The position numbers and the translations under genes are program-made. From Kitasatospora albolonga (GTDB lineage Bacteria > Actinomycetota > Actinomycetes > Streptomycetales > Streptomycetaceae): 64,000 nt of DNA. The first letter of the stretch is position 1; every line of letters begins with the position of its first letter. The notes under the pieces were generated by a model. It had not been told where the DNA came from, made no database searches, and saw only the letters and a program-made list of their open reading frames with translations. Below are positions 1 through 64,000 of the stretch, piece by piece. Location of the stretch: NCBI GenBank assembly GCA_002082585.1, contig CP020563.1, positions 3,652,001 through 3,716,000 on the forward strand, in the 5' to 3' direction.

Positions 1-36
1 CAGCACGACGGGCCGAACGAGCACGCCAGGCCGCCC

Positions 37-1557
37 GTGCCGTCCGTGCCGTCCAGCCCTGGTCAGGTGTCCGCGATGCTGGCCGACGCAGTCCTCCGTA
101 CGCCCTCGGCGCCCGCCGTCCGGGACGCCGAACGCGCCTGGACCTACCGCGAGTTGGACGTCGCCGCCAACGCCGTACGGGACACGCTGACGCGGTCCGG
201 GGTGCGGCCGGGTGACCGGGTCGCGCTGCGGTCGCGGAACCGCTGTGAGGTGGCGGCCGCGTTGTTCGGCACCTTGCGGGCGGGCGCCGCGCTGGTGCCG
301 CTGAGCCCGCAGCTGCCGCCGTCCGGGCTGGCCCAGGTGCTGGCGGACGCCGAACCGGCCGCGCTGCTCGCCCCGGCCAAGGAGCTGCCGGAGCTGCCCG
401 GGGTGCCGTGCCCGGTGCTGACCCTGGAGGACGCGGTGGTGCCCGAGGCGTCGTCCACGCCCGGTCAGGACGCGCCCGGCCAGGACGCACCCGCCGATCC
501 GTCGGCCACCGCGCTGCTCGTCTACACCTCCGGCTCCACCTCCGCGCCGAAGGGCGTCATCTGCCCGCACTCCGCAGTCGACTTCGCCGCCCGGGCCATC
601 AACCAGCGCCTGAGATACCGCAGTTCGGACGTCGTCCTGGTCGGTTCACCGTTCTCCTTCGACTACGGGCTCTACCAGCTGCTGCTGTCGGTGCTGGCGG
701 GCGCCGAACTGGTCCTGGCGGACGCGGAGGACCCGGTCGGCATGGTGAAGCTGGTACGGCGCACCCGGGCCACCGTCCTGCCGATCGTGCCGTCCACCGC
801 GCGCATGCTGTCCCGGCTCGCACGGCGCGGCGAACGCATCGACCACGTACGGATGTTCACCAACACCGGGGCCGCGCTGACGGCCTCGGACATCCAGGGG
901 CTGCGGGACGCCTTCCCGGGGTGCTCGGTGGTGCTGATGTACGGGATCACCGAGTGCAAGCGGGTGACGATCGCCGGGCCGGACGTGGACCTCACCCGGC
1001 CCGGCTCGTCCGGCACCGCGCTGGACGGCACGGTCGTACGGATCATCGACGAGGCGGGCGAGGAGGCCGCGCCGGGGGTCATCGGCGAGATCACCGTGAC
1101 CGGCCCGCACGTCATGGCGGGCTACCGGGGCGCGCCGGAGCTGACCGCCCAGCGCTACGACACCGACCCCTTCGGCGGCGGGCGGCGGCTGCGTACCGGC
1201 GACTACGGCAGTCTCGACGCGGACGGGCACCTCTACTTCCACGGCAGGCGGGACGACCAGTTCAAACGGCGCGGTGTGCGGGCGTCGTTGATCGAGGTCG
1301 AGGCGGCGGCGGCCCGGGTGCCGGGCGTCGGCACGGTCGCGGTGCTGCCGCCGGAGGGCGCCAGCGACCTGACGCTGTTCGTCACCGGCGACCGCGAGCC
1401 GCAGGAGGTGCTGGACGAGCTGGCCGGGCTGCTGGAACCGGCGAAGGTGCCGGCCGACTGCCACCGCCTGCCCGAGCTGCCGCTGACCGGCAACGGCAAG
1501 ACCGACAAGAAGCGGCTGCGGGAGATGCTGCGGCCGACGACCGGGAGTACGACGTGA
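37..1557 (+). CDS. Free-standing adenylating (AMP-forming) ligase, amino-acid/acyl activating
   Basis: ANL-superfamily enzyme expected to activate a carboxylic acid, probably an amino acid, as its adenylate and pass it to a carrier protein. Visible core motifs: the phosphate loop YTSGSTSAPKG near residue 165, YGITE near 302, the RTGDYG motif near 388 and the C-terminal catalytic Lys in LTGNGKTDKK near 487. About 506 residues, normal for a free-standing A domain; there is no fused carrier. The frame is open to the left edge and the GTG at 37 has no convincing ribosome binding site, so the true start may lie outside the window. Its stop overlaps the next gene by 4 bp, which encodes a decarboxylase fused to a carrier protein; the pair resembles the ligase/decarboxylase pairs of the butirosin and vicenistatin pathways. 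Family assignment is sure; the substrate is not readable by eye. Confidence 0.85.
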   Translation: MPSVPSSPGQVSAMLADAVLRTPSAPAVRDAERAWTYRELDVAANAVRDTLTRSGVRPGDRVALRSRNRCEVAAALFGTLRAGAALVPLSPQLPPSGLAQVLADAEPAALLAPAKELPELPGVPCPVLTLEDAVVPEASSTPGQDAPGQDAPADPSATALLVYTSGSTSAPKGVICPHSAVDFAARAINQRLRYRSSDVVLVGSPFSFDYGLYQLLLSVLAGAELVLADAEDPVGMVKLVRRTRATVLPIVPSTARMLSRLARRGERIDHVRMFTNTGAALTASDIQGLRDAFPGCSVVLMYGITECKRVTIAGPDVDLTRPGSSGTALDGTVVRIIDEAGEEAAPGVIGEITVTGPHVMAGYRGAPELTAQRYDTDPFGGGRRLRTGDYGSLDADGHLYFHGRRDDQFKRRGVRASLIEVEAAAARVPGVGTVAVLPPEGASDLTLFVTGDREPQEVLDELAGLLEPAKVPADCHRLPELPLTGNGKTDKKRLREMLRPTTGSTT

Positions 1558-3275
1558 CCATCCCAGAACCGACGCGCGCGGCACGGCTGTTGGCCACCTA
1601 CGGCAGCCCGCTGTACGTCTACGACCTCGACCGGGTGCGGGCGGCGCTGGCCGACCTGCGCGCCGCACTGCCGCAGGGCGCCCACGTCCTGTACTCGCTC
1701 AAGGCCAACCCCCACATCGACCTCGTACGGGAGCTGCTGGCAGGCGGCTGCCGCGCCGAGCTCTCCTCCACCGGCGAGCTGAACACCGCGCTCGCGGCCG
1801 GTGCCGACCCGGCCACCTGCTTCTACACCGGCCCCGGCAAGACCGCCGAGGAGCTCCGCACCGCGATCACCGCCGGGGTGCGCACCTTCTCCACCGAATC
1901 GCTGGTGGATCTGCGCCGGGTGGCGCGGGTCGCCCGGGAGAGCGGGCGGGAGGTGGACTGCGTCCTGCGGGTCAACGGCGCCGAGGCGCCCGGCAGCGCG
2001 GGCATGCGGATGACCGGTGACTCCTCGCAGTTCGGCATCGACGCGGCGGCCCTCGCCGAGAGCGGTGAGGAGCTGCGCGGCGCCGATCTGAAGGGCGTAC
2101 GGCTGGTCGGCTTCCACTTCTTCCCGCTGACCAACGCCGCCGACGAGGCGAGCCTGATCGCGGAGATGACCGCGAGCATCCGCACCGCCGCCACGCTCGC
2201 CGGTCAACTGGCCCTGGACGTCTCCGTACTGGACCTCGGCGGCGGTTTCGGCGCCCCCTTCGCGCAGGAGGGCGAGCGCCCCCGCTACCCGGGGCTTGCC
2301 AAGGCGCTCACGGCGGAGCTGGACCGGCACTTCCCCGCCTGGGCGGACGGCGCGACCGAAGTCCTCTTCGAGAGCGGGCGCCATCTGGTCGGTGACAGCG
2401 GCACCCTGCTCTGCACGGTCAGCGACGTCAAGGACAGCCGCGACACCCGCTTCGCCGTGCTGGACACCGGGATCAACCACCTGGGCGGGCTCTCGGGCAT
2501 CGGCCGGCTGCTGCCGCTGTCGGCCGTGCCGCTCGCGATTCCGGCCGACTCGCCCGACGGCACCGGGGCGGCGGGCGGAGACCCGGAGGGTGCACCGGGC
2601 GGTACGGACACGCCCGGGCCCTCCCGTACCCGGCTGGTCGGGCCGCTGTGCACCCCCGCCGACACGCTCGGCCGGGGCTCGGTGGAGCTGCCGGACCTGG
2701 TGGTGGGCCGGCAGCTCGCCATCCCCAACGTCGGTGCCTACGGTGCGACGGCCAGTCTGCTGGGCTTCCTCAGCAGGCCGGCCGCCGCCGAGGTGGTGGT
2801 CGACGGACTGTACGGCGCGGACGAGCCGCGGGTGGTGTCGGCGACCCGGCTGGCCCTCGTCCGTGAGCCGGTCCCGGCACGGAGCGCGGAACCGGCGGGC
2901 GGCACGGACCGGCCGGATCACGGGCTGAGCGAGGAGAACGAGGAAAACAGCGAGGAGAACACGGTGGGGGAACGGACGTTGACGGGAACACCGGCCGAGG
3001 AGACCGGCGACAAGCCCGCTGAGAAGACCGGCGACGAGCCCTGGGACGCGGGCTATGTGACGGTGCTCCGCTCGGTACTGTCCAGACTGGGTACGGACGT
3101 CGGCCCGGAAACCAGTCTGCGCGCGGCAGGGCTCGACTCGCTGGCCCTGGTGGAGCTGCTGGTCCGGCTGGAGGAGACGTACGCGGTGACGATCCCCGAC
3201 GACGACCTCAGCCCGGAGTCGTTCGCGACCGCCGGAAGTCTGTGGACGGTCGTGGAGAAGGTACGCGCGGGCTGA
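1554..3275 (+). CDS. Fold-type III PLP decarboxylase fused to a C-terminal acyl/peptidyl carrier domain
   Basis: Residues 1-420 form an ornithine/diaminopimelate-decarboxylase-type enzyme: the PLP lysine is K50 in YSLKANPH, the glycine-rich phosphate-binding segment LDLGGGFG follows, and GPLCTPAD near residue 363 carries the second-domain active-site Cys and Asp. A low-complexity insert (about residues 325-358) and an acidic Glu/Asn-rich linker (about 460-495) separate it from a carrier domain with the phosphopantetheine Ser in GLDSLALVEL near 528. BtrK (butirosin) and VinO (vicenistatin) are relatives that decarboxylate an aminoacyl group while it is bound to a carrier; here the carrier is built in, so I infer that the upstream ligase loads an acidic or basic amino acid on this domain and the N-terminal domain decarboxylates it. 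The GTG start overlaps the ligase stop (GTGA). The substrate and the destination of the amine are unknown. Confidence 0.85.
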   Translation: MTIPEPTRAARLLATYGSPLYVYDLDRVRAALADLRAALPQGAHVLYSLKANPHIDLVRELLAGGCRAELSSTGELNTALAAGADPATCFYTGPGKTAEELRTAITAGVRTFSTESLVDLRRVARVARESGREVDCVLRVNGAEAPGSAGMRMTGDSSQFGIDAAALAESGEELRGADLKGVRLVGFHFFPLTNAADEASLIAEMTASIRTAATLAGQLALDVSVLDLGGGFGAPFAQEGERPRYPGLAKALTAELDRHFPAWADGATEVLFESGRHLVGDSGTLLCTVSDVKDSRDTRFAVLDTGINHLGGLSGIGRLLPLSAVPLAIPADSPDGTGAAGGDPEGAPGGTDTPGPSRTRLVGPLCTPADTLGRGSVELPDLVVGRQLAIPNVGAYGATASLLGFLSRPAAAEVVVDGLYGADEPRVVSATRLALVREPVPARSAEPAGGTDRPDHGLSEENEENSEENTVGERTLTGTPAEETGDKPAEKTGDEPWDAGYVTVLRSVLSRLGTDVGPETSLRAAGLDSLALVELLVRLEETYAVTIPDDDLSPESFATAGSLWTVVEKVRAG

Positions 3276-3328
3276 GCGGCCACCGCCCGGGACACGCCTG
3301 CCGTCCCACCGGCGTCCCGCCCGTACGG

Positions 3329-3364
3329 CGACGGCCGCGCCCGGATCACCGGGCGCGGCCGTCG
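3329..3364. terminator. Perfect 16-bp hairpin, bidirectional terminator
   Basis: CGACGGCCGCGCCCGG, an ATCA tetraloop, then the exact reverse complement. It lies between the convergent decarboxylase and SARP genes. There is no U tract, as is common for terminators in these organisms. Confidence 0.85.
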
Positions 3365-3395
3365 GGGCCGTCACGGCTGTTGGCCGTCGGGCCGT

Positions 3396-4211
3396 TCAGG
3401 AGGGGACGCGGGCCATGAACTCGGAGCGGGCGAACTGGTGGTCCAGGGCGGGGTCGGCGCTGAGCACGGCCTGGTGGAGGCGCTGCACCGGACGGCACGG
3501 TTCGACGCCGAGGTCGTTGCGCAGCCGTTCCCGGAGCTGGAGAAAGCAGTTGAGGGCGTCCGCCTGCCGCTCGGATCGGTAATATGCCAACATCAAATGA
3601 CGATAAAATGTCTCCCTGAGTGGGTAGTCATGGATGAGCCGGGTGAGTTCCGAGATGATGGCTCGGTGATTACCGAGCAGTAGGTCGAGTTCGATGCGGA
3701 GCTCCAGCGCGGCGACGTATTCCTCGTCGAGGCAGGTGGCGTACACGCTCAGTAGTTCACCGTCCGTGAGGCCGGCCAGCGCGGGCCCCCGCCAAAGGTC
3801 GAGCGCACCGCTCACCGCCTTGAATGCCGTAGGTAAATTCCCTGTGTCGAAATTATTTCTGGCTTCCTTCACCAGAATGTCGAAGTCGTGTTGGTCAAAT
3901 TCCGCGCCGCCGAGCCGGAGAAGGTAGCCGGGCGGTTCCGTCACTATCTGCGCACGGCGCTCGGGCAATACGTCCGTGACCAGCTGGTTGCGGAGCTGCG
4001 CCATATAGACATGGAGCGCTCCACGGGCCTTGCGGGGCGGCTGATCAGCCCATATCTCGGTAATGAGACTCTGCGTCGATACGACCTCGCCCACCCGGGA
4101 GAGCAATGCCGCGAGCAGGACCCGTTTCTTACTGGCACTGGGCAGAAGCGACTTCCGCTGATCCTGTCGGTAGTCGGCCACCGAAAGCGGTCCGAGTACT
4201 TCGAAACGCAC
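3396..4211 (-). CDS. SARP-family transcriptional activator (cluster-situated regulator)
   Basis: A 271-residue protein with an N-terminal OmpR-like winged helix (starting RFEVLGPL, about residues 1-95) followed by the bacterial transcriptional activation domain (about 100-250, including ALDLWRGPAL and the ending RNDLGVEP). This is the size and order of small SARPs such as ActII-ORF4; it lacks the ATPase and TPR parts of AfsR. The GTG at 4211 is chosen because GGGGGA sits 6 nt upstream and the conserved domain begins at once. Codon 126 is TTA (complement of 3834-3836), so translation should depend on the bldA tRNA. Several stretches have lower GC than the biosynthetic genes. It is divergent from the tetronate operon, its most likely target, and converges on the ligase/decarboxylase pair. 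Confidence 0.9.
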   Translation of the reverse strand: MRFEVLGPLSVADYRQDQRKSLLPSASKKRVLLAALLSRVGEVVSTQSLITEIWADQPPRKARGALHVYMAQLRNQLVTDVLPERRAQIVTEPPGYLLRLGGAEFDQHDFDILVKEARNNFDTGNLPTAFKAVSGALDLWRGPALAGLTDGELLSVYATCLDEEYVAALELRIELDLLLGNHRAIISELTRLIHDYPLRETFYRHLMLAYYRSERQADALNCFLQLRERLRNDLGVEPCRPVQRLHQAVLSADPALDHQFARSEFMARVPS

Positions 4212-4603
4212 GTAGGTCCCCCATGTCGTAGTGCTTCTCATGCCACTCAAACAGGCCACCGGACCGCAACCGCCGCATCCGAAGGTGGGGGCACGACTCT
4301 GTTGCGCGCTGCATCGATTGCTCTGGCGGTCGCGGGTCGGTGTGGCTGAATTGAGATTACCCAGTCGCGCGCCGCTTGAGGGAAATCATCAAGGACGTGA
4401 CGAAGTTCACATGGAAATTAGACAAAGTGTTCACCCGGATCGTGTGGCGCATGCCTCCGGAGGGAAGTCACGGCCGCGCGCCGTTTACTTTGTGTTCTCT
4501 TCAACCACTTCTTCGGGTGGTGCTTCAGCGGCGAATAAGCATCGCTTCACTGCGGGGCCAAGCAGCGGCTCCTAGCGTCGGTTCCGACCTGGGAGGTGTG
4601 CCG
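4212..4603. promoter_or_regulatory. Divergent promoter region between the SARP gene and the tetronate operon
   Basis: 392 bp without a supported gene and clearly more A/T-rich than its surroundings (for example 4381-4440 and 4480-4550). It must carry the promoters for the SARP gene (leftward) and the acyl-AMP ligase operon (rightward). Two GTTCAC words at 4405-4410 and 4429-4434 are the only direct repeat noticed; their 24-bp spacing does not fit the 11 or 22 bp of usual SARP sites, so I do not call an operator. Confidence 0.6.
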
Positions 4604-6439
4604 GTGAGAAAGTTCGCAGACCACTTTGCGAAGCAGTTTCAGGGCTGGGTCGAGACACGGCCCGACCACCCCGCGGTCGTCTTCGTCGAGGACTTCGACG
4701 AAGGCTGCGGCGGGCCCGTACTGACCTACGGAGAGCTGGACGCCCGGGCCCGGGCGCTGGCCGGCGGGCTGGTGGCACGCGAACTGACCGGGGAGCGGGT
4801 GCTGCTGCTCCACCCGACGGGGCTCGACTTCGCGGTCGCGATCCTCGGCTGCTTCCTGTCCGGCGCGGTCGGCGCGCCCGCCCCGCTGCCGGAGAGCAGC
4901 GGACGCGGTGACGCCCGGCTGACCGGCATCGTCGCGGACGCCGGGGTACGCCAGGTGCTCACGAGCCCCGGCTCCCGCACGGCGGTGGCGGAGTGGCTGG
5001 CCCGCGCCGGACTGAAGGACCGGGTGAGCGTGCACATCGAGGCCGAACTCGCCGAGCCCGGAGCGGTGTTGCCCGAGCCCGACCCGGCGGCGCTGGCGTT
5101 CCTCCAGTACACCTCCGGTTCCACCAGCGACCCGAAGGGCGTACTCGTCACCCACGCGGCACTGGCGCACAACGAGGCGCTGATCACCCGGGCCATGGGC
5201 TCCGACGAGAACACCCGGTCGGTCAGCTGGCTGCCGCACTACCACGACATGGGGCTCGTCGGTCAGCTGCTCGGCCCCCTCTTCTGCGGCGGCACCTCCT
5301 ACGTCATGTCGCCCCTGGCCTTCCTGCGCCACCCGCACCGCTGGCTCAGAGCCGTCAGCGAGCTGCGCGGCACGGTCACCGTCGCACCGGACTTCGGGTA
5401 CGCGCTGGTCACCCGGCGCACCACCGACCGCCAGCTCGCCGAACTCGACCTGTCCGCCCTGCGGATCGCGCTCAACGGCTCCGAGCCCATCCACGCCGCC
5501 ACCCTGGAGCGGTTCGCCGAACGGTTCGCCCCCGCCGGTCTCGACCCGGCCGCCATCACCCCCTGCTACGGAATGGCCGAAACGACACTGCTGGTCAGCA
5601 GCGCCCCGGTCGGATCGGGCTTCCGCTCGCTCGACGTGGCCGCCGACGCGCTCGCCGGTCACCGGCTGGTTCCCGCCAAGGACCCAGCCCGCTCCGAGGA
5701 CCCCGCTCCCGGCGGCCGGACCACCCGGCTGGTCAGCAGCGGCCGGGTCGCCGGTTTCGACCTGCGCGTCGTCGACCCGGACACCGCCCGCGAACTGCCC
5801 GGCGGGCACATCGGGGAGATCTGGCTGCGGGGCGGTTCGGTGGCCGCGGGCTACCACGACAACAAGGACGCCACCGAGGCCACCTTCGCCGCCCGGCTCT
5901 CCGACGGCGACGGACCGTTCCTGCGCACCGGCGACCTCGGTGTCCTGCTCGACGGCGAGCTGTACGTCACCGGCCGCCGCAAGGAGATGCTGATCGTCAA
6001 CGGGCGCAACCTCTACCCGCAGGACCTCGAACTGACCGTCCGCACGGCCGACCCGCTGTTCGCCGACGGCTCCACCGCCGTGTTCACCGCGCCGCTCTCG
6101 CCCGGCGGCCCCGAGGTGGTCGTCGCCGTACAGGAGGCCCGGCCCGGACGGCTGCGCGACCACGACCCGCAGACGCTGGTGACGGCCGTCCGGCGCGCCC
6201 TGCTCGCCGAGCACGACGCCCACCTGGGCGCGCTGGTGCTCGTCCCGGTGGGCGCGGTCGAACGCACCACGAGCGGCAAGATCCGGCGCGGTGGCATGCG
6301 GGACCGCTTCCTCTCCGGCGGACTGCGCGAGCTGTTCGACAGCAGGCGGCCCACGGGCACGGACGCAGGGGGCGGCACGAAAGCCAGCACCGCCGCCCCC
6401 TCCGGGCTGCCCACCACCACGGCAGGTGCGCCGCGATGA
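4604..6439 (+). CDS. Fatty acyl-AMP ligase (FAAL)
   Basis: 611-residue member of the FAAL branch of acyl-adenylate enzymes, which activates a free fatty acid and delivers it to an ACP instead of CoA. Visible: phosphate loop YTSGSTSDPKG (about residue 170), the FAAL-typical WLPHYHDMGLVG (about 208), YGMAET (about 323), TGRRKEMLIVNGRNLYPQDLE (about 450) and the C-terminal lysine in RTTSGKIRR. GTG 4604 is chosen because GGGAGG lies 7 nt upstream; the open frame continues further left without a binding site. It is the first gene of the operon and overlaps the next by 4 bp. With the following two dehydrogenases and ACP it forms a lipid-loading and desaturating set like those of ramoplanin and enduracidin. 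I infer that it supplies the acyl chain later extended by the PKS. Confidence 0.92.
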   Translation: MRKFADHFAKQFQGWVETRPDHPAVVFVEDFDEGCGGPVLTYGELDARARALAGGLVARELTGERVLLLHPTGLDFAVAILGCFLSGAVGAPAPLPESSGRGDARLTGIVADAGVRQVLTSPGSRTAVAEWLARAGLKDRVSVHIEAELAEPGAVLPEPDPAALAFLQYTSGSTSDPKGVLVTHAALAHNEALITRAMGSDENTRSVSWLPHYHDMGLVGQLLGPLFCGGTSYVMSPLAFLRHPHRWLRAVSELRGTVTVAPDFGYALVTRRTTDRQLAELDLSALRIALNGSEPIHAATLERFAERFAPAGLDPAAITPCYGMAETTLLVSSAPVGSGFRSLDVAADALAGHRLVPAKDPARSEDPAPGGRTTRLVSSGRVAGFDLRVVDPDTARELPGGHIGEIWLRGGSVAAGYHDNKDATEATFAARLSDGDGPFLRTGDLGVLLDGELYVTGRRKEMLIVNGRNLYPQDLELTVRTADPLFADGSTAVFTAPLSPGGPEVVVAVQEARPGRLRDHDPQTLVTAVRRALLAEHDAHLGALVLVPVGAVERTTSGKIRRGGMRDRFLSGGLRELFDSRRPTGTDAGGGTKASTAAPSGLPTTTAGAPR

Positions 6440-8283
6440 ACCCCACCCCCACCGGGACCGCCCCCGCGCCCACCGCCACCGGGACGCCCCCGATACCCAC
6501 CGCCACCGGGACCCCCCTGACACCCGTCGCCGCCGCCGAGGACCTGGAACGGCGCCTCGGTCCCGTCGACCCGGCCGACGCCCGGGCCCGGGACCTCGCC
6601 GACGCGCAGGAAGTCTTCCCCCAGGCGGACATCGACGCCCTGGACTCCATCGGGCTGGCCCGCCACTACGTGCCCGCCGAGCACGGCGGGCTGCTGCGCG
6701 ACTACCCGGCGACCGCCGCCATGATCCGTGCCGTGGCCGCCCGCGACCTCACCGCGGCCATCGCCCACGGCAAGACGTTCCTGGGCGCGGTGAGCGTGTG
6801 GGTCGGCGGCAGCGCCGAGCAGGCCGCCCGGGTCGCCGAGCGGGTCTCGGCGGGCGTCCCGGTCTCCTGGGGCCTCACCGAACGCGGCCACGGCAGCGAC
6901 CTGGTGGCCGGGGAGGTGACCGCGTACCCGGCCGGTGACCGGGTCCGGCTCGACGGCGAGAAGTGGCTCATCAACAACGCCACGCGCGGCGGGCTGGTCA
7001 CCGTGCTCGCCCGGACCGACCCGGCGGGCGGCCCGCGCGGCTTCGGCCTCTACCTCCTGGACCGCCGCACCGCGGGCGACGCCTACCGGCCCCTGCCCAA
7101 GGTCCGCACGCTCGGCATCCGGGGCGCCGACATCAGCGGGTTCACCCTCGACGGCGTCCTGCTCGACCCCGTGGCGGGCCGTGTCGGCGCCCCGGGCAGC
7201 GGCCTGGAGACGGTGATGCGCTCGCTCCAGCTCACCCGCACCCTGTGCGCCACCCTTTCCCTCGGCGCCGCCGACCACGGGCTCGCGGAGGCCGCCCACT
7301 TCGCCACCGGACGCCGTCTGTACGGACGGTCGCTGCTGGACCTGCCCGCCGCCTCGCGGACCCTCGCCGAGTGCTACGCCGACCATCTGCTGCACGAGGC
7401 GTTCGCCACGTTCGCCACCCGCGCGATCCACACCCTGCCCGGTGAACTCGGCGTGCTGGCCCCGGCGGTGAAGTACCTCGTGCCGGTCGGCACCGAGCAG
7501 CTGCTGACCCGGCTACGGCGGCTGCTGGGCGCCCGCGCCTGGCTGCGGGACGTCCGCGGCACCGACGTGGCGCCCGGCGCGGGCGTCTTCCAGAAGATCG
7601 AACGTGACCACCGGATCGTCTCCCTCTTCGACGGCAACACGGTGGTCAACCTCAACTCGCTCGTCAGCCAGTTCCCGCTGCTGAGCCGCGCCCACCGGAC
7701 CACCCGGCCGACGGAGGAGGGCCTGCTCCGGGCGGCCGGGCTGACCGCCCCGCTGCCCCCGGCGAACCCGGCCCGGCTGCGGCTGATGCCCACCAAGGGG
7801 GCCGGGCTGCTGCACGACCTGCCCGCCGCCGTCACCGAGCTCGCCGAACTCGCCGTCCAGCGGCCGGGGTTGGTACCGGCGGCGGCATCGGCCCGGCTGC
7901 TGGCCGACCGGGTGCGTGACCTGCTCGTGGACATCGCCGGGCAGCCCATCGTGCCGCCGGACGTACCCGCGTACGCCTTCGAACTCGCCCGCCGCCTCAC
8001 CTGGGCGCTCGCCGGAGCCGCCGCCGTACGCCTCTGGCTGGGCAGCCACGCCGACGTCACGCAGGACGCCCTCGGCCCCGACTCGCTGTGGGAGGACGGC
8101 CGTTGGCTGCACGCCGCGCTCGACCGCGTCCACACCCGGCTGACCGCCGGACATCGTCCGACGGCCGAGGAGGAACGGGCCCTGGAGGACACCTACGCGG
8201 CCCTGACCGGCGAACTGCTGCACCAGAGCGCCGAGTTCCGGTTCCCCTCACTGCTGCACATCCGAAGGGCGGAGGCACTGTGA
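6436..8283 (+). CDS. Acyl-CoA dehydrogenase-like flavoprotein 1
   Basis: 615 residues. After a Pro/Thr/Gly-rich N-terminal tail with an imperfect repeat (TATGTPPIP, TATGTPLTP; residues 8-35) comes a typical acyl-CoA dehydrogenase fold: the flavin-contacting motif WGLTERGHGSD near residue 145, then KWLINNATRGG, and helical domains to about 480. About 140 extra C-terminal residues exceed the usual 380-residue enzyme. The gene lies between the FAAL and a second homologue with 4-bp overlaps on both sides, and an ACP gene follows. I infer that the substrate is the FAAL-activated acyl chain on ACP and that this enzyme introduces a double bond. Two consecutive dehydrogenases suggest a dienoyl chain. 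Chain length and bond positions cannot be read. Confidence 0.85.
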   Translation: MNPTPTGTAPAPTATGTPPIPTATGTPLTPVAAAEDLERRLGPVDPADARARDLADAQEVFPQADIDALDSIGLARHYVPAEHGGLLRDYPATAAMIRAVAARDLTAAIAHGKTFLGAVSVWVGGSAEQAARVAERVSAGVPVSWGLTERGHGSDLVAGEVTAYPAGDRVRLDGEKWLINNATRGGLVTVLARTDPAGGPRGFGLYLLDRRTAGDAYRPLPKVRTLGIRGADISGFTLDGVLLDPVAGRVGAPGSGLETVMRSLQLTRTLCATLSLGAADHGLAEAAHFATGRRLYGRSLLDLPAASRTLAECYADHLLHEAFATFATRAIHTLPGELGVLAPAVKYLVPVGTEQLLTRLRRLLGARAWLRDVRGTDVAPGAGVFQKIERDHRIVSLFDGNTVVNLNSLVSQFPLLSRAHRTTRPTEEGLLRAAGLTAPLPPANPARLRLMPTKGAGLLHDLPAAVTELAELAVQRPGLVPAAASARLLADRVRDLLVDIAGQPIVPPDVPAYAFELARRLTWALAGAAAVRLWLGSHADVTQDALGPDSLWEDGRWLHAALDRVHTRLTAGHRPTAEEERALEDTYAALTGELLHQSAEFRFPSLLHIRRAEAL

Positions 8284-10046
8284 CCAGAGCGACCACCACG
8301 ACCGACGCCCCCACAGCGGACGGCACCACCACCCCGCTCGGCTTCCCGGTCGCCGACCGGCCCGGCCCCCTGACGGAGCTCCTCGGCGACCCCTACGCCC
8401 CGGACAACCCCACCGGTTACGAAGCGGCCCTGGCCGCCGACGACCGGGGCGAACCCTTCGCGGCGGGCGAGCTCGTCCTCGACCGGGCGGGGCTGAACGC
8501 CGAGTACGTGCCCGCCGCGCTCGGCGGCCGCCTCTCCGGCGTCGACGCCCTCGTACGCGGGCTGCGCCCCGTCTTCCGGCTCGACGCCGGGCTCGGCCTT
8601 GGCCACGGACTGACCACGCTCATGGCCGCGTTGAACGTCTGGACGGCCGGTGACACCGCCCAGCGCGCACGGGTCGCCCGGCTCCTGCTCGACGGCGGAC
8701 GGCTCAGTGTCGCGTACCACGAGCTGGAGCACGGCAACGACCTCAGCGACAACAGCCTGCGCGCCGACCCGGCGCCCGGGGGCTTCACGCTGCACGGCGA
8801 GAAGCGCGTCATCAACAACACCGACCGGGCCGCGGGCGCCGTCGTCTTCGCCCGCACCACCCCGCGCGGCCCCCGGCCCACCGGCCGCGACCACTCGCTG
8901 CTCCTGCTGGACGACCTGGAGCGCCTGGACGCCCTGCCCGCCGACACCTTCCGGCGGCTGCCGCGCCTGCGCACCTCCGGACTGGCCGGATGCCGTCTCG
9001 GCGGCTTCGCGTTCGACGGCTGCCCGGTGCCCGCCGACGCCCTGCTCGGCGGGGCGGGCGAGGGCACGTCCGTGGCGCTGCGCTCCTTCCAAGTCAGCCG
9101 GTGCGTCACCGCCGGAGCCGGTACGGCGCTGCTGGAGGCGGCCCTTTTCGGCGTGCACCGGTTCGCCGCCGGACGGGTGCTGTACGGGCGGCCGGTCAGC
9201 GCGCTGCCGCACGCCCGGTCCCTGCTCGCCGGAGCCTTCGCCGACCTCCAGATCGCCGGGGCCCTGGCCCGCGCCGCCGCCCGCGCCCTGCACCTGTACC
9301 CGGCCGCCGCCGGGCGCTACGCGGCGACCGCCAAGTACCTCGTACCGAAGCTGGTCGAGGACGCCCTGTCCGACCTGGCCGTCCTGCTGGGCGCCCGCAG
9401 CTATCTGCGGGAGGGCCCGTACGCCTTCGTCGGCAAGCACCTGCGGGACATCGCCGGGCTCAGCATCGGCCACGCCGGGGGCGTCAGCTGCCAGCTGACC
9501 GTGCTGCCCGAGCTGCCCGGACTGCGCCTGACCGGGCCGCCCGCCGGTCCGGAGCTGTTCGACGACTCCCCGCCGCCCCCGCTCGACCCGGCCGCGCTGC
9601 GGCTGCGCGGCAGCCGCGAGGACCCGCTGCTGACCGTGCTCGCCCACGCCCTGGACGCGGCGCCCCGCCACCCCGGCCTGGAGCCCGTGGCGGCCGGGCT
9701 GCGGGCCGAACTCGACTCCGTACTAAGGGAGTCGGCCGCGCTGCCGCCCGCCGCCCGGGGGGTCGCCGCCGGTCACCGGGCGCTGGAGCTCACCGAGCGG
9801 TACGCCTGGCTGCTGGCCGCCGCCGCGTGTGTGGGCACGGCCGCGCGGACCGGCCCGTCCGGCGGCGCGGTCGACCCGCGCTGGCTGCACGCGGTGCTGG
9901 AGCGGATCGGCCGGCGCTCCGGACGGCTCGCGGAGCCGCGCGACCCCGCCCCTCTCGACGTGCTGTTCACCGAGCTCCAGGACCGCGTCGCCGCCGGACT
10001 CAGCCTCGACATCGACCCCGAACCCGTCGCCCGCCGGCCGGTCTGA
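8280..10046 (+). CDS. Acyl-CoA dehydrogenase-like flavoprotein 2
   Basis: 588 residues, colinear with the preceding dehydrogenase along its whole length, suggesting an old duplication. The flavin motif is divergent: AYHELEHGNDLSD near residue 144 replaces the usual TEPxxGSD, while EKRVINNTDRAAG and the helical core are retained. It starts with GTG overlapping the previous stop (GTGA) and ends 27 bp before the ACP. Either it installs a second unsaturation or, given the changed motif, acts as a non-catalytic partner; both are inference. Confidence 0.82.
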   Translation: MTRATTTTDAPTADGTTTPLGFPVADRPGPLTELLGDPYAPDNPTGYEAALAADDRGEPFAAGELVLDRAGLNAEYVPAALGGRLSGVDALVRGLRPVFRLDAGLGLGHGLTTLMAALNVWTAGDTAQRARVARLLLDGGRLSVAYHELEHGNDLSDNSLRADPAPGGFTLHGEKRVINNTDRAAGAVVFARTTPRGPRPTGRDHSLLLLDDLERLDALPADTFRRLPRLRTSGLAGCRLGGFAFDGCPVPADALLGGAGEGTSVALRSFQVSRCVTAGAGTALLEAALFGVHRFAAGRVLYGRPVSALPHARSLLAGAFADLQIAGALARAAARALHLYPAAAGRYAATAKYLVPKLVEDALSDLAVLLGARSYLREGPYAFVGKHLRDIAGLSIGHAGGVSCQLTVLPELPGLRLTGPPAGPELFDDSPPPPLDPAALRLRGSREDPLLTVLAHALDAAPRHPGLEPVAAGLRAELDSVLRESAALPPAARGVAAGHRALELTERYAWLLAAAACVGTAARTGPSGGAVDPRWLHAVLERIGRRSGRLAEPRDPAPLDVLFTELQDRVAAGLSLDIDPEPVARRPV

Positions 10047-10073
10047 ACCGGCCCGAGCATCAGGAGCATCATC

Positions 10074-10391
10074 GTGAACACCTCCGACAGCACTGCCCGG
10101 ACCGCCCCGGAGACCGTCGGCGGCGGCCACGCCCGGCCCGCCGACGTGGAGGAGGTCGTCGACTGGCTGGCCGGGCGCGTCGCCGAGTACCGGGAGATCC
10201 CCGCCACCGACGTCGACCCGTACGTGCCGCTGGCCGAACTCGGCCTGGACTCGGTGTACGTGCTGAGCCTGTGCGGCGATGTGGAGGACCACTACGGGCT
10301 CGTCGTGGAACCGACCGTCGCCTGGGACCACCCGACCGTCGCCTCCCTGGCCAAGCACCTCCACGCGGAACTGACCGGCGGCACCTCATGA
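10074..10391 (+). CDS. Acyl carrier protein (lipid-loading ACP)
   Basis: 105 residues with the phosphopantetheine attachment Ser in ELGLDSVYVLSL near residue 62 and the usual four-helix spacing. GTG start with AGGAG 7-11 nt upstream; its stop overlaps the PKS start by 4 bp. Position after the FAAL and two acyl dehydrogenases makes it the likely acceptor of the fatty acyl group and the donor to the PKS ketosynthase. Confidence 0.9.
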   Translation: MNTSDSTARTAPETVGGGHARPADVEEVVDWLAGRVAEYREIPATDVDPYVPLAELGLDSVYVLSLCGDVEDHYGLVVEPTVAWDHPTVASLAKHLHAELTGGTS

Positions 10392-13300
10392 ACGCCCCGG
10401 AGCGGGCCGTCGCGATCGTCGGCATCGACTGCCGGTTCCCCGGCGCCCCGGACCGGGAGGCGTTCTGGCGGCTGCTGACCACGGGCGGGGTCACCGCCGG
10501 GCCCGTGCCCGCCGGACGCTGGCGGTCCGGGGACGGCGATCCCGGGGGCACCGCCACCCCCGTCTCGCTGATCGACGACGCGGACGCCTTCGACCACCGC
10601 TTCTTCGGCGTCTCCCCCGTCGAGGCGGCCGGGATGGACCCCCAGCAGCGGCTGCTGCTGGAGACCGCGTGGCGGGCCGTGGAGGACTCCGGGGTCAGCC
10701 CCCTCTCCCTCGCCGGGGGCAGCACCAGCGTGCACGTCGGCATCATGTCGAGCGAGTGGGCCAACCTGCACCTCGCCGACCACCGCGCCATGACCACCCA
10801 CCGGGGCAGCGGCAACGGCTACTGCATGGCCGCCAACCGGCTCTCCTACCACCTGGACCTGAAGGGGCCGAGCATGGCGGTCGACACCGCCTGCTCCTCC
10901 TCGCTGGTGGCCGCCCACCTCGCCTGCACGGGGCTGCGGGCGGGTGAGGTGGACACCGCGCTCGTCGGCGGCGTCAACCTCATCCTCACCCCCGCCCTGT
11001 CGATCTTCTACCAGCAGGCCGGGCTGGCCGCCGCCGACGGCCGCTGCAAGCCGTTCGCCGCCGGGGCCGACGGCATCGGCCGGGGCGAGGGCGTGGCCGT
11101 GGTGGTGCTGCGCAGGCTCAGCGACGCGCTCGCCGACGGCCAGCGGGTCTACGCGGTCATCGAGGGCGGCGCGGTCGGCTCCGACGGCCGCAGCAACGGG
11201 CTGACCGCCCCGAACCGGTTCTCCCAGGCCGAGGTGGTCCGGACCGCCTACCGGCAGGCCGGGGTCGGGGCGGGCGACGTGCACTTCGTCGAGGGCCACG
11301 GCACCGGCACCCGGCTCGGCGACATGATCGAGGTACGGGCGCTCGGCGACGTCCACGCCGGGCGGGCCAGACCGGCGCTGCTCGGCTCGGTCAAGGGCAA
11401 CGTCGGGCACCTGGAGGGCGCCGCCGGTATCGCCGGACTCGTCAAGACGGCCCTCGCGCTGGAGCGGCGCACCCTGCCCGGCACTCCGGGCGGCGCCGAG
11501 AACACCGAACTGCGCCTGGCCGAACACGGGTTCCGGCTCGTCGGCGCCACCGCCAGGCTGCCGCGCGGCCGGGTGGTGGCGGGCGTCTCCAGCTTCGGCC
11601 TCGGCGGCACCAACGCCCACCTGGTGCTGTCCTCGCCGCCCGAGCGGGCCGATATCCGGCGCCCTGCGGTCGGCGGCCGGTCCGTGCCTCAGGACCGGTC
11701 CGTGCCGAAGAGCCCGACCGTGTCGTACGGGCGCCCCGAGGAGGACGCGATGGTGGTGACGGTCAGCGCGGCCACCCCCGAGACCCTGTCGGCGAACGTG
11801 GCCGCCGTACGGGAGGCCGTCGCCGCCGAGAACCCCCGGCGCACCGCTCAACTCGCCTGGTCCAGCACGGTCGTCAAGGACGGGCTGCGCCAGCGCGCCA
11901 CGCTCGCCGGGCTCGGCCGCTACGGGCTGCTCGACGCCTGCGACGAGTGGCTGCGCGAGGCGGCCGACAGCCCCCGCCCCCCGGCCGCCGCCGCCCGCCG
12001 CGCCCGGCCCCGGGTGGCGCTCGTCTTCACCGGCCAGGGCAGCCAGTACGCCGGGATGACGGCGGCCCTGCTGCGCCACTGCCCGCCCTACCGGCGGCAC
12101 CTCGCCGAGGCGTCGGCCGCGCTCGGCGAGCTGGGGGACGGCCCGCACACCACGGTCGAACGGCTGCTGACCGGCGAGCGGCCCGCCGACCTCGACCACA
12201 CCGGCCTCGCCCAGCCCGCGCTGTTCGCCGTCCAGTACGCGCTCGCCGCCACCCTCATGGATGTCGGCCTGCGACCGGCGGCGGTGCTCGGCCACAGCGT
12301 CGGCGAGTACGCGGCGGCCGTCACCGCCGGGGCGCTGGAGCTCTCCGACGCCGCCGAACTGGTCCGGGCCCGGGGCGCGCTGATGGGCGAACTGCCCCGG
12401 GGCGGCGCCATGCTGGCCGTCGAGGCGAGCGAGGAACAGGTCGCCCCGGTCGTTGCGGCAGCCGCCCGGGGCCGGGTGCTCGGCATCGCCGCGGTCAACG
12501 GGCCCGCCGCCGTCACCCTCAGCGGCCAGGCCGAAGCCGTCAACCAGGCCGGGGCGCTCCTGCGGGAGGCCGGTCACCGTACGCGTCCGCTACGCGTGTC
12601 ACACGCCTTCCACTCGGCGCTGATGCGCCCCGTGGTCGCCCCCTTCACCGCGCTCGCCTCCCGCGTCCCGCCCGGGGAGGCCCGTATCCCGCTGTACTCC
12701 ACCCTCCGCGAGGAGCAGCCCCGGAAGCTGGACGCCGACTACTGGGCCGAGCAGATCTGCGCGCCCGTACGCTTCGACGCCGCCGTCCGCAGGCTGGCCG
12801 GGACCGCCCCCACCCATGTGGTGGAGGTGGGGCCGCGCCCGCTGCTGCTGGGGCTGGTCCGCGCCCGGCTCGGCGAGCACACCGCGCTCGCCTGCTCGGC
12901 CGGTCCGCGCTCGACCGGCGGTGAGCTGGCGGGCGTCGTCGCCGCCCTGCACCGCGACGGCGCCGACCTCGACCTCTCCCGCTGGTACGCGCCCGAGCAG
13001 CGGGTCCGGCGCCCGCTGCCCGGCTACGTCTTCGACCGCTCCTCCCGCTTCTGGTGGACGGCGGAGACGGTGACGGCCCCGCCCGCCGCCACCCCCGAGC
13101 CGGTGGACGGCCCGGGTCCGATGCCCACCGGGCCGTCCGCCCCTTCGCCCGACGGGCCGTCAGAACCCGTCCCCGTACAGGCGAAAGACCCCGCACCCGA
13201 TCCCCGTACGACCAACACCTCCCCGGCCGGGGCCACCCCGGCCGCCACCCCCGCCGTCGACCTGGCGGAGCTCGTACGGAGTGTGATCCACCAGGTCACC

Positions 13301-13507
13301 GGCCATGAGATGGCCGCCCTCGGACCCCACGCCGACCTCACCGAGCTCGGCTTCGACTCGATCATGGTCCTGCGCCTGGTCGACGAGATCGAGGAGGCGG
13401 TCGGCCCGGTCGACGTGGAGGCCCTGCTGCCCAGCCTCACCACCGTCGGCGAACTCATCGACCACCTGCGCCAGGCCCACCCCGCTCCGGAAGGAGTTCC
13501 GTCGTGA
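10388..13507 (+). CDS. Single-module type I polyketide synthase, KS-AT-ACP
   Basis: 1,039 residues. The KS (about 1-425) has Cys169 in DTACSSS, His in EGHGTGT and His in GNVGHLEGAAG. The AT (about 540-830) has GHSVGEY near 636 and HAFH near 738, the signature of malonyl-CoA-specific ATs. An ACP (about 955-1030) has its Ser in ELGFDSIMVLRL near 989. There are no KR, DH, ER or TE domains and no docking segments. I infer one decarboxylative condensation of the lipid ACP acyl chain with malonate, leaving an unreduced beta-ketoacyl-ACP, exactly the donor needed for acyl tetronate formation. A Pro/Ala-rich linker (about 890-940) separates AT and ACP. Confidence 0.93.
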   Translation: MNAPERAVAIVGIDCRFPGAPDREAFWRLLTTGGVTAGPVPAGRWRSGDGDPGGTATPVSLIDDADAFDHRFFGVSPVEAAGMDPQQRLLLETAWRAVEDSGVSPLSLAGGSTSVHVGIMSSEWANLHLADHRAMTTHRGSGNGYCMAANRLSYHLDLKGPSMAVDTACSSSLVAAHLACTGLRAGEVDTALVGGVNLILTPALSIFYQQAGLAAADGRCKPFAAGADGIGRGEGVAVVVLRRLSDALADGQRVYAVIEGGAVGSDGRSNGLTAPNRFSQAEVVRTAYRQAGVGAGDVHFVEGHGTGTRLGDMIEVRALGDVHAGRARPALLGSVKGNVGHLEGAAGIAGLVKTALALERRTLPGTPGGAENTELRLAEHGFRLVGATARLPRGRVVAGVSSFGLGGTNAHLVLSSPPERADIRRPAVGGRSVPQDRSVPKSPTVSYGRPEEDAMVVTVSAATPETLSANVAAVREAVAAENPRRTAQLAWSSTVVKDGLRQRATLAGLGRYGLLDACDEWLREAADSPRPPAAAARRARPRVALVFTGQGSQYAGMTAALLRHCPPYRRHLAEASAALGELGDGPHTTVERLLTGERPADLDHTGLAQPALFAVQYALAATLMDVGLRPAAVLGHSVGEYAAAVTAGALELSDAAELVRARGALMGELPRGGAMLAVEASEEQVAPVVAAAARGRVLGIAAVNGPAAVTLSGQAEAVNQAGALLREAGHRTRPLRVSHAFHSALMRPVVAPFTALASRVPPGEARIPLYSTLREEQPRKLDADYWAEQICAPVRFDAAVRRLAGTAPTHVVEVGPRPLLLGLVRARLGEHTALACSAGPRSTGGELAGVVAALHRDGADLDLSRWYAPEQRVRRPLPGYVFDRSSRFWWTAETVTAPPAATPEPVDGPGPMPTGPSAPSPDGPSEPVPVQAKDPAPDPRTTNTSPAGATPAATPAVDLAELVRSVIHQVTGHEMAALGPHADLTELGFDSIMVLRLVDEIEEAVGPVDVEALLPSLTTVGELIDHLRQAHPAPEGVPS

Positions 13508-14526
13508 CCCACCTCCTCCTCGGCACCGGCAGCGCGCTGCCCGGTGAACCGATCGACAACGAGCGGCTCAAGGAGCGGTTCGGCACCGATCCCCGCTGGG
13601 TGGACCGCTTCATCGGCACCCGCGTCCGGCACCTGGGCGTCGACCTGGACACCGGCAAGCCGACCCATACTCTGGTCGACCTGGCCACCGAGGCGGCGGA
13701 GGCGGCGCTCGCCGACGCCGGGCTCGAACCGCACGACATCGACGTCCTGGTCCTGGCCACCGCTTCGCCGGACCACCTGATGCCCGCGTCGGTCAATCTC
13801 GTCGCCGACCGGCTGGGCCTCCAGGCCGTGCCCACCTACCAGCTCCAGTCCGGGTGCGCGGGGGCCGTGCAGGCGCTCTCCCTGGCCGGGCGCATGCTCG
13901 ACGACGAGCACCGCACCGCGCTGGTCATCGGCGCCGACAGCTGCGCCAAACACCTCGTCCTCGACCACGACTTCGCGGCCCTGCCCCCGAGCGAACTCGT
14001 CAACTACGTCATCTTCGGCGACGGCGCGGGCGCCGCCGTCCTCGGCCTGCCGGAGGAGCCCGACGCGCCCGGCACCCACCTGGGTACCGTCCGCAACGGC
14101 TTCGTCGGGGCCGGGCGCGATCCCGGCCAGATCATCCGCTGGTTCGGCGCCGCCGACCGCACCAGCGGCGAACAGCCCGTCGCCGAGGACTACAAGGCCA
14201 TCGAGGCGGGTGTTCCGGCCCTGGCCGCCGATGTGCTCGCGGACCTGCTGGACCGTACCGGGTGGGCGGCCGGATCGATCACCCATCTGCTGCCACCGCA
14301 GCTCGGCGGCCGGATGACCGAGCAGATCACCCGGGGGCTGGTCGAGCGGTTCGGTCTGACCGCCACCGAGATCAGCTGTGTCGCGGAGACCGGCAACAAC
14401 GGCAACGCCCTGCCCTTCCTCCAGCTGGACCGGCTCTTCCCGCTGACCCCCGGGGACCGGGCGCTGGCCATCGCCATCGAGTCGAGCAAGTGGATACGCA
14501 CCGGCTTCGCCCTGGAGGGAAAGTGA
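13504..14526 (+). CDS. KAS III (FabH-like) ketosynthase, tetronate-forming type
   Basis: 340 residues, thiolase fold of the FabH type. In tetronate pathways (RK-682, agglomerin) a homologue joins the beta-ketoacyl chain to glyceryl-ACP to make the tetronate ring. The nucleophile is Cys118 in LQSGCAGA, and an Asn is present in GNNGNALP (298-301). The segment that normally reads PHQAN-R aligns as P264-P-Q-L-G-G-R270, so the usual catalytic His is Pro265 here; the alignment was made by eye. GTG start overlaps the PKS stop by 4 bp; the next gene, FkbH-like, starts in the same GTGA manner. Confidence 0.88.
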   Translation: MTHLLLGTGSALPGEPIDNERLKERFGTDPRWVDRFIGTRVRHLGVDLDTGKPTHTLVDLATEAAEAALADAGLEPHDIDVLVLATASPDHLMPASVNLVADRLGLQAVPTYQLQSGCAGAVQALSLAGRMLDDEHRTALVIGADSCAKHLVLDHDFAALPPSELVNYVIFGDGAGAAVLGLPEEPDAPGTHLGTVRNGFVGAGRDPGQIIRWFGAADRTSGEQPVAEDYKAIEAGVPALAADVLADLLDRTGWAAGSITHLLPPQLGGRMTEQITRGLVERFGLTATEISCVAETGNNGNALPFLQLDRLFPLTPGDRALAIAIESSKWIRTGFALEGK

Positions 14527-16436
14527 GCGCCGACACCACCCTGGACGCGGTGCGGAAGCTGCGCGACAGCGGCAGACTCGCCGATCACTGGCCGGAGTTG
14601 GCGCGGCTCCTGGCCACCGCCGACCCGGCGCTGACGGCCCGCGCCGGGGCCCTGCTGGCAGGCGTCGACCACGCCGCTGCCCACCGGGCCCACCCCGGGC
14701 TGCCGCTGCTGGACGTGGCGTTGACCGGCAGCGGTACGGTCTCCCCGCTGGCCACCCGGCTCACCGGGGAGCTGGCCCGCCAGCAGATCATCGGCCGGGT
14801 CACCGCGGGCGACCCCGGCGGCTACGCCCTCGCGCTCGCCGAGCCCGCCACCGCCGATGTCACCCTGTGCGTGCTGGACGCCTCGGCGGTCTTCGACCGC
14901 GTACCGCACCCGGTGTGGACGGCCGACGACGTCGCCGCCGCCTGCGACGGGCTCCTGGCCCAGCTGGACGCGGCGGCCCGTTCGTACACCGCCGGGGGCG
15001 GCGCGCTCGTGCTGACCACCGCGCCGCTGTGGCCGCTGTGGACCGACCAGATCCTGGACCTGCGCGAACGCGCCCGCCTCGGGGCCGTATGGCACCGCTT
15101 CACCGCCGGTCTGCTGGAGCTCGGCACCGGGGCCGTCGAGGGTCTGTACGTCATCGACCTCGACCCGGTCGCCGCCGCCACCGGACCCGCCCGCGACCCC
15201 CGGCTGGAGATCTACGCCCACATCGCCTACAGCGACGCCCTGCTGGACGCGCTGGCCCGCCGGTTCGCGCATCTCGTACGGGCCCTGCACGGCCGCCCCC
15301 GCAAGAGCCTGGTGCTCGACCTGGACGGCACGCTGTGGGGCGGCACGCTCGCCGAGTCCGGCGGGTCCGGCCTCGACATGGCCGAGGGGTTCCGCGGCGA
15401 GTCGCACCGCCGGTTCCAGCGGGTCGCCGCCCAACTGGGCAGTCAGGGCGTCCTGTTGGCGGTGTGCAGCAAGAACGATCCGGCCGAGGTGGACGAGGTC
15501 CTGCGCGGCCACCCCGATCTGCTGGTGCGCCGGGACGACTTCGTCACCGTCGTCGCCGACTGGGCGCCCAAGGTGGACACCGTCGGGCAGGTGGCCGAGC
15601 GGATCGGCATCGGTACCGACAGCCTCGTCTTCGTCGACGACAGCGCCACCGAGACCGGCCTCGTCCGCCTCAAGCGGCCCGAGATCGCCGTCATCGACGT
15701 CGATGCCCGCGAACCCGCCACGCACGCCGACCGGTTGCTGGCCGAGGGCTGGTTCGACAGCGCCGCCATCACCGACGAGGACCGCGCCCGCGCCGGGCGC
15801 TACCGCACCGAGGGGCGCCGGGCCGAGTTCCGGGCCGGTTTCTCCTCCCTCACCGACTACCTCAAGGAACTCGACACCACCCTCACCCTGTTCGCGCCCG
15901 GCCCCGGCGATGTCCACCGCCTCGCCCAACTGACGCAGCGCACGAACCAGTTCAACCTGACCACGGTGCGCATGGACGAGGCGGCGGTGCGGGCCGCACT
16001 CGCCGACCCGGCGGTCCTGGTCAGCCCCGTCCGGGTCGCCGACCGGTTCGGCGAGCACGGGGTGATCGGAACCGCCTTCCTGCGGCGGACCGGTAACCGG
16101 GTCGAGATCGACAACCTCGTCATGTCCTGCCGGGTGCTCGGGCGCGGGATCGAGTCGGCCTGGCTGCGCGAACTCCTGCGGTGGGCCGCCGCGCACGGCG
16201 CCACCGAGGTCACCGCCGACTACCGGCCCACCCCCCGCAACGGCCGGGTCGCCGCCCTCTACCCCGACCACGGCTTCACCGAACTGCCCGACCGGGGCGA
16301 GGGGTTCCACCGCTACCGGCACGACCTCACCACCCTGCCACCGGCCGTCGAGCACCTCACGGTCGTCAGCGAACTGCCCGCACCCGGCCCCGTACCCCCT
16401 ACAGCAGCCACCGCCCCGACCGAGGAGACGCGATGA
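14523..16436 (+). CDS. FkbH-like HAD-family D-1,3-bisphosphoglycerate:ACP glyceryl transferase
   Basis: 637 residues. The HAD phosphatase domain starts at about 260 with the nucleophile motif LDLDGTLWGGTL (Asp266/Asp268), followed by KNDP and FVDDS motifs; a GNAT-like C-terminal region (about 480-600, with VIGTAFLRR and EIDNLVMSCR) and an N-terminal SGNH-like region complete the FkbH architecture. Such enzymes dephosphorylate 1,3-bisphosphoglycerate and place the glyceryl unit on a dedicated ACP. No O-methyltransferase or 3-hydroxyacyl-ACP dehydrogenase lies nearby, so methoxymalonyl formation, the other use of FkbH, is unlikely. The ACP follows with a 4-bp overlap. Confidence 0.92.
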   Translation: MSADTTLDAVRKLRDSGRLADHWPELARLLATADPALTARAGALLAGVDHAAAHRAHPGLPLLDVALTGSGTVSPLATRLTGELARQQIIGRVTAGDPGGYALALAEPATADVTLCVLDASAVFDRVPHPVWTADDVAAACDGLLAQLDAAARSYTAGGGALVLTTAPLWPLWTDQILDLRERARLGAVWHRFTAGLLELGTGAVEGLYVIDLDPVAAATGPARDPRLEIYAHIAYSDALLDALARRFAHLVRALHGRPRKSLVLDLDGTLWGGTLAESGGSGLDMAEGFRGESHRRFQRVAAQLGSQGVLLAVCSKNDPAEVDEVLRGHPDLLVRRDDFVTVVADWAPKVDTVGQVAERIGIGTDSLVFVDDSATETGLVRLKRPEIAVIDVDAREPATHADRLLAEGWFDSAAITDEDRARAGRYRTEGRRAEFRAGFSSLTDYLKELDTTLTLFAPGPGDVHRLAQLTQRTNQFNLTTVRMDEAAVRAALADPAVLVSPVRVADRFGEHGVIGTAFLRRTGNRVEIDNLVMSCRVLGRGIESAWLRELLRWAAAHGATEVTADYRPTPRNGRVAALYPDHGFTELPDRGEGFHRYRHDLTTLPPAVEHLTVVSELPAPGPVPPTAATAPTEETR

Positions 16437-16669
16437 GCACCACCACCCTGGACACCGAAGGGTTCCTGACCCTCCTCCGCGACGAGACCGGTCTGGCCGT
16501 CGGCACCGGCGACCTCGACACCGACTTCGACGATCTGGCCGACTGGGACTCGGTGATGCTGCTCAAGCTGCTCACCGCCGTCGAGCAGGCCACCGGCCGC
16601 CCGGCCCCCATGCTGGAGGTCCTGGAGGCGCGGACCCTGCGCGCGGTGCACACCGCGATAGCCCGGTGA
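16433..16669 (+). CDS. Glyceryl-accepting acyl carrier protein
   Basis: 78 residues; attachment Ser in DLADWDSVMLLKLL near residue 42. Small free-standing ACPs with this DWDS-type motif accompany FkbH proteins in tetronate and methoxymalonate loci. It overlaps its neighbours by 4 bp on both sides, so it is translated together with the FkbH-like enzyme, and should carry the glyceryl group to the KAS III enzyme. Confidence 0.9.
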   Translation: MSTTTLDTEGFLTLLRDETGLAVGTGDLDTDFDDLADWDSVMLLKLLTAVEQATGRPAPMLEVLEARTLRAVHTAIAR

Positions 16670-17439
16670 GGCCGCCGGTCCTGCCGGTGCCCCGGGCCCG
16701 CCGTCACACCCTGCACTTCCTCCACCACGCCCGTACCGCCGCCCCCGTCCATCTGGACGCGGAGGCCGACGCGACCGCGCTGCTCGCCCACCGGGCCGCC
16801 GCCGCCCGGCCCGTCTCCGTGGTCACCCATGTCGTGCACGCGGTCGGCCGGGTCCTGGCCCGCCACCCCGACGCCAACGCCGCGTACGCCGGAGGCCCGC
16901 GCCCCCGGCTCGTCCGCTACCCCTGGGTCGACGTCAAGCTGACCCTGGACCGGGTCGTCGACGACACCCGCGTGGTGCTCTCCTCCGTGCTGACCGACGC
17001 CGACCGGGCCTCCCGCTCCTTCCTCCAGGCCCGCATCACCCGGCTGGCCACCACCGACCCGGAGGACCTGCCGGAGTTCGACGGCGTACGAGCGCTCCGC
17101 AGGCTGCCGCACCCCGCAGGACGGATCGCCTTCGCCGCCGCCAGCCGGACGACCCGGCGCCACCGCCACCTCGGCACCGTCGCCGTCACCTCCCTCGGCC
17201 ACCGCCGGGTGCTGCGCTTCTTCAGCCACGGCGGTACGGCGGTGACCGTCGGCGTGGGCCGGATCACCGACCGCCCGGTGGTACGCGACGGCGCGGTGGT
17301 CATCGCGCCCGTCCTGCCGCTCTCCCTCACCTTCGACCACCGCGTACTGGACGGCGCCGAAGCCGCCGACGTCCTCGACGACCTCGTCGAGACCCTGGGA
17401 CGCGCACCCACCCCGGAGCCCCCCGATGCCGCTCGCTGA
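16666..17439 (+). CDS. 2-oxoacid-dehydrogenase E2-type acyltransferase (catalytic domain only)
   Basis: 257 residues corresponding to the chloramphenicol-acetyltransferase-like catalytic domain of dihydrolipoyl acyltransferases, with the active-site motif FDHRVLDG (His/Asp) at about residues 224-231. There is no lipoyl or E1/E3-binding domain, so it is not part of a ketoacid dehydrogenase. In agglomerin biosynthesis the equivalent Agg4 acetylates the primary hydroxyl of the 5-hydroxymethyl tetronate before elimination by Agg5. The same order, acyltransferase then alpha/beta hydrolase, appears here with only the PPTase between. The gene overlaps the PPTase start by 14 bp. Confidence 0.9.
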   Translation: MRPPVLPVPRARRHTLHFLHHARTAAPVHLDAEADATALLAHRAAAARPVSVVTHVVHAVGRVLARHPDANAAYAGGPRPRLVRYPWVDVKLTLDRVVDDTRVVLSSVLTDADRASRSFLQARITRLATTDPEDLPEFDGVRALRRLPHPAGRIAFAAASRTTRRHRHLGTVAVTSLGHRRVLRFFSHGGTAVTVGVGRITDRPVVRDGAVVIAPVLPLSLTFDHRVLDGAEAADVLDDLVETLGRAPTPEPPDAAR

Positions 17440-18073
17440 ACCGCCGCTCGAACTGCTCCCCGACCCGGCCGCCCCGGTCTGGGGGCATCTGACCGCACGC
17501 TGGCGGCGCCACGGCGTGGTCGTCGGCCACGCCGAGGAGGCGCGGTGGGGCGGAGGGCGTACGGGCTCCCGGGCCCTGGTCGCCGCCACCGTCGGCCATC
17601 TGCTGCACCTGCCCGCCGAGCGGGTGGGCCTGGAACGGGACCGGCGCCGCCGCCCCTACCCGGTGGACCGGCAGAGCGGCGAACGCCTGCCCGTCGACCT
17701 CAACCTCAGCCACACCGACGGCCTGTTCCTGCTCGGCGTCAGCCGTAAGGGGCGCATCGGCGTCGACGTCGAACGCGCCGACCGGGACATCGCCCCCGGA
17801 CCACGCATGCTCGCCCACGTCTGCCACCCCGGCGAACGCGACGCCCTCGCCGAACTGTCGCGCCGGGCACGCACGGAGGCCATCGCCAAGCTGTGGGTCT
17901 GCAAGGAGGCGGTCGCCAAGGCGGACGGGCGCGGGCTGCTGTTCGACCTGTCCTCCGTCCGCGCGGACGCCCCGCCGCCCGGCTGGCGGCTGGCCACCAC
18001 CCGGCTGCCGAGCCGCCGCACCCCCGCCGGGTACTGGATCGGCGCCGCCCTGCGCGAAGGGAGCGCGGCATGA
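17426..18073 (+). CDS. Sfp-type 4'-phosphopantetheinyl transferase
   Basis: 215 residues with the two family signatures, IGVDVERADRD (about residues 110-120) and KLWVCKEAVAKADG (about 152-165), which bind Mg2+ and coenzyme A. It would convert the four carrier domains of this cluster (decarboxylase-fused, lipid ACP, PKS ACP, glyceryl ACP) to holo form. It lies inside the operon, with a 14-bp overlap upstream and a 4-bp overlap downstream. Confidence 0.93.
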   Translation: MPLAEPPLELLPDPAAPVWGHLTARWRRHGVVVGHAEEARWGGGRTGSRALVAATVGHLLHLPAERVGLERDRRRRPYPVDRQSGERLPVDLNLSHTDGLFLLGVSRKGRIGVDVERADRDIAPGPRMLAHVCHPGERDALAELSRRARTEAIAKLWVCKEAVAKADGRGLLFDLSSVRADAPPPGWRLATTRLPSRRTPAGYWIGAALREGSAA

Positions 18074-19284
18074 CCGTCACCCCCGCCGGGGCGGTGCCGC
18101 CGGTCGCCGAACTGGCCGACTTCGCCGCCCTGCACGCGAAAGCGCTCGGCATCGGCCGTACGGAGCTGCGCCAGGGCCTCGACGCGATCCGCCGCGACGG
18201 CACCCCCGAAGCCTGGCCGCGGACCTGGAACCGCCTCGCCGAGCACCACACGCGCGCCGGGTACCCCCTGCACGCCTGCCGCGCGCACGTCCTGGCCCGG
18301 TTCCCCTACCCGGCCGACGAGCACCGCCGTACCGCCACCGACCGCGCCGTACGCGCCTTCGACACCTGGCGCCGCTCGCACGGCGGCATCGACCGGCTCG
18401 AACTCGGCCTGAGCGGCGGCACCCTGGCGGCCTGGACCGCCGGTCTCACCCCGCGCGCGGGACGGCCGCTGCTGCTGGTCCTGGGGGGCATCATCAGCGT
18501 GAAGGAGCAGTGGGCGCCCTTCCTGACGGCGGCGCGGCGGCTGGGCGTCGCGGTGGTCGTCACGGAGATGCCCGGTGTCGGTGAGAACACCCACCGCTAC
18601 GGCCCGCACAGCACCGCGATGATCCCCGAACTCCTCGACGAGCTCGGCCCGGCGAGCTGCGCCGCCGGGGTCCAGGTGGTCGCCCTCAGCTTCGCCGGAC
18701 AGCTCGCCCTGAGCGCCGCCGAGGACCCGAGGATCACCGCCGTCCACACCGTCGGCGCCCCCACCGACGGCGTCTTCCGCGACCCCGCCGTCTGGGCGGA
18801 CCTCCCGCGGACCACCACGGCCACGCTCGCCTACCTCGCCCAGCGGGAACCGGAGCAGACCCGGAAGGAGCTGGCCGCTCTGGCACTGGACGAGGAGACG
18901 CTGGCGCGGGTACGGGTACCGGTCCGTTACGTGGCCAGCAGGCGGGACGAGATCATCCCCCGCCGGGAGTGGGAACGCCTCGCCGAGCGGCTGCCGGACT
19001 TCACCTGGGTGGAGTTCGACGATGTGCACGGCTCCCCGGCCCACCTCACGGACACCCGGCTGTGGCTGCTGCGCGGTGTGCTCGACACCCTCGGCGACCG
19101 GCGCGCCCGGGCGGCGGGCGCCGTGCTGGCCCTGCGCGGGAACACCGGCCGGGGCGGCACCACCCGTACGCGCGGTACCGGCTGTACGGCCGTGGGCCGT
19201 GCACCCGCCGACCGTACGTCCCCGGGGAGCGCGTCCGCCGACCGTACGCACGCCGACCGGCGCCAGGAAGGGAGCCGGAGATGA
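18070..19284 (+). CDS. Alpha/beta hydrolase, Agg5-like eliminating enzyme candidate
   Basis: 404 residues, FrsA/DUF1100-like alpha/beta hydrolase. The nucleophile elbow reads ALSFAG near residue 216 (the first Gly of GxSxG is replaced), an acid is likely in the ASRRDE segment, and the His in DDVHGSPAH near 320. In agglomerin and related pathways a protein of this class, working after the E2-type acyltransferase, removes the acetoxy group to leave an exocyclic methylene. The gene order supports this role. The last 60 residues are a Thr/Gly/Arg-rich tail in which GACCGTACG is repeated in the DNA and are probably dispensable. Confidence 0.82.
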   Translation: MTVTPAGAVPPVAELADFAALHAKALGIGRTELRQGLDAIRRDGTPEAWPRTWNRLAEHHTRAGYPLHACRAHVLARFPYPADEHRRTATDRAVRAFDTWRRSHGGIDRLELGLSGGTLAAWTAGLTPRAGRPLLLVLGGIISVKEQWAPFLTAARRLGVAVVVTEMPGVGENTHRYGPHSTAMIPELLDELGPASCAAGVQVVALSFAGQLALSAAEDPRITAVHTVGAPTDGVFRDPAVWADLPRTTTATLAYLAQREPEQTRKELAALALDEETLARVRVPVRYVASRRDEIIPRREWERLAERLPDFTWVEFDDVHGSPAHLTDTRLWLLRGVLDTLGDRRARAAGAVLALRGNTGRGGTTRTRGTGCTAVGRAPADRTSPGSASADRTHADRRQEGSRR

Positions 19285-20186
19285 TCACCCCTGCCCTCAC
19301 CCGCCCGGCCCCGGCGGGGCTGCCCGAGCCGAACAGGCCAACGTCACCGCCCGGTTCGGCCGGGCCCGTCACCCTGGTCTGCCTCCACCACGCGGGCGGC
19401 AACTCCTCGGCGTTCCGGGAGTGGCGGAACGCGCTGCCCGAGGGGTTCGTCGCCCACCCCGTCCGGCTGCCCGGCCGCGACGGCCCCGTCACCACGCCCC
19501 GCCGCCACCCCGGTCTGGCCGCCCTCGTGCGTGAGCTCGACGAGCAGCTGGCCGAGGAAGTCCCGTGCCGGTACGCGGTGTTCGGGCACAGCATGGGCGC
19601 GATGCTGGCCTTCTGGCTGGTCCAGCGGCGGATGGCACGCGGCGGGCCGCTGCCCGAGCTGTTCCTCGCCGCCGCCTACGCCGCACCGCACCTCGCCGGG
19701 TCCCTGCTCGGCGTCACCAGCGAGGACGCCGTGGACGCGCTCGACGACGTGACCCTCGCCGAACGGCTGCGGGCCGCCGGTGGTCTGCCCGCCGAACTGC
19801 TGGCCCGTCCGCAGTGGTTGCGCCTGCTGCTCGGCACCGTACGCGAGGATCTGCGGCTGTGCGCCGCGCACCGTTACGTGGCCGCTCCCCGGCTCCCGAT
19901 GCCCGTGCACGTCTTCGGCGGCCGGAGGGACCCGATCGTCTCCGTCGAGCAGCTGCGCGGCTGGCGGGAGCACGCGGCCGGTGACTTCGGCTGCGAGATC
20001 CTCGACGGCGGCCACTTCCTCGTCCAGGAACCGCACGCCGGACTGCTGCCCGCGCTGCGCCGACGGCTCACCCGGACCGTGCCCGGGCCGCAGGCCGTCG
20101 GCGCGTCCCCCGGACCCCGGACCGTCGGCCCGTCCCCCAGCCCGCAGACCGCCAGTACGTCCCCCGCTCCCACCCGAACGAAGTGA
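19281..20186 (+). CDS. Type II thioesterase
   Basis: 301 residues. Typical editing thioesterase: CLHHAGGN (residues 34-41), nucleophile in VFGHSMGAML (about 100), Asp in GGRRDPI and His in DGGHFLV. These free-standing enzymes remove stalled or wrongly loaded acyl groups from carrier proteins. The C-terminus is an extra Pro/Ser tail of imperfect repeats (GPQAVGASP, GPRTVGPSP). Overlaps the previous gene by 4 bp. Confidence 0.92.
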   Translation: MITPALTRPAPAGLPEPNRPTSPPGSAGPVTLVCLHHAGGNSSAFREWRNALPEGFVAHPVRLPGRDGPVTTPRRHPGLAALVRELDEQLAEEVPCRYAVFGHSMGAMLAFWLVQRRMARGGPLPELFLAAAYAAPHLAGSLLGVTSEDAVDALDDVTLAERLRAAGGLPAELLARPQWLRLLLGTVREDLRLCAAHRYVAAPRLPMPVHVFGGRRDPIVSVEQLRGWREHAAGDFGCEILDGGHFLVQEPHAGLLPALRRRLTRTVPGPQAVGASPGPRTVGPSPSPQTASTSPAPTRTK

Positions 20187-20200
20187 GAGGCCCGCACACC

Positions 20201-21424
20201 GTGAACACCGACACCACAGACGTCTGCGTGGTCGGCGGCGGCCCCGCCGGACTGGCGCTCGCCCTCGGCCTCGCCGGAGACGGCCACGAAGTCGTCGTCC
20301 TCGAACAGAGCCCCCGCTTCGACCGCAGCTTCCGCGGCGAGTCGCTCTCCCCCGACGGGGTGTGGCTGCTCGACCGGCTCGGCGTCCTGGACACCGTCGT
20401 CGAGCGCGGCGCGCTGGTGGTGGAGCGGCTGGAGATCGCGGAGAACGGACGCGTCGTGATGAGCGCCGACTTCGCCGACTACCCCTACGCCCAGCGCTAC
20501 CCGATGGAGATACCGCAGCCCACCCTGCTGGCCGCCCTCGCCGAGGCCGGAGCCGCCTACCCGGGCTTCGACCTGCGCCAGGGCGCCAAGGTGACGGCCC
20601 TGACCGAGGAGGACGGGGATGTCACCGGCGTACGGTACCGGGGCGCCGACGGCGAGGAGCGCGAGCTGCGCGCCCGGCTCGTCGTCGGCGCCGACGGCCG
20701 CTACAGCAAAACCCGCGAACTCTCCGGCCTCGCCTACGACAAGCAGCCGCTGGAGCGGGACGTGGTCTGGCTCCGGATGCCCCGCCCGGACGGCTGGCAG
20801 CGCGCCTGCTACCGCATCCGGCTCCAGGGCTCCCGCCACGGGCTGTTCATCCCCACCTACCCCGACGACATCCGGATCGGCTTCAACATCCCCAAGGGCG
20901 GGCTGAAGGAGCTGCGCAAGGGCGGCATCGAACAACTGCACCGCCGTATCGACGAGATCGCGCCGGAACTCTCCCAGGGCTTGCGCGAGTCGGTCACCGG
21001 ATGGTCGGGTACCACCGTGCTGGACATCTTCACCGTCGCCACCCCCGAGTGGTCCCGGCCCGGCCTCACCCTCATGGGCGACGCCGCGCACACCCTGACG
21101 CCCATCCTCGGCCAGGGCGTCAACCACGCCCTCATCGACGGCCACACCCTCGCCGGACTGCTGGACCGTCCGCTGCGCGCCACCGGCCGCCGGGGCTCCG
21201 AGCTGATCCGCACCGCCACGCTGCGCTTCCAGCACCAGCGGGAGGAGGCCGTACGGATCTCCCGGGGGCTCCAGATGCGCCAGGAGCGGGCGTTCACCTA
21301 CGACAACCAGCTCGCGGTGGCCGGCCGCTCGGCTCTGTACCGCATCATGAACCGGAGCCGGTACCTCCAGAAGCGCGTCCTGTGCTCGGCCTACTTCCAG
21401 CTCCAGCCGGAGCTCGCCCGGTGA
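20201..21424 (+). CDS. FAD-dependent monooxygenase (PHBH-type, class A)
   Basis: 407 residues with the three class A flavoprotein fingerprints: GGGPAGLALALGLAGDG at the N-terminus (FAD dinucleotide fold), GADGRYSKTR (about 165; DG motif) and LMGDAAHTLTPILGQG (about 290; GD motif). The GTG at 20201 has GAGAGG 9 nt upstream; an in-frame GTG at 20183 overlapping the thioesterase stop is a possible alternative. It should hydroxylate or epoxidise the pathway product, for instance the unsaturated chain or the tetronate ring; the substrate is unknown. Confidence 0.88.
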   Translation: MNTDTTDVCVVGGGPAGLALALGLAGDGHEVVVLEQSPRFDRSFRGESLSPDGVWLLDRLGVLDTVVERGALVVERLEIAENGRVVMSADFADYPYAQRYPMEIPQPTLLAALAEAGAAYPGFDLRQGAKVTALTEEDGDVTGVRYRGADGEERELRARLVVGADGRYSKTRELSGLAYDKQPLERDVVWLRMPRPDGWQRACYRIRLQGSRHGLFIPTYPDDIRIGFNIPKGGLKELRKGGIEQLHRRIDEIAPELSQGLRESVTGWSGTTVLDIFTVATPEWSRPGLTLMGDAAHTLTPILGQGVNHALIDGHTLAGLLDRPLRATGRRGSELIRTATLRFQHQREEAVRISRGLQMRQERAFTYDNQLAVAGRSALYRIMNRSRYLQKRVLCSAYFQLQPELAR

Positions 21425-21879
21425 ACGTCCCACCGCACGACGAGGGTCCCGCCGAAGGCTCCGCCGGGCGGGACCCTCGCCGCGTCTCCGGGGCGGGCGC
21501 GGGCCCGGGCCCGGGGGACGGCGCGGGTCGGCGGCGGCCCGGCGCGGGGCGGCGGCCCGGCGCGGGGCGGCGGCCCGGCGCGGGGCGGCGGCCCGGCTGG
21601 CTGGCGCTCGCCGCGTTCACCTCCGCCTTCGCCGCCTTCGAGACCGTCAAACACCAGGGCTGGACCCTGGCCGCCGCGGCGGCAGGCGCCGCCCTGCCGC
21701 TGCTCGCCGCCCGGCTGCCCGGCCGGGCAGTGGCCCTCGCCGTACGGCACCCGCTGCCCCCGGTACTCGTCCTGGCCGCCGCGACCTTCCTCACCGACAG
21801 CCAGACGCAGGCCGCGCCGTGGTTCACCCTCGGCCTGACCTGGCTCACCACCGTCGCCGTCCTCCGCTCCCGCCGCTGA
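21421..21879 (+). CDS. Small membrane protein with Arg/Pro-rich repeat tail
   Basis: 152 residues. The first 60 are hydrophilic, ending in four RRPGAG/RRPG repeats encoded by an 18-bp tandem repeat; residues 60-150 hold about three hydrophobic helices. No family recognised. It overlaps the monooxygenase stop by 4 bp and closes the operon, so it is probably co-expressed; a role in export or membrane association is only a guess. Confidence 0.65.
   Translation: MNVPPHDEGPAEGSAGRDPRRVSGAGAGPGPGDGAGRRRPGAGRRPGAGRRPGAGRRPGWLALAAFTSAFAAFETVKHQGWTLAAAAAGAALPLLAARLPGRAVALAVRHPLPPVLVLAAATFLTDSQTQAAPWFTLGLTWLTTVAVLRSRR
21529..21600 (+). repeat. 18-bp tandem repeat inside the small membrane protein gene
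   Basis: Four near-identical copies of CGGCGGCCCGGCGCGGGG (the last one truncated), encoding the repeated peptide RRPGAG. Such arrays vary in copy number between strains and may be sequencing-sensitive. Confidence 0.8.
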
Positions 21880-21921
21880 AACCGGGCGCCGCCCCGCGCC
21901 CGAACTCTTCCGCGAGTCCCG

Positions 21922-21973
21922 CCGGGTTCCGCGGGTTTCGCGGGTTCCGCGGGTTCCGCGGGTTCCGTGAGGG
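21922..21973 (+). repeat. 9-bp tandem repeat GCGGGTTCC
   Basis: About five copies of GCGGGTTCC/GCGGGTTTC between the membrane protein gene and the P450 gene, within the only sizeable gap (184 bp) in this part of the cluster. The P450 promoter, if it has its own, would lie here. Confidence 0.75.
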
Positions 21974-22063
21974 GCAAGCGGTGCATAAGCGGAGACTCAG
22001 CCGCCCCTGTGACCGTGGACCGTGGAACGAACACCGACTCCGCCGTCCTCACCGGGAGAGCGA

Positions 22064-23287
22064 ATGGAAACCGAGACCGCCGTCGAGACCACCGGCACCG
22101 GGTGCCCGCGCGGCTACCCGTTCCACCGGCCGTCCGCGATCGAGATACCGCCGATCTACCAGGAGCTGCGGAGCAGCGAGCCGGTCGCCCGGGTCCTGCT
22201 GCCCAGCGGGGACATCGGCTACGTCGTGAGCCGTTACGAGGACGCCAAACTGGTGCTCGCCGACCCGAGGTTCAGCCGGGCCGCGATGGTGGCCGAGGGC
22301 GCCCCGCAGCTCACCGTGGCGCCCATGCCTCCCGGCAGCCTGTTCTCCACCGACCCGCCCGAGCACACCCGGCTGCGCAAGCTGGTCATGGGCGAGTTCA
22401 CCGGCCGCCGCGTCCGGGCCCTGGAACCGCGCATCCAGGAGCTGACCGACGCGCTGCTGGACGAGATGGAGAAGAACGGGGGCGGCCCCGTCGACCTCAA
22501 CGAGATGTTCGCCTTCCCGCTGCCCGTCCAGGTCATCTGCGAACTGCTCGGCGTGCCCTTCGAGGACCGGGAGCAGTTCCGCGCCTGGTCCAACGCCATC
22601 GTCTCCCTCACCAACCACACGGCCGAGGAGATGATGACCCAGCGCATCGAGATGGCCGGTTACATCCACGAGCTGATCAACAAACGGCGCGAGGAGCCCG
22701 GCGACGACCTGCTCAGCGCGCTGATCACGGCCCACGACGAGCGCGACGCCCTCGACCAGTCCGAGCTCATCATCATGGCGATGACCATCCTGGTGGCCGG
22801 TCACGAGACCACGGTGAGCATGATCGGCGCCTGTGTGCTGACCCTGCTGCGCCACCCCGAGCAGCTCGCCCGGGTCATCGAGGACCCGGACGCGGTCAGC
22901 GGCTTCGTCAACGAGCTGCTGCGCGTCAACCCCATCGGTGACGGCGGCCCGTTGCGCATCAGCCTGGAGGAGGTGGAGATCGCCGGGACCGTCATCCCCA
23001 AGGGCAGCGCCGTCATGGCCGCCGTCGCCTCCGCCAACCGGGACGCGCAGGTCTTCGAGGACGGCGAGGAGTTCCGCCCCGACCGCGAGCACAACCCGCA
23101 CCTGGCGTTCGGCCACGGCATCCACCACTGCCTGGGTGCCGCGCTCGCCGTCGCCGAACTGCGCATCACCATGGCCTCGCTCTTCCGCCGCTTCCCCACC
23201 CTGCGGCTGGCCTGCGACATCGGCGAGCTGCGCATGAAGACCGGCATGCTGGTGCACGGCCTGGAGAAACTGCCCGTCACCTGGTGA
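22064..23287 (+). CDS. Cytochrome P450 monooxygenase
   Basis: 407 residues, normal for a soluble bacterial P450. Visible: EHTRLRKL (helix C), AGHETTVSM (I-helix oxygen-activating motif, about residue 246), NELLR (the ExxR of helix K) and the heme loop FGHGIHHCLGAAL with the proximal Cys near residue 355. ATG at 22064 follows GGGAG at 6 nt. A ferredoxin partner is not encoded nearby. It probably hydroxylates the tetronate or its acyl chain; it may be transcribed separately, as the gap upstream is 184 bp. Confidence 0.93.
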   Translation: METETAVETTGTGCPRGYPFHRPSAIEIPPIYQELRSSEPVARVLLPSGDIGYVVSRYEDAKLVLADPRFSRAAMVAEGAPQLTVAPMPPGSLFSTDPPEHTRLRKLVMGEFTGRRVRALEPRIQELTDALLDEMEKNGGGPVDLNEMFAFPLPVQVICELLGVPFEDREQFRAWSNAIVSLTNHTAEEMMTQRIEMAGYIHELINKRREEPGDDLLSALITAHDERDALDQSELIIMAMTILVAGHETTVSMIGACVLTLLRHPEQLARVIEDPDAVSGFVNELLRVNPIGDGGPLRISLEEVEIAGTVIPKGSAVMAAVASANRDAQVFEDGEEFRPDREHNPHLAFGHGIHHCLGAALAVAELRITMASLFRRFPTLRLACDIGELRMKTGMLVHGLEKLPVTW

Positions 23288-23338
23288 CCGGCCGGCGACG
23301 CGCGTTCACCCCCGGAGCGCGCGTGCCCGGCCCGGAGG

Positions 23339-23376
23339 CGCGGGTGGCACCGGACGTCGGTCCGGCGCCACCCGCG
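23339..23376. terminator. Hairpin terminator between convergent P450 and MFS genes
   Basis: CGCGGGTGGC and CCGGAC pair with GTCCGG and GCCACCCGCG around a GTCG loop; a 16-bp stem broken by one A/C mismatch. Confidence 0.8.
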
Positions 23377-23414
23377 TACTCGTGTCTCATCCCCTGCAGC
23401 CCTACGCCACCGAT

Positions 23415-24764
23415 CTACGCCACCGAGCGCACCCGCAGCACCAGCACACCGCCCAGCGCCGTCACCAACGCCACCAGCAGATACAGCCCGCCGTATCCGG
23501 CCACCGCCAGCACCGGCACGGCCAGCACCGGAGCCAGGACCTGCGGCGCCGCCACCGCCACCGCGAACAGCCCCAGATCCCGGCCGGTGTCCCGCGCGGA
23601 CGGCAGCACGCTCGCCACCACCGCCAGATCCACCGCCAGGAACGTCCCGAACCCCGCCCCCACCAGCAGCCCGGCGCACAGGGCCACCGGCCAGGCCGGT
23701 GCCACCGCCATCAGCGTCCCGCCCGCCGCCATCAGCAGCCCGCCGCCCGCGACGAACACCTTTCGCCGTCCCACCCGGTCCGACCAGCGGCCCGCGCCCA
23801 GCGCCGACGCCATCGCGGACAGGACCGTCACCGCCGTGATCATCATGGTGGCCCGCTGCGGATCGGGCACCCGCAACTCGTCGGTCAGGTAGTAGAGCAG
23901 GTACTGGGTGATCAGGGCGAAGCCCAGCACGACGAGGAACTTGCTCACCCACGTCCACAGCACGTCCGGCTCCCGCAGCCCCCGCCGCGCACCGCCCGCC
24001 GTCACCACCACCGGCCGGGGCGCCTTCGGCTCCACGGCGACCGCCCACAAGCCCTGCCCGGCACGCGCGTCATCCCCGGCACGCGAGCCCGCCCCAGCCC
24101 GCGCGTCCCGCTCCGCATGGCCGATCAGGAACGGAACCACCGCCACCAGCACCAGCGCCGCACAGGCCAGATACCCCGCCGACAACCCTTTGACCAGCTG
24201 GTTCACCACCACCGTGCCCAACAGCGCACCCAGCATCTGGGACAGCCCCGCCCAGCCCGCCACCGAACCGAGCTGCTCACGCGGCACCCGGTCCGGCACC
24301 GTGGCCACCAGGCCCGCCTGCACCGAGGAGAGCCCCAGCTGCGCCACCACCCACCCGGCCAGCATCCACCCCGGTCCGGGCGCCATCGACAGCAGCGCCA
24401 GACCGAGCGCCCCCACCGCCGCGCCCCCGGCGATCCACGGACGCCGACGGCCGAACCGGGACCTCGTACGGTCGCTCGCCGCCCCCAGCAACGGCACGGC
24501 CAGCATCGTCACCAGCGCGCCCACCCCGGTCGCCAGACCCAGCAGCTCGGTCTTCGATTCCGGGGCGAACTTCTCGGCCTGCCGCGCGAGTTGTACCCCC
24601 ATGGGGGTGAGCACGCCGAGCCACATGCCGGTGCTCGCGATGGTGTACCGGGCCGTCCAGCCCCGGCCGACCGGTGGCCGGTCCCCGGCCCCCGGCAGGG
24701 TACGGTCAGGGCCACCACCGGATTCGGCGTCATCCGCCGCGGTGACCGTCGTGTCCTGTGTCAT
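23415..24764 (-). CDS. MFS transporter, likely exporter for the tetronate cluster
   Basis: 449 residues with about 12 hydrophobic helices in two halves and a hydrophilic central loop rich in Arg/Ala (about residues 215-250). The motif GAASDRTRSRFGRRRPW after the second helix is the MFS loop 2-3 signature and is repeated in weak form as GRWSDRVGRRK in the second half. It resembles sugar/drug MFS proteins. ATG 24764 is preceded by GGGAG at 6 nt. It sits at the cluster edge and is convergent to the P450, suggesting export or self-resistance; this is inferred from position only. Confidence 0.85.
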   Translation of the reverse strand: MTQDTTVTAADDAESGGGPDRTLPGAGDRPPVGRGWTARYTIASTGMWLGVLTPMGVQLARQAEKFAPESKTELLGLATGVGALVTMLAVPLLGAASDRTRSRFGRRRPWIAGGAAVGALGLALLSMAPGPGWMLAGWVVAQLGLSSVQAGLVATVPDRVPREQLGSVAGWAGLSQMLGALLGTVVVNQLVKGLSAGYLACAALVLVAVVPFLIGHAERDARAGAGSRAGDDARAGQGLWAVAVEPKAPRPVVVTAGGARRGLREPDVLWTWVSKFLVVLGFALITQYLLYYLTDELRVPDPQRATMMITAVTVLSAMASALGAGRWSDRVGRRKVFVAGGGLLMAAGGTLMAVAPAWPVALCAGLLVGAGFGTFLAVDLAVVASVLPSARDTGRDLGLFAVAVAAPQVLAPVLAVPVLAVAGYGGLYLLVALVTALGGVLVLRVRSVA

Positions 24765-24804
24765 CCCACTCTCCCGGCTGGTGAACCCCATCGACGTCCC
24801 CAGC

Positions 24805-24822
24805 GTCACCACCGGTGATGAC
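24805..24822. promoter_or_regulatory. Imperfect palindrome in the MFS/SRPBCC divergent promoter region
   Basis: GTCACCACCGGTGATGAC is a palindrome apart from one mismatched pair. It lies about 40 bp upstream of the MFS start, a reasonable place for an operator; no regulator gene adjoins it. Confidence 0.4.
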
Positions 24823-24910
24823 GAGCGACTTGGGCGGCACCTAAGCGCGCCTGAAGCGACCGTTGGTGTACTGCCGAAGCCCCCACCCGACGGAAGGCGA
24901 CGCCCCCGAC

Positions 24911-25339
24911 ATGCCCACCATCACCACCCGGACCGAGATCGCCGCACCCCCGCAGCGGGTGTGGGACGTGCTCACCGACTTCCCCGGCCACCAGGAGTGG
25001 GACCCCTTCTTCGTCCGGCTCGAAGGCACCCCCCGCCCCGGCGAGACCCTGGCCGTCACCATCGCCCCGCCCGGCGGCAAGCGGATGGACTTCCGCCCCC
25101 GCGTCGTCGAGCTCGACGCCCCCCACCGCCTCGCCTGGCTCGGGCGGCTGCTGGTGCCCGGGATCTTCGACGGGCGCCACAGCTTCGAACTCTCCGCGCT
25201 TCCCGACGGCGGCACCCTGCTGCGCCACGGTGAGCGCTTCTCCGGCGTCCTCACCCCCTTCGGCCGCGGCATGCTCGCCCGTACCACCGCCGGTTTCGAA
25301 ACGTTCAACGACGCACTCAAGAAGCGCTGCGAACAGTGA
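24911..25339 (+). CDS. SRPBCC (START-like) domain protein
   Basis: 142 residues of the polyketide cyclase/Bet v1-like ligand-binding fold: the N-terminal TRTEIAAPPQRVWDVLTDFPGHQEWDPF is characteristic, and the C-terminal amphipathic helix is visible. Members bind hydrophobic ligands or catalyse simple cyclisations. ATG 24911 follows GGAAGG at about 13 nt. Divergent from the MFS gene. It may belong to the cluster or be general; no catalytic residues can be named. Confidence 0.85.
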   Translation: MPTITTRTEIAAPPQRVWDVLTDFPGHQEWDPFFVRLEGTPRPGETLAVTIAPPGGKRMDFRPRVVELDAPHRLAWLGRLLVPGIFDGRHSFELSALPDGGTLLRHGERFSGVLTPFGRGMLARTTAGFETFNDALKKRCEQ

Positions 25340-25472
25340 CGTTCACCCGCCGTATGCCCGAATCCCCTACGGTGACGCCCGATCGGCGCGATGATCGACC
25401 CACACAGTCACCCACGGCACGGACACAGACACACGGGGCCGGACGGCGCCCCGGAAGGACGGAGACCTCACC

Positions 25473-26162
25473 ATGCCGGACCCGCTGACCGCCGAGCGCG
25501 ACCCCCGCACCCTCCGGTGGGCGGCCATCGCCCTGGCGGCCGCCGGTGTGCTCCTCGCCCTGTACCCGGCGCTGCGCCCCTACAGCGACGAGACCACCCT
25601 CGACGGCGCGGACGCCATGGCCTCCGGCCGCTGGGCCCTCTCCCACCTCGCGGGCATGCTCGCGTTCATCCTGATGCCGCTCGGACTGATCGGCGTCCGC
25701 GCCGCCGTCACCGGCACCCCGGGCCGCCGGCCGATGACCGCCGCGTTCCTCACCGCCTGGTTCGGCGCCGGTCTGGCCCTGCCGTACTACGGCGGCGAGG
25801 TCTTCGGCCTCCAGGCCATCAGCGAGGAGGCCGCCCGCACCGGTGACGCCGAGCTGCTCACCCTGGCCGACTCCGTCCGTATGGACGCCGCACCGGCCGC
25901 CGTCTTCGGCATCGCCATGCTGCTGTTCGCCGCCACCGGAGTGCTCGTCGCCCTGGCCCTCACCCGCTCGGGCCTCGCCGCCCGCTGGCTGGGCTGGCCG
26001 TTCGGCGCCGCCCTCGTCCTGTATCTGCCGCAGTTCTTCGGCGGCCCCCCGGTACGGATCGCGCACGGCGTGCTCACCGCCGTCGGCTTCCTCCTGCTCG
26101 CCCGCTGGCTGCTCACCCGCACCCCTGACGCCGGTACGGAACGCCAGGCTCCGCCCGCCTGA
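25473..26162 (+). CDS. Six-helix membrane protein of unknown function
   Basis: 229 residues with about six hydrophobic segments (near 16-34, 54-72, 85-103, 140-160, 170-190, 198-216). Start ATG with GGAG 9 nt upstream. No catalytic motif seen; general appearance is of a DUF4386-like integral membrane protein, which I cannot confirm. It is followed at 100 bp by a lipoprotein gene in the same direction. Confidence 0.7.
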   Translation: MPDPLTAERDPRTLRWAAIALAAAGVLLALYPALRPYSDETTLDGADAMASGRWALSHLAGMLAFILMPLGLIGVRAAVTGTPGRRPMTAAFLTAWFGAGLALPYYGGEVFGLQAISEEAARTGDAELLTLADSVRMDAAPAAVFGIAMLLFAATGVLVALALTRSGLAARWLGWPFGAALVLYLPQFFGGPPVRIAHGVLTAVGFLLLARWLLTRTPDAGTERQAPPA

Positions 26163-26263
26163 CCGTACGCTCCCGCGTCGTTCCACCGGGCGCCCCGCGG
26201 TCGGCGCACCCCCTCGGGATAGATTCTGTCCTGACCGACAAATCACCCACACGGGGGCTCGAA

Positions 26264-26740
26264 TTGACCCGAAGCATACGTAAACCACTGCGCGCCGCCG
26301 CCGCGCTGGCCGCCTGTACCGCCTTCCTCGCCGGGTGCGGCGGGGGCGACGGCTACAACCTGACCAAGCCCCCCTTCGCGGGCAGCCCGGCGTGCGACAC
26401 GCTCACCGGCAAGCTCCCCGACGAGCTGGGCGGCCACCGGCTGGAGAAGACGAACGTGGCCGGTGCCGCCGCCTGGGGGGACGGCGACATCATCCTGTAC
26501 TGCGGTATGCCCAAGCCGGAGACCGGTGCCGACTGCCTCACCGAGGGCGGGATCGACTGGACCGCGCAGAAGCCCGCCGACGACCGGACCGCCAAGATGT
26601 TCGCCACCCAGGGCCGCGACCCCAGCGTGCAGGTCCGGTTCCGCAACGAGAACACCGACCCCTCGGCCGTTCTCCCGTCCCTCGCCCCGGCCGTGAAGGA
26701 CATCAAGGCCGACGGCAAGGGATGCGACGCCGGAAGCTGA
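26264..26740 (+). CDS. DUF3515-type secreted lipoprotein
   Basis: 158 residues with a short signal peptide ending in the lipobox FLAGC (about residues 20-24), then a small exported domain with further Cys (ACDTL, YCGMP, DCLTE, GKGCD) likely forming disulfides, and the WGDGDIILYCG and FATQGRDPSVQVRF segments typical of the actinobacterial DUF3515 family. TTG start supported by GGGGG upstream. Function unknown; anchored to the outer face of the membrane. Confidence 0.75.
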   Translation: MTRSIRKPLRAAAALAACTAFLAGCGGGDGYNLTKPPFAGSPACDTLTGKLPDELGGHRLEKTNVAGAAAWGDGDIILYCGMPKPETGADCLTEGGIDWTAQKPADDRTAKMFATQGRDPSVQVRFRNENTDPSAVLPSLAPAVKDIKADGKGCDAGS

Positions 26741-26759
26741 CCCCTCCGGCCGTACGTGA

Positions 26760-26799
26760 GCGGGTCCGCCGCCCGTGACAGGACGGCGGGCCCACCCGC
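26760..26799. terminator. Imperfect hairpin between convergent genes
   Basis: GCGGGTCCGCCG... pairs with ...CGGCGGGCCCACCCGC around a GTGACAGG loop, with a small internal bulge. It lies between the lipoprotein gene and the convergent large membrane protein gene. Confidence 0.65.
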
Positions 26800-26835
26800 T
26801 TGGACCGAGGACACCGGGCGGCTCATCGTCGGCGG

Positions 26836-29800
26836 TCAGCACGCGGGCGCCACCATCGCGTTGAGGAACTCGGTCCGGCTGATGTCCCACTCCGTGCCGT
26901 AGCGGGCCAGCACGGTGTGGACAGCACCGTACGCACGGTGGAGACCGGGATGCGTACGCTCGCTCCGGCACGTCCTGCACCAACCGGGCAGCGGGAGTTC
27001 CGCCGATCCACCGTGGCAGCTCGGGCAGGCTACCCAGTCGCCGAGCAAATCGGCCACGAGCCGCCGCGTGAGTATGTCGAGTCCCGTCCCGCCGTAGAAC
27101 AGGGAGAACGGCTCCTCCGTCCGGGCAGGCCCCGAGAGCACCCGGCTGCTGCCGTCCGGCTCGACAACGACGATGCGATGCCCGCCACTCGTACGCGCGT
27201 GATACGTACGGTCCTCCCGCCGCTCCCGCTCTGCCCAGGAGCCCGGCCGGACCGCTCCGGGGCGGGCGGCGAACAGGTCGCCCGAGCCCCGTCCGCCGCC
27301 GTCCAGAGGAACATCGGAGCAGCCGGACGGCGGGGGCCAGTCGCCCCACAGGAGGCCCGACGCCTGGAGTTCCGCCAGGCTCCGGTTCCCGCCGCCCGCG
27401 CGCAGGATCTCGCGGAAGCGGTACGCCTGGCGGTGCAGGAGCAGCGTGGCGAGCGGAGCCGGTTCGGCGGGCCCGGCGTCGTCCGCGTCGTCTGCGGGCC
27501 GGATGCTCGTCCCCAGAAGGAAGGCCCGCGGTTCGTCACGGTCCCTCAGCCAGGGCGGCAGGAAGAACGCGGCCTCGGTCGGACGCCAGGGAGCCTCCGC
27601 CCAGGACCGCAGCCGGGCCAGAAAGTCCCCGGCCTCCGGTGACAGGCCGGTCCCGGTGTACCCGCCGCGCCCGGAGGCGAGATCGGCGAGAAGGTTCCGA
27701 CCGTACCGACGTGCTCCGAGCCCTGTGGCGGCTGCTTCCAGGGCGATACGCCAGCGTGCCGCTGCCACCCGTACAGTCAGGCCGGGATGGTGGACGTCCT
27801 CGTTCTCACGCACTGCCTGGAGCAGCGCGGTGTGCGGATCGTGGCTGAAGGTGTCCACCCGCCACGTGTTGAGTACGTACGCCTCCCGCCGCAGAACGTC
27901 CGTATCGACGGCATCGGACCAGGCCCCCGCCCCGTCCCCGGTCCCAGCCCCGTCCCCGGCCTTGAAGCGCACCTGCTGCCGACCTCCCGACTCCAAGACC
28001 CCGATCGCTGTTCCGGCTATCGCGAGGGCCAGCGATCCGTGCCCCTCGGGCGTTCGGTAAAGGGGGCGCAACGCCCAGCGGATGATCTGCCGGAACGCCT
28101 CGCGGTAGTGGGCCTCGGCGCCTTCGCCATAGTCGCGCCGGTCCCCGGCGACCGGGAGGAACCGATCGTGCTCGACGGGAACGGGCAGGCGCAGCAGCTC
28201 GGTGAGCAGGGCACGGTTCGCGGGCTGCAAGGACTCCACGATCTCCACCACGCGGGTGGTGCGGGCGATCTCCGAAGGGCCTCGCAGCTGGTGCCTCAAG
28301 GCATCGCCGGCCGCGTCCAGTTCCCGGGCGAACAGGACGAGAGCCGTACGGTCGCCCTCGCGGATCGCCCGGGCCGTCCCGGAGATCAGGGACTCCAGCG
28401 CCCGACGGCACACCGCGTCGAATCCCGCTTCGAATGCCCGGTCCGCGATCGTGGTCAACGCCCTTGCGGCTGCTTCCAGTTCGAGGGCGTACGGGATGTG
28501 CTGGGGTGCCCGCCGGGTCAGATCGGCGCTGCGGTCCGGCCCTGTGCCCAGGCGGTAGCGGAGTTGCTCGTCGAGGTGGTCGACCACCAGGTTGTAAGGC
28601 GCCCATCGGTGTGCCGTCAGGAGTTCCGCCGCCAGCTCCTCGAACAGCCGGCACCCGTCGGCGAAGGCTTCCGCCCGCTTCCGCGCCTCGGGGCTGTCGC
28701 TGCGCGGGCGGGCCGGGCGCCCGGAGAGTTCGGCGATGCCCGCCACTCCCTCGCGGAGCACGTCGTCGAGGTCCAGGTTCGGCCGACGGCCGGGGAGGAG
28801 TGCGGGCCGGTACGGCTGGAGGCCCCGGGCGGGGCGTTCACGTACGGCCGGAGCGACCAGGGGCGGGACGCCCAGAGGGTCGACGGAATCGCTCAGGGAG
28901 CGGGCAACCTCGTGTACGGCGGTGGCGAGTGCACGGGCGAGCTGCCTCTGCTCGTCGATGGTCACCCCCGTGGCCCGCCCCAGGGCCCGGAGGCCACCCA
29001 GGGCATGGGAGAAGACCTCGCGGCCGGTTTCGGGACGCGCCAGACGGGCGGTGGAGCCGAGGACGCCGCTGACCTCGGAGCGCAGGCGGGCGTCTCCCTG
29101 GGCCACCGCCAGCTGGGTCAGGCCGTCCAGCAGCCGGACGACGGACGCCCGGCTGTGCGCGGTGTCGTGGTCGAGGAGCGCGTACACCAGCCGCTGCGCC
29201 TGAATCCGGGCCGCCGCGTGGTCGTGGAGCGAGTCACCGGCATGGGCCAGGACGGCGTGGACCACCCCGGTGGCGGCATCGCAGAGCTCCAGGCAGCGGG
29301 CCTCGGCCTCATGCCTGCGGTTGGGGCGGCGGGCCTTGCGCCCCTCCAGCTTCCCGAGCGCGTTGACGGCGCGCGTCACCGGGCGGTCCAGCAGCCACCC
29401 CGTACGCAGGCGCGCGGCAAAGAACGGCAGGGCGGGCAGGAGGGACAGCGTCACCGGCAGGAACAGCATGAGCGAGACGAGGGTGCCGCCCCTCGACGGC
29501 ACCGCGGCCAGCAGGCCGGGCACCACGAAACCCGCGGAGAAGAACACGCCGTACGCGACCGCCGTGCCGTCCAGGACCGAGACGGCCAGCCGCACGCTGT
29601 ACCGCAGGTGGATCTGGACGGCCAGCATCGCGTACGTCACGACGAACACCATCAGGGTGGCCGTCATGGCCGCGATACCCAGAGGGATGGAGACCCAGGT
29701 CTCGGCGCTCCGGGCAGGCCCGTCCCAGCAGTACAGCAGCACCAGCCATGCGGCGCTCAGCAGCCCCCACACCCAGAGCGCGTGTCCGGTCTTCCTGTTG

Positions 29801-29940
29801 ACGTTCCGCCTGACGTTCCGCCGCAACCGGCGGAGTACCCCGTACATCATGCCGGTGATTGTTTCGTACACCGGGTTCGTCGCCCCGGGCCGAGCACGGG
29901 AAGGCGGCTCCGACCCACCAGAGGATTCTTGACCGAACAT
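26836..29940 (-). CDS. Large membrane-anchored protein of unknown function
   Basis: About 1,034 residues from the ATG at 29940; ATGs at 29961 and 29850 are also possible and none has a clear ribosome binding site. After an Arg-rich N-terminus there are about four hydrophobic segments in residues 50-190 (LWVWGLLSAAWLVLLY, MTATLMVFVVTYAMLAV and two more), then a long, mostly helical soluble region, and near the C-terminus a Cys cluster (CPSC, then WCRTC) that looks like a zinc ribbon. I do not recognise a family. The start overlaps the operator region of the divergent tetR gene, so it may be repressed by the same protein. Confidence in the gene is good; in function nil. Confidence 0.75.
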   Translation of the reverse strand: MFGQESSGGSEPPSRARPGATNPVYETITGMMYGVLRRLRRNVRRNVNRKTGHALWVWGLLSAAWLVLLYCWDGPARSAETWVSIPLGIAAMTATLMVFVVTYAMLAVQIHLRYSVRLAVSVLDGTAVAYGVFFSAGFVVPGLLAAVPSRGGTLVSLMLFLPVTLSLLPALPFFAARLRTGWLLDRPVTRAVNALGKLEGRKARRPNRRHEAEARCLELCDAATGVVHAVLAHAGDSLHDHAAARIQAQRLVYALLDHDTAHSRASVVRLLDGLTQLAVAQGDARLRSEVSGVLGSTARLARPETGREVFSHALGGLRALGRATGVTIDEQRQLARALATAVHEVARSLSDSVDPLGVPPLVAPAVRERPARGLQPYRPALLPGRRPNLDLDDVLREGVAGIAELSGRPARPRSDSPEARKRAEAFADGCRLFEELAAELLTAHRWAPYNLVVDHLDEQLRYRLGTGPDRSADLTRRAPQHIPYALELEAAARALTTIADRAFEAGFDAVCRRALESLISGTARAIREGDRTALVLFARELDAAGDALRHQLRGPSEIARTTRVVEIVESLQPANRALLTELLRLPVPVEHDRFLPVAGDRRDYGEGAEAHYREAFRQIIRWALRPLYRTPEGHGSLALAIAGTAIGVLESGGRQQVRFKAGDGAGTGDGAGAWSDAVDTDVLRREAYVLNTWRVDTFSHDPHTALLQAVRENEDVHHPGLTVRVAAARWRIALEAAATGLGARRYGRNLLADLASGRGGYTGTGLSPEAGDFLARLRSWAEAPWRPTEAAFFLPPWLRDRDEPRAFLLGTSIRPADDADDAGPAEPAPLATLLLHRQAYRFREILRAGGGNRSLAELQASGLLWGDWPPPSGCSDVPLDGGGRGSGDLFAARPGAVRPGSWAERERREDRTYHARTSGGHRIVVVEPDGSSRVLSGPARTEEPFSLFYGGTGLDILTRRLVADLLGDWVACPSCHGGSAELPLPGWCRTCRSERTHPGLHRAYGAVHTVLARYGTEWDISRTEFLNAMVAPAC

Positions 29941-29944
29941 TCTT

Positions 29945-29956
29945 GACCGATCGTTC
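29945..29956. promoter_or_regulatory. TetR operator, copy 1
   Basis: GACCGATCGTTC, a near-palindrome around CGATCG, 24 bp upstream of the tetR start. An identical 12-mer occurs at 30649-30660 before the MFS gene, which suggests autoregulation plus control of the exporter. Confidence 0.75.
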
Positions 29957-29979
29957 TGCATGGGCTTACGATTTCCATC

Positions 29980-30564
29980 GTGGCCAGGACCAAGGAATTC
30001 GACCCGGAGGCCGCGCTGCAGTCGGCCCTTGAGCTGTTCTGGCAGCGCGGGTACGAAGCGACGTCGATGGCCGATCTCGTCGAGCACCTCGGGATCGGCC
30101 GCGCCAGCATCTACGCCACCTTCGGCAACAAGCACGAGCTGTATCTGAAGGCCCTGGACAGGTACACGGAAGGGTGCGATCAGCTCTTCCTCGCCGAGCT
30201 GTCCCAGCCCGGTCCCGCACTGCCCGCCGTGCGGGCACTGGTCCGGCGGTTCGCCTCGGAGGCCACCTCGCTGGAAATGCGCCTGCGCGGCTGCCTCGTC
30301 ACCAACACCGCGGCCGAGCTGGCCCCGCACGATCCGGCGGCGGCCCGGCGGGTCGAGTTGAGCTGGGAGCACATCGAGACCCCGCTGCACTCCGCGCTCA
30401 TACGGGCCCAGGCCCAGGGCGAGCTGCCCGAGGACCGCGATCCACGGGCCCTGGCCCGCATGCTGTTCGTCATGCTCCAGGGCGTACGGATCGTCGGCAA
30501 GGCATCCAGCGACCCGGCCCGCGTCCAGGACGCGGCCGAGCAGGCACTGGCCCTGCTGGACTGA
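29980..30564 (+). CDS. TetR/AcrR-family transcriptional repressor
   Basis: 194 residues: N-terminal helix-turn-helix (ALELFWQRGYEATSMADLVEHLGIGRASIYATFGNKHELY, shown here by its ends: ALELFWQRGYE at about 13-23 and IYATFGNKHELY at about 43-54) and a ligand-binding helical C-terminal part with a Cys near the middle. It starts with GTG and lacks a clear binding site. It precedes MFS and SDR genes in the same direction, and two identical operator words flank it. The ligand is probably a small lipophilic or oxidised molecule exported or reduced by the two neighbours. Confidence 0.9.
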   Translation: MARTKEFDPEAALQSALELFWQRGYEATSMADLVEHLGIGRASIYATFGNKHELYLKALDRYTEGCDQLFLAELSQPGPALPAVRALVRRFASEATSLEMRLRGCLVTNTAAELAPHDPAAARRVELSWEHIETPLHSALIRAQAQGELPEDRDPRALARMLFVMLQGVRIVGKASSDPARVQDAAEQALALLD

Positions 30565-30648
30565 ACCCGCGCACGGGGCCCGCCCCGACCCACCTCACCC
30601 CCACCTCCGCCCCCACTCCGGCCACCAACCCCGCACGCCCAAATAATA

Positions 30649-30660
30649 GACCGATCGTTC
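30649..30660. promoter_or_regulatory. TetR operator, copy 2
   Basis: Exact second copy of GACCGATCGTTC within an A/T-rich stretch 37 bp upstream of the MFS start, where it would overlap a promoter. Confidence 0.75.
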
Positions 30661-30696
30661 AAATAAAAGGCAGACTCAGGAAAGGGGCGCCACATC

Positions 30697-32061
30697 ATGA
30701 ACAGGCAGCACCGACGCGCCTTCGTCCTGCTCGGGGCCGTCCAGACCACGATCGTCTTCACGCTCACCGCCATCGCCGTACCGCTCCCCGACATCGGGCG
30801 GGAGTTCGGCCTGCAACGAGCCGAACTGATCCTGCTCAGCGCCGCGTACGGACTCACCTTCGCCGGGTTACTGCTCTTCGGAGGCCGCCTCGCCGACCGT
30901 TACGGCGGACGGCGCGCCCTTGCCGCGGGGCTCGGGCTCTTCGCCGCCGCCTCGGCCGCCGCCCCGTTCTCCCCGGGGTTCGGGGAGCTGATCGCGGCCC
31001 GCTTCGCCCAGGGTGCCGGTGCGGCGCTCGTCGCGCCCGCCGCCATGGCCGTGCTGGGCGCCGTGTTCCCCTCCCCCGCCGCGTACGCCAGGGCGATGGC
31101 CACCTGGGGCGGGCTCTCCGTCCTCGGGGCCACGGCGGGCAATCTGCTCTCCGGGGTCATCCTGGCCGCGCTCTCGTGGCGGTGGACCTTCGCCGCACCC
31201 TTCGCCGTCGCGGTCATGGCCCTCTGCCTCATGCCCCGGCTGCTGCCGCCCACCGCCGCGCACCGGGGCCGGGCCCTGGACCTGTCGGGTGCGCTGCTCG
31301 CCACCGCCGGTATCACCTCGGCGAGTTACGGACTCGTCGTCACCGACGCCCGGCCCTGGACGTCGGCCGGTGTGCTGGTGCCGCTGCTCGGCGGGAGCGC
31401 GCTGCTGGCCCTGTTCCTGTACGTGGAGCGGCACGCCCGTGATCCCCTGCTGCCCGCCCGTTTCCTGCTCGACCGGCGGCGGGCCCTCGCCCTCGCGGCC
31501 ATAGCGCTGAGCGCCTGCGGTACGGCGCTGACCTTCGTGATCCTCTCCCTCGACCTCCAGCAGACACGCGGCTGGTCGCCCCTGGAGACCTCGGCCGCGT
31601 TCCTCCCCTTCGCCCTCGCGCTGATCGTCTCGGGGCGGGCGGCGGAGCGGCTCCTCGGCCGGTACGGGGCCGGGGCCGTCACGACCGCCGGGCTCGGCGC
31701 CGCCGGGGCCGGGCTCGTGCTCCTCGCCGTCACGGGGCTCGATGAGCACACCCCGTACGCGTACGGGCTCCTGCCGGGCCTTGTGCTGCTGGCAGGCGGT
31801 GCCGCGGCCTCCTTCGCGGGCGGTGCCGTGCTCGCCACCGCAGGCGTACCGCTCCGGCAGACCGGGCTGGCGGGCGGGGTGCTGAACAGTGCGATGGAGC
31901 TCGGCCCGACCGTCCTGCTCGCCGTCCTGCTCACCCTCGGCAGCGACACCCGGTCCCTGGCCGCGACGGGGACCGCGCTCGCCGCCCTTGCCCTCCTCGC
32001 CCTCCTCGCCGCCCCTGCCGCTCTCGCCGCCCCCGGCCTGCCGAACCGCCCACCCCCCTAA
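30697..32061 (+). CDS. MFS drug-type efflux transporter
   Basis: 454 residues, about 12-14 hydrophobic helices, with LLLFGGRLADRYGGRR (the MFS loop 2-3 motif) at about residues 57-72, as in DHA2-type drug exporters. ATG preceded by GGAAAGGGG. Codon 58 is TTA (30868-30870), a rare codon here that suggests bldA dependence. Regulated by the preceding TetR protein through the operator at 30649; an SDR gene follows. Confidence 0.9.
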   Translation: MNRQHRRAFVLLGAVQTTIVFTLTAIAVPLPDIGREFGLQRAELILLSAAYGLTFAGLLLFGGRLADRYGGRRALAAGLGLFAAASAAAPFSPGFGELIAARFAQGAGAALVAPAAMAVLGAVFPSPAAYARAMATWGGLSVLGATAGNLLSGVILAALSWRWTFAAPFAVAVMALCLMPRLLPPTAAHRGRALDLSGALLATAGITSASYGLVVTDARPWTSAGVLVPLLGGSALLALFLYVERHARDPLLPARFLLDRRRALALAAIALSACGTALTFVILSLDLQQTRGWSPLETSAAFLPFALALIVSGRAAERLLGRYGAGAVTTAGLGAAGAGLVLLAVTGLDEHTPYAYGLLPGLVLLAGGAAASFAGGAVLATAGVPLRQTGLAGGVLNSAMELGPTVLLAVLLTLGSDTRSLAATGTALAALALLALLAAPAALAAPGLPNRPPP

Positions 32062-32152
32062 CCCCGACCCTCGAGCCCCCTAACCGCCCGAATCGTCCGA
32101 CCCTTCCGACCCTTCCGACCAAGTAGCCCACCCTCCATAAGGAGTTACCGGA

Positions 32153-32911
32153 ATGCATCGCTTCGCCTCCACCACCGTGCTCGTCACCGGCGCCGGGTCC
32201 GGTCTCGGCCGTGCCATCGCGCTCGCCTTCGCCGCCGAGGGCGCGTCGGTGGTCGCCGCCGGGCGCACCGCCGCCTCCCTGGACGAGACGGTCGCCCTCA
32301 TCGAGGCGGCAGGCGGCACGGCTGCGGCCGTCACCGCCGACGTGACGGACTCCGACCAGGTCCGCGCGCTCGTACGGGAGAGCGTCGACCGCTTCGGCGG
32401 GCTCGACATCGCCGTCAACAACGCCGGGATACTCCGGGGCATCGGGCCGGTCGGAGAGGTGAGCGAGGAGGACTGGGACGCGGTCCTGCGGACCAATGTC
32501 ACCGGTGTCTGGCTGGCCATGAAGCACGAGATCGCGCACATGAAGGAGAACGGCGGCGGGGCCATCGTCAACATCTCCTCCAACCTGGGCGCCCATCTGC
32601 GCATCCCGAACGCCGCCGCGTACATCACCTCGAAGGCGGCGGTCTCCACGCTGACCCGCGCCGCCGCCCTCGACCACATCCACCAGGGCATCCGCATCAA
32701 CGCGGTCAGCCCCGGCGCCTCCGCCGCGCCCATGTCGCTCCTGCCCGGCGAGAGCGAGGGCGACCGGGCCGAGCGCATGAAGTCGGAGAACCCGCTCGGC
32801 CGGGTCGCGGAGGCCGAGGAGGTGGCGGCGGCGGTGCTCTACCTGGCCTCGCCCGCGGCCGGTGCGGTGGTCGGCAGTGATCTGGTCATCGACAGCGGGG
32901 CGTCGGCCTGA
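32153..32911 (+). CDS. Short-chain dehydrogenase/reductase (SDR)
   Basis: 252 residues of the classical SDR family: VTGAGSGLGRA (cofactor loop, residues 10-20), NNAGILRG (about 87), the catalytic Ser in INISSNLG and the YxxxK motif as YITSKAA (about 158), then NAVSPG. AAGGAG lies 7 nt before the ATG. NAD(P)-dependent alcohol/ketone interconversion; substrate unknown. Third gene of the TetR-MFS-SDR set, 91 bp after the transporter. Confidence 0.92.
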   Translation: MHRFASTTVLVTGAGSGLGRAIALAFAAEGASVVAAGRTAASLDETVALIEAAGGTAAAVTADVTDSDQVRALVRESVDRFGGLDIAVNNAGILRGIGPVGEVSEEDWDAVLRTNVTGVWLAMKHEIAHMKENGGGAIVNISSNLGAHLRIPNAAAYITSKAAVSTLTRAAALDHIHQGIRINAVSPGASAAPMSLLPGESEGDRAERMKSENPLGRVAEAEEVAAAVLYLASPAAGAVVGSDLVIDSGASA

Positions 32912-32956
32912 GGGGCCTGAAAGGAGGAGAGGAGGGGACGGCAGGCGTCCGCCCCA

Positions 32957-32989
32957 CCCCGCTCCGGCTACGGGGGTGCCGGAGCGGGG
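32957..32989. terminator. 12-bp perfect hairpin downstream of the SDR gene
   Basis: CCCCGCTCCGGC, loop TACGGGGGT, GCCGGAGCGGGG, 46 bp after the SDR stop. Confidence 0.8.
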
Positions 32990-33120
32990 GTTCTCCCAGC
33001 GGGCCACCAGCTCGCGCAGGGAACGGAGTTCGGCGCCCAGGGCCTGCGCACCGGCCCGGCTGAGAGTGATCCAGGCGCGGGGGCGGCGGCCCGGAAGAGG
33101 GCGCCCAGCAGAAGGGCCGG
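32990..33120 (-). pseudogene. Remnant of a winged-helix transcriptional regulator (C-terminal part)
   Basis: Read on the minus strand without a start codon, this stretch gives GRRPRAWITLSRAG, then AQALGAELRSLRELV, which looks like the last helix and wing of the winged-helix regulators whose C-terminus reads GRRPRTWVxLTPxG. Upstream the frame loses similarity and no N-terminal domain is found. The end merges with the terminator hairpin. Identified by eye only. The remaining part of this 338-bp gap (33121-33249) holds a short direct repeat (CACGTCACCGCG twice) and nothing else. Confidence 0.4.
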
Positions 33121-33249
33121 GTGCGCGTCCGGGGGATCACCCCCACACGCACCCGGCCGTTGAGCACCACGTCACCGCGTCACCACGTCACCGCGGCGTC
33201 AGATCACCTGCCGTACGCCACGCGTCGCGCACCGCAGCACGGCATCGTC

Positions 33250-34464
33250 TTACGGGACGAGCCTGAGCAGCTTGTTCGGGGAGCCTGCTCCGACGTTGGT
33301 GAGGACGTTGTTGGTCGCGCCGTTCACGAGGGCCGTGGCCACGGCGGCCGGGGAGGAGCCGGGGTGGTTCGTCAGATAGACCGCCGCCGCACCGGCGACG
33401 TGCGGCGCCGCGAAGGACGTGCCGTTGCCCGTGTAGGTGGCGGTGTCCGAGGTGGCCCAGCCCGCCGTGATGTCGGAGCCCGGCGCGAAGAGGTCCACGA
33501 GGGGACCGTAGTTGGAGTAGCTGGCCCGCGCGTCCGTCCGGGTCGTGGCGCCGACGGTGAGCGCGGTCTCGACCCGGGCGGGCGAGTAGCCGGAGGCGGG
33601 GGCGTTGGAGTTGCCGGCCGCGATGGAGTAGGTCACCCCGGCCGCGATCGACCGGCGTACCGCGTTGTCCAGGGTGAGGCTGGGGCCGCCGCCGAGCGAG
33701 ACGTTGGCGACGGAGGAGGAGGTGCGGTTGGCGGTGATCCAGTCGACGCCCGCGATGACCCCGGCGGTGGTGCCGGAGCCGCTGTTGTTGAGGACCCGCA
33801 CGGCGACGATCTTCGCCTTCTTCGCCACGCCGTACCGGGTTCCGGCGGCGGTCGTGGCGACGTGCGTGCCGTGGCCGTTGCCGTCCTGGGCGACGGCGTC
33901 GTTGTCGACGAAGTCCCAGCCGTTCGAGGCCCGGCCTGCGATGTCCTGGTGGGTGATGCGTACGCCGGTGTCCAGGACGAAGATGGTGGTGCCGTCCCCG
34001 GCGGAGTCCGGGTAGGTGAACGTGCCGTTCAGCGGCAGGTTCGGCTGGTCGATCCGGTCGAGGCCCCAGGGCGCGTTGGTCTGGGTGGCGGTCGAGTGGA
34101 CCTTCTGGTCCTGCTCGACCGAGGCGACCGCCGGGTCGGCGGCGAGCCGCTTGGCCCCGGTGCTGCTCAGCGTGGCGGCGTAGCCGTTCAGCGCCGACGT
34201 GTAGGTGCGTTTGATCTGGCCGCCGTAGCTCGCTATCAGCTTCTTGCCCTGCGTCGCGGACGCGCTGAACCCGGCCGTCTCCTTCAGCGTGACAATGTAG
34301 CTGCCGGGAACCGCCTCGGCCGCCCCTGCCTGGAGGACTCTGCCCTGCGGCTGGGGGGCCGCCTGGGCCGGTAAGGCCGCACCGGCTCCGACCGCGAGCG
34401 CCAAGGTGGTGGCCGCGGCGATCGCTCCGGCGATCCTTCGCTTGGTGGTGCGCACTGCTGCCAT
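33250..34464 (-). CDS. Secreted subtilisin-like serine protease (S8, proteinase K type)
   Basis: 404 residues: signal peptide ending near AAPQ (residue 36), inhibitor I9 propeptide (about 45-115, YIVTLKE ... VEQDQKV), and a catalytic domain with Asp in FVLDTGV, His in NGHGTHVA and Ser in NGTSFAAPHVAG, in the expected order. Start ATG has GGAG at 7 nt. Codon 31 is TTA (complement of 34372-34374), so expression is probably bldA-linked like many extracellular hydrolases of morphologically differentiating streptomycetes. Self-processing of the propeptide is expected. No partner genes. Confidence 0.93.
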   Translation of the reverse strand: MAAVRTTKRRIAGAIAAATTLALAVGAGAALPAQAAPQPQGRVLQAGAAEAVPGSYIVTLKETAGFSASATQGKKLIASYGGQIKRTYTSALNGYAATLSSTGAKRLAADPAVASVEQDQKVHSTATQTNAPWGLDRIDQPNLPLNGTFTYPDSAGDGTTIFVLDTGVRITHQDIAGRASNGWDFVDNDAVAQDGNGHGTHVATTAAGTRYGVAKKAKIVAVRVLNNSGSGTTAGVIAGVDWITANRTSSSVANVSLGGGPSLTLDNAVRRSIAAGVTYSIAAGNSNAPASGYSPARVETALTVGATTRTDARASYSNYGPLVDLFAPGSDITAGWATSDTATYTGNGTSFAAPHVAGAAAVYLTNHPGSSPAAVATALVNGATNNVLTNVGAGSPNKLLRLVP

Positions 34465-34775
34465 GAAGAAATCTCCTCGAACGGCGGCGCGCCGGGGGTT
34501 CACGCGCCGGGGGATGCGGCGGACGGGGGTTCGTCCGCCGTACTCCGACGATGGAGCCGTGCGTTCGGGCGGGGCAAGAACGACCGAGCGGATGTCATGA
34601 CCGCGCCATATTGGTGACCGGGCGTCAACTCTCCTTACACACACGGCAATACGGCTGTCGTGTGGCGTGCATGAACCGCCCCGCACCGCCCCTCCCCGCA
34701 CCGCCCCGCCTCTCCCTGCACCGCCCCTCCCCGCCCCGTCCTCATCCGTCCCGCCCAGATCCGCCGGGGCACCCG
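34465..34775. other. Non-coding gap upstream of the protease gene
   Basis: 311 bp between the protease start and the carboxypeptidase stop. The protease promoter must lie in its left half (A/T-richer, around 34600-34670). The right part (about 34676-34745) is a C-rich direct repeat built from CCGCACCGCCCCTCCC. No gene or clear operator was found. Confidence 0.6.
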
Positions 34776-35780
34776 TTAAGCGCGTCCGCCCCGGGCGAGC
34801 GCGTCCGGCAGCGTGGCGCGGATCTCGGTGATCAGGGCGCGGCCCGCCTCGTGCGCCGCCGCGCTGCCCTCGGTGGGGCTGGTGCCGGCGCGCTGGTGGA
34901 GGACGACGCCGAGGATCAGGCGCGGTGTGCCCGCGATCTCCTGCGTCGCCGCCCACACCAGATTGCCGCCCGCCGGGGTGGAGGAGCCGGTCTTCAGGCC
35001 GATGACCCCGTTCCGGCCCAGCAGCTTGTTGGTGTTGCGGAAGGTGACGTCGGCGCCGGGGGCCTCGACCGTGCGGGTGGCCACAATCTCCCGGAACACC
35101 GGGTCCTTCATCGCGGCGCGTGCCAGCTTCAGCTGGTCGGTCGCGGTGCTCTCCGTACTCGCCTCCATACCGCTCACCCCGGTGTAGGTGGTGCGCTCCA
35201 TCCCGAGGGCGGCGGCGGTCTCGTTCATCTTCGCCACGAACGCCTTCTCGTCGCCCGCGCCCCAACGGGCCAGCAAGCGCGCAATGTTGTTGCCCGACGG
35301 CACCATCATCAGTTCCAGCAGGCGGCGTTGGGTGTACGTGCGGCCCGCGATCACCGGGGCCGTCGTCTCGACCGAGGAGTACGACTCGTTCGCCGCCTGC
35401 TCGTCGGCGGTGACGGCCGCACCGGGGGCGCCCGCCCGCATCGGGTGGTCCTTGAGGATCACGTACGCCGTCATGACCTTGGTGACGCTGGCGATCGGGA
35501 CCGGCCGCTGCTCGCCCCGGGTGCCGAGGCTGCCGATCCCCTCGACCTCCACGCTCGCCTGGCCCTCGGCGGGCCACGGCAGGTGCAGCGACTTCGCCAC
35601 GGCGGCGGAGCCGGACGCGGAGCCCGGGGCCGGTGCGGCGGGGCGGGCGTCGCCGCCCACCGCGTACCAGGTGCCCATCCCCGTCGCGAGCGCGAGGGCG
35701 GCGGAGAGCGGGACGAGGAAGGACCTCCGGCGAGGGGTGACGGCAGGGGCGGGGGCAGGGGTGTCAGGGGTGTGGGGCAT
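34776..35780 (-). CDS. D-alanyl-D-alanine carboxypeptidase (S11, DacA-like)
   Basis: 334 residues. After a short cytoplasmic start and one membrane/signal segment (about 20-40), the penicillin-binding motifs occur in order: SVTK (SxxK, about residue 121), SGN (about 178) and KTGSS (about 275). The enzyme trims the terminal D-Ala of peptidoglycan stem peptides outside the membrane. It lies 121 bp downstream of the sensor kinase gene on the same strand, which suggests, but does not prove, a functional link with a cell-envelope signalling system. Confidence 0.92.
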   Translation of the reverse strand: MPHTPDTPAPAPAVTPRRRSFLVPLSAALALATGMGTWYAVGGDARPAAPAPGSASGSAAVAKSLHLPWPAEGQASVEVEGIGSLGTRGEQRPVPIASVTKVMTAYVILKDHPMRAGAPGAAVTADEQAANESYSSVETTAPVIAGRTYTQRRLLELMMVPSGNNIARLLARWGAGDEKAFVAKMNETAAALGMERTTYTGVSGMEASTESTATDQLKLARAAMKDPVFREIVATRTVEAPGADVTFRNTNKLLGRNGVIGLKTGSSTPAGGNLVWAATQEIAGTPRLILGVVLHQRAGTSPTEGSAAAHEAGRALITEIRATLPDALARGGRA

Positions 35781-35901
35781 GGGGGCACCTCCGGGGAGAA
35801 CGTGTGCGGTTCCGCACGGTCCTCCTCACCCTCCGCGAGCCGCTCTTCCGGACCGGTGCGGTGCCGTTTCCGGGGCCGCGAGAGTGCGTTGCGGTTCCGT
35901 T

Positions 35902-37200
35902 TCAGCCCTCCCCCGTCACACCTTCGCCCCCGCCCCCCGGCCCCGCCCCCGGCGCCAGGTCGAGGGTGACGACCGCCCCGCCCCCGTCCCCCTCCGGCGC
36001 GTTCGCGAAGGTCAGGCGGGCGCCGAGGACCCCGGCCTGGCCCTGGGCTACGGTCAGGCCGAGCCCGTGGCCCCGGCCGCGTTCGCTGGCGCCCGTACGG
36101 AAGCGCTGCGGGCCCTCGTCGAGCAGGGCGGGCGGGAAGCCGGGGCCGTGGTCCCGTACGGCGATCCGGGCGCCCGTGACCGTGACCTCGACGGGGGCGG
36201 CGCCGTGGCGGTGCGCGTTGGTGACCAGGTTGACCACGATCCGCTCCACCCGGCGCGGGTCCGTCTCCACCAGGGCCGCGTCCCCGGCGGTGACCCGGGT
36301 CTCCGTCCCCGTACGCCGCACCACGTCCGTCACCAGCTCGCCCAGCGGCACCGCGTCCGGCCGGGCCCGTTCGGCGCCCGCGTCGAGGCGGGAGATCTCC
36401 AGCAGGTCCTCCACCAGGGCGTTCAGGGCCCGGACCCGGTCCCGTACGAGACGGGTCGCCTCGTCGGTCTCCGGGAGCAGCCCGGCGGCGGTGGACAGGC
36501 CCATCAGCGGGGTGCGCAGTTCGTGGGCGACGTCGGCGGTGAAGCGCTGCTCGTTCTCCAGCTTGCGCTGGAGGGCGGTGGCCATGTCGTCGACGGCGGC
36601 CGACATCTCCGTGATCTCGTCGCGAGCCCGGCCGGTGGCGCCGATCCGGGCATCCAGGTCCCCGTCGGCGATCCTGCGCGCGGTACGGGCTCCGCGCCGC
36701 AGCCGCCGGTTGATCGGCTCGGTGGCGAGGGCGGCGAGCGGGACGACGAAGACGAGGGCGGCGAGCACGGCCTTGACGATGGAGCGGTCCAGGAGCTGGA
36801 GGCTGCGGACCTCGGTGCTCATGTCGTGCCGTACGACGAGGACTTGGTCATCACCGACGGCCACCGCGCCCCACATCCAGTACCAGTTGGGGGCCTGCGC
36901 GTCGTACCAGGTGGCGAACCCGCCCTCGGACCGCTCCTGTTCGGCGAGATCGCGCGCCAGTGGATCGGGCAGCTCGTCCCGGGGCCGTACGTCGACGTCC
37001 GGCGGCGCCTTCCCCGTACGGCTCAGCTCCCGCTCGGCCGCGACCAGCCGGGTGAGGGTGCGGTCCTGGCCCACCCGGAGCCCGCGCTCGCGGGTCGCGT
37101 CGTGGACCAGGAAGCCGACCACCGCCGCCACCGCGCAGCAGGCGGCGGCGACAAGCGCGGCGATCTTCCAGCGCAGGGCGCGGGGGTTGAGGAGGCCCAT
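35902..37200 (-). CDS. Sensor histidine kinase (CseC-like)
   Basis: 432 residues: transmembrane helix at about 11-33, an extracytoplasmic domain to about 150, second helix (AVLAALVFVVPLAALA), HAMP, then HisKA with DVAHELRTPL (phospho-His) and HATPase motifs NLVTNAHRHG, DHGPGF and GRGHGLGL. Typical membrane stress sensor. It follows its response regulator, 99 bp downstream, and precedes the carboxypeptidase. Confidence 0.92.
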   Translation of the reverse strand: MGLLNPRALRWKIAALVAAACCAVAAVVGFLVHDATRERGLRVGQDRTLTRLVAAERELSRTGKAPPDVDVRPRDELPDPLARDLAEQERSEGGFATWYDAQAPNWYWMWGAVAVGDDQVLVVRHDMSTEVRSLQLLDRSIVKAVLAALVFVVPLAALATEPINRRLRRGARTARRIADGDLDARIGATGRARDEITEMSAAVDDMATALQRKLENEQRFTADVAHELRTPLMGLSTAAGLLPETDEATRLVRDRVRALNALVEDLLEISRLDAGAERARPDAVPLGELVTDVVRRTGTETRVTAGDAALVETDPRRVERIVVNLVTNAHRHGAAPVEVTVTGARIAVRDHGPGFPPALLDEGPQRFRTGASERGRGHGLGLTVAQGQAGVLGARLTFANAPEGDGGGAVVTLDLAPGAGPGGGGEGVTGEG

Positions 37201-37207
37201 GGTGATC

Positions 37208-37290
37208 CGTCGGTCAGCCGGTCAGCCGGTCGGTGGATGAGTCGGTCGGTGGATGAGTCGGTCGGTGGGTGAGTCGGTCGGTGAGTCGGC
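37208..37290. repeat. Short tandem repeat between response regulator and kinase genes
   Basis: GTCGGTGGATGAGTCG-type units of about 16 bp are repeated four to five times (GTCGGTGGATGA, GTCGGTGGATGA, GTCGGTGGGTGA, GTCGGTGA), with GTCAGCCG doubled at the left side. It fills most of the 99-bp gap and may influence coupling of the two genes. Confidence 0.8.
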
Positions 37291-37299
37291 CGTCAGCTG

Positions 37300-38013
<714 letters not shown>

Positions 38014-38096
38014 GCTTCCTACCTGCTCATGGTCATGGTCATGGGGATGTCACGGGGGATAAGGGGTGCTTCGCGCATCGTAGGCGGCCCCGCCGG

Positions 38097-39074
38097 TCAC
38101 TGCCTCAGCCTCGCCGCCACCGGGCGGTGGTCGCTGCCGGTGGCGGGCAGGGTCCAGGACGCGAGCGGGGTCATCCCCCGTACGAGGACGTCGTCGATGC
38201 GGACCACCGGGAACCCGGCCGGGTAGGTGAACCCGAAGCCGTCCCCGGCCTCCCGGTGGGCGGAGCGGAGCTGCGAGGTGAGGGGGGCCAGGGCCCTGTC
38301 CCGGTATGTGCCGTTGAAGTCGCCCAGCACCACCGCGCGGGGCGCGGGCTCGGCCCGTACGGCGGCGGCCAGCGCCCGGGCCGCCTCGTTGCGGCGGTCC
38401 GTGGTGAAACCGGCGGCGGTCACCCGTACGGAGGCGAGGTGCGCCGCGTAGACGGCGACGGGTCCCCCGGGCGTGTCCGCCGTGGCCCGTACCGCCCGGG
38501 TCCACGGCATGATCGGCACCTCCCGCACCTCCGTGAGCCGGTGCCTGCTCCAGAGGCCGACCCCGCCGAGGACCGCGTGGTGGGGGTAGGCGGCGGCGAG
38601 CTCCCGCTCGTAGACGGGCGTGGACTTCCTGGAGAGCTCCACCAGCGCCAGGACGTCGGCCCCGGCTCCGGCGAGGGCCCGCGCGGTCCCGGCCGGGTCG
38701 GGGTTCCCCTCGTCCACGTTGTGGCTGAGGACGGTGAGGCCGTCTCCGGTGGAGCGCCTGTCCGTGAGCGTGCCGCCGAAGAGCGTCGCCCAGACCAGGG
38801 CGGGTGCGAGTACGGCGACGGCGGCGAGCCTCGAACGCCGTACGGCCGCGAGGACGAGCAGCACCGGGACGGCCAGGCCGGTCCAGGGCAGCAGGGTCTG
38901 GAAGAGGCTGCCGAGGTTGAGGGCCGCGTTCGGGATCACGGTGTGCAGGGCCATCAGCGCGGCACAGAGCAGGGCGGTGCAGCAGAGCAGGACGGGAGCG
39001 GCGGGGCGGCGGGCCGGGGGTGTGCCCGGGGCAGGGGCCTCAGGGGTGGTTGGGGCCTGCTGGGTGTTCGGCAC
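38097..39074 (-). CDS. Membrane-anchored endonuclease/exonuclease/phosphatase-family protein
   Basis: 325 residues: about three hydrophobic helices in residues 26-105 (typical of Streptomyces membrane-attached members), then an EEP catalytic domain with SHNVDEGN, LVELSRKS, HLASVR, GDFNGT and the terminal SDHRPVAA, covering the conserved Asn, Glu, Asp/Asn and Asp/His positions. The catalytic part faces outside, so a phosphodiester or phospholipid substrate is more likely than DNA. Lies just upstream of the response regulator gene in the same direction. Confidence 0.85.
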   Translation of the reverse strand: MPNTQQAPTTPEAPAPGTPPARRPAAPVLLCCTALLCAALMALHTVIPNAALNLGSLFQTLLPWTGLAVPVLLVLAAVRRSRLAAVAVLAPALVWATLFGGTLTDRRSTGDGLTVLSHNVDEGNPDPAGTARALAGAGADVLALVELSRKSTPVYERELAAAYPHHAVLGGVGLWSRHRLTEVREVPIMPWTRAVRATADTPGGPVAVYAAHLASVRVTAAGFTTDRRNEAARALAAAVRAEPAPRAVVLGDFNGTYRDRALAPLTSQLRSAHREAGDGFGFTYPAGFPVVRIDDVLVRGMTPLASWTLPATGSDHRPVAARLRQ

Positions 39075-39272
39075 GGTACGGGTCTCCCAACGTCACGTAC
39101 GCCGGGGGTCGGGTACGCCCCCAGCGTCCGGGACCCGCGCTTCCGGCCGGTCAGGGCAACGCTTCGGGGACCGCGCGGGTCTGTATCAGCTGGGTATCGG
39201 CGGGTCGCGTCGGCTGGGGTCGGCGGCCGCAGCAGCAGTGGCGGTGGCGGTACGCCTGCGGGGCCGCGTCGG

Positions 39273-42200
39273 CTACCCGTCCGCAGGGGGGCCGGAGGCG
39301 CTGACCGGGGTGAGTGCCGTACGGGCGTGGCGCACCGCTTGCTCCGGAGTGAGCCGGGCCCCCCTCTCGTACGCCTCCGAGAACGCGTCCGGGCCCAGCG
39401 CGCCCCGCGCCGAGGCGGTGATGCGGTCGACGTCGGCCCGTTCGGCGGGCGGCAGCGGGGCTCCGGCCCGGCGGCGGGCCGCCGCCGCCGCACCCAGGAG
39501 GACGGCCGCGCGGGTGGCAGCGGGGCCGTGGCCGGGCAGGGCCGCCGCTCCGGCGAGGCCCTCCAGGGAGAGGGCCAGGGCGCGGGGCTCGGCGAGGGCG
39601 AGCGCGATCTCCAGGCCCTCCAGGTGCTGGGCCGCCGCCCCGCGCGCATCGCCGCGCAGCTCGGCGACGAAGCCGAGCTCGGCCCGCAGGAGGTGGTCGC
39701 CCGCCCGGGAGGAGACGTCGGCGTAGCCGTCGCGGATGTGCAGCAGGTACGCCTCGGCCCCGGCCAGGTCGCCCGAGCGGCGGGCGCCGAGGGCGAGGCC
39801 CATCTCGGAGTGGATCTCGCCGTACTTGTAGCCCTGTTCGGCGGCGATCCGGCGCGCCTGCTCGTGCAGATCGCGGGCGCGGTCCCAGTCGCGGGCGAGC
39901 AGCGCGAGCCGGCCGAGCCCGGAGAGCCGGGCGGACACCTCCGCCTCCAGGCCCAACTCCCGCGCCATCTTGAGCCCTTCGTGCTGCCTGTGCTCCGCGT
40001 CCTCGTACGCCCCTTTGATCTCGGCGAGCGCGGCGAGCGGCGAGACGGTCTGCAACTCGCCCCACCGATCGCCTAGTTCGCGGAAGATCAGGGCGCTGCG
40101 CACACCGTCCCGGCCGAGCCCGGCGAGGTCGCCGCAGACCAGGGCGAGCGTCGCACGCAGCCCGAGCGCGGCGGCGGTGCCCCACTGGTCGTCCTCGGCG
40201 GTGAAGAGCCCGAGGGCGCGCGTGTTCAGCTCGCCGCCCCCGGCCGCGTCACCCGCGCTGAACAGGCCGTACGCACAGAGCCAGAGTGCCCGCGCCCGGC
40301 GTACGGGGTCGGGGACGGCGTCTGCGACGGCGGCGAGACCGGGGTGCCCCTCGGCGAAGGGGGCGGCTGCGGCGTGATCCCCGGTGAGGAGGGCGAAGGC
40401 GGCGTGGAGGAGGGCGAGTTCGGCGGGGCGGGAGGGAGCAGTGGGGGTGACGGGGGTGGTGGCGGAAGCGGGGGGCTCGGCGGAGGCGGAAGGCGTCGAC
40501 TCGGTGGCGGTGGTGGGCTCTACGGGGGCCGGCCCGGCAGAGGCGGGCATCGGCCCACTGGCGGTGGCGGGACCGGGCCCAGGGGCAGGGGTGAGATCGG
40601 CGGGGGCAGGCGTCGGCCCGGTGGCAGTAGCAGGCCCAGTGGGGGAGGCGGCAGGCCCGGCGGCGGGCGCGGACCCGATGCCGACGGCGGTCGCGGGCCC
40701 GCCGTCGGTCGCGGTCACGGGCCCGGCAGCGGGCGCGGGCCCCGTGACGGCCGCCGGGCCCGCAGCGGCGGGGCCTCCCGTCGCCTCCAGCACCGCCCCC
40801 AGGCTGCGGCGGGCCTCCGTGAGGCGGCCTCGTAGCAGCCACCACCAGGCCAGGGCGGTGGCCAGCCGGATGGCCTCCTCCGGGGCTCCCGCGCCCGCCC
40901 GGCGCACCGCCTCGTCCAGCGCCGTCCGCAGGTTGCCGGCCTCGGCGTCCAGCCGGGCCAGCCAGGGCCGCTGCCCGGCGCCGCGCAGATGCGGTTCGGC
41001 GTGTTCGGCCAGGGCCCGGTAGTGGAGCAGATGACGGTCCCGTACGGCGGTGAGGTCCTCCATCTCGTGGAGCCGCTCGGTGGCGTACGCGGCGACGGAC
41101 TCCAGGAGGCGGTAGCGGGGGCCGGTGGGGCCGGTCACCACGACCACCAGGGACCGGTCGACCAGCCGGGTGACCAGGTCGAGCACCTCGTCCCGGGCGA
41201 CGCCGTCCCCCGCGCAGACCGCTTCGGCGGCGGCCAGGTCGCAGCCGTCGCTGTGGGCGGCGAGGCGGCGCAGGACGATGCGTTCGGGCGCGCTGAGCAG
41301 CTCCCAGCTCCAGTCGATCACCGCCCGCAGCGTCTGCTGGCGGGCCGGGGCGCCGCGCTGCCCGAAGGTCAGCACCCGGAACCGGTCGTTGAGCCGTGCC
41401 GCCAACTCCCGTACGCCCAGAGCCCGTACGCGGGTGGCGGCGAGCTCCAGCGCGAGCGGGATGCCGTCGAGGCGGCGGCAGATCTCGGCGACGGCCCGGC
41501 GGTCGGGTTCCTCCGGCGCCTGCGGGTCGCGCGGGAAGCCGGGGGTCGCGGCGGCGGCCCGCTCCATGAACATCCGGACCGCGTCGGCGGGCGGCAGCGG
41601 CTCCACCAGGAACACCGCCTCGCCCGCCAGCCCGAGCGGCTCCTGCCCGGTGGCCAGGACCCGCAGACCGGGGGCGGTGCGCAGGAGCAGCTCGGTGAGC
41701 TCGGCGGCGGCGTCGACGACGTGTTCGCAGTTGTCCAGGACGAGCAGGGTCCGGCGGTCGCGCAGGGCGGCGGCGAGGCGGTGCGGCAGGGAGGAGACAC
41801 CGGTGCCGGTGCCCGGCAGGGAGCGGGGGGCGTCGTCCCGGATGCCGAGGGTGGCGGCGACGACCTGGGCCAGGTCGGCAGGGGTCCCGGCGCGGACCCC
41901 GGAGAACTCCACGAGCCATATGCCGTCCGCCAGTTCACCCGCCCGACGGCCGTCCCGCTCGGCGGTGGCCGCCGCCACGGCCAGCCGGGTCTTGCCCACA
42001 CCACCGGGGCCGGTGAGGGTCACCAGCCGTGCTTCGGAGAGGAGTTGGGAGAGGTCCGCCAGCGCCTGGCGGCGGCCGACGAGGGGCGTGAGAGGGACGG
42101 GGAGGTTGGAGTGGGGGGCGGCCGGTGCGTTCGCCTCCGCCGGGGCGGCCGGTCCCTTCGCTTCTGTCGCGGCGGCCGGTGCGTTCGCCTCTGTCGCGGC

Positions 42201-43085
42201 GGCCGGTGCGTTCGCCTCTGTTGCGGCGGCCGGTGCGTTCGCCTCCGCCAGGACTGCTGGTCCGTTCGCCTCTGTCGTGGCGCCCGAACTCGCCTCCGCC
42301 TCGGCTTCCGACCTCGCCTCCGCCGCCGCGCCCGCCCTCGCCCCTGCCGCCCCCAGCCCCGGCTCCTGCCGCAGCAAAGCCCCGTGCAGTGCGGCCAGTT
42401 CGGGGCTCGGGTCGACGCCCAGCTCGTCCACCAGCCGGGCGCGGAGGTCCTTGTAGGACGCGAGCGCCTCGCTCTGGCGGCCCGCCGCGTACAGGGCCCT
42501 CATCTGGGCCGCGCGCAGGCGCTCCCGCAGCGGGTGGAGTGCCACGAGGGCGGCCAGCTCCCCGGCGAGGAGCGCGTGGTCGCCCGTCTCCAGGCGCGCC
42601 TCCGCCTGCTCCTCCAGCACGGAGAGCCGCTGCTCCGCCAGGCGCTGGGCGGCCTCCCGTACGAACGGGCCGTCCGCGAAGTCCGCGTACGCCGGTCCCC
42701 GCCACAGCTCCAGGGCCTCGGTGAGCAGCGCGGCCCGGGCGCGTGGGTCCTGGAGGGGGCGGGCCCGGGTCACCAGGGCCCGGAACCGTACGGCGTCCAC
42801 CTCGTCGCCGTCGTCGAACCGCAGCCGGTACCCGGGAGGCCGGCGCTCCACCCGGTCCCGGCCGATGACCCGGCGCAGCTGGGAGATCTTGGCCTGGAGG
42901 GCGCCCACGGGGTTGCCCGGAGGCGCGTCGCCCCACAGGTCGTGGATGAGCCGGTCGACGGAGACCGGTCCCCCGTCGTTCGCGAGCAGGTCCGCCAGCA
43001 GGGCCCGGACCTTGGCCTCGGGGACCGTGACCTCACGCCCCTCGCCGTCCCACACCGCCAGTGGCCCGAGTACCCCAAACCGCAT
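39273..43085 (-). CDS. AfsR/SARP-type large transcriptional regulator (winged helix-BTAD-NB-ARC-TPR)
   Basis: 1,270 residues. N-terminal winged helix (RFGVLGPLAVW, 1-90), BTAD (95-245), then an Ala/Pro/Glu-rich repeat linker (about 260-330, units EANAPAAAT), an NTPase with P-loop GPGGVGKT (about 360) and Walker B LLVLDNCEH (about 450), a helical region, a second very Ala/Pro/Thr-rich linker (about 770-880), and C-terminal TPR-like helices. Activated by nucleotide binding and probably by phosphorylation in AfsR relatives. ATG 43085 is preceded by GGTGG at 8 nt. No cluster adjoins it directly; its targets are unknown. Confidence 0.9.
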   Translation of the reverse strand: MRFGVLGPLAVWDGEGREVTVPEAKVRALLADLLANDGGPVSVDRLIHDLWGDAPPGNPVGALQAKISQLRRVIGRDRVERRPPGYRLRFDDGDEVDAVRFRALVTRARPLQDPRARAALLTEALELWRGPAYADFADGPFVREAAQRLAEQRLSVLEEQAEARLETGDHALLAGELAALVALHPLRERLRAAQMRALYAAGRQSEALASYKDLRARLVDELGVDPSPELAALHGALLRQEPGLGAAGARAGAAAEARSEAEAEASSGATTEANGPAVLAEANAPAAATEANAPAAATEANAPAAATEAKGPAAPAEANAPAAPHSNLPVPLTPLVGRRQALADLSQLLSEARLVTLTGPGGVGKTRLAVAAATAERDGRRAGELADGIWLVEFSGVRAGTPADLAQVVAATLGIRDDAPRSLPGTGTGVSSLPHRLAAALRDRRTLLVLDNCEHVVDAAAELTELLLRTAPGLRVLATGQEPLGLAGEAVFLVEPLPPADAVRMFMERAAAATPGFPRDPQAPEEPDRRAVAEICRRLDGIPLALELAATRVRALGVRELAARLNDRFRVLTFGQRGAPARQQTLRAVIDWSWELLSAPERIVLRRLAAHSDGCDLAAAEAVCAGDGVARDEVLDLVTRLVDRSLVVVVTGPTGPRYRLLESVAAYATERLHEMEDLTAVRDRHLLHYRALAEHAEPHLRGAGQRPWLARLDAEAGNLRTALDEAVRRAGAGAPEEAIRLATALAWWWLLRGRLTEARRSLGAVLEATGGPAAAGPAAVTGPAPAAGPVTATDGGPATAVGIGSAPAAGPAASPTGPATATGPTPAPADLTPAPGPGPATASGPMPASAGPAPVEPTTATESTPSASAEPPASATTPVTPTAPSRPAELALLHAAFALLTGDHAAAAPFAEGHPGLAAVADAVPDPVRRARALWLCAYGLFSAGDAAGGGELNTRALGLFTAEDDQWGTAAALGLRATLALVCGDLAGLGRDGVRSALIFRELGDRWGELQTVSPLAALAEIKGAYEDAEHRQHEGLKMARELGLEAEVSARLSGLGRLALLARDWDRARDLHEQARRIAAEQGYKYGEIHSEMGLALGARRSGDLAGAEAYLLHIRDGYADVSSRAGDHLLRAELGFVAELRGDARGAAAQHLEGLEIALALAEPRALALSLEGLAGAAALPGHGPAATRAAVLLGAAAAARRRAGAPLPPAERADVDRITASARGALGPDAFSEAYERGARLTPEQAVRHARTALTPVSASGPPADG
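40400..40790. repeat. Low-complexity coding repeat (Pro/Ala/Thr linker of the AfsR-like gene)
   Basis: Degenerate GGCCCGGxGGxGGCGGG-type units code a linker of repeated TGPxPA/AAGP peptides. The neighbouring 42115-42300 holds a cleaner 42-bp repeat for ATEANAPAA. Both are likely to differ in copy number between strains. Confidence 0.7.
42117..42270. repeat. 42-bp tandem repeat in the AfsR-like gene, encoding ATEANAPAA units
   Basis: Three near-identical copies of a unit including GGTGCGTTCGCCTCTGT (plus strand) followed by divergent copies. Encodes the linker between the BTAD and the NTPase domain. Confidence 0.75.
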
Positions 43086-43414
43086 AGGCGCCACCGTACA
43101 GGTCCGGGTCACCGGCCTCCCGCGATCTTCGGGGCTCCTCGCCGGTCCGACCCGGTCCGCTCCGGCCCAACCCCCGGCCCGCTTCCGGTCCGCCCCGATC
43201 CGGTCCGATCCGGTCCGGTCCCGTCCGGGCGTCAGCCGTTCCGAAGGTTTCCCGAAGGTTCCCCGAAGCGCCCGCGCGCACAGTCGTCCGCAGGCGGCAC
43301 CACAGCCCCTGCCCAGGCGCCGCACGGCCACACGCACCACAGCCCCACAGCCCCACGCCCCCCAGCACCGGCGAGGCACGGCACAGCACGGCACCCCTGG
43401 AGGGAGCGGCACCC
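43086..43414. other. Divergent intergenic region with GGTCCG repeats
   Basis: 329 bp between the AfsR-like gene (leftward) and the degenerate SDR gene (rightward). About 43145-43225 is a run of irregular GGTCCG/CGGTCC repeats. A GTTTCCCGAAGGTTCCCCGAAG direct repeat at about 43247-43268 may belong to a promoter or operator, but I cannot assign a regulator. No gene found. Confidence 0.55.
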
Positions 43415-43996
43415 ATGACCAAGTACGCGCGCAGGACAGCCCTCGTCGCCGGGGAGGCCACCGGTATCGGCCTCGCCATCGCCAAGCGTCTCGTGGAGGG
43501 CGGGGCCTCGGTCCTGCTGACCGCCCGCACCGACGAGGAGCGCGCCCACGCGGTCGCCGAGCTCGGCTCCGCCGCCCGCGTCGTCACGCCGTCCGCCGTC
43601 GAGGCCGATACCGGTGGCGTCCCCGGCTCCCCCGGCCTCCCCGGCCTCCCCGGCTTCCCCGACGGCGTCGAGCTCCTGTTCGCCGACGCCGTCGCCACCG
43701 CACGGCCCCTGCTCCCGTACCTCAGGGACGGCGGCGCGATCGTGCTCACCGCCCCCACCGCCTGCCCCGACGCCGTGACCGCGCTCGCCGCCGAACTCGC
43801 CGCCCGGGGCATCCGCGTCAACGCCGTGGCCCCGGGCTGTATCGAGGCGCCGGGCTCCGGCGCCGTACCCCTGCCTCCGCTGGGCCGTCTCGGCGCCGCC
43901 GAGGAGGTCGCCCGGGCCGCGCTCTTCCTGGCCACGGAGGCGACGTTCACCACGGGGGCCCGGCTCCCCGTCGACGGCGGGCTGGGTCACCCGTGA
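43415..43996 (+). CDS. Degenerate short-chain dehydrogenase
   Basis: 193 residues. It begins as a normal SDR (TALVAGEATGIGLAIAKRLVEGGA, cofactor fold) and ends as one (GIRVNAVAPG, then LFLATEATFTTGARLPVDGG), but it is about 55 residues short: the NNAG motif is absent, the middle is replaced by a Pro/Gly run (GSPGLPGLPGFPDG, about 70-82), and no YxxxK catalytic pair is present at the expected place. It may be a non-catalytic or decaying enzyme. The ATG has GGAGGG upstream, and the frame is intact, so it is kept as a gene. 79 bp before an MFS gene. Confidence 0.75.
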   Translation: MTKYARRTALVAGEATGIGLAIAKRLVEGGASVLLTARTDEERAHAVAELGSAARVVTPSAVEADTGGVPGSPGLPGLPGFPDGVELLFADAVATARPLLPYLRDGGAIVLTAPTACPDAVTALAAELAARGIRVNAVAPGCIEAPGSGAVPLPPLGRLGAAEEVARAALFLATEATFTTGARLPVDGGLGHP

Positions 43997-44075
43997 ACCG
44001 CTCCCGGCCCCCGCCGCTCCCTCAGCCCACCCCCGTACCCCGCACCTCCCTCACGGAAGACCTGGAGCACACCCC

Positions 44076-45335
44076 ATGAGCACCGCACCCGACACGGCGC
44101 CCGCCGCCGCGGCACCGGACCCGAAGGGCGGAGGCGAGGAGCAGCAGAAGCTGCCGCTGTTCGCCCTGCTCGCCCTCGCCACCGCCGTCTTCATCACCAG
44201 CCTCACCGAGACCCTCCCCGCCGGTCTGCTGCCCTCGATGAGCCAGGACCTGGGGGTGAGCCAGTCCGCGACCGGCCAGACCGTCACGGTCTACGCGATC
44301 GGCACCGCCCTGACCGCGATCCCGCTCACCGCCGCCACCGCGGGCTGGCGGCGCAAGAAGCTGCTGCTCACGGCCATGGGCGGGTTCGCCCTCGCCAACA
44401 CCGTGACGGCCGTGTCGTCCGTCTACGAGCTGACGATGGTGGCCCGGTTCGTCGCCGGGGTCGCGGCCGGTCTCGCCTGGGCCCTGCTCGCCGGGTACGC
44501 CCGCCGCCTGGCCCCCGTCCACCTCCAGGGCAAGGCGATGGCCGTCGCCATGGCCGGTATCCCCGTCGCGCTCTCCCTCGGCGTGCCCGCCGGTACGTTC
44601 CTCGGCGACTGGCTCGGCTGGCGCGTGGCGTTCCTGTCGATGACGGTGCTCACCGTCGTACTCCTGGTGTGGATCTCCGTCGGTGTACCGGACTTCCCCG
44701 GCCAGCAGCGCGGCGAGCGGCCGAAGCTGCTGCGCACCCTGACCATCCCCGGGGTCTCCCCGGTCCTGTTCGTCACGCTGGTCTTCGTGCTGGCGCACAC
44801 CATCCTGTACGCGTACATCGCCACGTACCTCAAGGACCTCGGCCTGGACGGCCACACCGGTCTGATCCTGCTGGTCTTCGGCGGCGCCTCGCTGGCGAGC
44901 ATCTGGATCGTCGGCGCGCAGATCAACCGCCGGCTGCGCGGTCTCACCGTCGGCGGCGCGCTGCTGGTCGCCGTCGCCTCGCTGCTCCTGGCCGTCCTCT
45001 CCGACACCACCGCCCTCGTCTATGTCGCCGCCGTCCTGTGGGGACTGGGCTGGGGCGGTGTGCCGACCCTGCTCCAGACCGCCGTCGGGGACGCGGGCGG
45101 CGCGTCCGCCGACTCGGCGCAGGCGATGCTCGTGACGCTCTGGAACGTCGCGATGGCGGGCGGCGGCATCGTCGGCGGCATCCTGCTCGACACCCTCGGC
45201 AGCGGGTCCTTCCCCTGGGCGGTCGTGCTGCTCCTGCTGCCGGTGATCGCGGTGGTCCTGTACGCCCGCCGGGCGGGCTTCCCCGCCCAGCGCCCGGTGG
45301 CCGCCCCTGCGGGAGACGCGGACCCGACGGCCTGA
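44076..45335 (+). CDS. MFS transporter (DHA1-type efflux)
   Basis: 419 residues, about 12 transmembrane helices (first near 24-46), with short loops and an AGWRRKKL motif after helix 2, as in AraJ/chloramphenicol-efflux-like exporters. Follows the degenerate SDR gene in the same direction. Substrate unknown. A strong hairpin follows the stop. Confidence 0.88.
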   Translation: MSTAPDTAPAAAAPDPKGGGEEQQKLPLFALLALATAVFITSLTETLPAGLLPSMSQDLGVSQSATGQTVTVYAIGTALTAIPLTAATAGWRRKKLLLTAMGGFALANTVTAVSSVYELTMVARFVAGVAAGLAWALLAGYARRLAPVHLQGKAMAVAMAGIPVALSLGVPAGTFLGDWLGWRVAFLSMTVLTVVLLVWISVGVPDFPGQQRGERPKLLRTLTIPGVSPVLFVTLVFVLAHTILYAYIATYLKDLGLDGHTGLILLVFGGASLASIWIVGAQINRRLRGLTVGGALLVAVASLLLAVLSDTTALVYVAAVLWGLGWGGVPTLLQTAVGDAGGASADSAQAMLVTLWNVAMAGGGIVGGILLDTLGSGSFPWAVVLLLLPVIAVVLYARRAGFPAQRPVAAPAGDADPTA

Positions 45336-45373
45336 CCGACCACCAGGGCTCTCGCAAGGGCCACGCCGACCGG

Positions 45374-45407
45374 CCGCCGGAGGACACCCGCCCCCGTCCT
45401 CCGGCGG
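45374..45407. terminator. 12-bp perfect hairpin after the MFS gene
   Basis: CCGCCGGAGGAC, loop ACCCGCCCCC, GTCCTCCGGCGG, 39 bp after the stop. Confidence 0.82.
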
Positions 45408-45490
45408 TCATCCGCGATCACCGGACCAGCGGTCATCCGCAGTCAGCGAACCGACGGTCATCCGCAGCCACCGGTCCGGCGGTCACCGGT
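45403..45490 (+). repeat. 26-bp tandem repeat (GCGGTCATCCGCAGTCACCGGACCA type)
   Basis: Three to four degenerate units starting at about 45403, 45429, 45455 and 45480, each with CGGTCATCCGC followed by a CACCGG-like part. Non-coding, immediately after the terminator. The rest of the 437-bp gap (to 45772) contains no gene; it becomes A/T-richer toward the next start. Confidence 0.75.
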
Positions 45491-45772
45491 CGTCACCGTC
45501 GCCTGTATCCAGCCATGTTCATGATTTGTTGACACTTCACCGGACGGCTCCTCCCGGCCGCTCCACCACTGGTAGAACAGGCCACTTCCGGCTCGCACGC
45601 CACCCGCCCCCGCCGCGCGGAAGCACGTTTGCGCAGGTCAGACCCCGAACTTGCAAAATAGACGGCGGACCCGGGAAATCCCCGGCCAGGAAGGTACTTT
45701 CACCTCGTACTTATGTGCCATGTATCCACTCGGGTGCGAGCGGTGACGAGTATCGAGGGGGAGTAGCGTTAC
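45491..45772. promoter_or_regulatory. Upstream region of the transposase-like regulator gene
   Basis: No coding sequence seen. A TTGACA word at 45529-45534 is a possible -35 element but no -10 fits at 16-19 bp. The stretch 45640-45725 is relatively A/T-rich and a GGGGGAG ribosome binding site sits 9 nt before the ATG at 45773. Confidence 0.45.
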
Positions 45773-47077
45773 ATGTCGTCAAATGAGGTACGCGCGGCCG
45801 TGCCGGACGATGCGGCGCGCATGCAGACGTTCATGGACGAGACGTTCCGGGCCTTCCGGCGCCCGGAGCAGCGTCGTTGGGCCCAGGCGTATCTCTGGGC
45901 CCTGATCCATGTATCCGGCAAGAAGACACCGCGCCGCATGGCGCTGGCGAAGCCCTTACCCTCGGCCGCGGCACACGGTCTCCACCAGTTCATCAACGCC
46001 AGCCCCTGGGACTGGAATCCGGTACGCCGACGGCTCGCGCGCCTCGTCACCGCGAGCGCGGCACCGCACGCCTGGACCGTCACCGAGCTCGTCATCCCCA
46101 AGCGCGGCGAGCACTCGGTGGGCGTGCACCGGTACGTCGATACCGCGACCGGACGCGCCGTCAACTGCCAGCGGGCGGTGGGCCTCTTCCTCGCCTCGGG
46201 CCATCACTCCTATCCGGTGGACTGGCGCCTCGTCCTCGGCGGGGCGTGGGACTCCGACCAGGAGCGCAGGCGGCGGGCGCGCATCCCCGGGACCGAGGGC
46301 GGGCGTACGGTCACCGACCTGATCGTGGAGTACGCCGCCGAGGCCGCGACGCGGTATCAACTCCCTGGCCTTCCCTGGGTCCTGGACCTCACCCGGTACG
46401 AGGACGCGGCGGGTGTCCTCGCGGGCCTGGAGCGGCTCGGGGCCGACGTGGTGTGCGAGGTGCCGGCGGACCTGCCGGTGCTCGCCAGTCAGCACACGTC
46501 CGCCGTCACCACCGTGGGCGCGCTCATGGAGCTGCGGCACGCCCGGCAGACCCATGTGCTGCTCCGGCACTCCGCCGACGGCCACGTCCGGGCCGTACCG
46601 GTCCACACCTACGCGGGCACGGTGAACCTGCCCCGCCCGGGCAACGGCACCGGGAGCGGCACCGGAATCAGCGGCGGGCCCGGCAACGGCACCGGCGATG
46701 ACGCGGGCGCACGCCCGTACCGCATCCTGGAACGGCCCGGCCTCGATGTCCGCCAGCCCTGCCGGTACTGGCTCACCACGCTCACCGACCGCCGGGTGGA
46801 GGAGATCCTCCGCCTCGCGCGCAGCCACTCCGCGGCCCTCTCGGCCGTGACCACGCTCCGCCACCGGTTCGGCGTCCTCGACTTCGAGGGCCGCTCCTTC
46901 CCCGGCTGGCACCACCACATGACCATGGCCTCGGCCGCCTACGTCTACCAGCGCCTGTCCGGCAACGCCTGCCGGGCCACCCCACCACCGGACCGGCCCG
47001 ACCCACCGGACCCCCCGCCGCGAGCACCGGCCGCATCGGTCACACCGGCCGCGGCGCTCGCCGACGCTCCGAACTGA
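45773..47077 (+). CDS. Domesticated IS701-type transposase-like protein
   Basis: 434 residues. The order of segments follows IS701-family DDE transposases: an N-terminal helical part, then VTELVIPKRGEHSVGVHRY ... NCQRAVGLFL (the region around the first catalytic Asp), PWVLDLTRYED (second Asp region) and a C-terminal LDFEGRSFPGWHHHMTMA (the region with the catalytic Glu). The first Asp of the usual VDE motif is Thr (VTE), so transposition activity is doubtful; no terminal inverted repeats or target duplications flank it. Codon 62 is TTA (45956-45958), indicating bldA control, as in cluster regulators. It is followed after 20-29 bp by an unusual response regulator and then the carrier-protein cluster. 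I infer a DNA-binding regulatory role. Confidence 0.7.
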   Translation: MSSNEVRAAVPDDAARMQTFMDETFRAFRRPEQRRWAQAYLWALIHVSGKKTPRRMALAKPLPSAAAHGLHQFINASPWDWNPVRRRLARLVTASAAPHAWTVTELVIPKRGEHSVGVHRYVDTATGRAVNCQRAVGLFLASGHHSYPVDWRLVLGGAWDSDQERRRRARIPGTEGGRTVTDLIVEYAAEAATRYQLPGLPWVLDLTRYEDAAGVLAGLERLGADVVCEVPADLPVLASQHTSAVTTVGALMELRHARQTHVLLRHSADGHVRAVPVHTYAGTVNLPRPGNGTGSGTGISGGPGNGTGDDAGARPYRILERPGLDVRQPCRYWLTTLTDRRVEEILRLARSHSAALSAVTTLRHRFGVLDFEGRSFPGWHHHMTMASAAYVYQRLSGNACRATPPPDRPDPPDPPPRAPAASVTPAAALADAPN

Positions 47078-47097
47078 CGTGAAGCCAAGGGGGAGAA

Positions 47098-47133
47098 GTG
47101 GGGCACGTGAGAGAAGTGGGGCACGTGAGACAG
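47098..47133 (+). repeat. 18-bp tandem duplication at the response regulator start, containing CACGTG twice
   Basis: GTGGGGCACGTGAGAGAA followed by GTGGGGCACGTGAGACAG. It multiplies possible GTG starts and puts two palindromes CACGTG 18 bp apart. Confidence 0.85.
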
Positions 47134-47814
47134 GTACTCGTGGTGGAGCAGAACACGGCCGCCGCCGAAACCATGGTGAGCGATCTGCGGCGGCAGGGAT
47201 TCACCGCCCGCAGCGTCTCCACAGGGGAGCGGGCCCTGCGGGCGCACGGCGACGCGGATCTGGTGCTGTTCTCCCTGGAACTGCCCGATATCGACGGACT
47301 GGAATTGTGCCGGTCCCTGCGCGGTGCCGGTGACACGGCCCTGATAGCCGTCACCGCCGCCGACAACGAACTGGAACGGGTGCTCGTCCTGAATGCGGGC
47401 GCCGACGACTGTGTGGTGAGAACCTGGGGATTCCGGGAAGTCGGGGCCCGTATCGAGGCGGTCCTGCGCCGCGCCCGGCCCCGGCAGGTCCTTCCCACCG
47501 CCATTTCCCTGCGCCATCTCCATATCGATCCGCAGCTGCGGGAAGTACGGCTGCACGACCGGCTCGTCGGCGTCACGTCGAAGGAATTCGAGCTGCTCTA
47601 CACCCTGGCCGCCACCCCCGAAACGGTCGTGACACGGAAAGAGCTGATGGCCCGGGTCTGGGGAAGCAACTGGGGGCACACCAGCCGCACCATCGACACC
47701 CATGTGAGCAGCCTCCGGGCGAAACTCGGCTCCAGCGGCTGGATCATCACGGTCCGGGGCGTCGGCTACCGCATGGGATACGCCTGGCGGATGCCGGAGA
47801 CGTCCGCCGGGTGA
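47107..47814 (+). CDS. Atypical OmpR-family response regulator lacking the phosphorylation site
   Basis: About 235 residues. The receiver keeps its fold, but the acidic pair is VVEQNT, the phospho-acceptor Asp is Ser (LVLFSLELPDIDG), and the conserved Lys is Arg (CVVRTWGF), so phosphorylation control is improbable. The C-terminal winged helix is complete (LTSKEFELLYTLA-type segment, RTIDTHVSSLRAKLG, VRGVGYRM). No kinase gene is near. Start is uncertain: GTG codons occur at 47098, 47107, 47116 and 47125; 47107 is the best spaced from AGGGGGAG. The first 36 bp are an 18-bp tandem duplication. Likely a cluster-situated regulator, of the JadR1-like ligand-responsive kind (inference). Confidence 0.85.
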   Translation: MREVGHVRQVLVVEQNTAAAETMVSDLRRQGFTARSVSTGERALRAHGDADLVLFSLELPDIDGLELCRSLRGAGDTALIAVTAADNELERVLVLNAGADDCVVRTWGFREVGARIEAVLRRARPRQVLPTAISLRHLHIDPQLREVRLHDRLVGVTSKEFELLYTLAATPETVVTRKELMARVWGSNWGHTSRTIDTHVSSLRAKLGSSGWIITVRGVGYRMGYAWRMPETSAG

Positions 47815-47816
47815 AC

Positions 47817-47850
47817 CGGGGCCCCGGGGCACACACTCCCCGGGGCCCCG
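47817..47850. terminator. 13-bp perfect hairpin between convergent genes
   Basis: CGGGGCCCCGGGG, loop CACACACT, CCCCGGGGCCCCG, immediately after the response regulator stop; serves both strands. Confidence 0.88.
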
Positions 47851-47853
47851 CCC

Positions 47854-48612
47854 TCACACCCCCGCCCCCTCCAGCCGCCGCAGCAGCGGGTGGTGTGCCT
47901 CGTCCCTCTCGCCCACCAGCCGCCGCGCCCACCAGGCCGACGCCAGGTTCGAGGTCAGCAGCGTGCGGTGCGGCTCCTGCCGGGCCAGCTCGGTGAGGGC
48001 GGCGAGCGTGCCCATGCCCGTACCCGTGAAGAGCAGGGCCGTTCCGGCGGGCAGCTCCCGCTCCCGCAGGCGCCGCAGGACCGTCCCGGTCGTCACCGCG
48101 TACGGGTCGTAGCGCGCGTCCCCGTCCGGTGCCGCCGCCTCCTCCGCGGGGACGGACACCACCCCGTCGACCGTCAGCCCGGCCCGCTCCCAGAAGGCGC
48201 GGGAGGTGTCGGTGAGCCACGGCTCGTACGGGGACACGAGCGTCAGCCGGGTCGCCCCGAGCGCCTCGCAGGCCGCGAGGATCGCCTGCGTGGAGGAGTA
48301 CACGGGAAAGCCGGCCCGACCGGAAAGCTCCTCGCAGAAGGCCCGGTCACCGTCCGGTTCCAGCAGGTAGTGCGAGGCGCTGCACGCGACCACGGCGGCG
48401 TCCAGCCGCAGCGCGCCGAAGCTGCCGAGCAGCGCGGGCAGCACCTCGTTGTACGTCTCCAGCATGGCCCTGAGCCCGGCCCCCGGAGTGACCGGGAACC
48501 GGGCGGTGTACACATTCATTCCGGCGCCGAGCAGATGGTTGAACTCGGGTTCCGCCGTGGGGTTTTCCGGCGGTACGACGACCCCTAGCCGGGGCAGCGA
48601 GAAGAGATCCAT
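47854..48612 (-). CDS. Maleate isomerase / arylmalonate decarboxylase-type protein (Asp/Glu racemase superfamily)
   Basis: 252 residues. LGVVVPPENPTAEPEFN at the N-terminus is typical of the maleate cis-trans isomerase/arylmalonate decarboxylase family, with the first active-site Cys in VVACSASHYL (about residue 77). At the place of the second Cys the sequence reads LLFTGTGMGT, so only one of the two catalytic Cys is visible: the mirror of arylmalonate decarboxylase, which has only the second. It may isomerise, racemise or decarboxylate a small dicarboxylate. Divergent from the metallolyase gene at the head of the carrier-protein cluster; membership is likely but unproven. Confidence 0.78.
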   Translation of the reverse strand: MDLFSLPRLGVVVPPENPTAEPEFNHLLGAGMNVYTARFPVTPGAGLRAMLETYNEVLPALLGSFGALRLDAAVVACSASHYLLEPDGDRAFCEELSGRAGFPVYSSTQAILAACEALGATRLTLVSPYEPWLTDTSRAFWERAGLTVDGVVSVPAEEAAAPDGDARYDPYAVTTGTVLRRLRERELPAGTALLFTGTGMGTLAALTELARQEPHRTLLTSNLASAWWARRLVGERDEAHHPLLRRLEGAGV

Positions 48613-48702
48613 GGACGCACCGTAGGACGCGCGTCACATCAACGGGTGTTCTCCGTCCGCTATTTGGCACGCTCACACACCCTTCTTGCACTCCTTTTCC
48701 TT

Positions 48703-48740
48703 CCTGACATTCCCTGACACTCCGCAACACAGCCCTGACA
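48703..48740 (+). promoter_or_regulatory. Three CCTGACA direct repeats, candidate activator site
   Basis: CCTGACA at 48703-48709, 48713-48719 and 48734-48740: start-to-start spacing 10 and 21 bp, that is one and two helical turns, the arrangement used by OmpR-type and SARP winged-helix proteins. An AGATAT word at 48745-48750 just downstream could be the -10 element of the metallolyase promoter. The nearby atypical OmpR-type regulator is the obvious candidate binder (inference). Confidence 0.6.
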
Positions 48741-48841
48741 CCGCAGATATTGCCCTCCCCCGGCCGGGCGGCGAAGGATATGGATCAGCGAAATGCAGGC
48801 CCTTTCCGAAAGAAGACCCAGAGACCGGAGGAGCAGCGGAA

Positions 48842-49996
48842 ATGACAGCAGAAGGCCCCGAGAAACTGGAGAGACCGCCCCGGATATCGGACGCGACGCT
48901 CCGGGACTCCGCGCACATGGCGGGCGTCGAATTCGGCCCGCAGGACGCCGCCGCCATCGCGGACCTGCTGGTGCGCACGGGCGTCGAGCTCGTCGAGGTG
49001 GGCATGGTCTCCGGCCCGGACTCCAAGGACGCCGACCTCGTCCTCGCCACCCACGAGGCCGTCGGCCCCGAGCGCAGCATGACGCTCCTCGTCGTGCGCG
49101 ACCGCCGTCAGGTCGCCCGCGCGCTGGACGAGGCCGAGCGGCTGGGCGTGCGCCACATCATGTACTCGATCCCCACCTCCGAGCAGCACGCCCAGCTGAA
49201 GCTGGACTCGGCGAGCCCCAAGTTCCTCCAGGCGCTGGCCCGTTCGGCTATCCAGCAGGCGAAGGAGCGCGGCTTCCACGTCACGTTCAGCGGTGAGGAC
49301 GGCGCCCGTACGCCCAAGGAGCGGCTCGTCCCCTATGTGGAGGCGGGGTTCGCGGCGGGGGCCGACCGGTTCCGGCTCGCGGAGACGGTCGCGTACCTCT
49401 CGCCCTGGCAGATGCAGGAGGTGATCGCGGACCTCACCGCGATCGACGGCTCCGAGATCGAGATCCACTCGCACAACATGCTGGGCCTGGCCGTCGCCAA
49501 CTCCCTGGCCGCCGTGCGGGCGGGCGCCCAGTGGATCTCCGCGACCGTCGGCGGCATCGGTGAGCGCGGCGGCAACGCCCCGCTGGCCGAGCTGCTCACC
49601 GCGCTGCGCGTCATCCACGGCGACACCCGCTTCGACCTCACGCACCTCACCGAGCTCTCCCGGATCGCCCTGAGCGGTGCCGGTCTCGGGGACGCCTTCC
49701 AGTCCGGGCCGACCACCCCGCACGCCTTCGCCTACGAGCTGCCGGGCCAGCTGAGCCACCCGCACGCGTACGAGACACTCCCCGCCGAACTCGTCGGCAA
49801 CCGGCGCGAGTTGCGCGTCCGCAGCCGCCTCACCACCGCCCTGGTCCGCTGGGCCCTGGACGATGCGGGGCCGGCCGTCGACGTGGACGCCTTCACCGCG
49901 TGGCTGGCCGAGCGGCAGGAGCGGGACGGCCGCCCGCTGCTGGACCGGGACACGATCCGCGAGGCCGCCGCCGACTTCCGCCCCGTACCGGCGTAA
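48842..49996 (+). CDS. DRE-TIM metallolyase (HMG-CoA lyase / homocitrate synthase / isopropylmalate synthase superfamily)
   Basis: 384 residues. The superfamily motif appears as SDATLRDSAHMAG near residue 17 (metal Asp and catalytic Arg-Asp retained), with metal ligands in IHSHNMLG (HxHN form; about 212) and the GIGERGGN loop (about 240). Such enzymes make or break C-C bonds next to a 2-oxo acid, usually with acetyl-CoA. It lacks the C-terminal allosteric domain of isopropylmalate synthase. ATG 48842 follows GGAGGAG at 8 nt. First gene of the carrier-protein operon, 28 bp before it; I infer that it builds the carbon skeleton of an unusual 2-oxo acid that becomes the amino acid substrate. Confidence 0.85.
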   Translation: MTAEGPEKLERPPRISDATLRDSAHMAGVEFGPQDAAAIADLLVRTGVELVEVGMVSGPDSKDADLVLATHEAVGPERSMTLLVVRDRRQVARALDEAERLGVRHIMYSIPTSEQHAQLKLDSASPKFLQALARSAIQQAKERGFHVTFSGEDGARTPKERLVPYVEAGFAAGADRFRLAETVAYLSPWQMQEVIADLTAIDGSEIEIHSHNMLGLAVANSLAAVRAGAQWISATVGGIGERGGNAPLAELLTALRVIHGDTRFDLTHLTELSRIALSGAGLGDAFQSGPTTPHAFAYELPGQLSHPHAYETLPAELVGNRRELRVRSRLTTALVRWALDDAGPAVDVDAFTAWLAERQERDGRPLLDRDTIREAAADFRPVPA

Positions 49997-50024
49997 CCCA
50001 CCCCACCTCTCAACGGAGTTCACG

Positions 50025-50213
50025 ATGTCCACCGCCACCACCCTGACCGGCGTATGCCCCGAGTGCGAGACCGACCTGACCGTCCCCCCGGTCACCCTGG
50101 GCGAGACCCTCTCCTGCCCCGAGTGCATCCTGACCCTCCGCGTCGAGGCCGTCGAGGACGGCCGGCTGACGCTGGAGATGGTCGAGGTGCAGCTGCGCGA
50201 CTGGGGCCAGTGA
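50025..50213 (+). CDS. LysW-like amino-group carrier protein (AmCP) with C-terminal Gln
   Basis: 62 residues. A zinc ribbon with Cys11, Cys14 (CPEC) and Cys31, Cys34 (CPEC), an acidic body, and the C-terminus RDWGQ. Known LysW proteins end in (E)DWGE and carry the substrate amino group on the side-chain carboxylate of the last Glu, protecting it while the acid end is phosphorylated and reduced. Here the last codon is CAG (50208-50210), so Gln replaces Glu. GGAG precedes the ATG at 7 nt. LysX-, LysY- and LysZ-like genes follow directly, which makes the identification firm; the terminal residue is the odd point. Confidence 0.92.
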   Translation: MSTATTLTGVCPECETDLTVPPVTLGETLSCPECILTLRVEAVEDGRLTLEMVEVQLRDWGQ

Positions 50214-50214
50214 G

Positions 50215-51123
50215 ATGGGCGCTCCCCGCCCCGGTGCGCCCATCGCTTCCGGCACGCCCGTGGCTTCCGGCACGCCCGTCGCCTCCGTCGGGCTCGTCGC
50301 GGACCGGATCGCCTGGGAGGAACGCCTGCTCATCGAGGCGGCCCCGGCGTTCGGCCTCCGGATCGACTGGGTCAACGACGAGTCCCTCTCCCTCGGCCAC
50401 CCAGACGCCCCCGCGATCAAGGGGTACGACACCCTCCTCGTCCGCAGCCGCAGCTACACCCGGGGCGGGCTGATCGCCACCCTCGCCGAGGCGGCCGGTG
50501 TCCCCACGCTCAACACCGCCCGCGCCATCCACGCCTGCGAGAACAAGGCCGCTCTGCGCGCCCTGTTGCAGACGGCGGGCGTGCCGGTCCCCGACCACCG
50601 GCTCGTCCTCTCCCGCAAGGACTTCGCCAAGGCCCTGGCCGATCTGCCGCTCCCCCTCGTCCTCAAGCCGGTCTTCGGCGGGATGGGCAAGCGGGTCACG
50701 CTGATCCGGCACGCCGACACCGCGCACTCCGTGTACGACTACGTCGAGGATCTGGCCCACGCCTTCGAGCAGGCGAGCCTGGTGGAGCCGTACCTCGGCG
50801 GCAGCTCGGTGCGGTGCCTGGTGGTCGGGCGGGAGCTCGTCGGAGCGGCGGAGTTCGAGAGCGGCGGCAGCGACTGGCGCAACAACGCGGCCCTCGGCAA
50901 CAAGAACCGCGCCATCGCCCACGACCCCGACGTCGTCAAGATCGTCGACGGTGTGGTGGACGTCCTCGGGCCCGGGATCTACGGGATCGACCTCTTCGCC
51001 ACCCCGGACGGCTACGTCGTCAACGAGGTCAACCACGCCCCCGGCTTCCGGGCGGTGGCCTCCGCCACCGGGGCGGACATCCCCTCGGCCATCGGCCGCT
51101 ATGTGCAGGAGCTGCTCGCATGA
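50215..51123 (+). CDS. LysX-like ATP-grasp ligase (amino acid : AmCP ligase)
   Basis: 302 residues of the RimK/LysX ATP-grasp family. Nucleotide-binding loop KPVFGGMGKRV near 145, and metal-binding IYGIDLF and VVNEVNHAPGF near the C-terminus. It would join an amino acid, by its amino group, to the C-terminal residue of the carrier, whose gene ends one base upstream. The first 25 residues are a repeat-derived tail (ASGTPVASGTPVAS); the true start could be internal. Whether it accepts aminoadipate, glutamate or another amino acid cannot be decided by eye, and its partner carrier ends in Gln. Confidence 0.9.
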   Translation: MGAPRPGAPIASGTPVASGTPVASVGLVADRIAWEERLLIEAAPAFGLRIDWVNDESLSLGHPDAPAIKGYDTLLVRSRSYTRGGLIATLAEAAGVPTLNTARAIHACENKAALRALLQTAGVPVPDHRLVLSRKDFAKALADLPLPLVLKPVFGGMGKRVTLIRHADTAHSVYDYVEDLAHAFEQASLVEPYLGGSSVRCLVVGRELVGAAEFESGGSDWRNNAALGNKNRAIAHDPDVVKIVDGVVDVLGPGIYGIDLFATPDGYVVNEVNHAPGFRAVASATGADIPSAIGRYVQELLA

Positions 51124-52175
51124 TCCGCGCAGGAGTCGTCGGTGCCTCCGGGCTCGCCGGCGGCGAACTCATCCGCCTCATCACCCAACACCCCGACCTG
51201 GAGCTGACGTTCCTCGGCGGCTCCTCCAGCGCCGGCCGCCGCCCCTCCGAGCTGCACCCCGGCCTCCGCAACGACCGGGGCCTGACCGTGCAGCCGGTCA
51301 CCGAGGAGGTCGCGGAGAAGGTCGACGTCCTCTTCCTGGCCACCCCGGCGCCGGTCTCGGCCGAGCTGTCCTCGCTGTTCGCCGACCGCGTTCCGGCGAT
51401 CGTGGACCTCAGCGGAGCGTTCCGCATCCGTACGCCGGAGCTGCACGACCGCTGGTACCCGAAGGTCAGACGGCGCACCGACCTGGCCGACCGATTCGTC
51501 TACGGCGTACCGGAGTTGATCGGCGACCAGCTGAAGGACGCGGCCCTCATCTCGCTGCCCGGCTGCTACGCCACCGCGATCACCCTGGGCCTGGCCCCGC
51601 TCACCCTCGGCCTCGGGCTCGACCTGAAGACGGTCGTCGTGGACGGCAAGAGCGGGTCCAGCGGCGGGGGCATCCAGCTGCGCACCTCGGACCTGCACCC
51701 GTTCCGGGCCGGGGCCATCGCCCCGTACTCCCCGACCGGGCACCGGCACGCCGCCGAGGTCGGGGACTTCCTGGAGCGGAGCAAGCCCGGCACCATCGGG
51801 AACCTGTCCATGTCGGCGTACGGCGTCCCCAACGTACGCGGTCTGCTGACCAGTTCGTACGTGTTCACCGACGAGAAGGTGGACCAGCGCGAGCTGAACC
51901 GGGCCTATCTGCGCTTCTACAAGGGGCGCCCGTTCGTCCGGGTGCGGCGGCACAACGAAACGCTGATCCCGGTGCCCGACCCGCAGGTGGTCCTCGGCTC
52001 CAACTACGCCGATGTGACGGTCCTGTTGGACGAGGAGGGCGGGCGGATCGTCGTGCTCGCCGCACTCGACAACCTGGTCAAGGGGGCGGCGGGGCAGGCC
52101 GTGCAGGTGACGAACCTGCGCTTCGGCCTGCCGGAGGAGACGGGGCTGACGCAGCAGCCGGTGATGCCCGCATGA
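51120..52175 (+). CDS. LysY-like carrier-bound acyl-phosphate reductase (ArgC family)
   Basis: 351 residues. N-terminal NAD(P)-binding GVVGASGLAGGEL, catalytic Cys in SLPGCYATA near residue 145, as in N-acetyl-gamma-glutamyl-phosphate reductases and LysY. Reduces the phosphorylated side-chain carboxyl of the carrier-bound amino acid to an aldehyde. Overlaps LysX-like and LysZ-like genes by 4 bp on each side. Confidence 0.92.
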   Translation: MIRAGVVGASGLAGGELIRLITQHPDLELTFLGGSSSAGRRPSELHPGLRNDRGLTVQPVTEEVAEKVDVLFLATPAPVSAELSSLFADRVPAIVDLSGAFRIRTPELHDRWYPKVRRRTDLADRFVYGVPELIGDQLKDAALISLPGCYATAITLGLAPLTLGLGLDLKTVVVDGKSGSSGGGIQLRTSDLHPFRAGAIAPYSPTGHRHAAEVGDFLERSKPGTIGNLSMSAYGVPNVRGLLTSSYVFTDEKVDQRELNRAYLRFYKGRPFVRVRRHNETLIPVPDPQVVLGSNYADVTVLLDEEGGRIVVLAALDNLVKGAAGQAVQVTNLRFGLPEETGLTQQPVMPA

Positions 52176-52996
52176 GCGCATCGCCTTCCACTCCTACGGT
52201 GGTCAAGCTCGGCGGCAGCTGCCTGGACGACCTCGACGGCAGCTGGTGGGACGACCTGGCCCGGCACGGCCAGGACAGCCCCCTGGTTCTCGTGCACGGC
52301 TGGTCCAAGCCGCTGAAGAAGCTCGACGCCCGCTACAGCGAACCGTCGGCGATCCTGCGCGACCGGTACGGCAACCAGAGCCGGTGGACCACCCCCGAGG
52401 TCATCGACGACATCAAGACCGTCAGCGCCGTGCTGGCCGAGGACGTCCTCGGGCGGCTGGAGCGGCGCGGTATCACCGCCGAGCGGCTGCTCGGCAGCGA
52501 CGGGCTGGTCAGCGCGGGCGAGGGTGAGCGCTGGTGGTGGCGGGAGAAGCAGCTTGTCGAGCTGGAGAACCTCGTCGGCCCGATCACCGGCGTCGACCCG
52601 GCCCCGCTGAAGAACCTCCAGCCGGGCCACGCCTATCTGGTCACCCCGCTGGCCCGGAACGCGGCGGGCCGGGAGGTCAACACCGACGCCGACCGGGCCG
52701 CCGCCGCGATCGCCGGGGCCACCGGCGCATCCGATCTCGTCCTGGTCACCGATGTCGCCCACCTGCTGATCGACGGCCACCCGGTGAGCCGGATCAGCGC
52801 CCGGGAGGCCGCCGCCTTCCGCGACAAGGGGGCGCGGGGCGGTATGCGCAAGAAGCTGCGGGCGGCGGGCGAGGCGCTGGAGCGCGGTGTCGAGCGGGTC
52901 GTCATCGGCAGCGCCGCCGTCACGGAGCTGCTGAACGGCACGACAGGCACGTTGATCACCGACGCACACGCCTCCGGGGAAGGAGCGAGCGCATGA
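52172..52996 (+). CDS. LysZ-like carrier-bound amino acid kinase (ArgB family)
   Basis: 274 residues, amino acid kinase fold: VVKLGGSC (residues 10-17), VLVHGWSK in place of the usual VHGGG, NTDADRAAAAIA (about 170) and GGMRKKL (about 228). It phosphorylates the distal carboxyl group of the carrier-bound amino acid for reduction by the LysY-like enzyme. In-frame 4-bp overlaps with both neighbours. Confidence 0.92.
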   Translation: MSASPSTPTVVKLGGSCLDDLDGSWWDDLARHGQDSPLVLVHGWSKPLKKLDARYSEPSAILRDRYGNQSRWTTPEVIDDIKTVSAVLAEDVLGRLERRGITAERLLGSDGLVSAGEGERWWWREKQLVELENLVGPITGVDPAPLKNLQPGHAYLVTPLARNAAGREVNTDADRAAAAIAGATGASDLVLVTDVAHLLIDGHPVSRISAREAAAFRDKGARGGMRKKLRAAGEALERGVERVVIGSAAVTELLNGTTGTLITDAHASGEGASA

Positions 52997-53562
52997 GCAG
53001 ATCCCGATCCCGCGTACTGGTCGTCAACAACGGAACGCTGTCGCTCAAGCAACTACGGGCCCGGTTCGACACATTGGGGTCGGACACGGAGACGGTCGAC
53101 GCGGCCTCCGTCCCTGCCCGGCTGAACGGCCGCTACCAGGCCATCGTGCTGAGCGGCACCAAGGTGCGCGCGTACGACAGCACGTTCTACAAGCCGCTGA
53201 TCGACCTGGTCACCACCGCCGACGTGCCGGTCTTCGGTATCTGCGGCGGGATGCAGATCCTCGGCGTCGCGGCCGGCGGCCGGCTCGCCGAGGGGCCGCA
53301 GCGGGTCGGCGGCTACGAAGCCCAGGTGGACACGGAGGAGCCGCTCTTCACCTACGTGAAGCCGACGGTAACCGTCTTCCACCGGCACACCCTCTACCTC
53401 CAGGAGGCCCCGCCGGGCTACCGCACGATCGGCCGCTCCGAGCACGCGCCCGTGGAGTTCCTGCGCTCGGACGACGGCCGTATCCACGGCGCTCAGGCCC
53501 ACCTGGAGTTCCGGAAGGACGGCCTGGAGATCCTGCGGGGCTTCGCGCAGCTCTACCAGTGA
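52993..53562 (+). CDS. Class I glutamine amidotransferase-fold hydrolase
   Basis: 189 residues. Complete catalytic triad: Cys84 in FGICGGMQ, His170 and Glu172 in GAQAHLEF. It is only the glutaminase domain, with no synthase domain. Class I enzymes hydrolyse gamma-glutamyl amides, and PuuD-like relatives cleave gamma-glutamyl isopeptide bonds. Standard AmCP pathways use a LysK-type M20 peptidase to release the product from the C-terminal Glu side chain; none is found here. I infer that this protein either releases the product by cutting the gamma-glutamyl bond or first deamidates the carrier's terminal Gln. It could also simply provide ammonia. Overlaps the kinase gene by 4 bp. Confidence 0.85.
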   Translation: MSRSRSRVLVVNNGTLSLKQLRARFDTLGSDTETVDAASVPARLNGRYQAIVLSGTKVRAYDSTFYKPLIDLVTTADVPVFGICGGMQILGVAAGGRLAEGPQRVGGYEAQVDTEEPLFTYVKPTVTVFHRHTLYLQEAPPGYRTIGRSEHAPVEFLRSDDGRIHGAQAHLEFRKDGLEILRGFAQLYQ

Positions 53563-53614
53563 CCCGGGCCCCCTTCCACCGCCCTCCGTCTTCGTACAGA
53601 ACAAGGACTTCGCC

Positions 53615-54775
53615 ATGAGCGCAGCAGGAGCAGCAGAAGCAGCAGCAGTGCCGGAAGAACCGCAGGACCCCGCCCTCACCGTCCACCTCAACGGCAGCGG
53701 CGGCGCCATCAAGGGCTGGGTGGTCATCGACACGCTCGTCGACGGCCTGGCGATGGGCGGCACCCGGATGACCACCGGGGTGAGCGAGGAGGAAGTCGCG
53801 GGCCTGGCCCGGGACATGACCGAGAAGTTCACCCTGGCCGGGTTGCGGATCGGCGGCGCCAAGGCCGGGATCGTGGCCGACGCCACGAACTCCGGGGGCG
53901 CGGCGCGCGAGGAGACCTTCCGCACCTTCGGCCGCACGGTGAAGCCGCTCCTGCACGGCGGCATCCACCTGGGCATCGACATGGGCGTCACCCCCGCCGA
54001 CCGGGCCGTCTTCTTCGAGGAGGCGAAGTACGACCCCCGCTACCGGCTCGGCGCCCCCGACATGCCGATCGACTGGCGTACGTACTACGAGCCCCTGATC
54101 GACGCCACCGGCCACGGGGTCGGGGTCGCCGCGATCACCGCCCTGGAGGCGAGCGGCCGCACCGAACCGGCCCGGGTCGTCGTGCAGGGCTTCGGCGCGG
54201 TGGGCCGGGCGGTGGCGCGGTTCCTGGAGGACCGGGGCCATATCGTCGTCGGCATCGCGGACATCCGGGGCACGATCAGCGCGGACCGGCTGCCGGTGGC
54301 CGAACTCGTCGCCATCACCGACCAGTTCGGGGCGATCGACCGCACCCGGCTGCCGCAGGACGTGAAGGTCTCCGCCGAACCGGACGCCTGGCTCGACGTG
54401 GACGCCGACATCCTGATCCTGGCCGCGCAGAAGTACGCGATCAACGCCGAGAACGCCCACCGCCTGCGGGCCGGCCTGGTGGTGGAGGGCGCCAACCTCG
54501 CCTCCAGCGCGGCGGCCAAGGAGAAGGTCGCCGCCTCCGGGGCCGCCCTGGTCCCGGGCGTGATCGCCAACATCGGCGGCGCGGCCTCCGCCGCCCTGGC
54601 CGTCACCCGGGTCGTCCCGTTCGACCTGGCGGCAGAGGCCCGTAAGGCGTGGGTCTTCGACTGGGTCGGCGCTCGGGTCCGGCACAACACCCGTGACCTG
54701 CTGGAGATCGCGGCCTCCCGCGCGGGCGACCCGCTGCCGGAGCTGCTCGCGGCCCGCCGGAAGGAGCGCGGATGA
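53615..54775 (+). CDS. Glu/Leu/Phe/Val dehydrogenase-type amino acid dehydrogenase
   Basis: 386 residues. Substrate domain with GLAMGGTRM and the catalytic Lys in RIGGAKAGI (normally GGGKxxI), NAD-binding VVQGFGAVGRAV (about 191) and VVEGANLASS (about 290). It interconverts a 2-oxo acid and an L-amino acid. AAGGA sits before ATG. With the metallolyase it may produce the unusual amino acid loaded on the carrier (inference). Confidence 0.88.
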   Translation: MSAAGAAEAAAVPEEPQDPALTVHLNGSGGAIKGWVVIDTLVDGLAMGGTRMTTGVSEEEVAGLARDMTEKFTLAGLRIGGAKAGIVADATNSGGAAREETFRTFGRTVKPLLHGGIHLGIDMGVTPADRAVFFEEAKYDPRYRLGAPDMPIDWRTYYEPLIDATGHGVGVAAITALEASGRTEPARVVVQGFGAVGRAVARFLEDRGHIVVGIADIRGTISADRLPVAELVAITDQFGAIDRTRLPQDVKVSAEPDAWLDVDADILILAAQKYAINAENAHRLRAGLVVEGANLASSAAAKEKVAASGAALVPGVIANIGGAASAALAVTRVVPFDLAAEARKAWVFDWVGARVRHNTRDLLEIAASRAGDPLPELLAARRKERG

Positions 54776-56733
54776 GCACGGCGGCGAGGGAGCGGCCGGT
54801 CCCGGAGGGGGCGACGGTGTCTGCCGTGGAGGGGGCGAGCGCGCCTGTCCCGGCGGAGGCGACCGCGTCTGCCGCAGAGGGGACAACCGCGTCTGTCCCA
54901 GCGGGGGCGACCGCGTCTGTCCCGCCAGGGGCGACCGCGTCTGCCGCAGAGGGGACAACCGCGTCTGTCCCGGCGGAGGCGACCGCGTCCGTCCCGGCGG
55001 AGGCGACCGCGTCCGTCCCGGCGGGGCGTGCCGCCGAGTACCGCCGTCGCGGCTGGTGGCGGTCGGAGACCTTCCTCGACGACCTGCGCCGCCAGGCGCA
55101 GGAGCGCCCCCACCACCTGGCCATCGCGGGCCGACGCGTGGCGGAGTCCCGTACGGACACCCTCACCTACGCCGAACTGGACCGGCTGACCGACCGGTTC
55201 GCGCTGGCCCTGCTCGAACTGGACGTGCGCCGGGGCGACTTCGTCGCCGTCCAGCTGCCCAACCGCTGGGAGATGGTGCCGCTGATCTTCGCCTCGATCC
55301 GGGTCGGCGCGGTCATCATCCCGATCTCGCCCATCTGCACGGAGGAGGAGCTGCGCCACCGCCTCGGCCTCACCGGGGCCCGGGTGTGTGTCACCCTCCC
55401 GGAGTGGTCAGGCACCCCACTGGCGGAGATCGCCACCCGCCTCAAGGACGAACTTCCCACCCTGGAACATGTGTTGGTGGTCGACGCCCCCCGGCCGCCG
55501 ACCGGCGCGCTCCCCTTCCACGAGCACTTCGTGGCCGAGGAGCGGGAGGAGCACGAGGGCGCCGCCATCCGGCTGGACGGGCTGGCGCTCGGCGCGGACG
55601 ATCCGTTCGTGGTGCTGTTCACCTCCGGCACCACGGGCCCGTCCAAGGGGGTGCTGCACAGCCAGAACACGGTCCACTCGGCCGTACGCGGGTACGTCGA
55701 CGCGTTCGGGGCGGGTGACGGCAAGGACGGCGGGAAGGGCCAGGACTGGGTGGCGGCCGTCTCCACGCCGCTCGTCCACTACTCCGGGTTCGCGCAGGGC
55801 GTCCTGGCCGGGGTGATGCTGGGCGGGACCGTCGCCTTCCAGGACGTACGCCGCAACGAGGCGCTGCTCGACCTGGTGGAGCGGTACGGCGCGACCCTCC
55901 TGTACGGGCCGCCCGCCACGCTCGCCGATGTGGCCGCCTCCCAGCGGGCCGAGCGGCGGGACACCAGCACGCTGCTCCATGTGGTGATCGGCTCGGCGCC
56001 GGTGCTCCAGGAGCTGGCCGACGAGGTCCACGAGACGCTGGGCGCCCGCGCCCACTCGCTCTGGGGCATGTCGGAGAACGGCCCCGTGACCACCACCCGG
56101 CCCGAGGACCCGGAGGGGTGGGCGGCGCGGAGCAACGGCCGCGCGATCGAGGCCATGGAGACCCGGATCGAGACCTCGGAGGCGTACGGGAGCGGGGGCG
56201 CGGGCGAGGGTGCGTACGGGAACGGGGGCGCGGGGGCCACGGGCACGGTCGGCCGGCTGAAGGTGCGCGGCGCGTCCCTCGCGCTCGGGTACCACCGGCG
56301 CCCCGAGGCGTTCGCGGCCGAGCTGGACGAGGACGGCTGGTTCGACACGGGCGACCTCGCCCGGGACGACGGCCGGGGTGGCATCCGCATCATCGGCCGG
56401 GCCCGGGACGCTGTCCTGCGGGACGGGCAGGTGGCGCCGATGACCGAGCTGGAGGCGGTGATCGGCAGCCACCCGAAGGCGACCGAGGCCGCGCTGGTGG
56501 GGCTGGAACCGCTGGGCGGGGAGGGCGAGTTGATTGTCGCCGTCGTGGTCCCGCGCGGCGGGGAGGGCCCCACGCTCGACGAGGTCCGCGCCCGGGTCAC
56601 GGAGGCGGGCCACGACGCCCGCTTCCTGCCCGACCGGGTGGAGCTCGTCCCCGCCCTCCCGAAAACGCTGACCGGAAAAGTCCGCAAGGCGGAGCTGCGG
56701 GAACGGTACGCGCCGACGACCGCCTCCACCTGA
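54772..56733 (+). CDS. Acyl-AMP/acyl-CoA ligase with N-terminal repeat tail
   Basis: 653 residues, over 80 longer than the usual acyl-CoA ligase because of an N-terminal Ala/Thr/Ser/Val repeat (about residues 8-85, units EATASVPA). The ligase proper has LFTSGTTGPSKG (about 285), WGMSENG, FDTGDLARDD (about 524) and the C-terminal Lys in KTLTGKVRK. It resembles cyclohexanecarboxylate/medium-chain acyl-CoA ligases. ATG overlaps the previous stop. It may activate a pathway acid, or link the product to another unit; the substrate is not deducible. Confidence 0.87.
   Translation: MSTAARERPVPEGATVSAVEGASAPVPAEATASAAEGTTASVPAGATASVPPGATASAAEGTTASVPAEATASVPAEATASVPAGRAAEYRRRGWWRSETFLDDLRRQAQERPHHLAIAGRRVAESRTDTLTYAELDRLTDRFALALLELDVRRGDFVAVQLPNRWEMVPLIFASIRVGAVIIPISPICTEEELRHRLGLTGARVCVTLPEWSGTPLAEIATRLKDELPTLEHVLVVDAPRPPTGALPFHEHFVAEEREEHEGAAIRLDGLALGADDPFVVLFTSGTTGPSKGVLHSQNTVHSAVRGYVDAFGAGDGKDGGKGQDWVAAVSTPLVHYSGFAQGVLAGVMLGGTVAFQDVRRNEALLDLVERYGATLLYGPPATLADVAASQRAERRDTSTLLHVVIGSAPVLQELADEVHETLGARAHSLWGMSENGPVTTTRPEDPEGWAARSNGRAIEAMETRIETSEAYGSGGAGEGAYGNGGAGATGTVGRLKVRGASLALGYHRRPEAFAAELDEDGWFDTGDLARDDGRGGIRIIGRARDAVLRDGQVAPMTELEAVIGSHPKATEAALVGLEPLGGEGELIVAVVVPRGGEGPTLDEVRARVTEAGHDARFLPDRVELVPALPKTLTGKVRKAELRERYAPTTAST
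54808..55026 (+). repeat. 24-bp tandem repeat at the 5' end of the ligase gene
   Basis: Degenerate GCGACCGCGTCTGTCCCGGCGGAG units, roughly nine, two of them alternating with GCCGCAGAGGGGACAACC. Translate to A-T-A-S-V-P-A-E repeats. A start after this block (no good candidate seen) would give a normal-length ligase. Confidence 0.82.
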
Positions 56734-56762
56734 TCCCACCCACCCCCAGCCCTGGAGCCGTC

Positions 56763-58097
56763 ATGCCCGAACCCCCGCCCACCTCGCCGCCTTCGGCACC
56801 CGCCCCCGCCCCCGTCCCCATGTCGGCGACCCTCGCCGCCGATGAGGCTCTGGCCCGGCGGCGGCGGGCCGGGGAGCGGGTCCTGTCGATGGCCAGCGGG
56901 GAGATCGGCCTGCCCGTCCTCCCCGCGCTCAGGGACCGGCTCGCGGCAGCGGCCGGTGAGAACGCGTACGGCTCCGTCGCCGGAAGTCCCGCCCTCCGTA
57001 CGGCCGTTGCCGGGTACTGGGAGCGGCGCGGGCTGGCCGTCGACCCGGGGCTCGTCGTGGCGGGCCCGGGGAGCAAGTCGCTTCTCTTCGCCGTGCTCCT
57101 GGCCATCGGCGGGGACGTGATCGTGCCGGTGCCGAGCTGGGTGAGCTACGCGGCCCAGGCCCGGCTGGCGGGGGCGCGGCCCGTCCCCGTACCGATCCTG
57201 CCGGGGCAGGGCGGGGTGCCCGATCCGGACCGGCTGCGGGAGGCGGTCGCCGACGCGCGGGCCGCCGGGCAGAACCCCCGGGCCGTGGTCGTGACCGTGC
57301 CGGACAACCCGACCGGCACGGTCGCCTCGGCCGCCACCGTACGGCGGCTGGCGGCGGCGGCCCGCGAACTGGACCTCGTCATCGTCTCCGACGAGATCTA
57401 CGGCGACCTGGTGTACGCGGGCTCCGACCCGGCCGTGTCCCCGGCCCTGCACGCGCCGGAGCGGACCGTCGTCACCACCGGTCTGACCAAGAACCTGGCG
57501 CTCGGCGGCTGGCGTACGGGGGTGGCCCGGCTGCCCGACAGCGCGCCGGGGCGCGCCCTGCACACCCGGCTGGTCGCGGTCGCCAGCCAGATCTGGTCGA
57601 GCCCGCCCGCTCCGGTGCAGACGGCGGCGGCGTACGCGTTCGGGGAGCCGCCGGAGGTCGTCGAGCGCGTCGCGGCGAGCCGGCGGCTGCACGAGAAGGT
57701 GGTGCGCGCGGTCGCCGCCCGCTTCACCGCCGTGGGCGCGGAGCTCGCCCCCGTCGCGGCGACCTGCTACCTCTACCCGGACTTCGAGCCCCTGCGGGAG
57801 CACCTGGCGGCCGCGCACGGCGTGCACGACGGCGACGGTCTGGCCGCGCTGTTCTCGGAGCGGTACGGGGTCGGCGTCCTGCCCGCGAGCGCGTTCGGGG
57901 AGCCCGGCCGCCCACTGCGCATCCGGGCGGCGACCAGCCACTTCTACGGCGGGACCGACGTTCGGCGCACGGCGGCGCTGGAGGCGGCGGACCCGCTCGC
58001 CCTGCCGTGGATACGGGAGTCGGTCGACCGGGTCGGCGAGGTCCTGGCCGACCTGGCTGGGGCGCGGGCCCCCGCCGCTCTCGCCCCGCACCCCTGA
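56763..58097 (+). CDS. PLP-dependent aminotransferase, class I/II
   Basis: 444 residues. After a Pro-rich lead (1-20), the fold-type I core shows GSVAGSPALRTAVAGYW, DNPTGTVA, DEIYGDLVY and the PLP lysine in TTGLTKNLALGGWRTG (about 245), with the phosphate-binding Arg nearby. Type of the aspartate aminotransferase family, not class III like LysJ. It could aminate an aldehyde or ketone intermediate or supply the amino acid; the cluster already has a dehydrogenase for the latter. ATG 56763 is 30 bp after the ligase stop. Confidence 0.88.
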   Translation: MPEPPPTSPPSAPAPAPVPMSATLAADEALARRRRAGERVLSMASGEIGLPVLPALRDRLAAAAGENAYGSVAGSPALRTAVAGYWERRGLAVDPGLVVAGPGSKSLLFAVLLAIGGDVIVPVPSWVSYAAQARLAGARPVPVPILPGQGGVPDPDRLREAVADARAAGQNPRAVVVTVPDNPTGTVASAATVRRLAAAARELDLVIVSDEIYGDLVYAGSDPAVSPALHAPERTVVTTGLTKNLALGGWRTGVARLPDSAPGRALHTRLVAVASQIWSSPPAPVQTAAAYAFGEPPEVVERVAASRRLHEKVVRAVAARFTAVGAELAPVAATCYLYPDFEPLREHLAAAHGVHDGDGLAALFSERYGVGVLPASAFGEPGRPLRIRAATSHFYGGTDVRRTAALEAADPLALPWIRESVDRVGEVLADLAGARAPAALAPHP

Positions 58098-58141
58098 TCT
58101 CACCCGATTCACCGACGTAACGACGAACGAAGGAGCCACCG

Positions 58142-59107
58142 ATGTCCCACTCCCACCTGCCCGTCCTCTTCGAGGCCCTCTACAACGGCGAACGCCACGT
58201 CGGCTTCGGCCGCCCCGAGGAGGGCACCGAGCAGACCCTGTACCGGGTGGCGGACGGACAGGTCGCCGCCGCCTTCATCGCCACCGACGGATCGGAGGAG
58301 GCGCTGCGGGCCGCGCTCACCGAGGGGGCGGCGACCGTCACCGTCCCGGCCGGGGACCCGGGGCTGCGCCTGCTGCCGCCGCTCCTTCCGCAGGCCACCG
58401 GCAACGCCCTGCTGAGCGGTTTCATGGGCACGCACAAGAAGAAGTGGGGCGGCGAAACGGCCCCGGAGGACGGGGAGTTCACCCCGCCCAAGTGGTTCTT
58501 CAAGGGGTTCGGCGACTGGGTGCGGCTGCCTGGCGAGGACCTGAACGTGCCCGCCCGCCCGGTCGCCCTCATCGAGGAGCCGGAGGTCGCCCTCGTCTAC
58601 GTGAACGACGCCGACGGCACCCCGCACTACGCCGGTTACACCTTCGGCAACGACCTGTGCGACATCGGCCTGCACCGCCAGGACCCGGGCTACAACCCGT
58701 ACTGCAAGCTGTGCGACACCGCCCTCACCCCGTGGCTCTTCCTCGGCCCGCCGCCGCGCACGGTGACCGGCCGGGTCACCATCGTCCGGGACGGGGCGAC
58801 GGCCTGGGAGGGCCCGTTCGACTGCGGCGACGACGCCCTGTACTACCGGGTGCGGGACATGGCGGACCACCTGTTCACCTTCCCGGCGGTACGGCGGCCG
58901 GGGCTGGTCAACTACGTACTCCTGGGTGCCGACGAGGCGAGCTTCCACGACGGGTTCCGGATCGCCGACGGGGACCGGATCGCCATCGACGTGAAGAGCC
59001 ACGGGGTCGCCTTCGAGAACCGGGTGCGGTACGTCTCCCCCGCCCCGTCCACCACACCCCCGGCCGCCCCGGCCCCCGCCGCGACGGCTCCTGTCACCAC
59101 GGCATGA
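58142..59107 (+). CDS. FAH-superfamily (AraD1-like) protein
   Basis: 321 residues. The second half follows the fumarylacetoacetate hydrolase fold: EEPEVALVYVNDADG (metal-binding Glu segment, about 141), YAGYTFGNDLCDIGLHRQDP (about 163), CDTALTPWLFLGPPP and the terminal FRIADGDRIAIDVKSHGVAFEN. The family hydrolyses or dehydrates 3-oxo or 2-oxo acids using Mg2+. The closest type I can name is the AraD1 (2-keto-3-deoxyarabinonate dehydratase) group. ATG has GGAG upstream. In the carrier-protein cluster by direction and spacing (44 bp after the aminotransferase). Confidence 0.72.
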   Translation: MSHSHLPVLFEALYNGERHVGFGRPEEGTEQTLYRVADGQVAAAFIATDGSEEALRAALTEGAATVTVPAGDPGLRLLPPLLPQATGNALLSGFMGTHKKKWGGETAPEDGEFTPPKWFFKGFGDWVRLPGEDLNVPARPVALIEEPEVALVYVNDADGTPHYAGYTFGNDLCDIGLHRQDPGYNPYCKLCDTALTPWLFLGPPPRTVTGRVTIVRDGATAWEGPFDCGDDALYYRVRDMADHLFTFPAVRRPGLVNYVLLGADEASFHDGFRIADGDRIAIDVKSHGVAFENRVRYVSPAPSTTPPAAPAPAATAPVTTA

Positions 59108-59133
59108 ACTCCTCATGAAACAGACCGGGTTGA

Positions 59134-59159
59134 CCTGGGCAGACACCACCCCGCCCAGG
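59134..59159. terminator. Weak hairpin in the gap before the LLM genes
   Basis: CCTGGGC, 12-nt loop, GCCCAGG. It may terminate the carrier-protein operon or act as a leader structure for the flavin monooxygenase genes. Confidence 0.45.
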
Positions 59160-59227
59160 CACGCTCGGTAGGTCACACCGCCACCCCCCATCCACCACTG
59201 CCGGACTTCGCAGGAGGAGACCGCACC

Positions 59228-60679
59228 GTGCCCGCCACCACCAAGAAACAGGTGCATCTCGCAGCCCAGCTGCCCGGCATCCACAACGTGACCGTCTGGT
59301 CGGACCCGCGCTCCGAGAGCCAGATAGCCATCGACTCCTTCGTCCGGCTCGCGCAGACCATCGAGCGCGGGAAGTTCGACTTCTTCTTCCTCGCCGAGGG
59401 GCTGCGGCTGCGCGAGCACAAGGGGCAGGTCTACGACCTGGACATCGCGGGGCGCCCGGAGAACCTGACCGTGCTGAGCGCCCTGGCCGCCGTCACCACG
59501 CACCTGGGCCTCGCCGCCACGGTCAACGCCACCTTCAACGAGCCGTACGAGGTGGCGCGCCGGTTCGCCACCCTGGACCGGCTCAGCGGCGGACGGGCCG
59601 CCTGGAACGTGGTGACCAGCTACGACGCGTTCACCGGGGAGAACTTCCGCCGGGGCGGCTTCCTCCCGGAGGCCGACCGCTACACCCGGGCCGCCGAATT
59701 CCTCACGGCGGCACGGGAGTTGTGGGACAGCTGGGGAGAGGGGGACATCAAGGCCAACGCGGCGACGGGTGAGTTCGTCGCCGCCGGGGCCGGCCGCTTC
59801 GCCCACCGGGGGCAGCACTTCGACATAGCGGGCCGGTTCACCACCCCGCCCGGCCCGCAGGGGCACCCGGTGATCATCCAGTCCGGGGAGTCCGACGCGG
59901 GCCGGGAGTTCGCCGCGTCCGACGCCGAGGTCATCTTCAGCAAGCACAACCGGATCGACGTGGCCCGGGAGTTCTACCGGGACGTGAAGCGCCGCCTGGC
60001 CGCGTACGGGCGCAGCCCCGACGACCTGCTGATCCTCCCCACCGCCAACGCGGTCGTGGCGGACACCGACGAGGAGGCGGCAGCGTACGCGGAGGAGATC
60101 AGCCGCGAGCTGGTCAGCCCGCAGACCGCGATCGCCCACCTGGAGGCGGTCTGGGGCCGCGACCTCTCCGCGTACGACCCGGACGGGCCGCTCCCCGACA
60201 TCGAGCCCGAGGACGACGCCCACTTCCTGAAGGGGCACTCCGTCTTCCGCAAGGGCCGGGCGGAGACGGCCCGGCAGTGGCGCAAGCTCGCGGAGGAGCG
60301 GAACCTCTCCATCCGGGAGCTGGTCATCGAGGTCGGCGGGCGCCAGACGTTCGTCGGCAGCCCGCAGACGGTCGCGGACGCCATCGACGACTATGTACAG
60401 AGCGAGGGCGCCGACGGCTTCGTCCTCGTCCCCCACCTCACGCCCGGCGGGCTGGACGACTTCGTGGACCGGGTGGTGCCGATCCTCCAGGAGAAGGGCG
60501 TCCACCGCGACGACTACACCGGCACCACGCTCCGGGACCACCTGGGCCTGTCCGCCGCGCCCCGCCCGGCCGGCTGGGGCGGCCCCGGCCAGCCTCTGCG
60601 CACCGGACACGACCAGCCCGGCCGCGATCACACCGTGCGTGACCAGTCCGTGCGCGACGACAAGGAGACCTCCGCATGA
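59228..60679 (+). CDS. LLM-class flavin-dependent monooxygenase (NtaA/SnaA/DszA family), 1
   Basis: 483 residues, the length of the NtaA/SnaA/DszA subfamily. Visible: HLAAQLPG, FFFLAEGL, the NVVTSYDAFTGENF segment and FRRGGF, IIQSGESDAGREFAA, all typical of this branch. They oxidise N- or S-containing or imino compounds with FMNH2 made by a separate reductase; none is in view. GTG start with GGAGGAG 9 nt upstream. It follows a 120-bp gap, so it may be a separate transcript from the carrier genes. Confidence 0.9.
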   Translation: MPATTKKQVHLAAQLPGIHNVTVWSDPRSESQIAIDSFVRLAQTIERGKFDFFFLAEGLRLREHKGQVYDLDIAGRPENLTVLSALAAVTTHLGLAATVNATFNEPYEVARRFATLDRLSGGRAAWNVVTSYDAFTGENFRRGGFLPEADRYTRAAEFLTAARELWDSWGEGDIKANAATGEFVAAGAGRFAHRGQHFDIAGRFTTPPGPQGHPVIIQSGESDAGREFAASDAEVIFSKHNRIDVAREFYRDVKRRLAAYGRSPDDLLILPTANAVVADTDEEAAAYAEEISRELVSPQTAIAHLEAVWGRDLSAYDPDGPLPDIEPEDDAHFLKGHSVFRKGRAETARQWRKLAEERNLSIRELVIEVGGRQTFVGSPQTVADAIDDYVQSEGADGFVLVPHLTPGGLDDFVDRVVPILQEKGVHRDDYTGTTLRDHLGLSAAPRPAGWGGPGQPLRTGHDQPGRDHTVRDQSVRDDKETSA

Positions 60680-61956
60680 CCGGCACGAAGGGCGCCCCGA
60701 ACGGCGCGACCGGCACGACCGGCACCCCGGAAGAGACCGCCCCCGACCTCACCGCCCCGCTCCATCTGGCCGTGGCGCTGGACGGCGCGGGCTGGCACCC
60801 GGCGGCCTGGCGCGAGACGGGCGCCCGGCCCGGCGAACTGCTCGACGCCCCCTACTGGGCCGACCTGGTCGCCGAGGCCGAACGCGGTCTGCTCGACTTC
60901 GTCACCTTCGAGGACGCCCTCGGCCTCCAGTCCGCCGCCTTCCACCTCCCCGACGACCGCACCGACCAGGTCAGGGGCAGCATCGACGCGGTACTGCTCG
61001 CCGCCCACCTCGCCCCGCTCACCACGCACATCGGCCTGGTGCCGACCACCAACATCACCCACACCGAACCGTTCCACCTCGCCATCGGCATCGCCACCCT
61101 CGACCACGCGAGCAAGGGCCGGGCCGGCTGGCGCCCGCAGATAGCGTCCCGCGCCTCCGACTCGGCCCACTTCGGCCGCCGCACCACCCCCCAGCTCACC
61201 GAGGACGAGGTGGGCGACTCGGAGCTGATCTCCCAGCCGCTGCGCGCGCTCTTCACGGAGGGCGCCGAGGTGGTGGAGGCAGCACGGCGGCTCTGGGACA
61301 GCTGGGAGGACGGAGCGGAGATACGGGACGCGGCGACGGGCCGCTTCCTGGACCGCGACAAGGTCCACCACATCGACTTCCAGGGCAGCAACTTCAGTGT
61401 GAAGGGCCCCTCGATCACCCCGCGCACCCCCCAGGGCCAGCCGCCGGTGGTGAGCCTCGCGCACGCCACCGTCCCGTACGAGTTCGCCGCGCTCGGCTCC
61501 GATGTCGTCGCCATCACCCCGCACGACCGGGCGGGCACGGCGGCGATTCTCGCCCAGGTCGCCGAGGCGGTGGAGCGCACCGGCCGGGACGTGACGGACC
61601 GCCCCCTGCGCACCTTCGCCGACCTCATCGTCTTCCTGGACGACGAACCGGGCGCCGCCGCCCGCCGCAAGGCCCGCCTGGACGAGGCGGCCGGAGCCGA
61701 ACTCGCCTCCGACGCCGAGATCTTCACCGGCACCCCCGCCGAACTGGCCGACCTCCTCCTCGACTGGCGCTCCACCGGTCTGGACGGCTTCCGCCTCCGC
61801 CCGGCCGTCCTCCCGCACGACCTCACGGCGATCACCCGGGGCCTGGTCCCGGAGCTGCAACGGCGCGGGGTGTTCCGTACGGCGTACGCATCCACCACCC
61901 TGCGCGGCCACCTGGGCCTGGCCCGCCCGGCCAGCCGCTACGCGGCGGCGGGCTGA
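60676..61956 (+). CDS. LLM-class flavin-dependent monooxygenase, 2
   Basis: 426 residues, same superfamily as the preceding gene but more distant: DLVAEAERGLLDFVTFEDAL, GLVPTTNITHTEPFH, LDHASKGRAGWRPQ and FQGSNFSVKGPS are visible. ATG overlaps the first LLM stop by 4 bp, so they are translated together and might act on the same substrate in sequence or as a heteromer. A long-loop hairpin follows. Linked to the carrier cluster by location only. Confidence 0.88.
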   Translation: MTGTKGAPNGATGTTGTPEETAPDLTAPLHLAVALDGAGWHPAAWRETGARPGELLDAPYWADLVAEAERGLLDFVTFEDALGLQSAAFHLPDDRTDQVRGSIDAVLLAAHLAPLTTHIGLVPTTNITHTEPFHLAIGIATLDHASKGRAGWRPQIASRASDSAHFGRRTTPQLTEDEVGDSELISQPLRALFTEGAEVVEAARRLWDSWEDGAEIRDAATGRFLDRDKVHHIDFQGSNFSVKGPSITPRTPQGQPPVVSLAHATVPYEFAALGSDVVAITPHDRAGTAAILAQVAEAVERTGRDVTDRPLRTFADLIVFLDDEPGAAARRKARLDEAAGAELASDAEIFTGTPAELADLLLDWRSTGLDGFRLRPAVLPHDLTAITRGLVPELQRRGVFRTAYASTTLRGHLGLARPASRYAAAG

Positions 61957-61971
61957 ACGGCCGGGCACGGA

Positions 61972-62009
61972 CCTGGTGGGCCTGGCGCTCGACCGCCGGG
62001 CCCACCAGG
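61972..62009. terminator. 11-bp hairpin between convergent genes
   Basis: CCTGGTGGGCC and GGCCCACCAGG around a 16-nt loop. Confidence 0.72.
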
Positions 62010-62022
62010 CTCATCAGCCCCG

Positions 62023-62544
62023 TCAGGCCCCCGTCGTCGACCCCGGGCGGACGATCATCAGCACGACGACCGTCGCCCAGAGCAGGTTGAATATCCCGGT
62101 GGTCATGGCGAGCCGGGCCGCCGCCGACCGCCGCTCGGCCACCGTGAGAACGCCCGCGCCCACCCCCGTACCGCCGGAGCCCTCGCCTTCCCCTTCCCTC
62201 TCTTCTTCTCCCAGCAGCTCGCGCTGGCCGGGCAGGACCATGGCCATCAGCACGGCGGCGGCGATGGTCGTCAGCACGATCGACACGAGCAGCCAGGCAT
62301 CGCCCAGCACCCCCATCTGCGCCCCGGTGGCGAGGCCGAGGACGGGGACGGCGATGCCGACCACCGCGTACCCCCGGCAGAGCCTGTGCAGGAAGGCCGC
62401 CGTGCGCAGGTCGTGGTCGTGCGGGCCCTCGCCACCGGGCGCGGGCGGCTTGGCGTAGCGGGGAAACATCGAGGCCGCGACCGTGACCGGCCCGACCGCG
62501 AGGATCGACGCCAGAACGTGCAGCGAGAGCAGCAGCTTGGTCAC
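62023..62544 (-). CDS. Small integral membrane protein (DUF2269-like)
   Basis: 173 residues, about four hydrophobic helices (8-26, 62-80, 85-105, 145-163) with a His/Asp-containing loop and an acidic, Gly-rich loop (about 113-130). GTG 62544 is preceded by AAGGGG at 5 nt; a longer reading from 62589 has no such site. Divergent from padR and likely under its control, because a padR-type operator lies at 62576-62586. No function assigned. Confidence 0.75.
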   Translation of the reverse strand: MTKLLLSLHVLASILAVGPVTVAASMFPRYAKPPAPGGEGPHDHDLRTAAFLHRLCRGYAVVGIAVPVLGLATGAQMGVLGDAWLLVSIVLTTIAAAVLMAMVLPGQRELLGEEEREGEGEGSGGTGVGAGVLTVAERRSAAARLAMTTGIFNLLWATVVVLMIVRPGSTTGA

Positions 62545-62575
62545 AGGGACCCCTTCTGGATTTTCTGCCAATGGA

Positions 62576-62586
62576 TTGGCTGCCAA
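62576..62586. promoter_or_regulatory. Operator 1 (TTGGC-T-GCCAA), PadR candidate
   Basis: Perfect inverted repeat, also overlapping GCCAAT-GG-ATTGGC at 62567-62580, 32 bp upstream of the membrane protein start. It shares the GGC-T-GCC centre with the second operator. Confidence 0.65.
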
Positions 62587-62631
62587 CATATAGGCCGACG
62601 ACTCAGGGATAGCACGCCCGGGCCCCTTTAG

Positions 62632-62644
62632 GTAGGCTGCCTAC
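62632..62644. promoter_or_regulatory. Operator 2 (GTAGGC-T-GCCTAC), PadR candidate
   Basis: Perfect 6-1-6 inverted repeat ending 2 bp before the padR ATG. Its position suggests autorepression; there is no ribosome binding site, so the padR transcript may be leaderless. Confidence 0.72.
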
Positions 62645-62646
62645 AC

Positions 62647-62994
62647 ATGAGACAGGATGCGGTACGCGGACACCTGGACGGTCTCCTCCTGGCGGTGCTC
62701 GAACCGGCCCCGCTGCACGGGTACGCGATCATCACCGCGGTCCAGCAGCGCAGCGGCGGTGCGCTCGAACTGCGGACCGGCACCATCTACCCGGCGCTGA
62801 ACCGGCTGGAGCGGCTCGGCCTGCTGCGCAGCACCTGGGAGTCGGAGGGCCAACGCAAGCGCCGCTGTTACGCGTTGACGGAGGCGGGCGCGCGCTTCCT
62901 GGCGGACGAACGCACGGCCTGGCAGGACTTCACCGCCGCGATCGGCTCGGTCCTCAACCCGGTCGCCCCGCACCCGCACGGGCAGGGCGCATGA
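62647..62994 (+). CDS. PadR-family transcriptional regulator
   Basis: 115 residues. Typical PadR winged helix: LLAVLEPAPLHGYAII, LRTGTIYPALNRLERLGLL and KRRCYALTEAG. These proteins repress their own gene and a neighbour, often a membrane protein. Its stop overlaps the next start by 4 bp. Two GGC-T-GCC inverted repeats lie just upstream. Confidence 0.93.
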   Translation: MRQDAVRGHLDGLLLAVLEPAPLHGYAIITAVQQRSGGALELRTGTIYPALNRLERLGLLRSTWESEGQRKRRCYALTEAGARFLADERTAWQDFTAAIGSVLNPVAPHPHGQGA

Positions 62995-63770
62995 CGACGG
63001 GCAGCCTTCCGCACGAGGGCCGTGCCGGTGGTGACGGCCGTGGCGGCGCCCCTCTCCATGAGCGGGACGGCGGCCGTGACGGCGGAGATGCCGGTGCCCG
63101 TGGCAGTGACCCCGTGGAGGAGTACATCAGCGAGCTGGACGCCCTCCTGCGCGGACCCGCCCGGGCGAAGTCCCGCCTGATCGAGGAGGCCCGCGACGGG
63201 CTCACGGAGACCGTGGCGGCCCACACGCGCGCAGGCGAGCCGTACGAGCGGGCGGTCCGGCGGGCGGTGGCGGAGTTCGGCTCGGCCCGGGAGCTGGCCG
63301 AGAGCTTCCAGCGCGAACTGACCATCGCCCAGGCCCGGCACACCGCCCGCGCCGTCGCCCTCAGCGCCCCCTTCCTGCTCGCGTGCTGGTTCCTGGTGCA
63401 GCAACTCGGCGGTCCGCAGGACGCGGCGGTGCCCCGCACCGCGCACCTGCTCGCGACCAACCTGGCCACGGTCGCCGGTGCGGCGGTCCTCCTGGCCGCG
63501 GCCACCCTGGCCGCCACCGGCACCCTGGCCCGGCACCTCCCCGTCCCGCACCGGCTGCCCCTCACCGTCGCCTGGACCGGCACCACCGCGAGCGTCTCCA
63601 TGGCCGTGGCCACCCTGGCCCTCGCCACCGCGTCGGTCCTCGCCGAGAACTGGCCCCTGACAGCGGCCGCCTGCGCGCTGGCCGCCGCCTCCCACGCCCT
63701 CGTCGCCGGCTCGGCCCGCGCCTGCCGCCGCTGTGCACGACTGCCGTCGGGAGAGCCCGTCACCCTGTAG
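62991..63770 (+). CDS. Membrane protein with permease-prefix/HAAS-type N-terminal domain
   Basis: 259 residues. After a Gly/Arg-rich start (1-40), residues 43-115 form the small helical domain often placed ahead of permeases (VEEYISELDALLRG ... AVAEFGSARELA), then four hydrophobic helices (about 128-145, 155-178, 190-220, 225-240). Such proteins are the usual partners of PadR regulators. Co-transcribed with padR. Confidence 0.82.
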   Translation: MTTGSLPHEGRAGGDGRGGAPLHERDGGRDGGDAGARGSDPVEEYISELDALLRGPARAKSRLIEEARDGLTETVAAHTRAGEPYERAVRRAVAEFGSARELAESFQRELTIAQARHTARAVALSAPFLLACWFLVQQLGGPQDAAVPRTAHLLATNLATVAGAAVLLAAATLAATGTLARHLPVPHRLPLTVAWTGTTASVSMAVATLALATASVLAENWPLTAAACALAAASHALVAGSARACRRCARLPSGEPVTL

Positions 63771-63827
63771 GGCCCGCAACCGGGGCGGGGCCGACCGGCC
63801 CGTCGCGCGTGTCCCCGTAACAACGAC

Positions 63828-63937
63828 GATCAGCCGGGCCCCCAACCGTAAGGATTCGGGGGATCAGCCGGGCCGCGCAACGGCGAGCACCGGGAGATCA
63901 GCCAGGCCCCGCAGCGGCGAGCACCGGGAGATCAGCC
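63828..63937 (+). repeat. 34-bp tandem repeat beginning GATCAGCC
   Basis: Copies start at 63828, 63862, 63896 and 63930 (the last only partial), each exactly 34 bp apart; the middle two are 31/34 identical and include GGCGAGCACCGGGA. The array lies between the permease-prefix gene and the tail of the minus-strand gene, and its last bases overlap that stop codon. Confidence 0.85.
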
Positions 63938-64000
63938 GGTCGTGGCGCTCCGGTGCAGGCCGTCCAGGAGCGTCAGCTCGTCCTCGGAGAGCCGCCGGGC
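63932..64000 (-). CDS. C-terminal tail of a gene that runs off the right edge
   Basis: Minus strand, stop at 63932-63934. The 22 visible residues read ARRLSEDELTLLDGLHRSAT and end TG. The wording resembles the C-terminus of a small helix-turn-helix regulator (MarR type), but this is too short to be sure. Confidence 0.5.
   Translation of the reverse strand, partial: ARRLSEDELTLLDGLHRSATTG

What the first reader, a model, noticed from the sequence alone, without database searches (positions are those of the whole stretch)
48842..61956. Amino-group carrier protein (LysW-type) biosynthetic cluster of unknown product
The window has a full LysW/LysX/LysY/LysZ set in a secondary-metabolite setting, not with lysine or arginine genes. 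Seen: zinc-ribbon carrier, ATP-grasp ligase, kinase and reductase in tight overlap, plus a DRE-TIM metallolyase, amino acid dehydrogenase, ligase, aminotransferase, FAH-type protein and two LLM flavin monooxygenases. Established: AmCP-mediated secondary metabolism is known from Streptomyces (vazabitide A, s56-p1). Inference: this enzyme combination differs from those in that it lacks transketolase/aldolase or hydrazine-forming genes, so a new non-proteinogenic amino acid (a carrier-bound semialdehyde that is then aminated or oxidised) is expected.
Basis: partly seen in the sequence, partly recalled or inferred. Interest (0 to 1): 0.88.

Follow-up and report, generated by a model that had tools for sequence, protein, structure and literature searches.

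The report
Glutamine-ended carrier cluster, probably for maleimide
This Streptomyces gene cluster is very probably a relative of the one recently shown to be needed for the small molecule iso-maleimycin, and its carrier protein ends in glutamine where known carriers end in the glutamate that holds their cargo, which points to a changed way of loading and releasing that cargo.

Summary
The product is not wholly unknown: PMC12022981 (2025) showed that a cluster with IPMS, LysW, RimK and an AMP ligase is needed for iso-maleimycin in Streptomyces sp. QL37 and named S. filamentosus, S. shenzhenensis and strain SM11 as holding similar clusters; the genomes of those names held here carry this gene set. 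QL37 itself was not available for alignment. What I found in no searched paper is the carrier chemistry. LysW here ends LRDWGQ, not EDWGE (118 of 120 listed homologues). The ligase motif that reads EDWGE, GSWGR, is GGMG[KR] in 63 of 63 family ligases. A LysK-type M20 hydrolase gene lies in 10 of 10 EDWGE-type Streptomyces clusters fetched and 0 of 62 loci of this family; F is the reverse, 0 of 10 and 61 of 62. Best reading: a maleimycin-type pathway on a divergent amino-group carrier, with a cysteine hydrolase in LysK's place that may also deamidate the carrier tail. Function of F and the route are inference; nothing biochemical was tested.

The parts
48842..49996 (+). A: DRE-TIM (HMGL-like) enzyme, distant from homocitrate/isopropylmalate synthases
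   Evidence: PF00682 170 bits; best NCBIfam nifV 202 bits, far below its cut-off of 463; in 60 of 62 loci
50025..50213 (+). B: LysW-like zinc-ribbon carrier, 62 aa, C-terminus LRDWGQ
   Evidence: read from sequence; tail LRDWGQ in 118 of 120 listed homologues and 60 of 61 named loci
50215..51123 (+). C: LysX/RimK-type ATP-grasp ligase, carrier-reading motif GGMGK in place of GSWGR
51120..52175 (+). D: LysY/ArgC-type semialdehyde-forming reductase
   Evidence: TIGR01850 329 bits, over cut-off; GC[YF]AT kept in 63 of 63 rows
52172..52996 (+). E: LysZ/ArgB-type amino-acid kinase
   Evidence: PF00696 85 bits; LysZ model 106 and ArgB 103 bits, both below cut-off
52993..53562 (+). F: class I glutamine-amidotransferase-like cysteine hydrolase (proposed carrier deamidase and/or product hydrolase)
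   Evidence: PF00117 64 bits, PF07722 36 bits, both over cut-off; Cys and His-x-Glu motifs kept in 62 of 62 rows; in 61 of 62 loci
53615..54775 (+). G: Glu/Leu/Phe/Val-type amino acid dehydrogenase
   Evidence: PF00208 106 bits; in 59 of 62 loci
54772..56733 (+). H: AMP-binding ligase; closest model cyclohexanecarboxylate-CoA ligase; start uncertain, first ~85 residues not matched in relatives
   Evidence: TIGR03208 320 bits (cut-off 792; next model 251); in 59 of 62 loci; for the start
56763..58097 (+). I: class I/II PLP enzyme (aminotransferase; GntC model best, below cut-off)
   Evidence: PF00155 156 bits; in 55 of 62 loci
58142..59107 (+). J: AraD1/FAH-superfamily protein
   Evidence: GguC model 133 bits, cut-off 340; AlphaFold2 model mean pLDDT 86 matching 2-keto-3-deoxyarabinonate dehydratase, TM 0.62; in 52 of 62 loci
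59228..60679 (+). K: NtaA/DmoA-family FMN-dependent monooxygenase (optional member)
   Evidence: TIGR03860 428 bits; in 25 of 62 loci
60676..61956 (+). L: second LLM-type monooxygenase, same family, below cut-off (optional member)
   Evidence: TIGR03860 243 bits, cut-off 280; in 25 of 62 loci
47854..48612 (-). M: arylmalonate decarboxylase / maleate isomerase-like protein
   Evidence: PF17645 38 bits; in 42 of 62 loci, among them all 25 with K
47098..47814 (+). N: OmpR-type response regulator
   Evidence: a match in 54 of 62 loci (not all need be orthologues)
45773..47077 (+). IS701-transposase-like protein that travels with the cluster
   Evidence: NF033540 276 bits; a match in 34 of 62 loci
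44076..45335 (+). MFS transporter, likely export
   Evidence: PF07690 150 bits; a match in 53 of 62 loci (not all need be orthologues)
39273..43412 (-). Large SARP/AfsR-type regulator, outer limit uncertain
   Evidence: PF03704 139 bits; a match in 31 of 62 loci

Best explanation
The cluster belongs to the actinobacterial family that includes the iso-maleimycin cluster (BGC23a of Streptomyces sp. QL37) and most likely makes a maleimycin-type bicyclic maleimide on a divergent amino-group carrier. Shown by comparison: gene set and order; the same set in genomes of the three names given in the paper; the Gln-ended carrier; the changed ligase motif; a GATase-like gene where other such clusters have a LysK-type M20 hydrolase. 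Inferred: (1) F turns the carrier's C-terminal Gln into Glu; (2) LysX joins the alpha-amino group of an acidic amino acid, probably Glu, to it; (3) LysZ and LysY turn the far carboxylate into a semialdehyde; (4) A adds a two-carbon unit, giving a C7 chain; (5) F cuts the product off the carrier; (6) G and/or I turn the amine into a 2-oxo group; (7) J acts on this linear C7 2-oxo-diacid before or during ring closure to a cyclopentene-1,2-dicarboxylate; (8) H activates a ring carboxylate, and amide then imide formation follows; K, L and M adjust oxidation or geometry in some members. The confidence given is for family membership and product class; I rate the F-as-carrier-hydrolase idea about 0.4-0.45 and the whole route about 0.3.
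For: PMC12022981 passages: IPMS-LysW-RimK tags in a row plus AMP ligase; lysW-rimK deletion lost iso-maleimycin; BGC23 in S. coelicolor with the lug genes gave it. S. filamentosus, S. shenzhenensis and SM11 named there are L035, L050, L053, each with A-J in order plus M; each genome has one strong LysW match, at this locus (S. filamentosus also one weak, E 0.033). S. filamentosus has MFS, IS701-like, N, M, A to L in the window's order. Carrier tail and ligase motif. M20 in 10 of 10 EDWGE-type loci versus 0 of 62; F 0 of 10 versus 61 of 62. L038 and L039 keep A-F without G-J, which ties F to the carrier module. J fold. H model.
Against: The QL37 and S. showdoensis sequences were not held, so no direct alignment; the strains of S. 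filamentosus and S. shenzhenensis in the paper are not stated in what I read. The paper prints one tag for both RimK and the AMP ligase. K and L are in only 25 of 62 loci, so products may differ among members. L065 has a Glu tail yet keeps F, so F is not needed for deamidation alone. L076 (outside the family) has a Gln tail with GSWGR. A has lost the His residues of Claisen-type synthases, so the two-carbon donor is a guess. F's nearest solved relatives are ordinary GMP-synthase amidotransferase domains.
Confidence: 0.72

Rival explanations
1. LysX here works like RimK: it activates the alpha-carboxylate of the C-terminal Gln and adds the amino acid by a normal peptide bond. The Gln side chain is not deamidated, and F is an ordinary amidotransferase that supplies ammonia, for example to ligase H for the imide.
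For: The ligase's GGMG[KR] and AP[GA][FW] stretches differ from the LysX/ArgX motifs, and the latter recalls RimK-type sequences (recalled). F's best matches are GMP-synthase amidotransferase domains. An imide needs a nitrogen.
Against: F is kept in L038 and L039, which lack H (two related loci only). No M20 hydrolase is within the held flanks of any of 62 loci, so some other release enzyme is needed. Glu replaces Gln in L065 and 2 of 120 homologues, as expected if both end up as Glu, though this does not exclude the rival.
Confidence: 0.25
2. Same carrier family but a different end product: the window's subtype (with K, L and M) makes some other C7-derived metabolite, not a maleimide.
For: K/L and M vary among loci (25 and 42 of 62); J and H are only 55-66% identical in the loci without M or K; L038/L039 show that module A-F can stand with other genes.
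Against: S. filamentosus, named in the paper as holding a BGC23a-like cluster, has the window's full order including K, L and M; S. shenzhenensis and SM11 lack K and L in the held flank but have A-J and M.
Confidence: 0.25
3. A second arginine or lysine pathway of primary metabolism.
For: D passes the ArgC cut-off (328.6 bits).
Against: Higher-scoring argC and argB lie near 1.04 Mb, and E is under the ArgB cut-off. LysW of this kind is in only 13 of 295 Streptomyces genomes.
Confidence: 0.02

Closest known systems
iso-Maleimycin cluster BGC23a of Streptomyces sp. QL37 and the putative maleimycin cluster of S. showdoensis (PMC12022981)
   Same: IPMS-like gene, LysW, RimK-type ligase in a row, plus an AMP ligase; three names given as holding similar clusters match loci with this gene set
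   Different: Could not be aligned here; the passages I read do not discuss the carrier tail, F or the enzymology; K/L content of QL37 not seen
AmCP secondary metabolism of Streptomyces (vazabitide A, s56-p1; cited in PMC9303977 and PMC9570651, passages seen)
   Same: LysW-type carrier with LysX, LysY, LysZ outside primary metabolism; Glu-derived C7 product (DADH)
   Different: EDWGE-type clusters fetched here have a LysK-type M20 gene and neither A nor F; I did not identify the vazabitide cluster itself among them
LysW/ArgW lysine and arginine pathways (Thermus, Sulfolobus, haloarchaea; PMC10433800, passages seen)
   Same: Carrier, ligase, kinase, reductase logic
   Different: Carrier ends in Glu that is required (E54A auxotroph) and ligase has GSWGR; here Gln and GGMG[KR]
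Pearlin / 3-thia-amino acid pathways (PMC9303977, passages seen)
   Same: Small amino acids built on the C-terminus of a ribosomal carrier
   Different: Different enzymes; the amino acid is added from aminoacyl-tRNA (PMC9016710, search listing)

Membership tests
Amino-group carrier protein (LysW/ArgW) system | Small zinc-ribbon carrier with CxxC pairs | tested here: met
   Four Cys invariant in 120 of 120 listed homologues
Amino-group carrier protein (LysW/ArgW) system | C-terminal EDWGE with the acceptor Glu | tested here: not met
   LRDWGQ in the window and in 118 of 120 listed homologues; 2 of 120 LRDWGE
Amino-group carrier protein (LysW/ArgW) system | LysX-type ligase with GSWGR | tested here: not met
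   Ligase present, but GGMG[KR] in 63 of 63 family rows; GSWGR in 11 of 11 other LysX-like proteins
Amino-group carrier protein (LysW/ArgW) system | LysZ-type kinase and LysY-type reductase beside the carrier | tested here: met
Amino-group carrier protein (LysW/ArgW) system | LysK-type M20 hydrolase in the cluster | tested here: not met
   0 of 62 loci within held flanks (up to 10 kb each side); 10 of 10 EDWGE-type loci have one
Amino-group carrier protein (LysW/ArgW) system | Amino acid joined by its amino group to the carrier | not testable with these tools
   Needs mass spectrometry
iso-Maleimycin-type cluster (BGC23a) | IPMS-LysW-RimK in a row plus AMP ligase | tested here: met
   A-B-C order and H in the window
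iso-Maleimycin-type cluster (BGC23a) | Same set in the other names given by the paper | tested here: met
   L035, L050, L053; strain identity not checked
iso-Maleimycin-type cluster (BGC23a) | Direct similarity to the QL37 locus | not tested
   QL37 sequence not held
iso-Maleimycin-type cluster (BGC23a) | Makes iso-maleimycin or maleimycin | not testable with these tools
   Needs culture and LC-MS
2-Isopropylmalate / homocitrate synthase (enzyme A) | His pair of the C-terminal catalytic stretch (FxHxxGxH in the solved relatives) | tested here: not met
   Aligned positions are Tyr and Gln in 61 of 61 rows
Class I glutamine amidotransferase / Peptidase C26 (F) | Nucleophile-Cys motif and His-x-Glu | tested here: met
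   [GA]ICGG[ML]Q and QAH[LV]E[FY] in 62 of 62 rows

The most novel reading that the evidence does not exclude
Actinobacteria hold a second class of amino-group carrier: it is encoded with a C-terminal glutamine, is read by its own ligase type (GGMG[KR]), and is served by a class I GATase-type cysteine hydrolase that both deamidates the tail to switch the carrier on and later cuts the finished cargo off, in place of LysK. The class feeds a C7 precursor into a maleimide pathway and, as a bare A-F module, into other products.
Probability: 0.4. Interest if true: 0.78.

Novelty: new variant of a known kind. Interest (0 to 1): 0.6.

Why it matters
iso-Maleimycin is the dienophile half of lugdunomycin, and the passages I could read do not explain how its ring and imide are built. 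The six-gene module A-F is a compact, testable unit. If the Gln tail is deamidated or used in another way, the rule that an amino-group carrier is encoded with an acceptor Glu changes, and genome searches that require EDWGE or LysK would miss this class. It also gives marker motifs (LRDWGQ, GGMG[KR], carrier-linked GATase) to find more such clusters.

Tried and rejected
Arginine/lysine pathway: rejected, separate argB/argC elsewhere. 'Unknown product': set aside after PMC12022981. F only as ammonia donor for H: weakened by L038/L039, which keep F but lack G-J; two related loci, not decisive. Strict pairing of Gln tail with the GGMG motif: rejected, L065 (Glu tail, GGMG[KR]) and L076 (Gln tail, GSWGR) break it; better stated as LRDWG with GGMG[KR] and [ED]EDWG with GSWGR. 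DapB-like gene before A in L039: looked like a clue to the intermediate, but it matches no other of the loci searched. Angucycline genes in this genome (a possible lugdunomycin maker): PF04673 found nothing, but its control rang nowhere, so no conclusion. A route from aspartate semialdehyde and pyruvate was thought through and dropped, as ring closure would have to join two carbonyl carbons (reasoning only). Searches for a Gln-ended LysW and for maleimycin biosynthesis listed nothing beyond PMC12022981 that bears on it; most subscription papers are not held, so an earlier report of the Gln tail cannot be excluded.

An alignment of A for folding was given up after two such refusals; the second structure job was not used. 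Ten of the 16 EDWGE-type loci were fetched with flanks, picked by hand. Only the 120 listed of 158 LysW homologues were examined. Apparent M20 hits in 17 loci of this family proved to fall on the kinase half of kinase-M20 fusion queries and were not counted.
Full report
WHAT IS THERE. The window lies at 3,652,001-3,716,000 of an 8.03 Mb single-contig genome, taken to be a Streptomyces because its nearest relatives are. I read the genes 48842-61956 directly and scanned them with Pfam and NCBIfam. One gene was missed: F, 52993-53562, a 189-aa class I glutamine-amidotransferase-like protein (PF00117 64 bits, PF07722 Peptidase_C26 36 bits, both above cut-off) that overlaps the end of the kinase gene. 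Its closest solved relatives by sequence are GMP synthase amidotransferase domains, and the Cys and His-x-Glu motifs are kept in 62 of 62 rows.

IT IS A FAMILY OF CLUSTERS. One scan of the species-genome collection with LysX gave 64 loci, 62 of them (L013-L074) actinobacterial with 66-97% identity. tblastn of the window's genes matched, out of these 62: A 60, B 61, C 62, D 62, E 61, F 61, G 59, H 59, I 55, J 52, K 25, L 25, M 42, N 54. Some absences are contig ends (for example L073, L068, L070; lengths). L038 and L039 hold A-F without G-J, and J has no match at E 1e-5 in either genome. All 25 loci with K also have M. Upstream, the MFS gene has a match in 53, the IS701-like gene in 34 and the SARP-type regulator in 31 of 62 loci; for MFS and N not every match need be an orthologue. 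S. filamentosus has MFS, IS701-like, N, M and A to L in the window's own order. In a sample of 295 Streptomyces genomes the family LysW is in 13, the window's own included, so the cluster is patchy.

THE PRODUCT FAMILY IS KNOWN. PMC12022981 (sections 5 and 8 read in full, and passages of the abstract, introduction and sections 6, 7, 9, 11, 12 and 13) reports BGC23a of Streptomyces sp. QL37: a 2-isopropylmalate synthase, LysW, RimK and an AMP ligase (the text prints the same locus tag for the last two). A lysW-rimK deletion lost iso-maleimycin and lugdunomycin; adding BGC23 to S. coelicolor M1152 with the lug genes gave both. The paper says BGC23a resembles the putative maleimycin cluster of S. 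showdoensis and that 27 strains hold a similar cluster, naming among those with an angucycline cluster S. filamentosus, S. shenzhenensis and SM11. Genomes of these names are my L035, L050 and L053. All three carry A-J in order with M; N is beside M in L035 and L053 and inverted further off in L050; K and L are in L035 only, within the held flank. In each of the three genomes the window's LysW has one strong match, at this locus; S. filamentosus has one more, weak, at E 0.033. I therefore file the window with that family by gene set and order, but I could not align it with QL37 itself, and strain identity was not checked.

THE CARRIER IS NOT A STANDARD ONE. PMC10433800 (passages) states that LysW/ArgW carriers have an EDWGE motif whose last Glu is the attachment site, that an E54A mutant is an arginine auxotroph, and that a GSWGR motif in LysX/ArgX recognises EDWGE. 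The window's carrier ends LRDWGQ. Of 158 homologues found, the 120 listed were examined: 118 end LRDWGQ and 2 LRDWGE. Of 61 named loci with the gene, 60 end LRDWGQ and one, L065 (Actinopolyspora alba), LRDWGE. The ligase reads GGMGK (61) or GGMGR (2) in 63 of 63 family rows, and GSWGR in 11 of 11 other LysX-like proteins aligned with them (a LysW was seen beside five of those eleven). A conserved Glu after the NH motif is Gly or Ala in the family. Of the 28 loci read from the 295-genome sample, the 12 family loci all end LRDWGQ, with GGMG[KR] in the 11 where a ligase motif lay in the fetched stretch; the 16 others all end EDWGE, with GSWGR in the 6 where a motif was seen. One outside case, L076 (Microgenomates), has EEDWGQ with GSWGR, so the last residue alone does not decide the ligase motif.

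THE RELEASE ENZYME SEEMS EXCHANGED. Ten EDWGE-type Streptomyces loci (L133-L142, ten of the 16 above) were fetched with about 6-10 kb on each side of LysW. A mutually similar M20 peptidase gene is in 10 of 10 (matches between loci, own matches left out; Pfam check of six M20 genes). F is in 0 of 10 (best E 0.077) and A in 0 of 10 (best E 1.0). In the 62 window-type loci the M20 domains match in 0 and F in 61; flanks there reach up to 10 kb from LysX, less at contig ends. PMC10433800 gives LysK as the homologue of ArgE in the carrier pathway; its release role and M20 type are recalled. Class I GATases act on gamma-glutamyl amides, and the cargo of a standard carrier hangs on such a bond (recalled chemistry). 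So F could both turn the tail Gln into Glu and free the product. That L065 has a Glu tail and still has F fits a second role for F; that L038 and L039 keep F without ligase H fits a role on the carrier rather than as H's ammonia source. These are inferences from few cases.

A LIKELY ROUTE. Maleimycins are C7 imides (recalled). Glu plus two carbons gives C7, as for the C7 amino acid DADH made on a carrier (DADH from PMC9303977, passage; its carbon count by origin recalled). Kinase and reductase would give a carrier-bound semialdehyde and A would add the C2 unit; but in A the two His that align in homocitrate/isopropylmalate synthases are Tyr and Gln in 61 of 61 rows, so the donor is open. J was modelled (mean pLDDT 86, 23-sequence alignment); its best fold matches are 2-keto-3-deoxyarabinonate dehydratase structures (TM 0.62) and, lower, HpcE-type isomerases named for C7 2-oxo-diacids. 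H's best model is cyclohexanecarboxylate-CoA ligase, far below its cut-off, which would suit a cyclopentene carboxylate. G or I would supply the 2-oxo group. Closing a 4-hydroxy-2-oxoheptanedioate between C6 and C2 with loss of water would give a cyclopentene-1,2-dicarboxylate with the hydroxyl in the middle, which agrees with the paper's remark that the Diels-Alder partners are achiral. I rate this whole route at about 0.3.

VERDICT.

Noticed in passing
45773-47077 (+): IS701-transposase-like protein (276 bits) matched in 34 of 62 related loci, mostly between MFS and response regulator; the stretch before the conserved PK.G motif has no Asp-Asp/Glu-Thr in any of 35 aligned rows (the usual motif is recalled). 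Relatives elsewhere in S. filamentosus read alike (L095). Perhaps a transposase-derived regulator.
   Followed up: partly
54772-55030: The ligase H opens with about 85 residues of imperfect Ala/Ser/Val/Pro-rich repeats that do not align in the nearest relative G005 or in S. filamentosus; either a later true start or a young repeat.
   Followed up: no
47854-48612 (-): M has the first-site Cys (in [VI][AS]C[SN][AG]SHYL) in 43 of 43 rows; the second stretch reads L[FC]TGTGM-like in the variants shown, so it matches neither two-Cys maleate isomerases nor arylmalonate decarboxylase cleanly (family motifs recalled).
   Followed up: partly
L039 7833-8579: S. aurantiacus JA 4570 has a DapB-like gene directly before A in a cluster that has A-F only; no match in the other loci searched.
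   Followed up: partly
L108 and L130 (genome G016): One genome holds two Gln-ended LysW genes about 10 kb apart on one contig, the second without a ligase in its 3 kb stretch; L061 (S. echinatus) shows the same layout.
   Followed up: no
L076: A Microgenomates LysW ends EEDWGQ although its LysX has GSWGR: a Gln tail also outside this family.
   Followed up: no
L038, L039: Two Streptomyces loci carry the carrier module A-F without G-J, J being absent from the genomes at E 1e-5; P450, glycosyltransferase and LLM-type genes lie nearby in L039. Possibly a separate product.
   Followed up: partly
37-19281: Left part of the window holds another biosynthetic region: AMP-binding enzymes, a ketosynthase-acyltransferase-PP protein (8990-13504), a KAS III-like protein and a 2-oxoacid dehydrogenase acyltransferase domain.
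   Followed up: no
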